Below the pieces are notes generated by a model, which did no database searches, was not told where the DNA came from, and saw only the letters and a program-made list of their open reading frames with translations. From assembly GCA_010279815.1 (NCBI GenBank), contig QEOQ01000515.1, positions 355,860 to 419,859 of the forward strand: DNA of 64,000 nt, given 5' to 3'. Position numbers and translations under genes: made by a program. Positions within the stretch are counted from its first letter, which is position 1; each line of letters opens with the position of its first letter. The DNA is from Brachionus plicatilis (lineage: Eukaryota; Rotifera; Eurotatoria; Ploima; Brachionidae). This document shows, one piece after another, positions 1 to 64,000 of the stretch.

Positions 1-16
1 CTTGCATTTGGTGTCA

Positions 17-108
17 TCAATCATTTGAGTTTAAGCCAAGCAGTGCGTCATTTAGACAGGCCTCAAAATGTTCCTTGTCGACTTGCTCAAATGTCGACGA
101 ATGCAGCT
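17..108 (-). CDS. Possible terminal exon of an unknown gene
   Basis: Reading leftwards from an AG acceptor at 110-109, an open frame of about 30 codons ends at a TGA at 19-17. It contains HSSTFEQVDKEHFEACLNDA, which has amphipathic, acid-rich, protein-like composition and is richer in GC than its surroundings. The two bases before the first full codon imply a preceding exon, but the DNA to the right is a repeat and no partner exon is visible. No family was recognised. It could instead be an old repeat-derived frame, and it is too short to settle. Confidence 0.3.
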
Positions 109-120
109 CTTTTAAATTTC

Positions 121-938
121 ATAATTTCCACATTTTTTGACATATCTTGAAATTATGTAAAAATAATAAAGAACGAAAAATTTCAAAATTTCAAAACACC
201 CCCCCCCCTAATTAATAATAATAATAGTGAGCTACTGAAATGAAGTGAACAACTATAACTAATTAAGGTTCACCAATATTTATTTATTTAATCTAAAAAG
301 AAAACCGGGTCTGGTTGTCACCGTAGACTGGACACCGGGTGGAAATACAAATCACATTATGTATATAAAAATGTGATGTCCTCATCACAGCTACGGTGGT
401 TTGCCCTACCAAACGAAAACCCATATAGGGAATATTCCTCTAACTATCGTGACGTATTGATTTCGTCAACCATTTTCTTAAACAAATTCTTTGAACTTGC
501 TTTGACTACTTCAGGAGACAGTCTGTTCCAGTTGTCTACTACTCTGTTAAGTATGAAATGCTCTCGTTAGATAAATTCCACATTTTTTGACATATCTTGA
601 GATTATGTAAAAATAATAAAGAACAAAAAAATTTCAAAATTTCAAAACACCCCCCCCTAATTAATAGTTTAGTTTGTCCTACCTAACGAAAACCCATATA
701 GGGAATATTCCTCTAACTATCGTGACGTATTGATTTCGTCAACCATTTTCTTAAACAAATTCTTTGAACTTGCTTTGACTACTTCAGGAGACAGTCTGTT
801 CCAGTTGTCTACTACTCTGTTAAGTATGAAATGCTCTCGTTAGATAAATTCTACATTTTTTGACATATCTTGAAATTATGTAAAAATAATAAAGAACAAA
901 AAAATTTCAAAATTTCAAAACACCCCCCCCCCCTAATT
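121..938 (-). repeat. Tandem array of LINE 3' ends with C-run spacers
   Basis: A spacer of about 90 bp ending in a run of 7-10 C occurs at about 121-208, 571-658 and 843-933. Between the spacers lie two near-identical blocks (about 397-570 and 668-842). On the minus strand each block encodes the extreme C-terminus of a non-LTR retrotransposon reverse transcriptase, with the typical RVVDNWNRL motif followed by VVKASSKNLFKKMVDE, ending at stops at 446-444 and 719-717. The second and third units are about 272 bp apart. Apparent plus-strand reading frames here are shadows of this LINE end. Confidence 0.75.
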
Positions 939-2985
939 TAATTAAATTATCTAAATGTGATGTTTGCTTGACAAAGATAAATAATGTGTCTCCAAGTAAC
1001 GTGGTCAAGGCCGCGCACTGTGCCGCAGTAAATATTTATGTGTTACTTAGACTCACACTTTGAATGAAAACTTGCAACAGTATCGAAATATTTAATTAGT
1101 TTTTCGTTGAGAGCAAATACACCTAACCGTCTTATATCGATTGTAATTAAATCGATTCTGAAAGCCTCCAAGCAACACACTAATAAGCTAAACAAACTCT
1201 GGCTTGATTGTTTTAAGTTTATTGCAAAAAGTCAACTCTAGCTTTAGCTGCTTGATCCAACCGGAGAGCCAAGTCGAGCCAAAGCGTGTTTTCTATTCAC
1301 AATTTTTTCTATTCAAACAATTTTTGATTACGAGTTAAATTTTATTTTTTTTTTGCTATAATAAACGTATGCTAGAGGTAGCTCTCTCGGAGGCATTAAA
1401 TAATTTCAATGAGATAAAGTGGTATAGACAAGAGAGTGAATGTGTGTGTGTGTGTGTTGACAATTGCAGCGTGAGTTTTTCATCGAGCTTAGCAGCAAGG
1501 AGAACTAGCTAATCGAAGATAAATAGTGTTCACCGAGGAGTTCTTATCGAAATTGTTTTTAATGAAAGATCGAGTTACGGCTTTTGTTTTAGAGTTGCGC
1601 AAAAATGCCAAGCTAAGTTTTTTTCTCTCTCTTTTTCTCTTGATAAATTTTATTGCTGAATCTTTTCAAACATGTGCCGAGAGCATAATTTTTTTACATA
1701 ATTAAATACGGGGGTAAATTTGGACCTTGGAATTGTTTCCACTCGAAACAAAATACTTGGAAAAAAATGCCGACTTTTAATTTACATTTATTGACCTGAT
1801 TAAAGTCTTTTGTTTTTTGTTTGACAAAAGACAGTATCTGTTTAGCATAATTTTAATTCAGCAGGGTTGTTAACAAAGCTTAGCAGTCGCATGGCCTTCA
1901 GCCATCTAGAACAACTCGTCAATAAACAATTACTAGCGAACAAAAAACTTCATTAATTTTAGCACTAAAATAACATCTAGCGGGACTGCTATCGTATAAT
2001 TTCTCCCTCGGCACTTTTCAATTATCACATTTTAACAATGAATTTACTACTCATCTTTATTTCTATTCAATATGCACACAAATAAAATAAATATTTTTTT
2101 GTTACGTTTCATTTTATTCTTTTTGAAAAATTTATCATAATACTTGATGACTAGTTGAAAAAAAAAATGCTTGGTCATTATCAAATAATCAAATTTTTTC
2201 TCTTGCTGAATTAGACTGCTCATTTCTCTGACAAGATACCAAAAGAGAAGTGAGAAACTTGCGCTCCATAAATCAAACAAAGAGCTTAATTATTCTGAAT
2301 AGTAATTAATTTATCTAAATGATGTGTATGTTCTTACTTAGCAATTACGTTTTTGAAACATTGTTAAAACATTTTTAAAACCTTCCAAGCCCGAGCTAGC
2401 TTTGGCAATATATAAAACTGCTCGAGTATCTAGGCAATAAAAATTAATTTAGCCAACTTAAAAATCTTGAGAGCTTTTCGCTCAATTTATGACTTTTAAT
2501 GTCAATTACCATTCGAAATTTAAACTGGCTTTTATCTTAATTTTTACTCCAATCATTCATTAATGAAATTATTTTAAAACCACTTTGTTTGAAAGTAAAC
2601 AAAATAAATTGGGATGCCTGAAAAGAAAATCGAAAGCCAATTAAGATCATCAATTATTTCTATTTTGAAATAAAATTTTTATTCTTTCTACCTTGATTTT
2701 TAAAAATACTTACTTCGAATTTTTTATTCAAAGCCATCTTAAATTCATTCACTAAAATAGTTTCAATCAATTTTTTATTGTTGTTGTTGTTGCTGAATAG
2801 AGATTATTTTTCAAAAACGTGATTAAAATAAATTAAATATTTTGCATACACTCTTAGAAAAAAAAGAAAACTTTGAATGAGGAAAATATTATCAATTTTA
2901 GTAGCAACATGTTGTTACATTCAGAAAAAGAAAATGAACTTCTAAACTAAAATTTTCACAATAATTTAAATTAAATGAAAAAAAA
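939..2985. other. Non-coding stretch, nothing convincing
   Basis: This is AT-rich DNA with a short (TG)n microsatellite at about 1439-1458. The part from 1000 to 1620 is less AT-rich. It contains an ATG at about 1561 opening a frame of some 25 codons (starting MKDRVTAFVLELRKN) that runs into T-rich DNA. It could be the 5' end of a plus-strand gene, but no downstream exon could be joined to it. Everything else reads as intergenic. Confidence 0.4.
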
Positions 2986-3600
2986 AATCTAAAAAATTTG
3001 CCTGATTTAAAAAAATTGTTTGAAAAGCAGTCTAGAATCTTTAAGAAAATTTTTCTAAAAAAATTACAGCATTAAAGATTTTAATATTTCTTCAATGTTG
3101 CATTCGGAAAAATAAAATTAACTTCTAAAATTAGAATTTAAAATTTAAAAGATATTCTTTTCTAAAATAATTTAAATTAAATAAAAAAAATCTAAAAAAT
3201 TTGCTTGATTTAAAAAAAAAATATTTGAAAAGCGGTCTAGAATCTTTAAGCAAGTTTTTCAAAAAAATTACAGCATTAAAGATTTCAGTATTTCTTCAAT
3301 GTTGCATTCGGAAAAATAAAATTAACTTTTAAAATTAGAATTTAAAATTTAAAAGATATTCTTTTCTAAAATAATTTAAATTAAATAGAAAAAATCTAAA
3401 AAATTTGCTTGATTTAAAAAAATTTGTGAAAATAAGTCTAAAGAATTTTCAATTTAAAGTTTTTAATGACAACATCAAATATGATTATTTTCTGATGATT
3501 ATTAGAATATAAAATTTTAAAATTTTTTTTCTAAATAATCTAAATTAAATAAAAAAAATCCATAATTTTTCTTGATTTATAAAAAACCCGGATAATAAGT
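2986..3600. repeat. Tandem repeat, about 203-bp unit, three copies
   Basis: The same block recurs starting near 2988, 3191 and 3396, with a decayed fourth start near 3560. Each copy begins CTAAAAAATTTGCYTGATTT, carries TCTAGAATCTTTAA in the middle (first two copies) and GTTGCATTCGGAAAAATAAA near the end. The first two copies are close to 95% alike by eye. The third is more decayed. No coding capacity is seen. Confidence 0.7.
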
Positions 3601-4278
3601 CTTAAAAACTAAACCGACTTTTTGATAAAATGACCTCACAAAAGATTTTTTTTTTCTTCAAAAATGTAAAATGAACTTCTAAAATTAAAATATATCTTCT
3701 TTTCAAAAAATAAAATACGAAAATAAAAAAAAAAATTTTTCTTCAAAAAAATTTAGTCTCTTTAAGTCAATTATTTTCTTACAAAATAAAATTAAATTAA
3801 AATTAAATAAATTGAAAAATTTCTCAAGACCTGGAAGAAAAGAGTTAACAGAGATGAAATTTAAATTCAGTCAAGCAGAAATTGCTGCCAAGTATACAAG
3901 TTTGCGGGAAACGTATGGATGTTATCAAATAATTTATCATTAACTTTTTTGGTATAAAGTAAATACTAGTAGAAAAACATAGAAAAAAGATTCTATTATT
4001 TGAATTAATTTTTTTAGTTAAAAAAATTGTCTCATTAAAATAAATATTTGTCAATCATGAATGCTGAGCATCGTAATTTTTTCTTGGTTCAGACAGAAGA
4101 AAAAATAGGAAAAATATGAATCACGTCTTTGGAGGGAAACTTTTCTTTTCTTCACATTCTTTTTTTCCAAAAAACAAGAGAAAATTATACCAAAAATCTA
4201 CCAGGACACTAAACTTTTGAATTGTTCTAGTCAAATTTGCCATTTTTTTGCTATATAAGTTTCTTTGCCACATTTCAG

Positions 4279-4416
4279 CATTAAAACTTCTCCAAAAAGC
4301 TCTCAAGCGATACAAACAAAACCTTTGTGTCAGACAGCAATTCCAACAAAAAGTGCTCTGCTAGACATGTGTTGCGCAATAGACATTACTTGGCATTCGC
4401 ATCAACTAAACCATTA
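4279..4416 (+). pseudogene. Possible fragment of a GRDP/DUF1399-like protein
   Basis: After a good acceptor (ATTTCAG ending at 4278), one frame stays open for about 45 codons to a TAA. It ends in the peptide LLDMCCAIDITWHSHQLNH. The pattern (I)D(I/L)xWHxHQL is characteristic of the glycine-rich domain-containing (DUF1399) family, where it sits in the middle of the domain, so a stop right after it implies a broken copy or an isolated exon. No other exon of this family was found nearby. Similar short open stretches at 3855-3940 and 4744-4848 may or may not belong to it. Confidence 0.3.
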
Positions 4417-5804
4417 AGTAACTCAGATCAAGAAAAGAAAAAAAAAATTTTAAACTAGCTATCCGAAGTCCCAGGGTCTTTCTAGATTAATTTTTAAATA
4501 AAAAATATATTTTTGATTAAAATTTTAAGAGTAAAAGTTGAAACAATGCTTGGGTTGGAACAAAGATCAAATAATTTTGTTTCAATCAATCCATAAAAAA
4601 TACATATGAGCACAAATTTTATACTCAATTTATAAATTCCTACTTTTGACTCTATTTAGAATAAATTGTCAGAAATTTAAATAAAATGAATGAATGCTTT
4701 AAGCTTCAAATTTTCTGAGATTGAATCAAGTCTGTTGTCATGAACCAAATTGAGGATGATTTGAATGGAAGAAACAGATTTGATAGCTCGCAATTGAGCT
4801 TTTATAGATTCAAAACAAAGTCGGTTCAAGAGGTAACCCATGTCAATACTTAAATGGCAAAGTAATATGATAGCACTTTCGTCAAAATAAAAGAAGAATG
4901 TTAAATCTTCATGTAATAAATATTTATTTGGAAAATAAATATATTAAATATTTACAAATATATATAATTGAGCAATTGAATAATAATTGAGCCTTATCGA
5001 TTTACATTTTAATTAAAATAGTAATCACAAAATTTAAACATAAAATTTTATAAATTATTTTTAAAAAAATTCCCACACTTTTCCTTTTTTAACAAAATTA
5101 AATTGTTTTATTTATTTCTTGGCTTAAATCCCTAAAGTTCAAATTCAAGACTTTACAATCTTAAAAATTTTAGTATTTTCTTCGTCAATTAAATCTGTAC
5201 CAAGGCTAATTTTAGAAAGAAAATATAATTTATCAATTTAAAGAAAAGAAAATCACTTTTACTAATGATGCGGAAAATCTTAAAATTTTATTTCAGATGG
5301 ACCAAAAAAATTGTATATGTTACTTTAAGTCAAAATGTCAACCATTAATTTGAATTACTTAAATCATTACTTTAATTATTTTATTTAAAAAATAGTTTAG
5401 CCAAAGCCTTGGCCGGTTGGAATGGAGACTTAGTCGTTCCTTTCAGCCACTTGATAATAGTTTTGAAAAAATAAAAAAAAAATTATAATTTTGATAAAAT
5501 TTTAAAAGTAAATTGGATTTTTTTTAAAGATTTGAAAGATCTTGTGAATGATAGTACAAAGAAAAATTATAAATAATAAATTTTAGATCATTTATGAATA
5601 AACGAAAAGGCTAAGATGAGATTGAAAATATGCTAAAAACTGACTAAAAAATTTCATAAAATTCATTTCATTAAAAAACACATATTTCTATTGAAATAGG
5701 TTTTAAAGAGACGAAAAAAAATAAAGTCTTGGAAATTGATTTTGAAAAGTTCTATTTAGCCACCTAAATCTAAAAATCTATAAATGATTTCTTAAATTAA
5801 TTTA

Positions 5805-5933
5805 CAGTACAAATTAAAACTAACATGTACGCATTTTTTTCCTCAACTCTTCTTCAACTATTCCAGTGGGGAAAGGAAAAGTTGAGGAAGAGTCGAGGAA
5901 AATAAATGTACAAGTTAGTTTTAAATTGTACTG
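5805..5933. mobile_element. Short TA-flanked palindromic MITE (129 bp hairpin)
   Basis: The left arm begins CAGTACAAATTAAAACTAAC. The right arm ends with its near-perfect reverse complement, GTTAGTTTTAAATTGTACTG. TA dinucleotides flank both ends, as expected for a Tc1/mariner-type target duplication. The arms pair further inwards through TCCTCAACTCTTCTTCAACT against AGTTGAGGAAGAGTCGAGGA, so nearly the whole element folds into one hairpin. No coding capacity. Confidence 0.7.
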
Positions 5934-6254
5934 TACGAAATCAATTGCACTAGTTGATACATTTAATGTTCCACCTAAACCAAAACTTCTGCGAATTTAA
6001 TATCTCAAATTTACGAAATATATAATGTGTGTGCATTTTTGGCAAATTGAAGTATCAGATCAAATTTTACGATGAAAACAATCATTTTAAATTTTTAAAA
6101 CTTAATTAATCTAATGATTTTGTTAATTTTTAAAAAATAAATACTAAACATTACTAGACATGTTATGTCTAATAGTGGTTCATTATCAAATTAACATCAA
6201 AATGATTGATTTCTAATTTATATATCAAAAACAGACAATAATTTAAATAATTCA

Positions 6255-6575
6255 GGTTAAGTTAATTCAAAAATTCATATTTAATCAAACTTAAATAATT
6301 TTATTTTTCCACTTAAATAAATTATAAATTTTAAAAAAGTAGATTTTTTTTTCTTGAAAGTAAGTTTTCATTAAAGTCAATTAAAATATTTAAATCTATT
6401 AAAGTTCAATAAAAAGGGACATTTTAAAAATTTTAAATATGAAAATAAACTTAACATGACATGTCAAGTAATTTCTTTGCAAAAAATTTATTTTTTCTCT
6501 ATTTTTAGAAAAAATGTTACAATTCTTATTTTGATCTTTTGATCTTGATCTCAAACTTCAATTTGCCGCATTCTT
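6255..6575. repeat. Dispersed repeat, second copy at 45.7-47.4 kb
   Basis: This block matches 45735-45874 plus 47214-47385 in the same order, including GGTTAAGTTAATTC, ATTTTATTTTTCCACTTAAAT and the end TTTTGATCTTTTGATCTTG. The other copy is split by a Tc1/mariner insertion, so this copy shows the empty target site near 6373. The nature of the repeat itself is unknown. It abuts a LINE fragment on its right. Confidence 0.65.
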
Positions 6576-6604
6576 TAGAATTTTTGCTCAGACTATAATT
6601 AGAT

Positions 6605-7976
6605 TGTAGCTAAACCAATTACCATTATTGTCTGTAAAATACTGGAGAGCATAATTAAAGAACTAATGTTAATGCACTTATTGAAGAACGCTCTTTTTTC
6701 TAACGCTCAATACGGTTTCTTTCCAAAAAAGTCGTGCTCTACAAATTTACTAGAAACAATGGATATAATCTCAAATCTACTAGCCTCTGGTAATCAGATC
6801 GACATCGTATACACTGACTTTTCCAAGGCCTTTGACAAAGTTTCACATCGACTGTTACTCTACAAGTTATCAGCTTATGGATTCGAAGGAAAAATATTAG
6901 ATTGGGTGAATAATTTTTTAGATGGAAGAAAGCAAAGAGTTGTTCTTGGTAACGTTGAATCAGAATGGCTTGATGTTACTAGTGGTGTTCCGCAAGGATC
7001 GGTCCTTGGGTCTCTTCTTTTTTTTATTTTCATAAACGATTTGTCCGAATCTTTAATTAATGAAACAAAAGTCTATGCTGATGATATGAAAATTTTAGCA
7101 GCTGCTAACCATCTAAATGATAACTTATCTTTACAGCGCGATATAGATACTGTTTCAAGCTGGGCGATTACATGGGCGACTGATTTAAACGTAGAAAAGT
7201 GTAAAGTAATAAAAATCCTCAGTTTGACTACACAATTTTTAATAAATATGGAACATAATCATTATATAAAACAAAATTGGAAAAGGATTTGGGTGTGTTT
7301 TTTCAAAATGATCTAAAATGGGGTGCACATGTTAGCTACTCTTCTGGCAGAGCGAATAAGATTTTGGGAATGATTTGGAAAAATTTTAAATTTTTGGACG
7401 GCAATGTAGTTAAGTTATTGTATACCTCATTGGTAAGACCTATTATTGAATATGGAGTTAGTGTTTTGAATCCATACCTGAAAGAAGATAAGAAGGAATT
7501 AGAAAAAGTACAACGTAGAGCTACGAAGTTGATTCCAAAATTGCCTTTAAGAATCTTGAGTATGAAGAAAGATTGAATAGATTAAAACTTACCACTTTGA
7601 ATACGAGAAGAAGAAGAGGCAATTTGATTCAATTTTTTAAAATTGTAAACAGTCTAGAAACTGTTAAATTGGTAAGTGAAATCAGGTACGTTCAAAGAAA
7701 TAATTATATTTTGAGGGGTCATGCAAAGATGGTTACAAGAGAACTTTTAAAAATTGTCCATCACGGTTCAACTTTATCACAAACAGGGTTGTAAACGACT
7801 GGAACTGTTTACCAAAAAATGTTTTTGAAGCAAATTCATTAAATTCTTTCAAAGAAAGACTTGATGAATGGTTTATGGTACAGAATCAGGTGTGATTGCA
7901 AAGAACTGCCACAGCCTTACGGTTTAATTCGACTTGCTCGAGTCGCAGTTATTTTTACTACTACTACTACTACTAA
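6605..7976 (+). pseudogene. 5'-truncated LINE reverse transcriptase, frameshifted
   Basis: This is the C-terminal two thirds of a non-LTR retrotransposon RT. The 5' end is lost within the CKILESIIKELM region. The open part (6666-7316) keeps [10 protein letters not shown], the [10 protein letters not shown] motif and the catalytic YADD (around 7075). Frameshifts near 7210-7280 and 7570 move the thumb and C-terminal region into other frames (7277-7576, then 7573-7794). The expected RVVNDWN-type C-terminus continues past a further break after 7795. The 3' end carries a (TAC/ACT)n tail at about 7951-7976, a common LINE ending. It is an inactive copy, probably CR1/Jockey-like. Confidence 0.85.
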
Positions 7977-8303
7977 TTTTTGGCTTTGAAAAGAAAATTT
8001 TTTTATTTTAAAATTCATTTTGTTGATCAATTTCATTTCTGATCACCAAAACTTTACAATTAAAATAACTTTTTGATAATTCCATGAACCTAATAAAATG
8101 CTCAAATGATCAATAATTTATTTTAAGTTAAACAAACATGCTATTCATGATTTTATGCATACTTAGATGTTAAAATTATTTTAATTCATTTTAATCAATA
8201 ATAAATTTATCTAAATCCTTAATTTCCATGCTAATTTAACTAAAAAATTTGTAAAAAATGTTTAAAAAAAATAGAATTCTTTTATTTGAAAATTTTAGAA
8301 AAA

Positions 8304-11300
8304 CTATAAAATTCTACAAACTAAACATTTTGGACTATTGGTATCTTGATCTCTAGGCACTGAGGAGCTTTGATTAATGGCACTTATTTGATTAGTGTTC
8401 TGAAAAATGCTATTTGGCACTGAAGACTCGTAGTGGTTAGCCCGACTACTTTTTAAAGATTCGATAAGTTTTTTTTTAGATTTTTTCTCATCTTTATTTA
8501 GATCAATATTCATAAGAAAATATGATGACGGATTGACATGTCTGGCGATCATGGCCACTATTTCATTATTTCGTTGTTCTCTATCAGCCACAATTCCGCA
8601 TCCACCGTGACCACCAACACCAAAATAATCCACATAAACCAACTGACTGAATATGAGGCCCATTCCACCTGGAGGCGGCCATGGAGTTGCTGTCAACATA
8701 ATCGGAACAATTGGTTTGCGCAACAAGTCCGCCAGGGCCATTTCACGATTGCAGTAATGTGAAACCACAAACTTGGGCGTTATGCAAGCCACAACCACTT
8801 TTGCATTCCGAATAGCCTCGTCTATTTTCTGATAGAGTAAATTCCCACCACCAATTTGTCCAATATCCATGAAACAATTAAATCCGGCTTTTTCCAAATG
8901 CTCCCTGATTTTCACAACTAGCTCTTGTGAGTCCCATTGATAGCTTATAAAAACCGAAGAATTAACTGTCTCTTTGTCTAAAATTAAATTTTTTTTTCAG
9001 TAAATTTATTTTTAAAATTTAGAATTTTTTTTTTAATAAATTTTTGTTTCATACAAAAAAACATACCTCTTTCATTATTTATTACCTTAATGACATCATC
9101 TCGGTTTATTTGCTCCAAATAATTAATTAAAAATTCAATTGTCAAATTTGTGTTGTCACTTGACATGATCCAGTCGCAAATCAGCTGCAGTGGAGGGTTA
9201 TCGCTTTGACTGAAGAAGCCAATGCGGCTTTTGTTATAGCCCAGAAGACGTGCCAGAGCCAGCCAGTCGTTTTCGTTCTGAACCACTTTGATTGTCTCAT
9301 CTTTGCTTGTTTTGAGCAATTTGGCCACATTTTTTACCCAGTTCGGCAGAGTGTTTTCTTCATAGTACATATTTTTGTCCGAAAATGATTTGACAGCGTT
9401 CAATACTGGACCTTTATGCACTTAAAAAAATTTTATTTTTTTTAAATATTTTTTTTATAAATTTTTTTCACAGAATCCGGCCTAATTATAACTGGGGTGA
9501 AGTTTTGACATTAGTTAAAAAATTAAAAAATAATTCATTTTTTCTAACTTAATATTTTAATTGAAATAAAGTTTTTTAGTACCTCAAATTTATTAAAATT
9601 TACCTCAAATTTAATAAAAGACTATTTTTTTATTAAAAAAGTAGCAAAATATAAAAAAAGTATTCAAATAAAAAAAAATTACATCAATTTAAAAAAAAAG
9701 AAAGCAATTTCATTATAAAACCGCAAAAAGTTAATACTCACCTCTAAAAATAAAAAAAATTAACAATTATCACAATAAAAATATCTTTTTTTTTCATAAT
9801 TAAGCCACATTTTTCAAAAGGATTACAAGTGTAATCATCAAATTGCAGTATGTGCAAGGCTAAAAAAATGTGCATACATTCATGCTATGGATTTACCAAT
9901 TCAACCGAATCGTAAACGTGGTGCCCCAGAAAAAAATAAACCAGCTCTAATAATACAACCATCAGATTTAGTTGGCGGTGGTGGAGATCCAAAAGGCTTC
10001 TCTTATGATGATGATGATTTAACCGAAGTTGTGCCTAATAATCAAAAAAAACAAAAAACATTCAATCAAGAATCTACTCAAAATAATGAATCTAAAACAT
10101 GTGAAAAATGTGGCTTAATTATGAAAAAAAAAGATATTTTTATTGTGATAATTGTTAATTTTTTTTATTTTTAGAGGTGAGTATTAACTTTTTGCGGTTT
10201 TATAATGAAATTGCTTTCTTTTTTTTTAAATTGATGTAATTTTTTTTTATTTGAATACTTTTTTTATATTTTGCTACTTTTTTAATAAAAAAATAGTCTT
10301 TTATTAAATTTGAGGTAAATTTTAATAAATTTGAGGTAAATTTTAATAAATTTGAGGTATTAAAAAACCGATAGCCATTTTAATTCAATTTTTGGATTAA
10401 AAAAAAAAGAATAATTATTATTATTTATTGACAAAAAAACTTGTATAGACCTTATAGGTCAAAAAGTTATAAAATAATAATAATTTCAAAATTAAATAAA
10501 ATAAATATAAAAGTAATTAAATTTGTTCAATTAAAGTTTTCATTAAAAAGAAAAGAATATAAGCAAAATTTACAAAAAAAAAGTTAATTAATTAATTGAA
10601 TATTTTTGATTTTAACTCATTAAGCAAGTCATTTCTGACATTGTCGAGTTGAGCCAACTATAGTTAAGTTTGGGTTTCATTTCGGATCTTTTGTTTGGAA
10701 TCATATAAGTTTTAAAGAGAATAAGTCATTTTTTAATTAATTAATTAATTAATCAACACTTTTTATTTATATGGTCATATTCTTTCTTTTCATCAAAATA
10801 TTGAAGCAGAAAAAAAGTTACTAAAAAAATGAGTTAACAAAATAACTAATTCATTTAATTAATTAACTCATGTCAAAACTTCACCCCAGTATAATTATAA
10901 GAGTAAACAAAATTATTATTTTTTTCTTTTTTCAAAATTATTATTCCTTTTTTTTGATATTTCTAAAGCCTTTGATAGGGTTTGGCATGAAGGTTTACTT
11001 TTTAAATTGATTAAAATAAATCCAACTCATTACTTGACTATCTGGATTAGATCCTTTTTAGACTCTAGGACATTTAAGGTAAATGTGAATGACCATCTGA
11101 GGGAAGAATATCAAATAACTGCAGGTGTTCCTCAAGGCTCAGTAATTAGTCCTCTTTTATTTAGTATATATATTAATGAAATCCCCAAAAGAAATAAAAC
11201 AAATAATGAATACTCTCTGCTTTTCGCAGATGATCTAGTAACATTCTTCATTTATAACAAAAAGGGTAATCTAGAAAATAAGATTAATAAATACACCAAC

Positions 11301-14300
11301 GAACTAGAACTATGGCTTATTAAATGGAAAATGAAGATATCAGTTGAAAAGTCGTGTTCAGTAGTCTTTTCTAGGTACAAAAAAGAGAGTGATAATCTAA
11401 ACTTATTAAATTGGTATTAAATTGGATTCTAAGTTAAACTTTAATATACTGGTAGACGAAATTAAAGAACGCTGCAATAAAAGATTAAATATTATTAAGA
11501 TATTGTCAAACAAAAAATGGGGTCTCAATCAAAACACACTAGGAAATTTATATAAATCTTTAGTCGGATCAATCTTAGACTATTCTTTTCCTTGCTTAAA
11601 TTCATTTTCAGAAAATAATATCAAAAAACTTCAAGCAATTCAGAATACAGCAGTCAGGTCTATTCTTAAGTTAAAATATGATACTCCCTCCAACATCGTG
11701 CATCATGAGGCTTTTAATAAACTAAAATTACTAACAGTCTCGAATCGGCTTTTTGAATTGAGTGAGAGATATGTTGGGACAGGACTGAGTCATTCTATTC
11801 CATTGGTTGAAAGACTGGTGAAGGAATACAAAGAAGGTTTCGAATCAAGATATATTGAATACCCAACTCCATTGTGTAATTGCTACCTTACTATTTCTTC
11901 TAATTTTCCTGAAATTTGAACTATTCAAACATGTGCCACATGTAACAATCTTTACCAATCTATGTCTTTTCAACTTTCATTTTTTTAGCTTATTTACTTT
12001 ATTTTGATTCTCTTTTTTATCTCATTTTATTAACTTTTATTTTATTTTTTTTTTTTTTATTTTACTTTTTAACTTATTCTGAAGGAGCTTTAGCTCGGTA
12101 CAGAAAACAAATAAATAAATAAAAATAATAATTTCTATTAAAAAAATTATTTTTCTAGAATTTTTTTTTTATTAAATTATAAAATTGTTACATGATATGT
12201 TTTGGATGGGAAACCAGCTTTGGTAAATGAGGGTCTTGACGCGTCGGTAATCACAATTAACAATCTAAAAGAAAAATTTTAATTTTAAATTAAGAGAAGA
12301 TTTTTTACATTATTGGTCAAGCATTCGTCTAGATTTAAAAAATGGATGCATTCGTTGTGAGAGCATAATTTTTGCTGATGTAGGTGGCACATTTTGCCAC
12401 AGTGGCATTGAACACAAGCGTTGAATTTGAGTCGTTTGACCCACATGTTTTTCAAGTCGATTAGTACAGTTTCCATAAAGTTGCGTACTTTGGCACATGA
12501 ATTTGGCACTGGCAAGGCATGCTCGCTTTCCTCGTCATCAATTCGAATAATCTGAATTTTTATTCGAGCGTATTTAATGGGCGCTAGCTCGACCACAAAA
12601 TCATGCTTTTCATCTAAATAAAATCTAGCTGTATTTGAGTACAATTTGACTGATTTGTTCACGTCTGATCCATTTTTCATCAATGTCCATCTGGCGGTTC
12701 TTGTAATTATACGATGAAATAAAATCTCTTTATGAAAAAAATAATAAAAACTTAAATGAATAAAATAAAATTAATTAAAATTATCTCAAGAATAAATTTA
12801 TTTTATTAAATGCTGGCAAATAACATGGTTTCATACCAGAGTTGTTTAAAAGTCCCAAAAAAAAGTCCAAGTTTCAAAGTCAATTTTTTAAATTTTTAAA
12901 TAAAATTTTTTTCTTTTTTTTTTTTTAATTTTTAAATTAATTTTTTTTAAATTAAAAAACTATTTTTTTTTAAATAATACATATATTAAATTAACTTAAA
13001 TTTTTATTTTTTTACCGGTTTTTTGGCCGCCCGTATATTTTAGAAAAACAAAAAAAAAGTCTTGACACGGACTTTTTTTTTGAAAAAAAAAATTAAAGTC
13101 TTTGGTGGGACTTTTGAAAAAAAAAGTCCGGACCTGGACTTGACTTGAGACTTGTGACTTTTAGACAACTCTGTTTCATACTTAAAAAAATTTTTTGTGA
13201 CAGAAAAAAAATCAAGATTTTTTCTCAAATGGATCCCCAAAAATTTTTCTTCATAATTTTATGGAAAAAATGAGAACTTTTCCTGAAATAACAAATGATT
13301 TCTGAAAAAAGTTTAAAAAAATTTTCTCATCACTTACAAAAAGCCACAAAGGAACAGACATAGAAAAAATTGATAATCATATAAAATAAAATAAATCAAT
13401 AAAAAGATTTTTTTTTAATTTAAATACTAACAAATATTTTTTTATTATTTGGAATTTTAACATTCAAACAAAATTTGCAATATCTCCGGTAAATTTGCGT
13501 AAAAATTTACATGAAAGTTAAATTTTAGATGATTTTAGACCGTAATTAGTTTATTCTTTTTGATACAATTAAATTCAAATATAATAGATGAAACATTGAA
13601 AAAATTGTTTCTTTAGATAAAGAAGTTAAATCTTTATTTTTTTTTTAATTTAAATAATAAAGAATATAATTTAACAAATAGATTTGAACAAGAAATTTTT
13701 CAAACTTGGTTCAAAATATCTAAATTTTTAAAATGAAAAATTTAAGAAAGTTTAAAAAATTTATTTGTTTCTGAAAATAACAAAACAAAATCGAAATCGA
13801 AGGCTAATTGAACAAAATTTTGAAAAAATTGGCCAAGAAAAGTTATTGAACTAGAAATTATAAATATTTTTAAAATAAAATTGATCTAATTATTGCACTG
13901 TGTGACAGCATGGCTGGTTATTTTGCTTTTTATGAATTTATGCCTCTAAAGTATTTAAGTTTTTAAAGTAAAAATTAAAAATTTAATAATTATTTTGATC
14001 ATGATCTTTAAAATTTGGTCATAAAATTCATTTTGCAAAAACTTATGCTTTCATTTATTTTTTTAAGAGTCTTTTTTGATGGACATAAAGTCGAAGTGTT
14101 CATACTTTTTCTAAAAATGTCGTTGTCCATTGTATTAACTGTAATAAAATAAAAATAAATACAGTGGTTCTACAAAAAACCCAGAATTGGTAAAATTACG
14201 AAAAATTATGTTATTTTACGTTATTCAAAACTGTAAATATTGACTGTTTTTCAAAATTTTGAAATGAATTTTTTGAAAAAATAAAAAAAGCTCTATATTT

Positions 14301-17300
14301 CGTACCGTTTAAAACAAAAAAAATCTTTTCAAATTTTGGAAAAACAGTCAATTTTTACAGTTTTCCTACCAAAAACCTAATTTATTTTAGCCTCAAACAT
14401 TTTGGAATACATTTACTAAAAATTACGTAATTTAATGTTATTTTACGTAATCTTACGTAAAATTACATTTCCTTACCCACTAATATCTAAGTAAGATTAC
14501 CTAAGTTGACCAAAACTTACGTAAAATAGCGTAATTTTACGTAATTGAACAAAAATTCCTTCTTATTTGATCAATTAAAATTAAAGTTAATACAATATCC
14601 TTAAAAAATACTTAGTGCAACATACATTGTTGCACATTATTTGCCTAAAAAAAAATCATTATTTAATTTTTTTTAGTAAATTAAATCAATTACCAATTTA
14701 AATCTAATTGATGTTGTATTTTTTTTTATCTTATTATGAGAAAAAATAATTTTAATTGCTACTTTATTTTACATTTGATGTAAATTTACGTAAAATTGCG
14801 AAATTTAGCACAATCTGCACTTTTTATAAAAGCATTGTATTTGAGTCTTACTTTGGATAACACAATGTGAGTATTGATTTTCTACTTAAAGTTTTAAAAT
14901 AAAGATTTTATGAGAATCAATTAAAGATGAATTGGAAAAAAAAATATTTTTTTTTAATTTAAAATATTAAAAATTTAATGTTTAATTAAAAAAAGAAATA
15001 AAAAAAAGTTAATTTCATAATTTAATGAAATTTTGCATTAATTAAGTTTTGATCATATGATCATGATTAACTTCAAGTTGCCTGTCATTGAACTGTATGT
15101 TAAAATTATTTAAAAATCAATATCAGTTATTTTTTTTTTTTAAGTTTAATTCTTAGTAGAACAGATCAAAGTTTGCTAAAAATATTTTAATTAAAAAATC
15201 TTTTTAAGCTCTGACTTTGACTTTGATTTGGCACTTTTAAAAAAATTTCACTCAAAAATTTACAATTTTAATCCAAAATAAAATAAAAATAAAAAGACAT
15301 TGTGAAATTTCATACAAAACTTCCAATACAAAAATTAAAAAATCTTATAACTTTTGTTCTAAAAGTCAAAAACTTGTTCTGTAAATGAAACAAAGTGAAA
15401 CAACTGTTGTTTCACCTTCTGCAGAAGTCTGCAAAATCTGTGCAAATTCTGCAAAATTGTACCCTATTTAAAAGTATTAAAAATAAAGCGGAATTTATTT
15501 GCCCAGATTTTGCAGACTTCTGCAGAAGGTGAACTTTGTTTCATTTACAGAACAAGTTTTTGACTTTTAGAACAAAAGTTATAAGATTTTTTAATTTTTG
15601 TATTGGAAGTTTTGTATGAAATTTCACGATGCCAAATAAAAATTCAACTTGCCTGTAAAAAATCCGCAAAAATCATAAAAAAACTCAACAACATGTACAT
15701 TATTAGCATCCAATCTGAGTCTATTTTTTTGGAATGAATTAATGCCAAAATCAGACACGTCCTCAATGAAACTACTTTCATTCATGGAGCTGTCACTGTT
15801 AAAATTTTGATTAGCATTAAATCTAATAATAGGGTTGTCATTGTTTTGGTTGTACTTAACAGTTGCCCGACTCGGCACCAAATACTCTCGGCAAATACTG
15901 AAATTTTCTTTAGCACCGGTCTTTTCACATATCAAGTCAAATTTTTTCATAAGACCCATCAGACCCGGCTTTTGGTTGATTTCATCCTTCCACAAAGCAT
16001 CCAGCAACCGTTCCTCTAAAATACCATGCTTGTCGAATTTTTCCCACAAATCAGACAACTTCGCACTCATTGCCAAGCTGGTCGCGGATGCGTACAAAAT
16101 TTTGTTAAAAATTTCTATCAACTGAAAAGGCCTTAGTATGATGGTGTTGCGCAAAAATATGTCATTTGCATTGCCATAGTATATTATGGTGCCCAGGTCA
16201 TTTAAAAAATTTAAACAAGTGCTCAACTCTTCTTGAGTGCGGATGTCCTTTTCGTGGGCCAATTCACATATTTGGGAAAGTGATGCATAGAAAAGACCTT
16301 TTTGCTTCAATTTGTCCAAGCTTTTTTCGAACTTCATCCATCTGACTGGCTGCTGTTCGCCCATGTAAGGTTCCTTGTAGGCAACTACTTCAATTAGTCT
16401 TTTTAATGAGTAGATATTGGAGTCGTTGGTGTACGAGTCACACTGGCATAAATCATCCAAAGGTATGAATGGTTCAATCACGTGATTAGCGTAGATTTTG
16501 GTAGAAATAAATTCTTTCAAGTAGTCGAACTTGCGGTTTATTTCTTGGTCGCTCAGGTTGTTTTTGTTAGTACCCACTATTATTATAGGTGGCAAAAGAG
16601 TCGAGTATTTGAAGTTGATTACCAAATTTTGGTCAAGTCTTATTTTAGAGTGAATGTCACTTGCCGAAGTTGATTCTGGCACTTTGGCCGTGTGACTGTG
16701 TATGCTCTTGAGCAAAATGTCAAAGTATTCAATGTAAGTCATTTGATGATTGTTACGATGAGAAAATGAACATGAATAAACTGGTTCATTGAAGTCCTTG
16801 GTCAAGTCAAAGCACACCAAATAAATGGCTCTTGACGAATACAGAATTTGATATGTTTGGTCGGCTTGGTAAAGAATTTTAAATTTTATTTTGGTTAAAA
16901 TTTTTAATTTTGATTTTATTCAAAAAATTTGGAAATTTTCATCTATTGACAATAAAAAAAAAATCCTTTAAAAAACTTTTTATCCTTTAAAAACTTAAAA
17001 ACTAAAAAGTCTCTTAAAAAAAAAGAATGTACTTTTTGTACTTTTAAAAAAATAATTAAAAAAAAATATTTTCCATTAATTTTAATTAAGATTTTAGTCT
17101 AGAATAGAGTCCTTTTTATCCTTTTTGACTTTTTCTAGTCAGAAAGAATGTTCTATTTGTACTTTTTAGAATTTATATTTAGCCTTGGTTTAGAATAGAA
17201 ATCCTTTTTTAAATTTTAATTAAAATTTATTATTAAGATCTTTGCATAGAAAAGAGGTACTTTTTATTCCCTTTGTATCTTTCCCTTAATTCACAAAACC

Positions 17301-20300
17301 CGAATTCCCTAAAGCTCCTTTTATATTTATTTTGTTAAAACGAAAATAACCCATTAATAAACCCTAATTTGACAAAGCTAGACTAGAAAAAGTCAAAAAG
17401 GATAAAAAGGACGTCTATTCTAGACCAAGGCTTAAAATAAATTTTTAAAAGTACAAAAAGAACATCCTTTATGGGTAGAACCTAACTTTGACTTTGACTT
17501 AAAATAAAAAGTACAAAAAGTTTAAAAAGAATGTAACTACATCTATTGTTGACAAAAAGAAAATTTACGTAAAATAAAGTAAATTTACGATCGTAAAATT
17601 ACGTAATTTTACGTAATTTTTCGTTAATTTACTTTGGCCAAAAAATGGCCGAATTTTTGTAAAATTTGGTAAATTTTCAAAAAAAAAAAATTTCAGAGTT
17701 TCTATGGCCTTTTTTGACAAAAAGAAAATTTACGTAAAATCCACTTGTCAAATCAGTACTGTAAATAAAATTTTTTGAAACTGATACTTTTTATTAAAAC
17801 TCATCCAAATTTATTAAAATTGCATCTCAATTAAAATTTATTAATTTTCTAATTTATTTGATAAGTATTGTCTGAAGATTTTTATTTAATTAATTTTATT
17901 TTTTTTGAATTAGATGTTTTGTTTTTAATAGATGTAGTTTTTATTCAATTAGATATTTTTTTATTAGAAAAGATGATTTTTAGAGTCTAGATTGAATTTT
18001 TTATTTATCTTTAAAAGGGATTCTGTCAATGCATTATAAATAGCAAATTTTAATAATAAAATTTAGAGAAATTAAATTTAAAAAAAAACTTTTCTATTTT
18101 TATCTCATTATATTTATCGCTTTATCTCACTTAGGAGTTGTTTGAGTATATCCTCAAAATTTAATAAACACATTTTACTTAAAACTTTTCTTAATAATAT
18201 TCAACACACTTTAATTATTTTATTATTTTCTTAAACTTTTAAACTCATTTTATATAGTCTGTTGTTCAGATTAAAAAAAAAACTTTTACCAATTTTTTTT
18301 TAAATTGCAATTAATGGGTTGGCGTTTTTGTTGCACCAAATAAGTATTTTCCAAAATTTTAAAATTAAAAATGAATATTTAAAATTTCAGTGTTTAGTTT
18401 TTTTTCAATTTCAGACTTTTTTAAACATCAATTAATAAACTTATAAAAAAACAAAACTTTAGAACTTTTTGATTTCAATTTTTTAAATTCATGTTTTTTT
18501 TATAAGATTAAATTAGAGATTTTATTTTTTAATCTGAGAAACACACTTTAAAAATGAGCTAAAGAGTTAAAAAAAAACATAAAAAGTATATTGAAAAATA
18601 TTGAAAAAGGGTAATTTTTGGGCGTTTGGGAAAGTTAGTACTAATTAAAAGTCTAAAAAAGTCTAAAATATTTTCTTTCTTTAAGAAATTGAAATTAAAA
18701 ACAAAAAATGCTCAAAAAAATTTCAACATCCTATGCACTTTTATTCTTAGCCAAAACAGATAAAAAAATAATTATTTTAATTTGATTATTGATTGAATTA
18801 TTAAAGGGAAATTAAAAATTTTTAATTTAGCTTCATAAAGGTGCAACATAGGATATAATTTTTAAAAAAATATTTTTTCAGTTTTAAAGTATCAAAGAAA
18901 AGGAAATATTTTTGACTGTATTTCAAAATGCCTCTTTTTAAAAAAAAAAAGCAAGTCATCTTATTTTTGATTTATTTATTATTTAAATGTTTATTGTATA
19001 AAAAAGAGTTATGGGTGACAAAAGTGACCTACAAACAGAAAAAAATAAAAATATCTTACCTATACTCGAGATGGTAAGTGAAAGACGATTTTTGGTAATT
19101 TTCTCCAATTCATTTGGTTCGTATTCTTCCAAAGACTTAACAGTTATTGTACTTCCCATCGATTTAAATTTAATAAGTTTAATCTCATTCAAAACAACTT
19201 GTTTGTAAAAAAGAAGCAAAATTTTGCAGCACGGCAAATGACTGTATAGACTACTTTCGAATTCTTCAATGGCAATTTTTAAAATTAAATCCTGATTGAA
19301 ACTTAAATTGTCTTTGTCGGTCAAAATTGATTGTATTCTGTCAAAAATAGAATTTTTATATAATTCACGGTAAATATTTACCGCAATTTCTCTATAGCTA
19401 TTTCCACTCGGATCTTGTTTCATATCATCTAGTAAATTTTAAAAAATATAATTTTAAATTTTTTAATAAATAAAAATATTAAAATTTTTTAATTAAAAAA
19501 AAAAAATAAATTTTTTTAAATTTTTTACTTGGATCTATATCGGATTGATTTAGCTCATCCAATTCTTCAATTTGGTATAAATCATCATCTGAATCATTGC
19601 TTTTGTCCGAATCTTGCTCATCACTGGTCTCACTATTTGCCCAATAATCGTCAATCGAATCGACAGAATTCGATTTTTCCAATCTATACCTAGTCCTGTT
19701 GGTGTGATAGAGCGAGTCATTTGATTTTGATCTGCTCATGGTTGAATTAATTTTCTTAGTGTATCTTCCAGTTTTGAGCTGCCACACGGACTCTTCTATT
19801 TTGACCCTAAATGAAGCCGATAAACCAAATCTCATTTTTTGCTTTTGACTTAAAAAATTTAAAAAAAAAATTTTTTATTTTTTAACATTTTTATTACTTT
19901 GAGTTAACCAGGCAGTATTTAAGATTTTTTTTGGCATCATTGTCTTGGCCGACAATTAGGAGCATAGTTTTGTAAATTGGCTTAGATCCCCCAGTTACAC
20001 AAGCACTGTGAAAGTTGTTGACTGCGTCAAGACCTCTTTTCTTTATCTCATAGGGCGTTTCGTCCGAGGGCAAAAATTGGACAGTGCCAGTTGAACCATA
20101 TATGTCCAGAAGGAGCCATAATTTTTGAACACTAGTTGCTATTGTATCAAAAAGCGTAGCTTTGACAACATTGTTTATTTCTAGATGTAGACAGTTGTTT
20201 TTGTCCAGAACTATGGTGAGTCTATTGCCGGGTTTTACATAGGACCTTTTGACACATGTGATCCAATACGAGTCAGTGTTGCACAGGGTCGGATAGGAAA

Positions 20301-20535
20301 AATCGGCAAGTTCACTGGAGAGTAGAGTGGATGGGTTTTTAGATGTTAGACCGATGCGTAAATTGCCAGTCCATGTGCTTTGGGGTATTTTTTCCACCAT
20401 GAATGTGACGCGCTGAAGTTGGGTCAGCGGACTGCTGGAAAATGTAATGCCTTGGCAAAAACCAGTGGAGCGTTTGGCTTGGGAAAAATCAGTTGATAAT
20501 TCTATGTTCTTTCCATGAACCGAGTGAAAATACAT
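8304..20535 (-). CDS. NHR-ROC-COR-Death-TIR multidomain signalling protein
   Basis: Eight exons join with consistent phases: 20535-19898, 19848-19529, 19428-19060, 16864-15653, 12727-12309, 12264-12192, 9420-9067 and 8977-8304, giving 1352 residues. Residues 1-170 are a Neuralized homology repeat (FHSVHGKNIEL, LRIGLTSKNP). Residues 190-550 are a ROC GTPase-like domain. The COR domain runs to about 1000 (YLVPS near the middle, LFHRIITRTARW in the second half). Residues 1050-1127 are a Death domain (WLALARLLGY, DWI). Residues 1137-1290 are a TIR domain (VFISYQWDSQ, CFMDIGQIGGG, CNREMALAD). The ROC motifs are degenerate: GQDNDAKK for the P-loop, SIADQ for DxxGQ, TNKNN for the fourth motif. TIR Glu1207 lies at the NADase glutamate position. 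The tail ends CRIL. The ATG is preceded by an in-frame stop. A role in innate immune or cell-death signalling is inference. Confidence 0.82.
9491..10890. mobile_element. Foldback DNA element inside intron 6 of the TIR gene
   Basis: Perfect 20-bp terminal inverted repeats, ACTGGGGTGAAGTTTTGACA, bound 1400 bp. Flanks are CTAATTATA (left) and ATAATTATA (right), an 8-of-9 match that fits a 9-bp target duplication of MULE type or a shifted 8-bp one. A second, much longer inverted repeat lies inside: about 9585-9817 is the reverse complement of about 10105-10355. This means the left arm carries an antisense copy of the 3' end of the internal zinc-finger ORF. The region 10360-10870 has no counterpart on the left. 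The host gene is on the minus strand and the ORF on the plus strand. Confidence 0.65.
9887..10174 (+). pseudogene. Zinc-finger ORF carried by the foldback element
   Basis: The frame begins MDLPIQPNRKRGAPEKNKPA, continues through a glycine/aspartate-rich stretch, and reaches KTCEKCGLIMKKK. After a homopolymer-rich stretch the open frame becomes hydrophobic nonsense, while another frame supplies a second CxxC pair and an immediate stop. A single-base slip in the A or T run is the simplest explanation. The RG(R)P(K)K basic stretch followed by a CxxC knuckle recalls C-terminal tails of MULE/FLYWCH-type transposase-related proteins. A related tail occurs at 58.6 kb. Function unknown. Confidence 0.45.
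10944..12125 (+). pseudogene. 5'-truncated LINE reverse transcriptase in intron 6
   Basis: The copy starts abruptly at the DISKAFDRVWH motif of the RT palm. It keeps AGVPQGSVISPLLF and FADD in the frame 11007-11420, then shifts frame at about 11420 and continues in 11422-11919 with the thumb and C-terminal region (KLQAIQNTAVRSIL). The 3' end has TTTAGCTCGGTACAGAAAAC followed by (AAATA)n near 12110-12125. It lacks the endonuclease and first ORF, so it is a dead-on-arrival insertion. It differs in sequence and tail from the 6.6-kb copy, so it belongs to a different family. Confidence 0.85.
12837..13173. mobile_element. hAT-type MITE with perfect 8-bp target duplication
   Basis: TTTCATAC occurs at 12829-12836 and again at 13174-13181, directly outside a 337-bp element. 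The element has inverted ends CAGAGTTGTTTAAAAGTC and GACTTTTAGACAACTCTG. A CAGAG terminus with an 8-bp duplication is the hAT superfamily signature. The interior is rich in GTCCAAG/CTTGGAC-like words and encodes nothing. It sits in intron 4 of the TIR gene. Related ends start at about 52114 and 63693. Confidence 0.8.
13182..15294. other. Intron 4 sequence of the TIR gene, AT-rich
   Basis: No coding exon was recognised here on either strand. The stretch around 14160-14560 is crowded with TTACGTAA-type words and begins TACAGTGGTTCTAC, which resembles the ends of the Tc1-related elements elsewhere in the window. A full element with two ends could not be delimited. Confidence 0.5.
15295..15633. 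mobile_element. MITE adjoining the ROC-COR exon
   Basis: The ends read GACATTGTGAAATTTCAT and ATGAAATTTCACGATGCC. Arms pair for over 100 bp (CTTCCAATACAAAAATTAAA against its complement; TTCTGCAGAAGTCTGCAAAA against its complement). The end word GGCATYGTGAA is shared with the element in the first HADHB intron, so both belong to one family. The right end lies 19 bp from the splice donor of the ROC-COR exon (15653), so any open reading through it is intronic. Confidence 0.7.
15651..15652 (-). other. GC-AG splice donor of the ROC-COR exon
   Basis: On the minus strand the exon ends ACAG and the intron begins GCAAGT, the consensus of GC-AG introns. This junction leaves one base that fits the two bases after the acceptor at 12728. 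The alternative GT four bases further on gives an inconsistent phase with that acceptor. Protein similarity across the junction (COR, FFT then EILFHRII) supports the choice. Confidence 0.65.
16865..19059. other. Intron 3 of the TIR gene with decayed repeats
   Basis: No exon is seen. Words such as CCTTTTTATCCTTTTTGACT near 17110 recur inverted near 17385-17400, marking an old foldback element. From about 17550 to 17761 there is a Tc1-type end: TTACGTAA words followed by CTTGTCAAATCAGTACTG and TA, the same terminus as at 61774. The rest is low-complexity A+T. Confidence 0.55.
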
Positions 20536-21302
20536 TCTTGAAAAAATTAGAATTTTATTCCCGATACTTCTGATTTAAGGTTTGTTTTTTATTCAGCTTA
20601 TAATAATTTATACCTTTGTCAAGGTTCTTAGTGTTTTACTTTAATTTAAGGTCTGGTTCGAACATAATTTCAGGATGTCATTTGATAAAATCAAAAAAAA
20701 AACGATTTTTGTTTAAAAATATTAAAAATGAAAGATTACGTTTGTTTTATAAAATTTATTTTTTTTTTGTTAAATATTTTAATATTTGTTAATAGCTGAT
20801 TTTAAGAAAGATGCTTTTAAAAAGCTAAATTAACTACCTATTTTTCACTTCCTCTAGGAAATAAATAAAATTTTTTGGAATAAAAACAAAATTTTGATTT
20901 AGATTTAAATTTCTAATTTTCAGGAACAATTTTATTTTTTTAATATTTTAAATTTCTAAATCCAATAAAACAAAAAATTATCAACTTTTATTAAAATTTT
21001 AAAATAAATTGTTTAATATTTTTAAATATTTCTATTTTTGAAAAAAAAGACAAAATAAAATAAAGAGACAGACATTTTTTTTCTGACAAAAAACAAGACA
21101 TTAGAAAAAAATTTCAAGAACTATTATTTAACAAAATAATAAGATATTTTTTTTATTTAATCAAGCATTTAAAGGGATATTTAATTAAATCTAATACAAA
21201 CACAAAAATTTAATTAGTGATTCTTTTTGACATTAACTAATTTTTTTGGCTTTTACAAAAATAAAAAAAAGCTTGTTTATCAAGTATTTAAAAATTATCA
21301 AA
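20536..21302. other. Spacer between the TIR gene start and an UNC93 gene end
   Basis: About 0.77 kb of AT-rich DNA separates the first codon of the TIR gene from the stop codon of the first UNC93-like gene, both on the minus strand. The TIR-gene promoter should lie here. No specific motif can be supported by eye. Confidence 0.4.
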
Positions 21303-22897
21303 TTAAAATTTCTCATCTTTTGCTTTTAAATTATGTCTAATCTCGAGATAGATGTAAGAAAATATGCCACTAATGGTAATGGCAATGAAAACAAAAATCT
21401 TAATTTGTGTGCAAAAGTATACAGAGAGGACAGATCCTAAGACCAGTCCGATTGTTTCAAAGATGATGGCAGCGCTGTATGCCGAAGGATTTGAGGGAAA
21501 AAAAATTCCAAAAATGGCTCGCACTTGGGAGGTGGCGAGGCAGTCCGTAAAAGCGAGCGAGAGTGCCATCAAGAAAATTATGTAAATTCCTGAATCTGGA
21601 TTCGGTGTCCATGACAACATGAATACCTGAAGAATCAGAGACTTCATCAGCATGAGCACTATTGTTGTCTGCAAGCCGATGTACTTCACCAATCGGCCGG
21701 ATATCAGCGAAAACAAAGAAGCTGCCAGCCCGAATGTAATGCTTACCCAGCCGATAAAATTTACATTTTTCAAGCAAGAAACAAAACTCTTGAAAAAAAA
21801 ATTAAATTTTTAAATTAAATAAAAAATTGTTAAATTTCTAAATTACTCGATGAAATTCGAACCACATAAAAGTAAGTTCGTAGCCAAGAAATACGGCAAT
21901 GGGCATGAGCAACCATATTTTAAGCTGTTTGAACAGATCAAACAAATTTTGAAATTCATTTTTAAATTTAAAAACTTAAATTAAAATTTATTTTTATTTT
22001 ATTAAAGAATTTAAAAAAAAAAATTTTTTTTACTTATTTTTTGAATTCCAATTTTGCCGCGCTCAATTTTGTTCATGTTTTCGTCATATTTTAGATCATC
22101 TACAAAAAAAAATGCGATCAAAATGGACAAAATGCATGCACCATTGATAGTAGCACACAGTCCGTAAACTGATGAAACCGACGGTTTGGAAGCCGATTCG
22201 GGCAATTTTGTACCAGGACAATTGTTTACACCGCAACTACTTGCGTAGTTAAATGTAGAATTGACTGGCAGGTCTTTTAGCTTCAAAATGGTACCGATCC
22301 AGATGGCGCCAAGAACATAATCTTTATGATTAAAATAAAAATAAAAAAAAATCAAGAGTATTAATTTTTTGTTACTAAAAAAAAAAATTGATCCAAAGGT
22401 GCCGAATAGCAAGGTCTGTGCATGCATGAAGGTGACATTTTTTATCAATGAGTATTTTTTGCTCAAAACAGTGAAGTAAATTCCAAGAGTGGTCCAAGAA
22501 AGACTGTTGGCAAAGCCGGACAATATTGAGCCAGGTATCAGAGTTGACCATGCTGGAAAAGTGTTTGCTATAAAAAATGCCAAATAGCAAGTTTGGGCGA
22601 GCATGAGGGTGAACTTAAAGCCGATCAGTTCTATGATCACTTGTGGCCATACTAGACCGGTCAAAAATTGCACCAAATAGACTATGGCTTGACTGCCGTT
22701 GCCAAGACTGCCGTCCTGGTTTAGGACACCTTACAGAGGACATTTATTCAAATGTTTGAAATTATTCTATATTTACTTGATATCATTGCGATTACATCGA
22801 AAGATGCAAAAATTAGGATAAAACAAATATTAAAAGCGATGAAATTTTTATATACTGTTTGTTTTTCATTTAGCCTCAAACATTTTTGGAAGAACAT
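21303..22897 (-). CDS. UNC93-like major facilitator family protein, copy 1
   Basis: Five exons join in phase: 22897-22777, 22729-22376, 22321-22034, 21974-21847 and 21788-21303, giving 458 residues, close to UNC93A length. Exon 1 starts MFFQKCLRLNEKQ and leads into the first membrane helix. The next exon begins SVLNQDGSLGNGS, matching the family's SSLN segment after helix 1. The helices that follow include a LIPGSILSGFANSLSW stretch. A large loop carries NYASSCGVNNCPG, like the CGxxxCP loop of UNC93A. About eleven hydrophobic segments can be counted. Family members are polytopic membrane proteins linked to ion-channel regulation or receptor trafficking; the substrate here is unknown. Introns are 48-58 bp. 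The gene is repeated in full at 31929-33523. Confidence 0.88.
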
Positions 22898-25223
22898 TTC
22901 TAAAATTAGTGCTCAAAAGTAAATTGAAGTGAATTTATACTCCGAGCAATAAAGCCAAATAGTGGATTAAACTTTAGTTTGTGTGACATTTAAATTAGAC
23001 TAATTTGCGAATATGGTTTTTTAAAATTTAATAAAATATTTTTAACCTTAAAATTGGATATGATTTTAAAATTGTTTAGATAATCCTTCAGAGACAAACA
23101 AGCTTTGAGAAACTTTGTTTGTTTTCATACGAGCGGAACCCTTAAAATTTAACACCATATCAAAGTTGTGTAACAAGTAGAATCATGGTGGTTGCCAAAC
23201 ATTATTATATAAACAGTTCTAATATTTTTTAAATTAGATAAAAAATCTTTTTTTTTTTTTTTTAAATTCTTAATTTTTGGTAGCATGTTTGTTTATGGAT
23301 AATGGATTTCAATTGAAATTAACTAAATAAATTACGCAATCAAAGGTAATAGAAATATCTATTCAACTTTTTATCTTTAATAAAACGAATTCATGCTGAT
23401 AAAACGTGAGAATTTGTTAAAAGACATTAATTAATTGTAATAATGAAAATTAGTTTTAAATAAATCAAAAAATTTTTAAAAATTCAAATCAGTTTAGAAA
23501 TTTTTTGTTTTTCTTAAATTAAAATAAAAATTAAAAATAAAACAATTAATCGCTTTTTTAATTTAAGATGGTATCGATTAAATTACTTTGAAAAATTGAG
23601 TAAAATTATAATTAAAAAATTAAGAAGTTGAATAAGAAAAAGCTTCAACTCTGTGAATAAAACATTTAAAAAATAAGAGCATAAAGTTCATTTAAAGTAA
23701 ATGCTAAAAAATACCTTATCAAAATAGAATAAAATAATTACCTTGATTTAAAGGAGACTAAAAAGTAAACATGGTTTTTCACTTTTTGTTTTTTGCTTCA
23801 ATTTACGTAAATTAACAGAGACAATAAAGTATGAATGTATTGGTCTCAAAGTCTAGCTACCACTGTTGAGTATTTAATAAAGATTAAGAATTTGTTTTAA
23901 ATATTTATTCTATAAAGTAAAAGTGAAATAAAAGACAATCAATAATGAGAAAAAAATTTGATTTATATTCAAGTTATTATTAGTAAGAATAAGGTATTAA
24001 AATAGACATTAAAAAATAGCAATAAAACTAGAAATTAATTAAAACAATCATATAAAAATAATAGGTGTTTTAAATTTGATTAATATTCATTATTCTTTAC
24101 TAATAGATTCTTTGCAAAAGAATATTGATGGCCAAATATTAGATAATTTTTGAAATTTTTCCCCAATTTTGAATCAAATTTTATTTTGTAAAAATGGGTA
24201 AAATAGTAGATAAAGTAATAAACTGAAAAGAAAAAATATTCGATCAATAAAAATAAAGTTCCGCTTCAATTAAAAGAATTTTTGATTTTTTTAAAATTAA
24301 TTTAAAATTTTTTTTCTTCTAAATTGACTCTTTTAAGCTTTGTCTCAACAGCTTAAGATTTGAAAAATATTATTTAATTTTTCCTGTTAGTTAATTAATT
24401 ACAAATAAAATAATAATTTTTAAAAAAAATTTATGTAAAGCAAGGTAAATTTGCTTTTTTTTTTTCATGAATTCAATATGGTATATCTGTATATTGAATA
24501 TCATTGTTTTATTAAAAAGTTTGTTTAAAAGAAAAACTTATTTTTAAAATTGTTTTAATTTTCATGTATTTTTATTAGCGCTTTGTAATGTTGTGAATCA
24601 AACATAACCTTTCAGTGCTATCTTAGGAATTTAGCTTCCTTCAGTATTTTGATACGATGTGAGAAAAGTTAACTCTTTAAATATGTGTTGAATTTTTAAC
24701 ATTTATTGTAAATATTTCATATTTTAAGGTGAAAATTAAAATCTTATATTTGAAATTAATAAATTGTTGCTAAAAAAAAATTTTTTTTTTAGAGATAATT
24801 TTAATAATGCTAAAACCATTTTTAACGATAATTTTGTTTAACAACAATTAATAGTATAAAGTAAAAAATAACTAATTTAGTAAATTATAAAAGTATAAAT
24901 TTTTGGGTCTCAATAAAAAAAATATTACAAAATATTTAATACTAACAATTATTACAAGAAGAAGAAGATAAATTAACGTGTAACTTTGAGATGTTGATTA
25001 ACATTGAGACTTTAGCTTTGCTCTGAAGACCGCAATGTCAATTTAACACTTTTCGATATAAAATTTTTTTTTTATCAACTAATTTATCTCTCTAAAAAAG
25101 GTTATTAAATTTTAAATATTGAAAAATAAAAAAAATTTTTTTGCAAAATAAATATTTTATTTCAAAGACAAGCAGTGACAAATTTGGTTTTTGAACTTTA
25201 AATTTGAACTTTAACTTCCTTCA

Positions 25224-25386
25224 AGACCTATATCCCTCACTGCGGTGCCATGCAAGATAATGGAACGCATCATCAGAGACATCATGATGGATCACCTCAT
25301 CATTAACCAGCTCATCACCTCTCAACAACATGGCTTCGTTTACAAAAAGTCATGTGTGTCGAACCTGTTGGAAACCCTCGAATCAT
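25224..25386 (+). repeat. Isolated 163-bp copy of an RT segment
   Basis: The sequence from AGACCTATATCCC to CTCGAATCAT is, as far as read, identical to 26452-26614 within the RT of the neighbouring LINE. It has no LINE sequence on either side and lies within unit 1 of the tandem duplication. The corresponding place in unit 2 (about 35720) lacks it, so it arrived after the duplication or only in one copy. Confidence 0.75.
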
Positions 25387-25781
25387 CACCTCTCATTAAA
25401 TTAATTATATTAATTTGAAACAAAAAAATAAAAAATTAAAGTGTCCCAAATCATTTAATTTTGAGTCTTATTACCTTCGTTATTAGACTCCATCGATTAA
25501 TGATTTTTTTAAATAAATCAGATAAATTTATTTTGTTAGGAACAAGTATCTTTTTTAAAATTATTTTAAAGATCATCAAAATAATTGAATTTTTGAAAAT
25601 TTTATTTTTTTATTATTTTAATTTTAATTTTATATTTTTTGATATGATTATTTTTATTATAAGAAAAATTCGAACAATTGAATATAAAAATTTAAAATCC
25701 TCCATTTTTTAATTTGAACTTACTAATTAAAGTTTTAATACTTTAAAAAAAGAAAAATAAATATATATTTCAAAAATTTCA

Positions 25782-27735
25782 ATGGCTGTTCATCAACAGA
25801 TGGACCTTAGCTTTCTGCAAGAGACAAATTGGCAAAGGCTTCCTCCAGCTACGGCTGAAGTCGGCAAAAACAACCATAATTGGCTCTCAAAAATAACCAA
25901 ATGCATGCAAGTTCTTGTCCAAATCGAAACTTTGGAAAAAGAAAACGAGTCCCAAAAAACGACAATCGTTACGTTGAGCAAACTTTTTTCTCAGCAAACA
26001 CAACCCCAAGTTGATCTACTCGTATGTGAAGAGTCAAAGAAAGCTACCCACTCAGATACGTTCAGACATCGACCCCCAAGGCAACACTTTTACCGACATG
26101 CCAAAGATTGTGAATATGCTTAATGATCAGTTTTTCTCAGCCTTTAATCCATTCACCCACCTCCCTGTTCCTCCCATGTCTCCTCGATCCCTAGCCACCT
26201 GCTAAGTTGCCATGGAGTCTTTCTCATCGAACAAAGTAAGACTTATTCTTAACAAACTCAATAAATACAAGTCTCAAGGTTCTGACAAACTTAATCCCTA
26301 CGTATTACGTGAATGCGCCAACGCCCTTGCCGAAGCTTTCTCCTTAATCTTCTGCCAATCCTTTAAATCCGGGAAGCTCCCCACCTACTGGAAGGAAGCG
26401 AATGTTACCCCCATCTTCAAGAAAGGTATCAGAACCGACCCAGTCAACTACAGACCTATATCCCTCACTGCGGTGCCATGCAAGATAATGGAACGCATCA
26501 TCAGAGACATCATGATGGATCACCTCATCATTAACCAGCTCATCACCTCTCAACAACATGGCTTCGTTTACAAAAAGTCATGTGTGTCGAACCTGTTGGA
26601 AACCCTCGAATCATAACCGAAGCTTCCAGCCGTGGATTCACCTTGATCATAGTCTTCCTCGATTTTGCCAAAGCCTTCGATAGAGTGTCCCACTAAGCAC
26701 TACTGTTCAAGCTAAAGTCATAAGGTTTCGACGGCCTCCTCCTCGACTGGCTCTCCGATTTCCTTTTCGACCGAAAACAACGAGTAGTAATCGGCTCCAG
26801 CTCTTCAGATTGGTGCCAGGTCACGAGTGGTGTACATCAGGGATCCGTTCTTGGTCCTCTACTATTCACCCTGTTCATCAACGACATGCCAAACGGAGTA
26901 CATCACCACTGCAAGCTTTTTGCCGATGACACCAAGATCATTGCCATCATCAAGAACGGCCTCGATACTGCCCAACTACAGTCCGATACAGACCTGCTCG
27001 CGACCCCGGCTAACACCTGGCACATGAGTTTCAACGTCGAGAAATGTAAATTTATGATTTCAGAAATAAAACTAATAACTTCTGCACTTCTTCCAAGCTC
27101 ACCATGATATCAGCTGAAACCGGTTCCAGACTGACACTTGAAGAGATTAAAACGGAAAAGGACCTCGGCGTATATTTCTATAGTGACCTGTAATGGAGAA
27201 CTCACTGCCAACACTCGGTGGCCAAAGCCAACTCCATTCTTCTACAACTCCGCCAGGCCTTCCATGCCTGGAATCCTCAATTCCCTATACACTGCTTTTG
27301 TCCGACCTCACCTCGACTATGCCACCTCAGTATGGAATCCCCATAGTCAAGCAGATGTAAGGATCATCGAAAACATCCAAAGGAGAGCAACCAAACTAGC
27401 AGGTCGCATCAGAGACCGTCATGACCATCATGAACCTAACCACCCTCGAATACGCAGATCAAGGAGTGACCTCATCTCCCACTACAAGATCGCAAATGGA
27501 CTACTTGACGTCAACTGGCTGGCCTCAACCAGACTTATGTCGTCCATCGCCTGCCACGGCCCAGCCAGCGCAATCAGGGGTCATAAAAAACGCCTTTTTG
27601 TCTAACTTTCAACTGCCCGGCGCGAACAAACTTCCTAAATAACAGAGTTGCATCTACCTGGAACAATCTCGGGTCCTCGACAGTCAGCTCTCCAACCCTT
27701 AATAGCTTCAAGGCCCGCCTCGACATTTATTACTT
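25782..27735 (+). pseudogene. Chimeric LINE remnant: foreign ORF1 start joined to an RT
   Basis: 25782-25988 encodes the first 69 or so residues of a LINE ORF1-like protein (MAVHQQMDLSFLQETNW, then a heptad-like LEKENESQK). It is near-identical to 28002-28208. At about 25988 it changes abruptly into a different LINE. The region 26011-26205 reads as the RT N-terminal region. The frame 26212-26616 holds NYRPISLTAVPCKIMERII. Further pieces show LDFAKAFDRVSH (with a stop after it), [14 protein letters not shown] and FADD near 26920. The C-terminus is in 27138-27605. Many stops and shifts are present. GC content is far above the surroundings. Confidence 0.8.
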
Positions 27736-27837
27736 ATTTCTTTATTTCTTTTTCAATAATTTTTGTCAAATTTATTGAAAAAGAAATAAAAACTGGGTAT
27801 ATAAAAATTATTTTCGGGTAATATAAAAATTATTATT

Positions 27838-30800
27838 GAGTAGTTTAAAAATTATTCTTGGGTATAATTATTTTTATTATAAGAAAAATTCGAACAATTG
27901 AATATAAAAATTTAAAATCCTCCATTTTTTAATTTGAACTTACTAATTAAAATTTTAATACTTTAAAAAAAGAAAAATAAATATATATTTCAAAAATTTC
28001 AATGGCTGTTCATCAACAGATGGACCTTAGCTTTCTGCAAGAGACAAATTGGCAAAGGCTTCCTTCAGCTACGGCTGAAGTCGTCAAAAACAACCATAAT
28101 TGGCTCTCAAAAATAACCAAATGCATGCAAGTTCTTGTCCAAATCGAAACTTTGGAAAAAGAAAACGAGTCCCAAAAAACGACAATCGTTACGTTGAGCA
28201 AACTTGTTGGCACTATAAATCAAACTAATGACCAATCGGCAATTGAGAATGCATCTCTCAACCGGGCAAATTTGGTAGCTGGTAACTCACACCAGAATGA
28301 GAAAGCGGCCGTCATAATGGCAACAGTGGCAACCGAGGTAAGGAGAAAGGAGGAGAGAGCTCAGAACGTGATTGCTGCAGTGCCAGTGAACCTGTATAAA
28401 GAGGATGAGGAGATTATTCTGGCTTAAAAACTTGCGGTCGCAATTGGGGTTCCGGAGACAATAGCTAAGAAAGCACGATGTTTAAGAAAAAAACGGCTAT
28501 TCGGAATCAAGAATCAACTGGATCCAACAACGAGCGAGTACTGTTCGTCGTTGAAATTGAAAGCGTCAGTGCCAGGTTGGACATGCTAGTCAAAAGCAAA
28601 AAACTCCGGAATTCTGAAGAATGGAAGAATGTTTACATCATCTTAAGATTTCACGCCGTCAGAGCGTTTAGCACAAAGAAAACTTCGGTGAGAACGGGAT
28701 CGAAGAAACATAAACTGACCGGAACAGCAACAGTAAACGGACGAATTGTCAAGTAGAAAAATTGCGAAGACAATAAGAAGAGATTCTGGGGTATTATAAA
28801 TGGTGAGCTGAGACTTATTTTATCTGTAGTGCTGACTGGAATGACCATCGCCTCATTTGGTCCTAAATTGCCATCAAAAGAAAAGAATTTACCTTCTTCA
28901 CATGTCTTATTCTAATATCTAAATAGTTCAAATGAAAAAGTTCGATCAGTTCCAAAATTGTCATCATCAATCTATGTATCATGCATCCTCCAGAACAGTT
29001 ACTCTGATGAGTCGAACTACAACTCCGCTGTTTCGTCATCTTCATCTTCTCCTTCGTGTGAAACAGAATCTGAACCTTTGAATGCTCTATCTAACAGCTC
29101 TTCATCTAAAATGCTCTGTCCCATACCACAATCTACATATGCAGGAAGCATCAGCTTTAGGTATACCAATGCTACAAGCTTAAATGACAAAATGCCAATG
29201 CTTAAAACGATAGCAGCAAGTTTGACGCCAAGTATCATCGGCATCGCGGAGACCTGGTTTGAAGAGAGTTCGGTTGCCAAGATGGACAGCAATCAGCTTT
29301 TTAGAAAAGGTCGTTCAGGCGACAAGAGAGGCGGAGAAGTTTGCTTGTATATAAAGTTGTGCTATGACACCTACAGGACGTCAGAAGTGAGTCTTCTGGA
29401 TCTCAGTTGTGAGCAGATATGGGTCACTTTAACAATCGAAAATGAGAAACCATTTTTAGTTGAATACATCTATAGGCCTCCAGATCAAATTTCCAGCATT
29501 TCCCTAAGCGATTCGGACACTGCCAAAGCCACCTCACTTGAATTCACGACTGACATATTACGTCAATGCCTTTAGATATCACTGCAGTATGAGCTTTCAG
29601 CTTCATTCTAAAGCAGCACGTTCGCAAAGTTTCGACAGCAGAGCACTACATTGGCGAAGCGGTGACTTTGCCGCTTTGAATTAGGACTTCAAAAATCATG
29701 ATTGACCATAACGTATATCAGAGAAATGGGTACGTCAAAGATTTGTACTTGGATTTCTTACACATTTTCCGCGAAGCCGCCAAATTATTCGTCAAAAGAC
29801 GGCGGATCCGAACGCTAAACACCAAGCCACCGTGGTGGAATCCTGAGATTGCTTCACTGGTTCGCCAATAAAGGTGAAATTTTATCCGTAAATGTATCGA
29901 CAATCATTGTGAGCAGCTAGCGAGCAAGCACAGAGACTTATGCAAACGGGTAAAGTACATTGTGAAGAGGACAATCATTAAGTACGAGTTAAAGCTCGCG
30001 CAAGCTTCGAAAACAAATCCAAAGCTAATAAACTCTTGAAGCTAATGAACCGGCACTTTTCTTCAAGAGAATGCAAAGCAGCTTTGATGGATATGAATAA
30101 CCAAATCATTCCAGACAAAGAAGGCATTTGCGATAGACTTAACTCTTTCTTCTTATCGGTGTTTGAGCAACCAACCCTGAGAGAAGTCGTACAAACCGCT
30201 GAGTCGAATTTCAAAGTGAGAGGTAAAACTGATCCGTGTTTTTTAAATGAGGACGTCGTTACTCCTGACATTGTATTGAAAAAACTTAGGATTTTAAACA
30301 GTGATAAGTCAGCTGGAGTGGATCAGGTCAACACACACGCTCTGAAAATGTGCGCTGAGTCGCTAGCCGGACCACTTTCCTTTGTCTTCAAGCAGTCTTT
30401 GATCTTAACGGAAGTGCTTGCTGATTGGAAAATTGCTAATGTATCACCAATACATAAAAAGGATAGCAGAACTATTGTAATCAACTATCGTCCTGTCTCT
30501 CTAACCTCCGTTCCTTTCAAAGTGTTAGAGTCGCTAATTAAGGATTATATCGTCAAGCATCTTGAGAAGAACAAGCTCATCACGGATAAACAGCATGGTT
30601 TCATGGCTCACAAGGCTTGTGTTACCAATCTTTTAGAAACAATGGATTTCTTGACAAACTGCTTGAGTCAAAGGCAGCCGGCGGATGTCATCTATTTGGA
30701 CTTTGAGAAAGCATTTGACAAAGTGTCGCATGAACTGCTACTTGTGAAACTAGCAGCAAATGGTCTTCAAGATTTACTCATAAAGTGGATCCGCTGTTTC

Positions 30801-31680
30801 CTAAGCGATCGCAAACAGCGTGTAGTGATAGGTGAAGTATTTTCTGATTGGGTGCCAGTCACGAGCGGCGTACCACAAGGATCAGTGCTTGGTCCTCTTC
30901 TCTTCATCATCTTTATCAATGATATGCCTGACCTTTGCAGCTCACTTTGCAAACTAATTTCAACTTAGAGAAGTGTGTTGAAATGCATTTTGGAGCAAAC
31001 AACAGGCGTCATGACTATAAGCTTGGAGGTCACACTCTAGCAAAGACAACTAAAGAACGCGATCTCGGAATCATCAACACCAGCGATCTTAAGTCAAGCG
31101 AACAGGCTAAGCGAGCAGCCGCAAGAGCAACGATGGTAGCAAGTCGAATAAGACTCACTTTCTAGTACTTCTCTTTAAAGCTAGTAGATCTCCTTTTTAA
31201 GTCATTTGTTCGCACCAATCTCGAATTTGCCCTTGGAGCCTGGAATCCTTATCGACGAAGTGATATAGATGTCCTGGAGCAAGCCCAGCGACGATTCTCG
31301 AAACTAGTACCAGAACTGAAGGATAAACCATGCGTCGAGAGAAGAGAGGCTCTTGGTTGGAGTCCCCTAGAAGAGAGACGCAGGCGTGGTGATCTCATCC
31401 GACAACAGAAAATTCAGCATGGTCATGATCGGGTGACATTCATAAATGGGGATAAAAAGCTGGCTTCGGACATTCTAGAAAGCCCGGCAGGGAACACATA
31501 AGAACTTGCCATAAGGCTATCGAGCGACAGCTGATCCGCAATTGTGGAGTGAGACACAACTTTTTCACTAACCGAACAGCAGGAAACAGGAACACGCTGG
31601 ATGCGGTGACAAAATGTGTCAGCAATTCAAACATTTTTAAAAAAAGAATCGACAAGCTACTTAGATGAAAAATTTATCTA
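27838..31680 (+). pseudogene. Degenerate near-full-length LINE between the UNC93 copies
   Basis: Order: a leader of about 160 bp shared with 25655-25780; ORF1 remnant 28002-28427, continued in other frames to about 28756; endonuclease-like region 28958-29575 (FRYTNATSLNDKMPM, IAETWFEES, GGEVCLYI); and RT 30036-30968 ([56 protein letters not shown]). The segment that should hold the catalytic FADD/YADD is missing: LCSSLCKL runs directly into NFNLEKC. Thumb and C-terminal pieces continue to about 31660. It is an inactive element, non-LTR of CR1/Jockey type, with much higher GC than host DNA. Confidence 0.85.
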
Positions 31681-31928
31681 ATAATACTTTGATAAATTTT
31701 GATATTTTTCTTGAATCTAAAAATAGTTTATTTAGAACAGTGTAAAATGATAGTTATTTTAAAATATTTATTAGAAAATTATATAAAAATATGTAAAATA
31801 AGTTACCTAAAAATAGCTTATTTTAATAAAAAATCGGCCATTGGCAGTTAAAGTGGGGCGTCTACGTGCGCCACTGCTTTTCAAATAATAAAAAGAAGCT
31901 TGTTTATCAAGTTTTAATAATTATTAAA

Positions 31929-33523
31929 TTAAAATTTCTCATCTTTTGCTTTTAAATTATGTCTAATCTCGAGATAGATGTAAGAAAATATGCCACTAAT
32001 GGTAATGGCAATGAAAACAAAAATCTTAATTTGTGTGCAAAAGTATACAGAGAGGACAGATCCTAAGACCAGTCCGATTGTTTCAAAGATGATGGCAGCG
32101 CTGTATGCCGAAGGATTTGAGGGAAAAAAAATTCCAAAAATGGCTCGCACTTGGGAGGTGGCGAGGCAGTCCGTAAAAGCGAGCGAGAGTGCCATCAAGA
32201 AAATTATGTAAATTCCTGAATCTGGATTCGGTGTCCATGACAACATGAATACCTGAAGAATCAGAGACTTCATCAGCATGAGCACTATTGTTGTCTGCAA
32301 GCCGATGTACTTCACCAATCGGCCGGATATCAGCGAAAACAAAGAAGCTGCCAGCCCGAATGTAATGCTTACCCAGCCGATAAAATTTACATTTTTCAAG
32401 CAAGAAACAAAACTCTTGAAAAAAAAATTAAATTTTTAAATTAAATAAAAAATTGTTAAATTTCTAAATTACTCGATGAAATTCGAACCACATAAAAGTA
32501 AGTTCGTAGCCAAGAAATACGGCAATGGGCATGAGCAACCATATTTTAAGCTGTTTGAACAGATCAAACAAATTTTGAAATTCATTTTTAAATTTAAAAA
32601 CTTAAATTAAAATTTATTTTTATTTTATTAAAGAATTTAAAAAAAAAAATTTTTTTTACTTATTTTTTGAATTCCAATTTTGCCGCGCTCAATTTTGTTC
32701 ATGTTTTCGTCATATTTTAGATCATCTACAAAAAAAAATGCGATCAAAATGGACAAAATGCATGCACCATTGATAGTAGCACACAGTCCGTAAACTGATG
32801 AAACCGACGGTTTGGAAGCCGATTCGGGCAATTTTGTACCAGGACAATTGTTTACACCGCAACTACTTGCGTAGTTAAATGTAGAATTGACTGGCAGGTC
32901 TTTTAGCTTCAAAATGGTACCGATCCAGATGGCGCCAAGAACATAATCTTTATGATTAAAATAAAAATAAAAAAAAATCAAGAGTATTAATTTTTTGTTA
33001 CTAAAAAAAAAAATTGATCCAAAGGTGCCGAATAGCAAGGTCTGTGCATGCATGAAGGTGACATTTTTTATCAATGAGTATTTTTTGCTCAAAACAGTGA
33101 AGTAAATTCCAAGAGTGGTCCAAGAAAGACTGTTGGCAAAGCCGGACAATATTGAGCCAGGTATCAGAGTTGACCATGCTGGAAAAGTGTTTGCTATAAA
33201 AAATGCCAAATAGCAAGTTTGGGCGAGCATGAGGGTGAACTTAAAGCCGATCAGTTCTATGATCACTTGTGGCCATACTAGACCGGTCAAAAATTGCACC
33301 AAATAGACTATGGCTTGACTGCCGTTGCCAAGACTGCCGTCCTGGTTTAGGACACCTTACAGAGGACATTTATTCAAATGTTTGAAATTATTCTATATTT
33401 ACTTGATATCATTGCGATTACATCGAAAGATGCAAAAATTAGGATAAAACAAATATTAAAAGCGATGAAATTTTTATATACTGTTTGTTTTTCATTTAGC
33501 CTCAAACATTTTTGGAAGAACAT
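31929..33523 (-). CDS. UNC93-like major facilitator family protein, copy 2
   Basis: Exons are 33523-33403, 33355-33002, 32947-32660, 32600-32473 and 32414-31929, at a constant offset of 10626 from copy 1. The encoded 458 residues are the same as copy 1 wherever compared, and the introns are also the same. All splice sites and the start are intact, so both copies look functional. Sequence upstream of the start codon is shared for only about 45 bp (to 33567) before it diverges, so the two genes may differ in regulation. Either a recent gene conversion or an assembly artefact must explain the identity. Confidence 0.86.
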
Positions 33524-34278
33524 TTCTAAAATTAGTGCTCAAAAGTAAATTGAAGTGAATTTATACTGCTCTTATTATTTTATCATATTATATTATATTA
33601 TACTAAATTATATTATTTTTTATTATATTTTAATTATTTTATTATTTATTGCTCTTATTATTTGGCTTTATTGCAATTAGTTAGTTATTATAAAATATTT
33701 TTAACCTTAAAATTGGATATGATTTTAAAATTGTTTAGATAATCCTTCAGAAGCAAACATGCTTTGAAAAACTATGTTTGTTTTCATACGAGTGGAACCT
33801 TTAAAATTTAACACCATATCAAAGTTGTGTAACAAGTACAATCATGGTGGTTGTCAAACATTATTATATAAACAGTTCTAATATTTTTAGATTAGATAAA
33901 ATTTTTTTTTTTTTTTTAATTCTTAATTTTTGGTTGCATGTTTGTTTATGGATAATGGATTTTAATTTAAATAAACTATATAAATTACACAATGAAAGGT
34001 AATACAAATTTCTATTCAACTTTTTATCTTTAATAAAACGAATTCATGCTTATAAAACGTGAGGATTTGTTATGTGACATTAATTAATTGTAATAATAAA
34101 AATTAGTTTTAAAAAAATCAAAAAATTTTTGAAAATTCAAATCAGTTTAGAAATTTTTTTGTTTTTCTTAAATTAAAATAAAAATTAGACAATTACCTAA
34201 TTAGAATAAAAGTTTTTAAATTTTTTAATATTCTTTTCTGTTCTTTTTATCATTTTGTACTGAATTTCACAAAACAAT

Positions 34279-34518
34279 GAAGATGTTAGTGAGGCTAACA
34301 AATTTTCTGTCAGAGTAAAATCTAGTGATTCAAGAAAAAGAAAAAGATAAACATGAATGAGGATGAGCATTATAAACCCTTCCGGCTAGACTTTGATTAT
34401 CTTGTTTAGTCAAAAAATCCGACAATTCTTCTTTGAAATCTTGTGTTTATCATTTTCTATTTCTTGAATCACTAGATTTTGCTCCGACAGAAAATTTGCT
34501 AGGCTCACTAACATCTTC
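34279..34518. mobile_element. Foldback element inserted in duplication unit 2
   Basis: The left arm begins ATGAAGATGTTAGTGAGGCT and pairs for over 60 bp with the right arm ending AGGCTCACTAACATCTTCAT, through CAAATTTTCTG and AAATCTAGTGATTCAAGAAA. The loop holds GC-richer sequence (CCCTTCCGGCTAGAC). Unit 1 of the duplication lacks it, so it postdates the duplication. No coding capacity. Confidence 0.65.
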
Positions 34519-36347
34519 ATAATCACTAAAAATCATTTTTGTGATTAAAGTTTTAAATGTATTTTTCAAATTTTATACTATAAAACGTATAATGGAAAAA
34601 TTTTATGGTTAAAAATATTGAAAATGCTATTAGAGTTAAGTTTAAAAAATAGAAAAAAGCTCAAATTTGACTTTTTTTCTATTTTTAATTAACTCTACAA
34701 TTTTTTTTATTTTTATTTTTTTTTTTGAGAGCAAAGACAATTTTTTTGTTAGAGTAAAAGTTAAATTTGGGCTTTATTTTTAGAAAATATCCCATATTCA
34801 GGGTATTTTCTAGCAAATTAAATTTTAATTCTTATAACATAGAAACGATGTAATCAACTCTAAAAGAAAAAAGGTTGGATTTGGGCTTTTTTGAAAATTC
34901 AAATCAGTTAAGAAATTTTTTGTTTTTCTTAAATTAAAATTAAAATTAAAAATAAAACAATTAATCGCTTTTTTTTATTTAAGATGGTATCGATTAAATT
35001 ACTTTGAAAAATTAATTAAAATTATGATCAAAAAATTAAGAAGTTGAATAAGAAAAAACTTCAACTCTGTGAATAAAACATTTAAAAAATAAGAACATAA
35101 AGTTCATTTAAAGTAAATGCTAAAAAATACCTTATCAAAATAGAATAAAATAATTACCTTGATTCAAAGGAGACTAAAAAGTAAACATGGTTTTTCACTT
35201 TTTGTTATTATAAGATAATTTTTGAAATTTTTCCCCAATTTTGAATCAAATTTTATTTTGTAAAAATGGGCAAAATAGGAGATAAAGTAAAAAACTGAAA
35301 AGAAAAAATATTCGATCTATAAAAATAGAGTTCCGCTTCAATTAAAAGAATTTTTGATTTTTTTAAAATTAATTTAAAATTTTTTTTCTTCTAAATTGAC
35401 TCTTTTAAGCTTTGTCTCAACAGCTTAAGATTTGAAAAATATTATTTAATTTTTCCTGTTAGTTAATTAATTACAAATAAAATAATAATTTTAAAAAAAA
35501 AATTATGTAAAGCAAGGTAAATTTGCTTTTTTTTTCATAAATTCAATATGGTATTTCTGTATATTGAATTTGACACTTTTTCATTATAAAACTTCGAACA
35601 TTTTTTTTAATCTAAAAAAAATTATTAAATTTAAATATTGAAAAATAAAAAAAATTTTTTGCATAAAAAAATATTTATTTCAAAGACAAGCAGTGACAAA
35701 TTTGATTTTAAACTTTAAATTTTTAATTATATTAATTTGAATCAAAAAAATTAAAAATTGAAGTTTCCCAAATTATTTAATTTTGAGTTATATTACCTTC
35801 GTTATTGGTCTCCATCGATCAATGATTTTTTTAAATGAATCTGGTAAATTTGTTTTGTTAGGAACATTCATCAGTATTTTCTTTAATTTATTTTAAAGAT
35901 CACCAGAATAATTGAATTTTTGAAAATTATATTTTTTTTAGAGAAAACAAAAAAATTGTTCGCTAAAAAATACCGAAAATTTTTGGATTATTATTAAATG
36001 GGTATTTATATTAATATTAATTATTGCAAAAATAAATTTTTTTGGGTATTTATTCTTTGTCAAAATTATTGAAAAAGGAAATAAAAATTGGGTACATAAA
36101 AATTATTTTCGAGTATTATAAAAATTATTATTGGGTAATATTATTATTATAAGAAAAATTCGAACACTTGAAAATAAAAATTCAAAATCCTCCGTTTTTT
36201 AGTTTGAACTTACTACTAATCCAAAAAGATGAAAAACTCTATCTTTATCAATAGTTCCTACAGTTAGTATAGGGAGCCCTTACCAAACTAGCTTGTAAGT
36301 TGCATCAGCATAAAAATGAGTAGACATCGAATTATTATTTAATAATC

Positions 36348-36572
36348 TTATTGATAAGATAAATTAAGAAAATTTAGCATCGTTAAAGCTATATCATATT
36401 TGGTGCATTTTGACCCTTCCTTTCCTATACTTTTTTCTGCATCATCGGCGTTGTCAAATGTTTGATTAATTTCCCAAGTGGGCATTTTTCTTTTCTTCTT
36501 TTGGGATTCATGGACTGTTTTCTCCGTCTCAACATCGGTTTTCTCCTGACTGCTGTAGTATTGGCAAAATGT
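36348..36572 (-). pseudogene. Fragment of a FLYWCH/MULE-type transposase-related protein
   Basis: Reading leftwards, an open frame of about 74 codons contains VHESQKKKRKMPTWEINQTF followed by DNADDAEKSI and ends in a TAA. A basic stretch followed by WEI..TFDN.DDAEKSI resembles the N-terminal part of FLYWCH-domain, MULE-like proteins of invertebrates. No FLYWCH zinc finger or transposase core follows, so it is a fragment. It lies just beyond the end of the tandem duplication. The identification rests on pattern memory only. Confidence 0.35.
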
Positions 36573-37434
36573 AATACATTTTCATATTTTTAGATTTTAT
36601 GAGCAAAATTTCATAAAATTTTTATTTTTAATTTTGGTAACTAAATAGTTTGGAAGAGTTTTTTTTTATCCTCTGAAATATTGCAAAAAAAATCAAAAAA
36701 TATGAAAATGTAAAAATGTAAAATTATTTTCATTTTGCCGTAATATTCTGGCGCAAGCATTCTTTTGTGTAATATATCTTTTAATTTATTTGTGTAATAA
36801 TTATTCTTTTTCTTGTTATGTAATAATTTTAAATTTCTAATCATTAATATGAATTTTTATATTGTTTTAATTTAAATAAGTAACCACCAAGATAAATTAA
36901 TACTCTAAATGAATTTTTTTACATTTGATTTTTTTAGACCTCAAATAAACATTTAAATACTTGATTATTTTAATCAACACTCATTCAATATTATAAGCAC
37001 TTAAATTATTTATCTGATATCCAAAGTGATTTTTTGCTAAATACCCAACTATATTAACAAAATTTTTCATTAATTAAGTTTAAAAAAATTTTAAAAATAC
37101 TTATGCTGAAACATATCATATTTATCCGAGTATTCATGCAATTTAATAGGTAACTTTGATTCATCTTTGGTAAAGTTTACCATAAAATTAACAGAAAAAA
37201 AAATATCCAGCTTTAAAATTGATCATTAGTCGGCTTAATTTTGAAAATAAAAAATTTTTATTTTTTATATTTAAAATAAAAGCACACATATTTAAATCAA
37301 ATAAATAATAAATAAAAACTACTTGCATTATTTAATCTACATTTTTTGGCAATTTTCAAAAGTGAACTTTAGACCGCCAACAAAAAACTATTTTCCAAAC
37401 TCTAAATAATTTTAATAAAATTCAAATTTACTCC

Positions 37435-39930
37435 ATGAACAAAATGGCATACAGTCTAAAATTGACCAAGCAAGCTCATGCATTGAGGCTCATCGGCCTG
37501 TCAACTCGCTTTGCCTCCACAGCTCCTGTGCGCAAAGCCAAGCACCAATTTGACAAAAACATAGTCTTGATCGACGGTGTTCGCACTCCATTCTTGCCTT
37601 CTTTCTCCGCTTACAAAGACCTCCTGGGCTATGAGCTTGCCCGCAACGCCCTGCTCGGCATTGTCAAAAGAACCAATGTGAATTTGTCTGATGTTGACTA
37701 CATTATTATGGGAACTGTGATCCAAGAAGTGAAGACAGCGAATGTTGCGCGTGAAGCATCTTTGGCAGCAGGTTTTCCACAAAAGATACCTGCTCACACT
37801 GTCACTCTGGCGTGCATTTCTTCGAACCAGGCGATCACCACTGGTATTGGTCAAATTCTGTCTGGTCAATCGGAAGTAGTAATTGCTGGCGGAGTGGAAA
37901 CAATGAGCGATGTGCCAATTCGTTTCAGTCGTCCCATGAGAAAGCTGCTTCTTTCACTCAACAAGGCAAAAACAGCACAGCAACGCTTGGCTCTTTTGTC
38001 CAAAGTGTTCTCCTCCAAGCCATTGAGTCCAGAGCTTCCGGCAGTGGCCGAGTTTTCCACCAACGAGACCATGGGCCACTCGGGCGATAGACTAGCTGCC
38101 GCGTTCGGCGTATCTCGCCGCGAACAGGACGAATTCGCGCTCAGATCACACACACTTGCTGACAAGGCGACCAAAGAGGGCCTTCTGGCTGATGTTGAGC
38201 CGGTTTTTGTGCCCGGCAGAAATGAACCAGTGACTCGCGATTTAGGCATCAGGGTGTCAACTATGGAAAAAATGTCCAGTTTGAGACCAGCTTTTGTCAA
38301 AGAGCATGGAACTGTGACCGCAGCCAATGCGTCCTATTTGACCGATGGTGCATCGGCTTGTTTGATAATGACTGAGGAAAAGGCCAAACAATTGGGTCTG
38401 AAGCCAAAGGCGTATCTCAGAAATTTTACCTATGTCGCTCAGGACCCCAAGGATCAGCTTCTTTTGGGTCCAGCTTATGCGACACCCAAAATTCTGCAAG
38501 GCTCAGGTCTTTCAATCAAGGACATTGATGTGTGGGAATTTCATGAAGCGTTTGCGGTAGGTACCAACAAAAAATTTTTTATTGCCAAAGGATTTTTTAT
38601 TTTTTTTTTGATAGAAAAATTAATTATTTAGAAATTTTCTTACTTAAATCATCGATTGATATTTACATGGCATTGTGAATTTTGGTACAAAAAACAAAAA
38701 AAAAATATAAAAAGTGCCAAAGCTTAAGTTCTGAAGGACCTAAACATGTTCTGCAAATTGTAGCAGCTGATACATCCTTTGTGCCACCAATATACTGATT
38801 CTGCAAAATTCTGCAAAATTCAGAGCATTGTGAATTTTAGTACAAAAAACAATAAAAAAACATAAAAAACGCCAGAACTTTAATCTGGACCGACTAACAA
38901 CTGATACAAATTGTAGCAACTAATACATCCTTTGTACCACCACTTAAAGTTGAATTGGATTTTTAATATAAAATAATATCCCAAATTTACTATTTTCTGA
39001 GTTTTGCAGAATCAGTATATTGGTGGTACAAAGGATGTATCAACTGCTACAATTTACAGAACATGTTTTGGTCCTTCAGAACTTAAGCTTTGGCTCTTTT
39101 TATATTTTGTTTTTGTTTTTTTGTACCAAAATTCACAATGCCTATTTACAGCTATTAACATAAAAAGATACAGGATAAAATTATTTATAAAAATTTTTAT
39201 TAAATTAAATTAAAAATTTTTGGACAAGAGATTTGTCTTATCTTTAATATGAATTTTTTAGTTCACCATTTGAGATTTTTTTTTCTTTAAAAAAAATATT
39301 TGTCTAACCCAAAATGAATTAAAGACAAAAAAACATAAAAAAAGTTAATTCAAAGACAAAAGAACAGATTCAAAAATTTTAAATACATAAAAAAAATATT
39401 TTATTCTTCAAATTTTGGGCATATTTTTATTCATTATTATAACATTATTTTTTTCGAACTGATTAAAAAAATGAATAAAAAGCTGCTTTACTCAGCAATA
39501 AAATGAATATCACTATATGTTGACCATTTGTATATTCTTATCCCCCAAATAAGAATCTATTAATGAATAAATTTTTTGAAAATTTTCCAAATATTTTTAT
39601 TAAAAGGGTCAAATTATGGCAAATTTAAAAGCTTTGGATTCGGACTGGTTTGCTAAGAATTATATGGCCCGCCAAGAAAAGGTCGGTTCTATTCCAATGG
39701 ATAAATTCAACATGTGGGGTGGTTCGTTGTCAATCGGTCATCCATTCGGAGCTACTGGCGTCCGCTTGGTGACCACTGCTGCCAATAGATTGCATCACGA
39801 AAATGGCCAGTTTGCTTTGATCGCGGCTTGTGCTGCTGGAGGACATGTAAATTTTAAAAAATTAGATTAAATTTTTTTATTTATGTTTTTAAAGGGACAT
39901 GGTATGTTGATTGAGCGATATCCACAATAA
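37435..39930 (+). CDS. HADHB: Mitochondrial trifunctional enzyme subunit beta (3-ketoacyl-CoA thiolase)
   Basis: Exons 37435-38556, 39607-39846 and 39895-39930 join in phase 0 to 465 residues. The protein carries out the last step of long-chain beta-oxidation, thiolytic cleavage of 3-ketoacyl-CoA, as part of the mitochondrial trifunctional complex. The N-terminus ([20 protein letters not shown]) is basic and amphipathic, as in a matrix targeting signal. Thiolase motifs are present: nucleophile Cys127 in LACISSNQA, His370 in EFHEAFA at the end of exon 1, [17 protein letters not shown], and Cys449 in CAAGGHGHGM. The protein ends IERYPQ. The length matches animal HADHB. A second ATG (37444) could also serve as start. 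An AATAAA overlaps the stop codon. Intron 1 holds a MITE. Confidence 0.95.
38669..39142. mobile_element. Three-armed MITE cluster in HADHB intron 1
   Basis: The ends are GGCATTGTGAATTTTGGTAC and TTGTACCAAAATTCACAATGCC. A second, partly decayed left arm starts at about 38822 with GCATTGTGAATTTTAGTAC. The words TGATACATCCTTTGTGCCAC and GTGGTACAAAGGATGTATCA lie in opposite arms. The layout is two direct arms and one inverted arm, suggesting one copy inserted into another or an internal duplication. The end sequence is shared with the MITE at 15295-15633. Confidence 0.65.
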
Positions 39931-40837
39931 ATTAATAATTTAATAATCGATTAACTTCTTGTTTAACAAATTTAAAATATTTTTAGAATTTAATAAATAT
40001 TTTTAATGTATTTTTATTATTATTGTAATTAAACATTACTCTTACAGATACAAATTTATAATTTAATAAGCTAGTGATTAAAAATTTGAAATTTTGACAT
40101 CTTTTTTGTAGTAGTTTAAATTCATAAATGTGATTACAACAAATATTGAATAAAATACCTAAAAATAAATTTTTACACTTAAATATTAAATAAATTTCTC
40201 TGATCAATTATTACTAAATTAAATTTAGATCCAAGATTTTAAAATTAGTGACAGTTTTTCGCTATTCATTGGGAATTGGGATATTTTTAATTAATTTTTT
40301 GAAAATTTAGAAATCTTCAATAATGAAATATTAAGAGAAATAAAATTTTTTCTTAAAATTATTACACTGAGATTTAATGATTAAAATTTTATCTAAAACT
40401 TTCACATTAATTGAAAATTAGAATTATTTAAAAAAAAATAAAAATTTTTTTTTTGGTTCTACTTAAATAATACCTTACTAATCGTTTATTGAAATTAAAA
40501 ATACTGAAAAGTATTTAGGTTTACTGGCATAAAAAAATTTTGTTTCCCCAATAAAATAGATATAATTTTAATTATTTAAATTTATATTTGTCAACTTTAA
40601 TTCAGATTATTTATTTTTATCAAAATTTTTACGCATGTTTACCAAAATTCTGTAAATTTGACCGTTTCGAAATTCATTTTTATGAAAATTTTAGTAAAAT
40701 CGGTAAACATTTTTTTTTTAATTTTTTTTGAATCTATTTAATCTAATGAGAATGTTAAAAAAGGCCTATAAATTGCATTTTTTTGCAGTTTAATTATCAA
40801 TTTTTATTAATAGAAAAAAAATTTTGCAGGATCTTTT
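39931..40837. other. Spacer, nothing recognised
   Basis: Very AT-rich DNA between the HADHB stop codon and the left edge of the inverted duplication. No exon, repeat end or RNA gene could be supported. Confidence 0.4.
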
Positions 40838-41043
40838 TCTGAAAAATAGATATTTATTTTCAAGCCATGAAATATTTCAAAATAGAACAAGTCTTTGTCA
40901 AAAAATTTATCAGGCGCAAGCATTATTTTTTTTCATCATTATCTATTGAAAAATCAAAAAAATTTGAATGAAGATTGAAAATTTAAATTTTTTAAAGATT
41001 CTTTAATAGTTTTTTATTGATGATTTAAAAATCAATTCTTGGT

Positions 41044-41504
41044 CACCCTCCTAATTTTTCATCCGGGCTAGGGACCGGCAAATGGCATAGTTATGATGGC
41101 GCCTTCCCCTAAGAAGCACGTGGGACGTTCATCATAAACAGCGCCACTCATCCGAGTCATAAGAGACTGCGAACTCGGCAACTATTTAGACTAGCTTGGA
41201 ACCACAAACCAAGCGACAATCTCTGTTTAAGAGAGAATGCCTTAACTTTAGTGCTTCCAAAGTTACAGCTATCCAAAGAGGGTCAGCTGTAAAACAAGTT
41301 CTTGTTCTGCTAAGATTCTATACTGGATGTTGGTCAAAGCCAGCGGCATCCTCATACGACAAGACTAGGACAAAGACCCGTAGATCTATGTACCCGTAAT
41401 ACAGCTCTTCTTCAGATTTGTAGAAGACCACATTGTGTGGCTGCCACCACCCTCCTCCTTTTCTCATTCTGGGCTTGGGACCGGCTTACGGCAGGGTTAT
41501 GGTG
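41044..41504. mobile_element. GC-rich repeat with terminal direct repeats, unclassified
   Basis: About 55 bp at 41044-41099 and 41448-41504 are direct repeats sharing CACCCTCCT, TTTTTCAT/TTTCTCAT, and GGGCTWGGGACCGGC followed by GGCA..GTTATG. They bound roughly 350 bp with a GC content far above the surroundings. The interior has no long reading frame on either strand. The layout (short direct terminal repeats, no ORF) fits a non-autonomous retroelement such as a TRIM-like or retrozyme-like unit, but no primer-binding site, tRNA-like promoter or canonical hammerhead core was recognised. The mirror copy is at 54287-54752. Confidence 0.5.
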
Positions 41505-41642
41505 AATTGAAATCTAAATGACTTTATTAAATATTCATAATGTTAAAAAAGAAAATTATTAATTACATTCTCATTAAATTTTAATTTTCTAACACTTTTT
41601 ATTTTACTGAAAATTTTGTCAAAAATAACTAAAATAAAAAAA

Positions 41643-43136
41643 ATGAGCGAGCAAAAAACAAATCCATCCAAATTTAGGGAAATTTTTAAAGAATGGGTCC
41701 AAAATGCTTCAATGCATGGATTTTCGCATATTTTTCGCAAAAATTGTCTCCTTCTCAAGATCATGTGGACTGCTCTAATTTTTCTCTCCATTTGTTTGTG
41801 CTTTTTTATAATAACTCTAAACGTAATCAATTATTTGAACTATGATGTTGTGACTAAGATAAGAGTGGTGGAAAAAGATTCACTGCCCTTTCCTGCAATA
41901 ACAATTTGTAATACCAACCACATTCTAACCGAAGAAGCCCTTGAATACGCCGAGTCTTTTTTGGTCAAAAATAACTTGGTCAATCTAACTGGTTCGACCA
42001 TTTTGGACCAAATGTTTCCTGCACAATTCTCCAAATTCTATTTTAATTTCAACCTTGTCAGATACTTGGCCTTTATCAATTTGAAATCGTCTCTGCCCCA
42101 CACAAACAACACTTTCTCAATTCCTTTTAACAAGATGTTCATCAGTTGTATTTTCAGCTTTCAGCAATGCGATGAAAATGAGTGGCTGTGGTTCTATGAC
42201 ACTATTTATGGAAACTGCTATCGCTTCAACACAATTCAAAGTAAGAATCAACTTAACCAAGTGAAAAAATCTTACCATACTGGAAAGTACAACGGCCTAA
42301 TGCTTGAGTTGTACGTGGGCGTTTCAGATGTCCGCGAATATTTAAGTCTCACAACTGGAGCCAGTATTTTTATTAATGACAATCTAATTAAACCTTTGGC
42401 TGGAGAGGGTTTTGAGTTAATGCCTGGAACTAATGTTAATATAATCCTGGAGCGTAAAAAAAACAAACAAATGGCCAGACCCTACAGCGAATGTGTCAAC
42501 AATTTAGACTCAATTGATTCTTTTGATTCAGAATATTACAGAAAAGTGCTCAGATCGAACTTGACTTATCGTCAAATCGACTGCTTTTATGCTTACATTC
42601 AGTCAGAGGTATATAAAAGATGCAAATGTGATGAAATAGCATCGAATTTAATGCTGGAAAATAATAATCCCTGTGATACTTTGGAAGAGCAGTTGTGTTC
42701 TCTACAAACTTACCAAGAGATCACCACATCGGAATATAAGACCAGAATAAAAGCAGAATGTCCTTTGGAATGTGATTCAGTGAGCTACAGTTTTACTAAA
42801 TCAGAGAGTAGATACCCTTCAGCTTCTTATGCCAAGGAAATATCTAAGAATGACGCTCTCAAGCATTTGTTCAACAACAGATCAAATGTTAGCCTTGAAG
42901 AGTATCGTGAGAATATTCTGGCTATAAATATTTATTATGAATTCCTTAAAGAGACAGAGATAACAGAGAGTGCAAGTATATCATGGGACGGTCTGGTAGG
43001 AAGCATTGGAGGCACTCTCGGCTTATTCATGGGAATCAGTATTTTGAGTATAGTGGAATTCATCGATTTGTTTATTCAAATTATTTATAAGAGTCTTAAA
43101 ATTAATGAAAACAAAGTTTTTTTTATCAAAAAATAG
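41643..43136 (+). CDS. DEG/ENaC/ASIC-family sodium channel subunit, copy 1
   Basis: A single exon encodes 497 residues, a typical length. The N-terminal His-Gly gating motif is at residues 25-26 (SMHGFSHIF). Membrane helix 1 spans about 38-60, followed by FPAITICN, the usual start of the extracellular domain. The large cysteine-rich ectodomain includes YGNCYRFN and CFAYI-like CFYAYIQ stretches, RCKCDEI, and CPLECDSVSY. Before helix 2 comes SWDGLVGSIGGTLGLFMGIS, with Gly464-Ile-Ser466 at the selectivity-filter position, then ILSIVE. These channels are trimeric and pass sodium; the gating stimulus (acid, peptide or mechanical) cannot be read from sequence. The start was chosen at the ATG of MSEQKTN, since upstream codons include no ATG. 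Copy 2 differs at 12 residues. Confidence 0.93.
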   Translation: MSEQKTNPSKFREIFKEWVQNASMHGFSHIFRKNCLLLKIMWTALIFLSICLCFFIITLNVINYLNYDVVTKIRVVEKDSLPFPAITICNTNHILTEEALEYAESFLVKNNLVNLTGSTILDQMFPAQFSKFYFNFNLVRYLAFINLKSSLPHTNNTFSIPFNKMFISCIFSFQQCDENEWLWFYDTIYGNCYRFNTIQSKNQLNQVKKSYHTGKYNGLMLELYVGVSDVREYLSLTTGASIFINDNLIKPLAGEGFELMPGTNVNIILERKKNKQMARPYSECVNNLDSIDSFDSEYYRKVLRSNLTYRQIDCFYAYIQSEVYKRCKCDEIASNLMLENNNPCDTLEEQLCSLQTYQEITTSEYKTRIKAECPLECDSVSYSFTKSESRYPSASYAKEISKNDALKHLFNNRSNVSLEEYRENILAINIYYEFLKETEITESASISWDGLVGSIGGTLGLFMGISILSIVEFIDLFIQIIYKSLKINENKVFFIKK

Positions 43137-43325
43137 TCTTGAACGATACCATTTAAAACTATTAATATTTAAAATTATTTTTTTATGATTTTCAAATAAA
43201 TGAAAAAAAAAGTTGCGTATTTTTGAATTTTAGATTTTATTTTACGTGATCTGTCTCTAGATTGAATTTTTTCGCTGTGTCATGCCCTACAACTACTTTA
43301 TATGAATATAATATCTTGAAAAAAA

Positions 43326-45493
43326 AGTTAGTTAATTTGACCTTTCACCAAAAAAAGTGTTTATTAAATAACCTTAGCTTACATTTTTTCTGTATGCTTC
43401 AACTATATACCATCTTCAAATATCGGATATAATTTTAAATGGATATTCATCATATAAAGTCAACCCTTATAACAAAATTCTTATAATACTAAGCTAAAAC
43501 GATAAAATATATTTGAAAATTATTTAATATTTGTATAAATTTAATATTAAATATTACAATAGCAAAATATAAGTGAATTTTGGTTAAAAAATTCAAAAAC
43601 AAAAAAAAAGTAATAAAAAAACTAGTGAACTACTTCTTAATTTTTTGTACAGAATTTTCTTTAGTTTAGAATCTGAAATAAAAAGAATGGGTTTTGGACG
43701 ACTTATTATAATGGGTTTTAATTACACTTTTTTGATGGTTTTGGGGTTTTCAGGTACGAAGAATTCGAATTTGAGGTAGAAAATCGATTCTGGAGATAGT
43801 GTGGACATTTTGAATTAGCGTTACCTTAGTTAAAAAAATCCTCATTACCTCTAGACGATTATTTCAACATAGTAGAAAATTAAAAAATATCCACAACTCT
43901 ATTTGATCAAGAAATAGTTGACTTTGTTTATCTGAACAAAACCGTCTCATCATGAAGCTTTAAAATTAATTTCAAAACTCGAGTTATTGTTCTATTCCAA
44001 ACCAAATGATGCTTCAATTGCAAAAAAAACAATCAAAAATTACGGACTTCATCACTAAACCTATAAATTAATTTTCTTTATTTTACCCTATTTTTTAATA
44101 TTTTTTTTAATGAAAAAAAATCATATTTTAATAATGCTTTTTTCTTAATTTGTTTATTACGGTTAAATCGAAACTTTTTTGACCGCCCTTCAACTTCAAC
44201 TTAGCCGGGTTTACCTGAAATGGAACTAAAAAAGAGTTCTAAGTAAAATTTTATTCTAAAAAAAATGCAAAGTAATTAATATAAATAAATAAGAGGTAAA
44301 TCTTGGTAAAAATAACAGCGTTGGTTCAATATAAGGATTAATAAAAACTAATTCTTTTAAAAAATTTTATTTTTATTATTTCTTCAAGTCTAATATTTCA
44401 TAGAAAAAATCTTAAAAAAGTGCTTTAGATATGGCCTTTACTTTTTTAATCACTAATTTAAATTAATCTGAATAAATTTACTTATATCTGATAATAAATT
44501 TTAGCGTTTAAAACGATTCTATTATGTTATATTTATTAAAATACTTTTTCAAAATTAAAAAGCTTTGTCAATGTAATAATGTTAATAAAAGTAGAATGAG
44601 TTTTATTTTATGTGTTTTTTTTTCTAAGGTATCAAAAAAGGTTTTTAAATGAAAAGAGATTTTAAAACAAAAAAAGTTGTGTATTAATAAAAAGCTATTT
44701 TTAAATTCATAAAGTATTTTTATAAATTTAATTTATATTAGTGATAAAAAAAAGTTATTTTTAACCTTTAGATATCGCTTTTCAAATGTAAAGGTAAATA
44801 AAATTTAGCATTTTAATCTACTATTAACAAAATAATTAAATTAAATCTATTTTAAAGAAAACCAATTTCCAGCTAATTTTGGACGACCTTTTTTAGGTTT
44901 ATTAACAAATTCGTCGGATTCTCATATAATATTGGCCCTGCATCATTCAATTATCATTGTTTTTTCTTTTTAGTTTTTTTTTGAAATTTTAATCTCCAAA
45001 AATTCGGAAATTTTTTAAAATCATAGGTAATTTATTATCGTAAATATTTAGTAGCAGTTTTTAATAGATATTAAAAAAAAAATTTGCTTAGAAGTTTTTT
45101 TATTTTTTAAGAGCAGTTTTTGTCTTAGTAAATTAATTTTTGTGCTGAAAATTTTTTCTTTTTCGGTGACAGTTTTTTGTGGGGACTAGGTGGACCCTAA
45201 TTCTGGTCGAACTGTAAAAGGAAAAACTCATGAGTTTTCTAAAATTATCGTAAAATTACGATAATTTTGATTAATTTAATTTAAAAAAAACCGCTAATTT
45301 TTGTATTAAATACTTTATTTTTTTTTTAATTTGAATTTTCCAAGGAAAATTATATCGGTAATTTCCCTAGAGAATTGAAAATATTAAAACAAATAACATA
45401 TTTTAAAAGAATTTTTACAATTGAACTTTTGAATATTAAAATTAACTTAAAATCTTGAATTTCAAAATCTAGTTATTTTTATGGAGATTTTAG
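43326..45493. other. Spacer with no firm gene
   Basis: Mostly low-complexity A+T. A 30-codon frame at about 43688-43779 begins with ATG and a hydrophobic leader-like stretch, but is too short to call. A less AT-rich patch at about 45170-45230 has no open frame of note. Confidence 0.4.
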
Positions 45494-45725
45494 CAAAGTA
45501 AAACTCATGCTCAAATTTCATAATTTGTATGATGCGCGTAAGTTGGAATCAGTTAGTGAGATCTATTTTAAACATAAAATTTAATTTTTAGAACAGTTGA
45601 TGAGATGCCCATTGTGTAAAGAAGTTTTCCACTTTAGTCGTCAAAGTCAAACCACTTCTGACAAGAAAAATACATCGTTTTGTGAACAACTTAAGTGTTT
45701 AGAAAAGCGCTTGTTTATTAACTGA
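45494..45725 (+). CDS. 3' end of a small zinc-finger-like gene (two exons)
   Basis: Exon 45494-45537 follows an ATTTTAG acceptor and ends at a strong GTAAGT donor. A 54-bp intron ends TTTTTAG. Exon 45592-45725 ends in TGA. The phases fit (one base left, two taken). The joined peptide runs through MLKFHNLYDAQQLMRCPLCK, then EVFHFSRQSQ, and ends CLEKRLFIN. RCPLCKEVF is a CxxC knuckle like half of a RING or related finger, with a later C and C. Upstream exons are not recognised and the family is unknown. It could be a remnant rather than a live gene. Confidence 0.45.
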
Positions 45726-45876
45726 ATATGAATTCAGGTTAAGTTAATTCACAAATTCAAATTTATAACTTTTATATCCATTCATTTAAACTGAAATAAT
45801 TTTATTTTTCCACTTAAATAAATTTAAAATTTAAAAACAGTGAATTATTTTGTCTTTAAAAGTAAATTTTTATTTA

Positions 45877-47211
45877 CAGTGGTGATTTGACACTAGGGTT
45901 TTTACCTTTTTTTACGTAAAATTACGTAAAATTACGTAAAATTACGTAAATTTACCACTTTTTACGTAAATTTTCGTAATTTTACACTTGTAAGGACTGG
46001 TAAATTTACGTAAATTTACGCAATTTTACGAAATTTTACGATAATTTTCGAAAAAACTGGTAAAAACAAAAGGGCCAAAAAAAAGCCAATTTTCAAGCAA
46101 TTTCTTAGAATTTTTGGAAAATTTCAAAAAAACAAAAAAATTTTTAAAAAAAAAAATTTACATTTTTTTACGTAAATTTACGTAAAATCCGAATTTTTTA
46201 ATTGTAAAATTTTGTAAAAAATTGTAAAGTACAGTAAATATTTTTATTTTAATAAATCAGACTATTTTAAATGGAAAAAATTAATGATTTGACCAGTCTC
46301 CATTATTTTGAATCACAATTGGGATAACCTAAATAAATAATTAATTTTGTTTTGAGTCAAATTTTTTTTTTAATAATACCTTTTTTAAATGACTTATATA
46401 TGATAAACATTTTTTAGGTGTTAAAATTTTTTGGAACTTAAATATAGTCTCAATGACCTCATCTTCATTTTTTCCTTCTTGAGATAAAATAAACTTTTTT
46501 AATTCGTTCCAAACCATCTCGATCGGATTTAAGTCTGGCGATTGAGGAGGGGATTTAGCCTTTTTTAATTTAGAAAATATTTTAAATTAGAATTTTTTTA
46601 TAAAGAAAAAAATACCCAAATAATTTGATTTTTTTTCAAAAAATCATTACAGATGGAAGAGGTATGTTTCGGGTCATTGTCCTGATGTAACATGAAATCA
46701 AAATCAAAATTTTCAAAAGCGAAAGGAATAAGATATTCTGCCAAAATATCTCTGTATAGAACCGAATTCATGTTTTGTTAAAAAATCTTTATAATAAAAT
46801 TTTTTTTTTTTTATTCTTACAAAATAAAATTAACAACACTTTTTTTGATTTAAAGCGATATTACATGAATCTACCATATTTTACAATTTTTTACAAAATT
46901 TTACAATTAAAAAATTCGGATTTTACGTAAATTTACGTAAAAAAATGTAAATTTTTTTTTTTAAAAATTTTTTTGTTTTTTTGAAATTTTCCAAAAATTC
47001 TAAGAAATTGCTTGAAAATTGGCTTTTTTTTGGCCCTTTTGTTTTTACCAGTTTTTTCGAAAATTATCGTAAAATTTCGTAAAATTGCGTAAATTTACGT
47101 AAATTTACCAGTCCTTACAAGTGTAAAATTACGAAAATTTACGTAAAAAGTGGTAAATTTACGTAATTTTACGTAAAAAAAGGTAAAAACCCTAGTGTCA
47201 AATCACCACTG
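45877..47211 (-). mobile_element. Tc1/mariner element with about 350-bp terminal inverted repeats
   Basis: The ends CAGTGGTGATTTGACACTAG and its complement are flanked by TA at 45875-45876 and 47212-47213. The inverted repeats extend to about 46232 and 46870 and are studded with TTACGTAA words. The interior encodes, on the minus strand, only the C-terminal half of a DDE transposase. The empty target survives in the repeat at about 6373. The element is internally deleted, so it is non-autonomous. Confidence 0.85.
46380..46771 (-). pseudogene. C-terminal half of a Tc1-type DDE transposase
   Basis: The first exon (46771-46616) contains HQDNDPKHTS, with the second catalytic aspartate. A 56-bp intron (46615-46560, GT...AG) restores the frame. 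The next exon gives SPPQSPDLNPIEMVWNELKK, with the third acidic residue region, and continues to about 46380. The region with the first catalytic aspartate and the DNA-binding helices is absent, replaced by the terminal repeat. The product cannot be active. Confidence 0.75.
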
Positions 47212-47213
47212 TA

Positions 47214-47572
47214 AATCAATTAAAATATTTAAACCTATTAAAGGTCAATAAAAAGTAACATTTTAAAATTTTAAATATGAAAATTGCTTTGGAAAAAATT
47301 TATTTTTTCTCTATTATTAAAAAAAATATTACAATTTATATTTTGATCTTTTGATCTTGGTCTTAAACTTCAATTTGCCCTTATTATATGGAAATAAATC
47401 AAGAGTTTTTTATCTATATAGAGTATTAAATAATTTATATAGAGTTAATTATGACTTCAGATGACTAATTGTGTAAATTCTTTGTAAAAATTAGGAATAT
47501 TTTTAAAACTATTTTTAATTTGTAATTTGAATTTTTTAATTTTTGTAATATAAATGTCAATGTGACTTAAAC

Positions 47573-47613
<41 letters not shown>

Positions 47614-49245
47614 TGAAAAAATTCTCATAATTTTTAAATGGGTAATTGATTGCACTACATATTTGAGAATTTTTTAATGCTTCAAAAATCACATTTTTAA
47701 TTTTGATAAAAGAGGTTAACCTCATCTATTAAATGTTTTTAGCATATTAGAAATTTGAAATTTGATCATAAATTTTACTTTGCTGAGAATTTGGTAAAAT
47801 TAATTACTTACTTTCCTAATGGATCATAATTTTTCTTATCTGTTTATTATTATAAGATAACCAAAACACGAGCCTAATAAGAATTTATTTTTTAGATTTC
47901 CGAAAAATTTCGACTATATATTAATTGATTAGTATAATAATTATTTTGATCAGTATTTTACAATTTCAATCTTTATTTATTATATTATGATCAGTAAATT
48001 CTTTTAAATAGATCAGTAAATAATTTAAATATTATAAGTATTTTTTATTTATTCGATCAGTATTTTATTATTTTGATACAGTAGTGCTATGACACAAAGT
48101 TTTTGCGTAAATTAACGTTAAAATACGATAAATTTCGTATTTTAGCTATAAAAATTTTTTAATTGAACATTTTTAATCTTTTAATTAAACTTTTTTTACG
48201 CAATTTTTAAATTTAATGAATGTCAATTATTTTTGTTTGATGAGTTTTTTTAATTAATTAATTAAAGTGATAATTTAGGTGTTTTTTTAATTTAAAAAAG
48301 TATACTTTTAATCAATTAAATACAAAATCAGTAAAATTGATAATATTTTTATCAATTTTTTATAAGATCATTAAAACAGATATTTTTTATTTGATATATG
48401 GATGTTTTATTAAATTTATTGTATTTTTTAATAAAAAATGGGTATTAATTATATAACGCGCACTACTTTTTAATTTTAAAAATTTTTATTTTAAAATGTT
48501 AAAAATGTGTTACCCTGAATGATCACTTATTCATCAGCTTGTCAACTGATGCAAAAGGATAAGTAAGAATTATACTTGTCACGTATCTCGGAAGATAGAC
48601 GCTTCGAAATGCTGACATATACACTAAGCATTAAGCTCTCATCTTGACTTAATTATAAGAATTCTTCTTTATACTTATATGTATAAATAAGAATTCCATT
48701 CTTAGAACTTCAGAAAATATCGACTCTGGTACCAGATTTAAATTATTTTTCTATTTTTAATCTTTTTTTTTTTTTTTTTTTATCAAAATTGTTTACAAAC
48801 ACTATTTATTTTTATTTATATTTTTATTCGTATAAAATCAAATTTAAAATTTACTCCTTAGTGAGAAAAAGAGTGAAATACTCAACTCACTTAAATAAAA
48901 AATACGTAAAAAAAAGAAGAACTTCAGAACGTTCAATAACTTAATTAAAGCTTTTAAAGATTAAACATTATTTTATTGTAAACCGGTTACAAATATTTCA
49001 AAAACTAAATTTTTTATTAATAAAAAAATGCTCATTTTAGTGACTTATAATTCAAATTAAGCTATAAAAATAGATTAAAAATGAATCCTCAACAATATTC
49101 TAAAACTGAGCGAGACTTGTCTATTTTTAAACTAAAATGCTTTTAGTACATGAGCAAACTTTCCAAAACTATAAAATTAACAATATTTTTTGTAGTTGTA
49201 AAATTTATTTTAAATAATTTTTTTTTTCTGAGAAAAAAAAAGAAG
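47214..49245. other. Spacer upstream of the CE4-like gene
   Basis: Contains the right half of the dispersed repeat (to about 47385), an (AAT)n microsatellite at about 47580-47613, and a Tc1-like end word TACAGTAGTGCTATGACAC near 48079. A moderately GC-richer patch at 48535-48730 has no open frame. The promoter of the CE4-like gene should lie in the last few hundred bases. Confidence 0.4.
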
Positions 49246-50625
49246 ATGAAGCTTTTAATTTTTTCACTGAGCCTTGTTCTACTTAATTTGCCACACTTTG
49301 ACTTCACAGCCCAGGAGATGATCAAGCAGCAAAAGATCGAAGAGTGTAACTTTTTGAATTGTCGACTTCCACTGTGCAAATGCTCAAATCCAGAGCGACC
49401 AATGTCAGTTCACTTTGCGGACACCCCAATGATGGTCGCGCTCACATTCAACGGTGTCCTCACATCAGTCCACTCAAAATACATCAGAAAAATCCTAAAT
49501 CCCTTGTTCAAAAACCCCAACGGGTGTCCCATCCAGGCAACATTTTTCGTGTCCGAAACCGGAAGTGGAAAAACTGACTACTGCTTTGCGCAAACCTTGT
49601 TCAACAACAACAACGAAATAAGTGTCAGCTCTCCAAAGTACACTTGTCCGTACACAGACTGTGATTCATTGGGTCAATACTTCCGCAAGTGGAGGTCGGA
49701 CTCTGCCGAAGAGAACATACTAAAACAAAAAAAGAACATTGCCAACAAGTCTCGGATAAACAAGTCCTTTTTGCGCGGATTCCGACTGCCATTCTTGGAC
49801 CAGAGAGGAAACGCGCATTTTGGAGCGCTGAAAAAATTTGGCTTCAAATACGACTCGTCAGTGATTGTCACACCAGAGGACATCAAGAACCACAATGGAC
49901 TGAGATTGTGGCCACATACCCTGGACTTTCCCGCCAACTACACTTGCCCCACTTGTCCCACCAAAAAATCCCTATGCAATGGTCAATCGAACTGTTCCAT
50001 GAGCTCGGTATGGGTGGTTCCTTTGCATTATTTAAATGTGGAAGGCAAGTACCCGTGCCCCACTCTCATAAGAGACGAAATAGCTGACAATAGACTGCAG
50101 ACCAAAAATTGTTTTCCCAATGAGCTGATCAACAGCACAATTCTCACTGAATTTTTGACAGATAACTTTAAGAGACACTACACGACAAACAAAGCACCGT
50201 ATGTTGTCAACATAGAGCTTAGTTGGTTTGACAGATATGGCGATGAGTTGACCAAAGCACTGGTAGATTTTGTGAGCAAAGCTACGACTGTGAAGCCAGA
50301 TGGCATGGTTCAGAAGAGTGATGTGTATTTTTTAAGCATAGCCAGAATTTTGGATTGGATCGAGTATCCGGCGCCGTTGAATGTGATTGCCGGCAAATGG
50401 CTGTGGGACTGTGATGGTGTTAATTTTGACTATGATGAAGAGTGTGACTCGATCAAGAAAATTATGGAGGCTGCTGAAGAACTGGAAGAAGCTAAGAAAA
50501 GAAATCAGTCCGCTAAATTTGAGTCGCATACAGAAATTTTGTTCAAAAATGGAATTTTATCTACCGTAATAGCAGTTTTTGTATTCTCATTAATTTTTAC
50601 CTGTTTGTATGATAAATATAGTTAA
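49246..50625 (+). CDS. Membrane-anchored CE4 polysaccharide deacetylase-like protein, probably inactive
   Basis: Single exon, 459 residues. Signal peptide MKLLIFSLSLVLLNL at the N-terminus. CRLPLCKCSNPERP precedes the catalytic fold, as in animal chitin deacetylases. The NodB-like fold is clear: MMVALTFNGVL, ATFFVSE, FLRGFRLPFLDQRGN and GFKYDSSV. However, the metal-binding and catalytic positions are replaced: TFDD is TFNG (Asn69-Gly70), and the HSxxH metal motif is SSPKY (128-132). The arginine-proline motif (RGFRLPF) remains. A C-terminal hydrophobic helix (about 433-455) follows a charged EELEEAKKR segment, so the protein is probably type I and cell-surface. A chitin-binding or structural role is inference. 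The start was chosen at the ATG before the signal peptide; an ATG 32 codons upstream would add a second hydrophobic stretch. Confidence 0.88.
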   Translation: MKLLIFSLSLVLLNLPHFDFTAQEMIKQQKIEECNFLNCRLPLCKCSNPERPMSVHFADTPMMVALTFNGVLTSVHSKYIRKILNPLFKNPNGCPIQATFFVSETGSGKTDYCFAQTLFNNNNEISVSSPKYTCPYTDCDSLGQYFRKWRSDSAEENILKQKKNIANKSRINKSFLRGFRLPFLDQRGNAHFGALKKFGFKYDSSVIVTPEDIKNHNGLRLWPHTLDFPANYTCPTCPTKKSLCNGQSNCSMSSVWVVPLHYLNVEGKYPCPTLIRDEIADNRLQTKNCFPNELINSTILTEFLTDNFKRHYTTNKAPYVVNIELSWFDRYGDELTKALVDFVSKATTVKPDGMVQKSDVYFLSIARILDWIEYPAPLNVIAGKWLWDCDGVNFDYDEECDSIKKIMEAAEELEEAKKRNQSAKFESHTEILFKNGILSTVIAVFVFSLIFTCLYDKYS

Positions 50626-52471
50626 TTCTCTCTTTTTTTTTAATGTAATTTTTTAGCCCATTTTTTAGCTCATTTTTTAGCCGAATCGCTCAAATAAATT
50701 ATTTTAATCAAAATTTTTAATTTTTGTAATTCAACTACCTTTTTTAAGAAGAAAAATTATCAATTTATTTTGAAAAAATTTATTTTCTAAATTTGGAATA
50801 AATTTTATTTTGTGATTCTATTCTTAAATTCTTACGTAATTTTACGTACAATTACACATTATTGTAATGAATTTAATGTGGTTGAAAATTAATTAATAAA
50901 TATAACTTTAATTGAATTGTTTATTGATTTTTAAGAAATTTTAAAAAAATTTTGAAGTCGACTTTCGATTTATTTTTAAACTTAATGAGTTTAATTAAAT
51001 TAAAGTGAAAAAGAGGTATTTTGCGAAAAATCGTAAATTTAAGAAAGTTTTTTTTTACAACAATTTAAAAATAACTATTTTTTTTAGCCAATTTTTCGTA
51101 AAAAAAAGAAATTTTTTCAAAAATTTTGAATTTTGAATTGGCCATTTTGAATTTTACCAAAATTATCTGAAAATCCTGAAAATTTACGTAATTTTTCGTA
51201 AAATGCCTCTTTTTCACTTTTCAGATTATACGTTAATTTACGTAAAATGTGGTAAAATTTGGTTGATTTACAGTATTTTACGTAATTTATCAAATTACCA
51301 CTTTAAAAAATTTTACAAAAAAAAAAGCTAAATTTTACATAAAATTAGAAACTGGTCTAAAACATCGAATATGACCTTATAAATTTAAAATTGTATATTG
51401 TTCCTTCAAAAGGAAAATTTAATGATTATAATGAAAAAACATTTGATTTTTTTATTTCAAGTTCATCAATAAATTCCACCTAGATGATTTTCAGTTTGAT
51501 TTTGCCTTTTGAAAGCTTTAAAATAGATTTTTATTCAATATTGTAAAATATTATGAAACTCTGATATCAATTTCTAAAACTTGATTTTTAAAAAAAATCG
51601 TCATAATCATCCTTTGGTCTTTTTGATTAATTTGAAGTGTAAATTAGGAAAAATAAATTTTTTGAACAACATTTGGTTTCACAGTGGTTAAAAAGAGACA
51701 TCCGTTACAAAGACAAAAAATTTATGCCATGATGTTTATTTATTTAATTGTTAAATCATGAAAAACTTAAATATAATTAAAAAATTAACCTTGGTATTTT
51801 CAAATTTTTTGCCATCTGAATCGTTTAAAGAAACGATTTTTATTAGACTGTAAATTTCAAATTAGTCTACACCATAATAACATTCTGGCTAAAATGATAT
51901 TGACGTCCAAAAGTATTTACGATTGAAAAGAAATCGATTTTAAAAACATGATTTTCATTAAAAAATTTTTATTAAATACAAAAATTATCAAAAATCATTT
52001 ATATTGTATTAAAAAAGATATTCAATCAGAAATTAGTGATCAAAGATATGTTTAATCAATAAAAAATTAAAATTTTTAATAATTTTTTTTTACTTTTTTA
52101 AGATGATTTATATCAGAGTTGTTCAAAAGTCACAAGTTTCAAGTCAAGTCCAAGTCTAGTTTTTTTTTTTCCAAAAGTCCGAACAAAGACTTTAAATTTT
52201 TTTTTTTATTATTTTAATTTTTAATTAATATGAAATTTTTAGATAAAATTTTTATCAAAAAGCTAAAGTAGTATTATCAAAAAAAAAATTTTATTTATTA
52301 AATTTTAAATATTTACTAGATGTCAAGCAAATAATTGGGTGATACAACCGAGTATAAATAAAAGATCATTTATTTTCACTTTTCTTATTAAATTATAATG
52401 TTTTCACAATTAACTTTCAATAATTAAAAACAACATCTTTTAAAAAATATAAACTTACTTTGTTTTCAAGA
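50626..52471. other. Spacer with MITE fragments
   Basis: TTACGTAA words cluster at about 50830-51330, like the interior of the Tc1 element at 45.9 kb, without clear ends. At 52114 a hAT-MITE end (CAGAGTTGTTCAAAAGTC) begins, but its other end was not found, so it is truncated. No gene is seen. Confidence 0.45.
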
Positions 52472-54951
52472 TATTATATTCATATAAAGTAGTTGTACCT
52501 AGGGTATGAAACAGCGAAAAAATTCAATCTAGAGACAGATCATGTAAACTAAAAACTCAAATTCAAAAATACGCAACTTTTTTTTTCATTTATTTGAAAA
52601 TCATTAAAAAATAATTTTAAATATTAATAGTTTTAAATGGTATCGTTCAAGACTATTTTTTGATAAAAAAAACTTTGTTTTCTTTAATTTTTAAACTCTT
52701 ATAAATAATTTGAATAAACAAATCGATAAATTCCACTATACTCAAAATACTGATTCCCATGAATAAGCCGAGAGTGCCTCCAATGCTTCCTACCAGACCG
52801 TCCCATGATATACTTGCACTCTCTGTTATCTCTGTCTCTTTAAGGAATTCATAATAGATATTTACAGCCAGAATATTCTCACGATACTCTTCAAGGCTAA
52901 CATTTGATCTGTTGTTGAACAAATGCTTGAGAGCGTCATTCTTAGATATTTCCTTGGCATAAGAAGCTGAAGGGTATCTACTCTCTGATTTAGTAAAACT
53001 GTAGCTCACAGAATCACATTCCAAAGGACATTCTGCTTTTATTCTGGTCTTATATTCCGATGTGGTGATCTCTTGGTAAGTTTGTAGAGAACACAACTGC
53101 TCTTCCAAAGTATCACAGGGATTATTATTTTCCAGCATTAAATTCGATGCTATTTCATCACATTTGCATCTTTTATATACCTCTGACTGAATGTAAGCAT
53201 AAAAGCAGTCGATTTGACGATAAGTCAAGTTCGATCTGAGCACTTTTCTGTAATATTCTGAATCAAAAGAATCAATTGAGTCTAAATTGTTAACACATTC
53301 ACTGTAGGGTCTGGCCATTTGTTTGTTTTTTTTACGCTCCAGGATTATATTAACATTAGTTCCAGGCATTAACTCAAAACCCTCTCCAACCAAAGGTTTA
53401 ATTAGATTGTCATTAATAAAAATACTGGCTCCAGTTGTGAGACTTAAATATTCGCGGACATCTGAAACGCCCACGAACAACTCAAGCATAAGGTTGTTGT
53501 ACTTTCCAGTATGGTAAGATTTTTTCACTTGGCTAAGTTGATTTTTACTTTGAATTGTGTTGAAGCGATAGCAGTTTCCATAAACAGTGTCATAGAACCA
53601 CAGCCACTCATTTTCATCGCATTGCTGAAAGCTGAAAATACAACTGATGAACATCTTGTTAAAAGGAATTGAGAAAGTGCTGTTTGTGTGGGGCAGAGAC
53701 GATTTCAAATCGATAAAGGTCAAGTATCTGACAATATTGAAATTAAAATAGAATTTGGAGAATTGTGCAGAAAACATTTGGTCCAAAATGGTCGAACCAG
53801 TTAGATTGACCAAGTTATTTTTGACCAAAAAAGACTCGGCGTATTCAAGGGCTTCTTCGGTTAGAATGTGGTTGGTATTACAAATTGTTATTGCAGGAAA
53901 GGGCAGTGAATCTTTTTCTACCACTCTTATCTTAGTCACAACATCATAATTCAAATAATTGATTACGTTTAGAGTTATTATGAAAAAGCACAAACAAATG
54001 GAGAGAAAAATTAGAGCAGTCCACATGATCTTGAGAAGGAGACAATTTTTGCGAAAAATATGCGAAAATCCATGCATTGAAGCATTTTGGACCCATTCTT
54101 TAAAAATTTCCCTAAATTTGGATGGATTTGTTTTTTGCTCGCTCATTTTTTTTATTTTAGTTATTTTTGACAAAATTTTCAGTCAAATAAAAAGTGTTAG
54201 GAAATTAAAATTTAATGAGAATGTAATTAATAATTTTCTTTTTTAACATTAAGAATATTTAATAAAGTCATTTAGATTTCAATTCACCATAACTCTGCCG
54301 TAAGCCGGTCCCAAGCCCAGGATGAGAAAAGGAGGAGGGTGGTGGCAGCCACACAATGTGGTCTTCTACAAATCTGAAGAAGAGCTGTATTACGGGTACA
54401 TAGATCTACGGGTCTTTGTCCTAGTCTTGTCGTATGAGGGTGCCGCTGGCTTTGACCAACATCCAGTATAGAATCTTAGCAGAACAAGAACTTGTTTTAC
54501 AGCTGACCCTCTTTGGATAGCTGTAACTTTGGAAGCACTAAAGTTAAGGCATTCTCTCTTAAACAGAGATTGTCGCTTGGTTTGTGGTTCCAAGCTAGTC
54601 TAAATAGTTGCCGAGTTCGCAGTCTCTTATGACTCGGATGAGTGGCGCTGTTTATGATGAACGTCCCACGTGCTTCTTAGGGGAAGGCGCCGTCATAACT
54701 ATGCCATTTGCCGGTCCCTAGCCCGGATGAAAAAATAGGAGGGTGACCAAGAATTGATTTTTAAATCATCAATAAAAAACTATTAAAGAATCTTTAAAAA
54801 ATTTAAATTTTCAATCTTCATTCAAATTTTTTTGATTTTTCAATAGATAATGATGAAAAAAAATAATGCTTGCGCCTGATAAATTTTTTGACAAAGACTT
54901 GTTCTATTTTGAAATATTTCATGGCTTGAAAATAATAATCTATTTTTCAGA
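52472..54951. repeat. Inverted duplication, right arm
   Basis: Reverse complement of 40838-43325. It carries the second DEG/ENaC gene and the mirror copy of the GC-rich repeat (54287-54752). Sequence beyond 54951 no longer matches the left flank. Confidence 0.85.
52653..54146 (-). CDS. DEG/ENaC/ASIC-family sodium channel subunit, copy 2
   Basis: Single exon, 497 residues, with the same motifs as copy 1: His-Gly at 25-26, both membrane helices, Gly-Ile-Ser filter. It is intact and transcribed towards copy 1. Of 12 differing residues, 10 fall between residues 126 and 253 (for example Pro126 to Ser, FNLVRYLAFI to FNIVRYLTFI, ELYVG to ELFVG). Residues 1-125 and 254-440 are identical. The differing block corresponds to the outer ectodomain that in ASICs forms the finger and palm regions, where ligand sensing is set. 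Confidence 0.93.
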   Translation of the reverse strand: MSEQKTNPSKFREIFKEWVQNASMHGFSHIFRKNCLLLKIMWTALIFLSICLCFFIITLNVINYLNYDVVTKIRVVEKDSLPFPAITICNTNHILTEEALEYAESFLVKNNLVNLTGSTILDQMFSAQFSKFYFNFNIVRYLTFIDLKSSLPHTNSTFSIPFNKMFISCIFSFQQCDENEWLWFYDTVYGNCYRFNTIQSKNQLSQVKKSYHTGKYNNLMLELFVGVSDVREYLSLTTGASIFINDNLIKPLVGEGFELMPGTNVNIILERKKNKQMARPYSECVNNLDSIDSFDSEYYRKVLRSNLTYRQIDCFYAYIQSEVYKRCKCDEIASNLMLENNNPCDTLEEQLCSLQTYQEITTSEYKTRIKAECPLECDSVSYSFTKSESRYPSASYAKEISKNDALKHLFNNRSNVSLEEYRENILAVNIYYEFLKETEITESASISWDGLVGSIGGTLGLFMGISILSIVEFIDLFIQIIYKSLKIKENKVFFIKK

Positions 54952-56462
54952 AATGGTATTAATGCATTGTTATTGAGTCCTTTTTTTCAATTGATTCTGA
55001 ATATTTTTTATAAAACTGTATTATTATTATAATTAAAAAAATCCAATCACCTTAATTATTGAATGTTTTTTAATTTTCAAAATTTTAAAAGATGGCTATT
55101 TTCATGTATAAAATAAATGCAATTTAAAGGTCTTTATTTTAAAACAGTAAAAAATAAATATTCAATATTAAATCAAATCAATAAATTTCAATGTAAAAAG
55201 ATTGCTAAAGTCATTTATAAATAATATTTTAAAATTATTAAAAATTTCAATTAATTTTTTTTATTAAAAGTCAGTCGTGTGAATAACAGAGTATTTGAAA
55301 ATTAAAATTAAATTCAAATAGTCAATTTTAGTCAATTTTAGTCAATTTTAGAATCTACAGTTAATTTTTAATTTTGTCTCGTGATGTAAATTATTGGGAA
55401 GAGTTTCATATTTGTATTTAAAAAATTGTTAAAATATTAATTTCCGATTATAAATAGCTAAAATCTAGGGAATTTTTAGAACTTTAATAATCAATTTTGC
55501 ATATCACAATTAAAAATAAATTTAATTACCAAAAAATTTAGAAAGAAGTAAATTAATTAATTTTCATCTTTTAGTTAAGCTTTATTTTCTCATTTTTGAT
55601 TTTATGTCCATTTTCCCTTTTTTTATTTACTTCAGATAAATTTAAAAAAATTAAAATAAATTATTTTACTAAATTATACCTTTTTAAATTCAAATTACTT
55701 ACTGAATTAAATCTAAAAGCATTAATTACAATTCCATATTTTCCTTTTTTTATAACTATTTTGAGGGACTTACCTTTTAATTCATTAATTATCTCAACAT
55801 TCGCTCTCTTTAACAAATAGATATTAAAATTCACAAACAATTTAATAATTTTTTAATAATCTCAGCAGAAATATTTTGGTCAAATTTTAACAATACAATT
55901 TAGAAATATATTTAAAAATTTTAATTAATTTTACGCAAAAAAATTTTTAATTTTTTAAAGAATTTTATTATAAATCAATTTAAAATGATTTATTTATTAA
56001 ATGTAAAAAAGGAAGATACACAAATGCTTCATAAGCTTTAAAAAAAAGTAAAATTCAAAGTGAACCCAACCATCTCCAAGGGTTAAGCTTGGTGCTTGTG
56101 AAGCATTAAGCTCTGAGTCAATTAAATAAAATTAATGGCTGTCATTTGAAATTTAAAATTAATGACAAACTCATCAAGCTGAATACCTGGAACGCACACT
56201 CAAAGATTTTCAAATACTTAAGAAATTTTGTAAATCCACAATTAGGTTAAACCTGTCCGAGTCCAATAAAGCAATAAATTAAGAAATTAATGGAAAGTAA
56301 AATTTAGGCAAAATGGAAAAAAATTTACCTTTTAAAAAAAGTTAGCTATTTGAATTCATTCACGAAATTGATAACTCAACAACAAAAAAAAGGTAAAATT
56401 ATTATGTAACTGGTTTTAGTGACAACAACCTTTGTAGCTATTTTTATTTTATTATTTTTAAA
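54952..56462. other. Spacer upstream of the ferlin gene
   Basis: AT-rich, with a triplicated GTCAATTTTA word at about 55320-55350 and a slightly GC-richer stretch at 56055-56250 (TTAAGCTTGGTGCTTGTGAA) that has no open frame. The ferlin promoter is expected in the last few hundred bases. No other gene is recognised. Confidence 0.4.
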
Positions 56463-59400
56463 ATGTCGCTGACGATCCGAATTCGCAGCTTGTACCAAGA
56501 GAATTCGATAAGTCTATCAAAAAGTATACTTTCAAACGCCAACGACAAGAGCCTCATACAAAATTTAAATCTTATTCCGGCTAGCAAGTACAGTCTAATC
56601 GAATGTCGACTCAAAATATATTTCATCAGCTCAAATGGCAAAAGAATTAACCTGACTAAGCAAAATGTGAACGAGCCTAGCGACAGCAATCGCATTATGT
56701 TCAAAATTGACAACAAGCCGATTCGGTTTGGAGACAGACTGGAAATTTTTTGCTTCAAGTCAAACAAATTTTCCCTCAAGTAAAAATTATTTAATTTTCA
56801 TTATCTCTTTATTTATCATGTGACTCAAGAAAAGAGAATTTAAAAAAACTTAATCACAATTATAAAAATTTTTGCAAAAATTTTAATTATTTTTTTTTAT
56901 TTTAAAATTTAATACAGAAGCATATTTTTATACTAAGCGATCACAATTACGCTTAAATTATGCTGTAATTTTAAATTAATGAATTTTGAGGGTCAAAGAA
57001 AAAGAGATAAAAAATGTTTTTCTAATAATTTAAATTATTTTGTGATCAAAAATTAATTAAAATAAAAGAATAAAAAAATTCATTTGAGATCATATTTGGA
57101 ATTTAGTTTTCCAAATTTTATAGATGAATTAATTCAGTATTCGACCAATTTGAATATTAAGGTCTGAAATAAACCTACCGCAATGGGGAAAAGCAGTTTT
57201 ACTTTTTGTTTGAATTTTTTATTGCAAAGCTTTTTTGATAAAAAAAATTTAAAATAATATTCTGGGGATCATTTTGGTAATTTGGTCATTAATAAAAATT
57301 TGCAAAAAAGTCAAAATAATGTAAAATATTTTTTAAAAATATTGTTAGCGAAAAACAAAATTAATTTCAACTCTTTTTTAGAAATAACTTCAAAATAGAA
57401 TTTAAAAAATTACAAACTTTTAAGTTTGTGTGTTTTCAGAATAAAAAATGGCCCGATATTTTTTTTGTAAGCATTAAGCAAAAAATTTAATTAATTAAAA
57501 AAAAATTAATCTATATAAAATAATTTTTTCTAAAGAGTTTAAGATAATAAATATATTTTTCGATTTCAATAAAAAATCTTCAAATTTTTATTTTTTCAAT
57601 TAAATAATATTTTAGCATACTTTTAAAAAATTGTAAAAAGATAGCAAAAATAATATGACAAAATATTCTAAAATATTTTAACTTTTTATTTAAGAATAAT
57701 TTTTTCAAACAAGAATATTTTTTTAAAGAGAATTTAAATTAATTTGTAATTATTTTTATTGTATAAAATTCAAATAATGTAAAAACATAAGCGTTGACGT
57801 TAATAAACGGTAGTTAACGGTATTGTATATTATTTAATTTATTACCACTTTAGTACACTATTTTTATGCCAGCCAAGTCCAAATCTGAATAAATAAAAAA
57901 TTTGATTGCTGAGAATTCTTATTTTTTTTTAATTTTATTTTTGAATTAATAGATAATTAGTAATAATCTAATTTATTATGTTCATAAAATTATATATTTA
58001 TTTAAGGAGCAATTTAAAAAAAGATAAAAAATTCTCATCAATCGATATTTAGTATAGGCCATTTAAATTTTTCGGTAATTTAACAATTGACAAAATAAAC
58101 CCTATTTTGCCGACTAATTTTACTAATTTTTTTAAAAAAGATTTCTTTTTTGTACTTTTTGTCCTCTTAGATGATTAATTAGAAATTTTAATTGACTTGT
58201 TTATTTTATATACCCCAAATATTATTATTATTATTAGAAAAAAACTTCTGAGCCTCATTGGCTCATGCTTATAAAAAAATTTTTTAAATAAAATACAAAA
58301 AGAAATATTGTAAAAAAAGTTAATTTATAAAATTTAAAAGATAAAATAATATACCCCAAATATTGAATAAAATACACCAAAATTTAATTTTTTTTATCCC
58401 AATTTTATTGAATTACATTACACTAATTAATAAGAAAAGAAAAAATAAATAAAATGACTCTTTTTTTTCACATTGACACCAAATTAATTAGAAAATTTCC
58501 AAAAGTATTGAAAAAAATTTTTTTTTAATTTCTTCAACAAAAAATATTGATTTATTATCACATTTATTTGGACAAGTTCAGTATCTTCTTTTAGTCATTT
58601 TAGCTCCACATTTTTCACAAAACATTTCTTGTGTAACTAATCTTTTTGGTCTGTTCAATTGATAGAAAATACAAATTGTTTCTTTTGTCTGAAGAGGAAC
58701 AGCAGCAGAATTTTCATCGCCTGGATGCTGATTGTCTGAAACATAAACTGAACCATTTGTTTTACTTTTTTTAACTTTGAAATATATTGATTTTTTGCAA
58801 CCTTTTTTGTTAAAATTGCAATTTTATGGGTGTTTATCGCAATCAGCTTACTTGTTTGTACTGTGAAAATTCCAGAGGATTTTGTCGAAATGTAAATTTT
58901 TAACCAGTCTTTTGAATTCATTCAACGATCCACATTCTTGAACATAATCTTTGCTGTACTTTTTTTATTTGTGGAAATGTCATCAGCCTCATTGCTTGTA
59001 TCGTTAAAGTTATTTTCTAGAATACTTGCAGAACTAGAATTTTTTATTGATGGAACATTTATTGATTTAAATTTCTTTGATAGGATTTTTAAATCTTATT
59101 GTCAATCCATAATTAAATTAAAATGAAAATATATGAATTTTTTAAAGCATTTAAAATTATATTTTAATATTTGTGAATAAAAATTTAAAAAAATTAATTT
59201 ATAAAAAATTTAAATAATTTTTTTTGTAACCTAATTGAGTATTATTTTTCTTCAGTCAATTTTCAGAGTAAAATGTTGACCCTTAACAATGGTAAATTCC
59301 GTGAAGAAATTTTACAATTTTAACAAGTAAAAAATGTAAAAGATGGTAGAAAGTTAGATAATTTTTTACACTGGAATTTTTTTATATAACAAGATTAAAA

Positions 59401-62400
59401 ATTCTGCACATATTTCTTGACTTTTTCACAATACTGTTTATTTTTTAGTATTTTTGAGTAAATAGATTGTAATTTAAATTATATTTTAGACCCTTTGCCA
59501 AGTACACAATGTTGCTTGATTTTTTGCTGAGTAAAAAAGACGATTTGTGTGCACAGTCAAAGATACATATAGATGACTATTTGACCGAGCCATCTACCAA
59601 CAAGGCACTAAAGAAAAAAATTTCTTTTGACTTAAGCTATGAGACATCTGAGAACTGCAAACAGCAGCAGGATCTAGACTCGGACATTTACTCGTTTCCG
59701 AATACTTCATGTAATGTAATCAACCACCCGCTGAATCAATCGACTGCCAGTGATTACATACGAAGTATACTCAAAACAGGAGAGTTCGCTCTGAACAAGT
59801 TCAATCTCACAGAAAATGACTTCTCTTATTCAAAGTAAATAATTTTTAATTTTACTTTTAAGGATTTTTTAATTTCTTTACTCAAGATTTTGTTAATTAT
59901 TGATTCAATTAAAAACTTTTATAAAACTTACGAATATTTAACCTTTAATTGAATTTTAGGTATTATTTGTGATACTTTTTTTAAAATTATTATGACTGAC
60001 TTAATATTTAAAAAAAGATAATTCTTGAATTGATTAACTTATCTTTAGATATTATAAAATAAAGTAAAACTTAATGATTTAGTTAGTTTTTGGCTAAAGC
60101 TTAAAAAGTTAAACAAATAAAAGCTTAAAGAAATTAATTTATAAGTAATTCTGAGGTTTTGTATTATTTAATTCTCAATTTTACTAAAGTTCAGAAAATA
60201 AAATTATAATTTAAAAAATTTAATTTTACAGTTTATTACGTATAATTACTTTCAAAAAACTACGAATTTACAAATTTTATTTAACATTAAATTTACAAAT
60301 TTTTACGTAAGAACTTGTAAAACCAAAAAGGGCCACAAAAAGATCATTTCTTTTGGTTTTTTAGTAAAAATTTCAAAATATTCTTATTTCTTTAATTTTA
60401 ATTATTTTGTTTTTTTTTAATTTTTTATTAATGGCCAGGCAGTTTTGTGAAATTCATTACAAAATAATTTAATATTGAATAACTTATTTGTATTATTCAA
60501 AATTATTAAACATCCATAATTGTATCACTAATCAGAGAATGCTCAACTTTTAAAATTTAACAGAAATTACACTTAAAAATATTTGAGCAGAGTGCAGAAA
60601 TTTTGCAGAATTTAAAAAGTGATACAACTTTGTATGTTGCATCATCTTGCATTCACAGAACAAATTTTTAATTAAAAAAAGTCACAAAATTTTTGTCATT
60701 TTGTTCTGTTCTTTTTTTTTTAAACAAAAATTAAAAAAAATTAAAATCAGAATTAAAAAAAAGAAATTTAAAAAATTTTACTGTTTTGACGTTTTTTTTA
60801 ATTTTTTTTCAATTTTTAAACAAATTTTATTATAAAAACAGAGAAACAAAAAAATATCTTTGTGTTGAATGAAATGAAAGAATTTGTGAGAAAGAGAAAT
60901 ATTCAAAATGATGAGGAAGCAGTTGAGGCAATTGTAGTGTTTCAAGGAAAAATACTCCAGCTAAATGTCAAGCATACATTAATCATTTAAAAAAAAAGTA
61001 TTTTTTTTTTCAAATATGATAATAAGAATAAAGTAATAATAAAACGCACTAGGGTTAGAAAAGATGNNNNNNNNNNNNNNNNNNNNNNNNNNNNNNNNNN
61101 NNNNNNNNNNNNNNNNNNNNNNNNNNNNNNNNNNNNNNNNNNNNNNNNNNNNNNNNNNNNNNNNNNNNNNNNNNNNNNNNNNNNNNNNNNNNNNNNNNNN
61201 NNNNNNNNNNNNNNNNNNNNNNNNNNNNNNNNNNNNNNNNNNNNNNNNNNNNNNNNNNNNNNNNNNNNNNNNNNNNNNNNNNNNNNNNNNNNNNNNNNNN
61301 NNNNNNNNNNNNNNNNNNNNNNNNNNNNNNNNNNNNNNNNNNNNNNNNNNNNNNNNNNNNNNNNNNNNNNNNNNNNNNNNNNNNNNNNNNNNNNNNNNNN
61401 NNNNNNNNNNNNNNNNNNNNNNNNNNNNNNNNNNNNNNNNNNNNNNNNNNNNNNNNNNNNNNNNNNNNNNNNNNNNNNNNNNNNNNNNNNNNNNNNNNNN
61501 NNNNNNNNNNNNNNNNNNNNNNNNNNNNNNNNNNNNNNNNNNNNNNNNNNNNNNNNNNNNNNNNNNNNNNNNNNNNNNNNNNNNNNNNNNNNNNNNNNNN
61601 NNNNNNNNNNNNNNNNNNNNNNNNNNNNNNNNNNNNNNNNNNNNNNNNNNNNNNNNNNNNNNNNNNNNNNNNNNNNNNNNTTAAAAAATTTTACCATTTT
61701 TAACAAGTAAAAAAGTCAAAATTTTCGTAAATTTTAGTAAGTTTACGCAAAATCCACGTGTCAAATCAGTACTGTAATTAAATATTCTTTTAAAAAAAGA
61801 AACCAAGCATAAAAATCAAAAATTTTTGATTATTCAAAAAAATAAATTTCTTAAAAATAAAGATTTAAGATTTTTTTAAATAAAATGAAATAAAAAATTG
61901 TCTTAATTAAATACTACAATAAAAGTCCATTAAAAAAATTATTTTTTGTTTATCAAAGATTATTTATTAAAGAACTGAATTGAAAAAGGGTATCTTTATC
62001 AAAATATTTAAAAAAAAACTATTCAAATACAATTAAAACTTGAATTATAATTTTTTTTTTTAAATATGCAAAAAATTGTGACAAAATTTTATTCATTTCT
62101 TTCTTCGCAATTGATCATCTTAACTAAAATTTCTTATATTAAATTAAAAAAATAAATAAACTTGGTTAGGAAAAAAAATAATTTTTTTAAAATTTATTTT
62201 CCAAAGTAAACTGGGAATTTACGTGTCCGATTTGACCGACGAGTCGGTTCGTAGCTGGCTCCAAGATGTCAATCAGTGTCCGTCCTCTCTCAACCTAGCG
62301 CTAAACTTAATAATGTCCTATGAATTGAACAATGAACAAAAAGATAGATTCAAAAAGTCGGTGATCAGGAACAATTTGAGCCACAGTCCCAACGAAACAA

Positions 62401-62918
62401 TGTACTCAAACGAAATTTATTTGCCCAATTTGCTAAGTCAAATTTTTTACACAGAATGGACAGAGAAGATTTACAGTTGGCAAATAAGAGTCAGAATAAT
62501 AGAGCTAAAGCTTTTGCACGGTCAGGAAGAAACAGTGTATTGTATCGTTCAAATTGGTGACCAAAAATTTCGCACCAACGATAAAAGCATTTCCAATTTG
62601 CACTACACTGACGACGATGAGACTTTTATAGCAAGAATTGAATGCAAACAATATCAAAAAGCGTTCAATTACAAAATTTCTGTATCAGTTTATTTTAAAA
62701 AATTTCTTTATTCGGATCAATTTGTGGGAAAGTTTGAGGTTGATTTTGGTACTATATACCGTTTGCCTGGCCATGAAGCGCACCATAAATGGGGAGAGCT
62801 ATTCTACATTAATGACAAAGTTGACTCGGCAGACGAAGGCATATTCAACTCGGAAATGGTTTCAAGAGGCTTTGTAAAATTCGATGTCATCCTACAATCA
62901 AAAGGTGATAAAGCAAAG
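56463..62918 (+). CDS. Ferlin family protein, N-terminal part (continues past window)
   Basis: Exons 56463-56779, 59490-59834 and 62207-62918 join in phase to 458 residues, and a donor (AAAG|GTTGGT) follows. Residues 1-150 match the ferlin C2A domain: MSLTIRIRSLYQENSIS, then GDRLEIFCFKSNKF across the first junction into PFAKYTMLLDFLL. Residues 311-455 match C2B: WQIRVRIIELKLL, then VGKFEVDFGTIYRLPGHEAH, HKW and GFVKFDVIL. Ferlins are tail-anchored multi-C2 proteins for calcium-triggered membrane fusion and repair. Acidic calcium-binding loops are not evident in C2B (EET where NxDP is usual). The HHKW stretch is otoferlin-like. Intron 2 contains the assembly gap, so an additional exon there cannot be excluded. 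Confidence 0.85.
58578..59110 (-). pseudogene. FLYWCH/MULE-type zinc-finger pseudogene in ferlin intron 1
   Basis: Reading leftwards, one frame gives SSSASILENNFNDTSNEADD and on to a TGA near 58922. A second frame gives CGSLNEFKRLVKNLHFDKI and stops near 58857. A third frame gives a cysteine-rich stretch after one stop: NCNFNKKGCKKSIYFKVKK, then VYVSDNQHPGD, resembling a FLYWCH finger (C...C...H.H). It ends with CEKCGAKMTKRRY and a TGA. The terminal CEKCG tail resembles that of the zinc-finger ORF at 9.9 kb. It has multiple frameshifts and stops, so it is inactive. Confidence 0.55.
60856..60990 (+). pseudogene. Tc1-type transposase C-terminal remnant in ferlin intron 2
   Basis: The frame reads NEMKEFVRKRNIQNDEEAVE then AIVVFQGKILQLN and ends in TAA. 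It aligns by eye with the C-terminus of the transposase at 46.4 kb (NELKKFI...EGKNEDEVIETI). A terminus-like ACTAGGGTTAGAAAAG follows directly before the assembly gap, and a Tc1-type end (CGTGTCAAATCAGTACTG then TA) lies at 61757-61776 beyond it. The gap therefore probably falls inside the element or in a nested copy. Confidence 0.5.
61067..61680. other. Assembly gap (614 N)
   Basis: A run of N. The flanks are repeat-derived, which explains the failure to assemble. Apparent reading frames through it are meaningless. Confidence 1.
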
Positions 62919-63692
62919 GTTGGTTTTATATTTATTTTTTTAAGGGTCTACCTAGTACCCACAGTTAAATCACTGTTACCCACAACCAAAAATTTTTCAC
63001 CACAGAAATTCATTTAGCTCTCTCAAAAATTTTTTAACACAAAAAAAAAAAATTTTTTTTTTTAAAAAAACTTTTCACCATAACATAACTTTTAATGATT
63101 TCAAAAAATTTTAAACACAGTTTTTTTTTTTCAATTTTATCTAAATATGCTAATTCATTCAAATTAAAATGCCGATGATTTTACGAAATAAAAAAAAAAC
63201 CTCGGATTTGTTTGAGATAAATAGATCTCAAAAAACAAAGCGAAGAAAATGCAACTTGGGTAATCCCGATCTGTCATAATCAAAGGTAGACCAAAAATAG
63301 CGGGTAAATGGTTAGCCAAATTTAAACAGATTTATTAATAATTACTTTAAAACTTTATTTTTTTAATAAATTTTTTTTATCAAAATCTGTGTTTAAAAGT
63401 CATATAAAAAATAAATATAATGATATTTTAATTTCCTGTTAGGCACAGAAAAATTTTGTTTAACAGTGATCTGTGTTAAAAACGTTCTAAACTGTGGGTT
63501 ACAGTGTTTTATCTGTGGGTTACCAATTAACTCTTTTTTTAAAGTACTTAAAAGTTTAGTGTCAAATTATTCACTAGTTTTGGGTGAGAGATTTTAATAT
63601 TTTTTTAAGGGAAAAAATACTATCTATTTATTTACTAAGTTGATAAAAACTAAGAATGCACATATAAAAATTACCTTATTCAGTATGAAGCA
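62919..63692. other. Ferlin intron 3 (start)
   Basis: Begins with the GTTGGT donor. Contains AT-rich DNA with two copies of a CCCACAG/CTGTGGGTTA word at about 62955-62985 and 63490-63525 in opposite orientation, perhaps ends of another small element. No exon is seen before the window ends. Confidence 0.4.
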
Positions 63693-64000
63693 CAGAGTTG
63701 CATAAAAGTCACAAGTCTCAAGTCAAGTCCAAGTCCGGACTTTTTTTTTCAAAAGTCCGACCAAAGACTTTAAATTTTTTAATTTTCATTCAAAAATCCA
63801 AGTCCAGGCTTTAAAATTTTGAATACTGAAAAAGAAATTTATGCTAAAATTGCCACAAAATTCTGATATAAGGCAAATCTATTGCATTTTAAACCCAAAG
63901 GGTTAATAAATTATAAATTTTTTGATATGAAGCCTGATCTAGGAGATTATAAAAAAATTCCGGACTTGGACTTTTTTTAATGACTTGGACCTTTTTTTGA
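63693..64000. mobile_element. hAT-type MITE copy, cut by the window edge
   Basis: It begins CAGAGTTGCATAAAAGTCAC, followed by AAGTCTCAAGTCAAGTCC. It keeps the GTCCAAG/CTTGGAC-type words of the element at 12837-13173. The inverted right end would lie beyond 64000. Confidence 0.6.

Follow-up and report, generated by a model that had tools for sequence, protein, structure and literature searches.

A Brachionus protein of NHR-Roc-COR-Death-TIR layout with a lost Roc P-loop and a CaaX-like C-terminus

Gene structure and domain content

The window analysed here, a 64,000-nucleotide stretch of Brachionus plicatilis DNA (contig QEOQ01000515.1, positions 355,860 to 419,859), contains a minus-strand gene running from position 20535 to position 8304. 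Rejoining its eight exons gave matching phase at 7/7 junctions and a protein of 1352 residues followed by a stop, as in the earlier note. Exon 1 (19898..20535; aa 1-213) carries the start codon, the NHR (aa 3-155), and an altered Roc P-loop; exon 4 (15653..16864; aa 443-847) carries the late part of Roc and COR-A (aa 615-766); exon 5 (12309..12727; aa 847-986) carries the COR-B region and most of a Cys/His cluster; exon 6 (12192..12264; aa 987-1011) carries the end of that cluster (C990) and a conserved tail; exon 7 (9067..9420; aa 1011-1129) carries the Death domain (Pfam, aa 1060-1126); and exon 8 (8304..8977; aa 1129-1352 and stop) carries TIR (TIR_2, aa 1137-1247), a variable linker, and a C-terminal box. 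Exon 2 (19529..19848; aa 213-320) and exon 3 (19060..19428; aa 320-443), which encode the inner Roc region, are tentative. One intron has a GC donor (AG/GCAAGT, first intron base 15652).

We ran a family profile from which the window protein had been left out on the 3359 stop-to-stop segments (12 aa or longer) in the six frames of the window; it matched only six frames, those holding exons 1, 4, 5, 6, 7, and 8 (E of 5.3e-64, 2.3e-92, 9.4e-53, 1.1e-7, 1.5e-33, and 9.8e-91, respectively). For exons 2 and 3, homology sought with the family profile and with relatives gave scores no better than those of shuffles: in comparisons with eight relatives, the score of exon 2 was reached by 74 to 421 of 500 shuffles and that of exon 3 by 45 to 426 of 500. 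Residues 213-443 of the model thus follow from open frame and phase only.

Domain searches recovered four of the five domains named in the earlier note above the Pfam cut-offs (Neuralized, 2.7e-32; COR-A, 2.9e-14; Death, 1e-6; TIR_2, 1.5e-22), and gave no Pfam match to Roc in the window protein; Roc was detected only by a family-made profile (aa 185-612, E 3.9e-33; the best E among 200 shuffles was 0.21). We dropped a Pfam match to SH3_2 (aa 1037-1080) that fell under its cut-off.

A bilaterian Roco family

Of 145 proteins fetched, 80 were kept as family for motif counts. Those left out were an NHR-kinase (P0064), two proteins of kinase-SH3 type (P0122 and P0123), other Rocos, and 17 Death-TIR proteins (P0003, P0125-P0131, P0133, P0135, and P0137-P0143). 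The family counts are slightly weakened by the retention of P0090, an SH3-Roc-COR-TIR protein lacking NHR by Pfam. Relatives with the same domain order occur in echinoderms, hemichordates, amphioxus, and chelicerates and, among the rotifers and spiralians in which the earlier note had proposed to look, in bdelloid rotifers, molluscs, an annelid, nemerteans, and a flatworm.

By hand count, 56/80 kept relatives have all five Pfam domains in one protein, and this bears on whether the locus is one gene or two. Intron 6 (9421..12191, minus strand), between COR and Death, is 2771 bases long, and the earlier note had allowed that the gene might break there. Since some other animals have Death-TIR as a protein of its own, a pair of genes, NHR-Roc-COR and Death-TIR, split at this long intron could be envisaged. 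However, relatives annotated as single proteins align across the COR-to-Death junction, exons 6 and 7 join in phase, and the intron is largely transposon-like sequence, a stretch whose ends form inverted repeats (9491-9527 / 10854-10890), with frames that resemble reverse transcriptase, read by eye, at 10863-11919 on the plus strand. We reject the split, giving it almost no weight, and read the locus as a single gene with a five-part layout.

After COR comes a cluster of nine Cys/His residues (C954, C956, C960, H963, C968, C973, H975, C982, and C990; 12253..12407, minus strand), encoded by exons 5 and 6 with intron 12265-12308 inside. At each of these positions, 74 to 80 of the 80 relatives have the same residue, and the core pattern occurs in 69/80 relatives vs. 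0/65 other fetched proteins. The window protein has NHR, COR, Death, and TIR in order, shares this cluster and a CaaX-like end with the family, and, in a tree of 28 chosen rows, falls among family members as sister to the bdelloid Didymodactylos (100/100), both being rows of unusual composition. We conclude from these sequence comparisons that the window protein belongs, as its member in this rotifer, to an ancient Roco family of bilaterians with the layout NHR-Roc-COR-Death-TIR ('neuralized PATS1').

The statement in the earlier note that no named family combines all five domains is therefore wrong: one kept relative already bears the name 'neuralized PATS1', and the five-domain combination has been published from oyster and centipede in a 2016 paper (PMC5094078) and probably from Aplysia (LOC101861518; PMC9334734). 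Although the five-part layout is not new, open-licence full texts, searched mostly by listing, yielded nothing on the function, CaaX-like end, Cys/His cluster, or GTPase-motif loss of the family, nothing on pseudoGTPase Roco proteins, and, for CAAX joined with a TIR domain, no title on the 'neuralized PATS1' family.

The 'neuralized PATS1' proteins (Saccoglossus P0005 and its relatives, the oyster and centipede proteins, and probably the Aplysia one) have the five domains in order, the cluster, and the CaaX-like end, and the window protein aligns with them over its whole length; it differs in the loss of the P-loop, which 71/75 rows keep, and probably of switch II. Anemone NG3 proteins (kinase-SH3-Roc-COR-Death-TIR; P0122 and P0123) share the Roc-COR-Death-TIR part, but have kinase and SH3 instead of NHR and do not have a CaaX-like end. 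The window protein has the Death plus TIR of a MyD88-type adaptor, in the same order as in MyD88 (compared only as a solved structure), and differs in having NHR-Roc-COR in front and a CaaX-like end. A whole-protein model of the bdelloid relative P0059 resembles LRRK1, Chlorobium Roco, and LRRK2 structures, suggesting a shared Roc-COR fold with LRRK2 and LRRK1. From these two proteins and DAPK1, which is also a Roco protein, the window protein differs in its lost GTPase motif and its other flanking domains.

The Roc domain and its P-loop

The loss of the Roc nucleotide-binding motif and the CaaX-like C-terminus are two features on which the earlier note was silent. At the P-loop position (aa 196-204; 19924..19950, minus strand, exon 1), the window protein reads GQDNDAKKN, whereas relatives mostly read GQDRVGKTS. 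The motif GxxxxGK[ST] is kept in 71/75 rows, including all six bdelloid rows (P0059 and P0110-P0114); horseshoe crab P0116 and two freshwater mussels (P0045 and P0060) likewise depart from it. No other monogonont family protein was recognised among the relatives gathered. At the place of switch II, formed by the end of exon 3 and exon 4, the window protein reads SSIADQ vs. WDFAGQ (WDxxGQ) in relatives. By alignment, the P-loop is lost while the other domains stay conserved, and switch II is probably lost as well; the latter is less sure because exons 2 and 3 do not have homology support.

The same weakness of exons 2 and 3 is the basis of a second reading, in which switch II only seems degenerate, the two exons being mis-modelled and the true exon missed, such that some nucleotide binding might remain. 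The SSIADQ junction and the shuffle-like scores of the two exons are as this reading would have it. However, the P-loop change sits in well supported exon 1; when the minus frames of 19500-16800 were searched by profile for a missed switch II exon, no frame but that of exon 4 scored above threshold; and scanning 19897-16865 for motifs turned up only NIKG at 17327, which we dismissed. We consider mis-modelling unlikely, but worth keeping in view.

Identity to seven non-rotifer members places the erosion of the window protein in Roc. The values for the window protein vs. Adineta are 23% vs. 31% for Roc, 34% vs. 25% for NHR, 41% vs. 36% for COR, 43% vs. 43% for Death, and 55% vs. 56% for TIR. Modelling error could account for some of the low identity in Roc, since exons 2 and 3 are in question. 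As aligned, the erosion is confined to Roc. An eroded Roc, together with an intron swollen with transposon-like sequence, might be taken to mark a decaying pseudogene, but every exon is open and in phase, conservation of the other domains roughly equals or exceeds that in Adineta, and both the C-terminal box and the Cys/His cluster have been preserved. A genome search with P0110 gave at least 30 matches, six of them inside the window (exons 1, 4, 5 twice, 7, and 8) and, outside it, at least five to the COR region only and at least 19 to the TIR region only; no second full gene copy was found among the at least 30 matches listed. We regard decay as very improbable. With a Roc-COR tandem (COR-A by Pfam, Roc by family profile only) and without GxxxxGK[ST], the window protein is a Roco by descent, but is not to be called a GTPase.

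The C-terminal box, the TIR domain, and a possible role

The protein ends in CLVCRIL (8307..8327, minus strand, end of exon 8), which comprises a CaaX-like box, CRIL (aa 1349-1352), with Cys at -4 and an aliphatic a2, and a further Cys at 1346. Cys at -4 follows the variable linker in 71/81 rows, window protein included, and most of the ten rows that do not have a CaaX-like end are partial or truncated models. The majority fraction is 0.64 in the last ten columns vs. 0.22 in the linker. A membrane-anchoring lipid tag at this box is predicted, and a CaaX box ending in Leu would, by the usual rule, favour geranylgeranyl.

The TIR domain has Glu 1207 (8742..8744, minus strand) aligned with the Glu of SARM1 HKE, the place of the catalytic residue, and Glu stands there in 76/78 rows. 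Among solved structures, SARM1 and AbTIR are among the best matches by sequence (E about 1e-4), and a model of exon 8 (pLDDT 79.1) has SARM1 chains as its closest Foldseek matches. These observations fit a reading in which TIR is mainly an enzyme that, clustered at the membrane, cleaves NAD+ as SARM1 does, with Death serving for assembly only. We hold this reading to be possible but doubtful. SARM1 and other NAD-cleaving TIR proteins share with the window protein the TIR fold and the aligned Glu, and have different sensing and assembly parts. The TIR is as similar to NAD-cleaving TIRs as to adaptor TIRs, which counts against the adaptor reading given next.

On balance we lean towards a prenyl-anchored Roco adaptor with an NHR sensor, a COR dimeriser, and a Death-TIR output, in which GTP control has been dropped in this rotifer. 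We infer its lipid attachment, ligand binding, dimerisation, output, and any immune role along the following lines. Prenylation of the CaaX box would tether the protein to the cytoplasmic face of a membrane, perhaps aided by an acyl group on Cys 1346, three residues before the CaaX Cys; NHR would bind a ligand or peptide; COR would dimerise the protein; and the Death-TIR tail would then form assemblies with partners that carry Death or TIR domains, in the manner of MyD88. That sensing by NHR could be coupled to an output through TIR, as suggested in the earlier note, is plausible. In most relatives Roc could gate signalling with GTP; in this rotifer, with the P-loop gone, Roc would be a nucleotide-independent scaffold, and switching would be left to NHR and COR.

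An immune role of this adaptor is hinted at by the MyD88-like Death-TIR order and by a clam 'neuralized pats1' transcript whose level changes in the focal reaction of the clam to QPX, a parasite (PMC4769524). That transcript is a single table line and is down (758.9-fold), not up, which counts against such a role.

A published survey (PMC8609888) reports no TLRs in Adineta vaga, Rotaria tardigrada, and Macrostomum lignano and one TLR in a monogonont rotifer, and describes the means of immunity in TLR-less animals as unknown. Monogononts thus need not lack Toll signalling, which counts against the adaptor reading. A family protein is present in each of Adineta, Rotaria, and Macrostomum. We offer as a tentative proposal, more likely wrong than right, that the family constitutes an ancient bilaterian Roco-Death-TIR signalling hub, anchored to membranes by geranylgeranyl, that is kept in bdelloids and Macrostomum, for which the survey reports no TLRs, and that has turned into a GTP-independent pseudoGTPase scaffold in this rotifer. 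If so, the hub could supply a TIR input that animals without Toll receptors otherwise lack. The prenylation-like box of this Death-TIR family provides a concrete, testable membrane hypothesis, and the natural loss of the P-loop lets one ask whether GTP switching matters at all in a Roco protein. The family itself, of immune-type signalling proteins of invertebrates, is old and widespread but has received little study.

Gene structure, domains and surroundings

Rebuilding the gene from the sequence placed it on the minus strand and agreed with the earlier note on eight exons, matching phase at 7 of 7 junctions, and 1352 residues, here followed by a stop. Exons 1 (20535-19898; E 5.3e-64), 4 (16864-15653; E 2.3e-92), 5 (12727-12309; E 9.4e-53), 6 (12264-12192; E 1.1e-7), 7 (9420-9067; E 1.5e-33) and 8 (8977-8304; E 9.8e-91) match the family profile, and their frames are the only ones to do so among 3359 six-frame segments of the window. 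Exons 2 (19848-19529) and 3 (19428-19060) score the same against that profile as their own shuffles, and likewise no better than shuffles in pairwise tests against eight relatives; residues 213-443, which they encode, are supported by open frames and phase alone. Six introns have GT-AG borders, intron 4 has a GC donor in the classical context AG/GCAAGT, and GC content is 29-42% in exons vs. 3-24% in introns. We conclude that the gene is secure as one unit.

The earlier note had assigned five domains to the product. Four exceed curated Pfam cut-offs: Neuralized (NHR; residues 3-155; E 2.7e-32), COR-A (615-766; E 2.9e-14), Death (1060-1126; E 1e-6) and TIR_2 (1137-1247; E 1.5e-22). The fifth, Roc, is recovered by family profile only: the protein has no Pfam match to Roc or Ras, and a Roc profile built from the 80 relatives, with the window protein left out, matches residues 185-612 (E 3.9e-33; best of 200 shuffles, 0.21), which together indicate a Roc domain present by descent but eroded.

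Intron 4 contains a 334-base palindrome (15298-15631; 82.6% match to its own reverse complement), and intron 6 contains a transposon-like unit (9491-10890) whose two ends are inverted copies of each other (92% over 37 bases) and which also contains an internal inverted repeat (246 bases at 98%) and a 124-residue frame with no Pfam match. Elsewhere in the window are a reverse transcriptase frame (29982-30968; PF00078, E 6.7e-24), with similar-looking pieces, judged by eye, at 6603-7895 and 10863-11919; a thiolase gene (37366-38631; PF00108, E 2.8e-70); a DEG/ENaC-type channel gene (40836-43338; PF00858, E 1.4e-70) with an inverted second copy at 52445-54953 (98.0% identity over 2509 bases); and a run of unknown bases at about 61060-61690, read as X in translated frames. 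An UNC-93-like gene (21249-22941; PF05978, E 3.1e-6) immediately precedes the NHR-Roc-COR-Death-TIR gene on that gene's own strand and has a copy 10.6 kb away at 31876-33567 (99.6% identity over 1694 bases). UNC93B1 assists Toll receptors in vertebrates; here the UNC-93-like and TIR genes are probably chance neighbours.

Loss of the Roc GTPase motif

Of 81 aligned rows (the window protein and 80 relatives), 75 have filled P-loop columns, and 71 of these fit GxxxxGK[ST]. The four that depart from it are the window protein (GQDNDAKKN, within well-supported exon 1), Tachypleus P0116 and the freshwater mussels P0045 and P0060 (G to E). DxxG is intact in 75/77 rows, the exceptions being the window protein and Tachypleus; the latter lacks both motifs. 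The middle of Roc is missing from the Tetranychus model P0073, and Roc alteration in P0116, P0045, P0060 and P0073 may represent several separate losses.

As a control for Roc erosion, per-domain identity to seven non-rotifer members was compared for the window protein vs. Adineta. Roc identity is 23% vs. 31%, a value that takes in unsupported exons 2-3, whereas the P-loop part (31% vs. 38%) and most of the later part (27% vs. 38%) are independent of them. The other domains give 34% vs. 25% (NHR), 41% vs. 36% (COR), 43% vs. 43% (Death) and 55% vs. 56% (TIR). Roc has thus lost its motif under continued constraint on the other domains, a pattern that favours a working pseudoGTPase over a dying gene. 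Contig 54 of the same genome carries an LRR-Roc frame with GLGGAGKTS and DFAGQ intact, adjoining a COR-TIR frame; these neighbouring, unjoined loci (L017, G000:C54:235400-239900; L033, G000:C54:239800-243500) look like one LRR-Roc-COR-TIR gene. The whole model of bdelloid relative P0059 (pLDDT 78.3) resembles LRRK1, Chlorobium Roco and LRRK2.

The family and its conserved C-terminal features

Database searches gave 3 matches with the window protein as query, 80 with P0059, and 108 with Amphiura P0002, the last with scoring confined to the 7984 candidates sharing most words. The kept relatives include echinoderms, hemichordates, amphioxus, molluscs, annelids, nemerteans, Priapulus, ticks, horseshoe crabs, a mite, Macrostomum and the bdelloids Adineta, Rotaria and Didymodactylos. 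Among the matches listed, none carried a vertebrate, insect or nematode name, a result that falls short of proving absence. By hand count of two tables, the full set of five Pfam domains is present in 56/80 kept rows; the remainder includes many partial models, the Priapulus row lacks a Pfam Death match, and several chelicerate rows lack a Roc match. In a tree of 28 chosen rows the window protein groups with Didymodactylos (100/100), a placement that supports a rotifer origin. Searches of the genome (102.9 Mb, 173 contigs) found no second full copy and, outside this gene, only one other Neuralized-family frame, on contig 3.

Each of nine Cys and His residues between COR and Death (C954, C956, C960, H963, C968, C973, H975, C982, C990) is shared by 74 to 80 of the 80 relatives. 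The core pattern occurs in 69/80 family rows vs. 0/65 other fetched proteins, a shorter CPC...H...C form occurs in 3/7 other Rocos examined (P0064, P0067, P0082), and the region has no Pfam name; that the cluster is a zinc site is a guess.

A CaaX-like box, with Cys at -4, ends 71/81 rows, including the window protein. The last two residues are IL (49), LL (9), II (5), VL (4), ML (2) or IV (2), and a second Cys lies at -7 (65) or -6 (6). For the 70 boxed relatives the mean majority-residue fraction is 0.64 in the last ten columns vs. 0.22 in the preceding linker. Most of the ten rows without the box (P0012, P0013, P0050, P0052, P0053, P0059, P0063, P0065, P0083, P0090) are short, partial or oddly ended models. 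Unlike the window protein, the anemone kinase-type relatives P0122 and P0123 have no box; 15/17 non-Roco Death-TIR proteins (P0003, P0125-P0131, P0133, P0135, P0137-P0143) also have Cys at -4, so a CaaX-like terminus may be widespread among Death-TIR proteins of bilaterians. Prenylation of the box is predicted; by the usual CaaX rule the last residue sets prenyl type, Leu favouring geranylgeranyl. Elsewhere in the genome, a 160-residue TIR frame (L001, 1426-1908) ends in the CaaX-like CIFF.

Possible signalling output and role

The exon 8 model (pLDDT 79.1) has SARM1 and plant RPP1 chains as closest Foldseek matches; VIA-align scores lie close together (SPARTA 16.7, TRR-2 16.3, SARM1 16.3, MyD88 15.1). 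Glu 1207, Glu in 76/78 rows, aligns to the Glu of SARM1's HKE. This likeness and residue are compatible with a putative NAD+-cleaving activity of the TIR domain.

The window protein would be a cytoplasmic adaptor or receptor tethered to membrane, in which NHR would serve as sensor, COR for dimerisation and Death-TIR as signalling end, with Roc gating an optional element dropped in B. plicatilis. Taken as a whole, and leaving aside adaptor vs. enzyme output, we consider this reading slightly favoured.

A 2016 paper describes the five-domain combination in oyster and centipede (PMC5094078). In a report on Aplysia, a figure legend for TIR and COR proteins names NHR, Roc, COR, Death and TIR, inferred here to lie within one protein, and LOC101861518 is a MyD88-like protein with a Roco domain (PMC9334734). 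Neuralized repeats are listed among SPRY-like domains, a group prominent in eukaryotic immunity (PMC8195603), and a clam 'neuralized pats1' transcript is given with a 758.9-fold decrease in the focal response to the QPX parasite (PMC4769524). One study found no TLRs in bdelloids or Macrostomum and a single TLR in Epiphanes senta, a monogonont (PMC8609888). An immune role is indirectly suggested by the domains that the family combines, by the clam transcript and by its occurrence in these bdelloids and Macrostomum.
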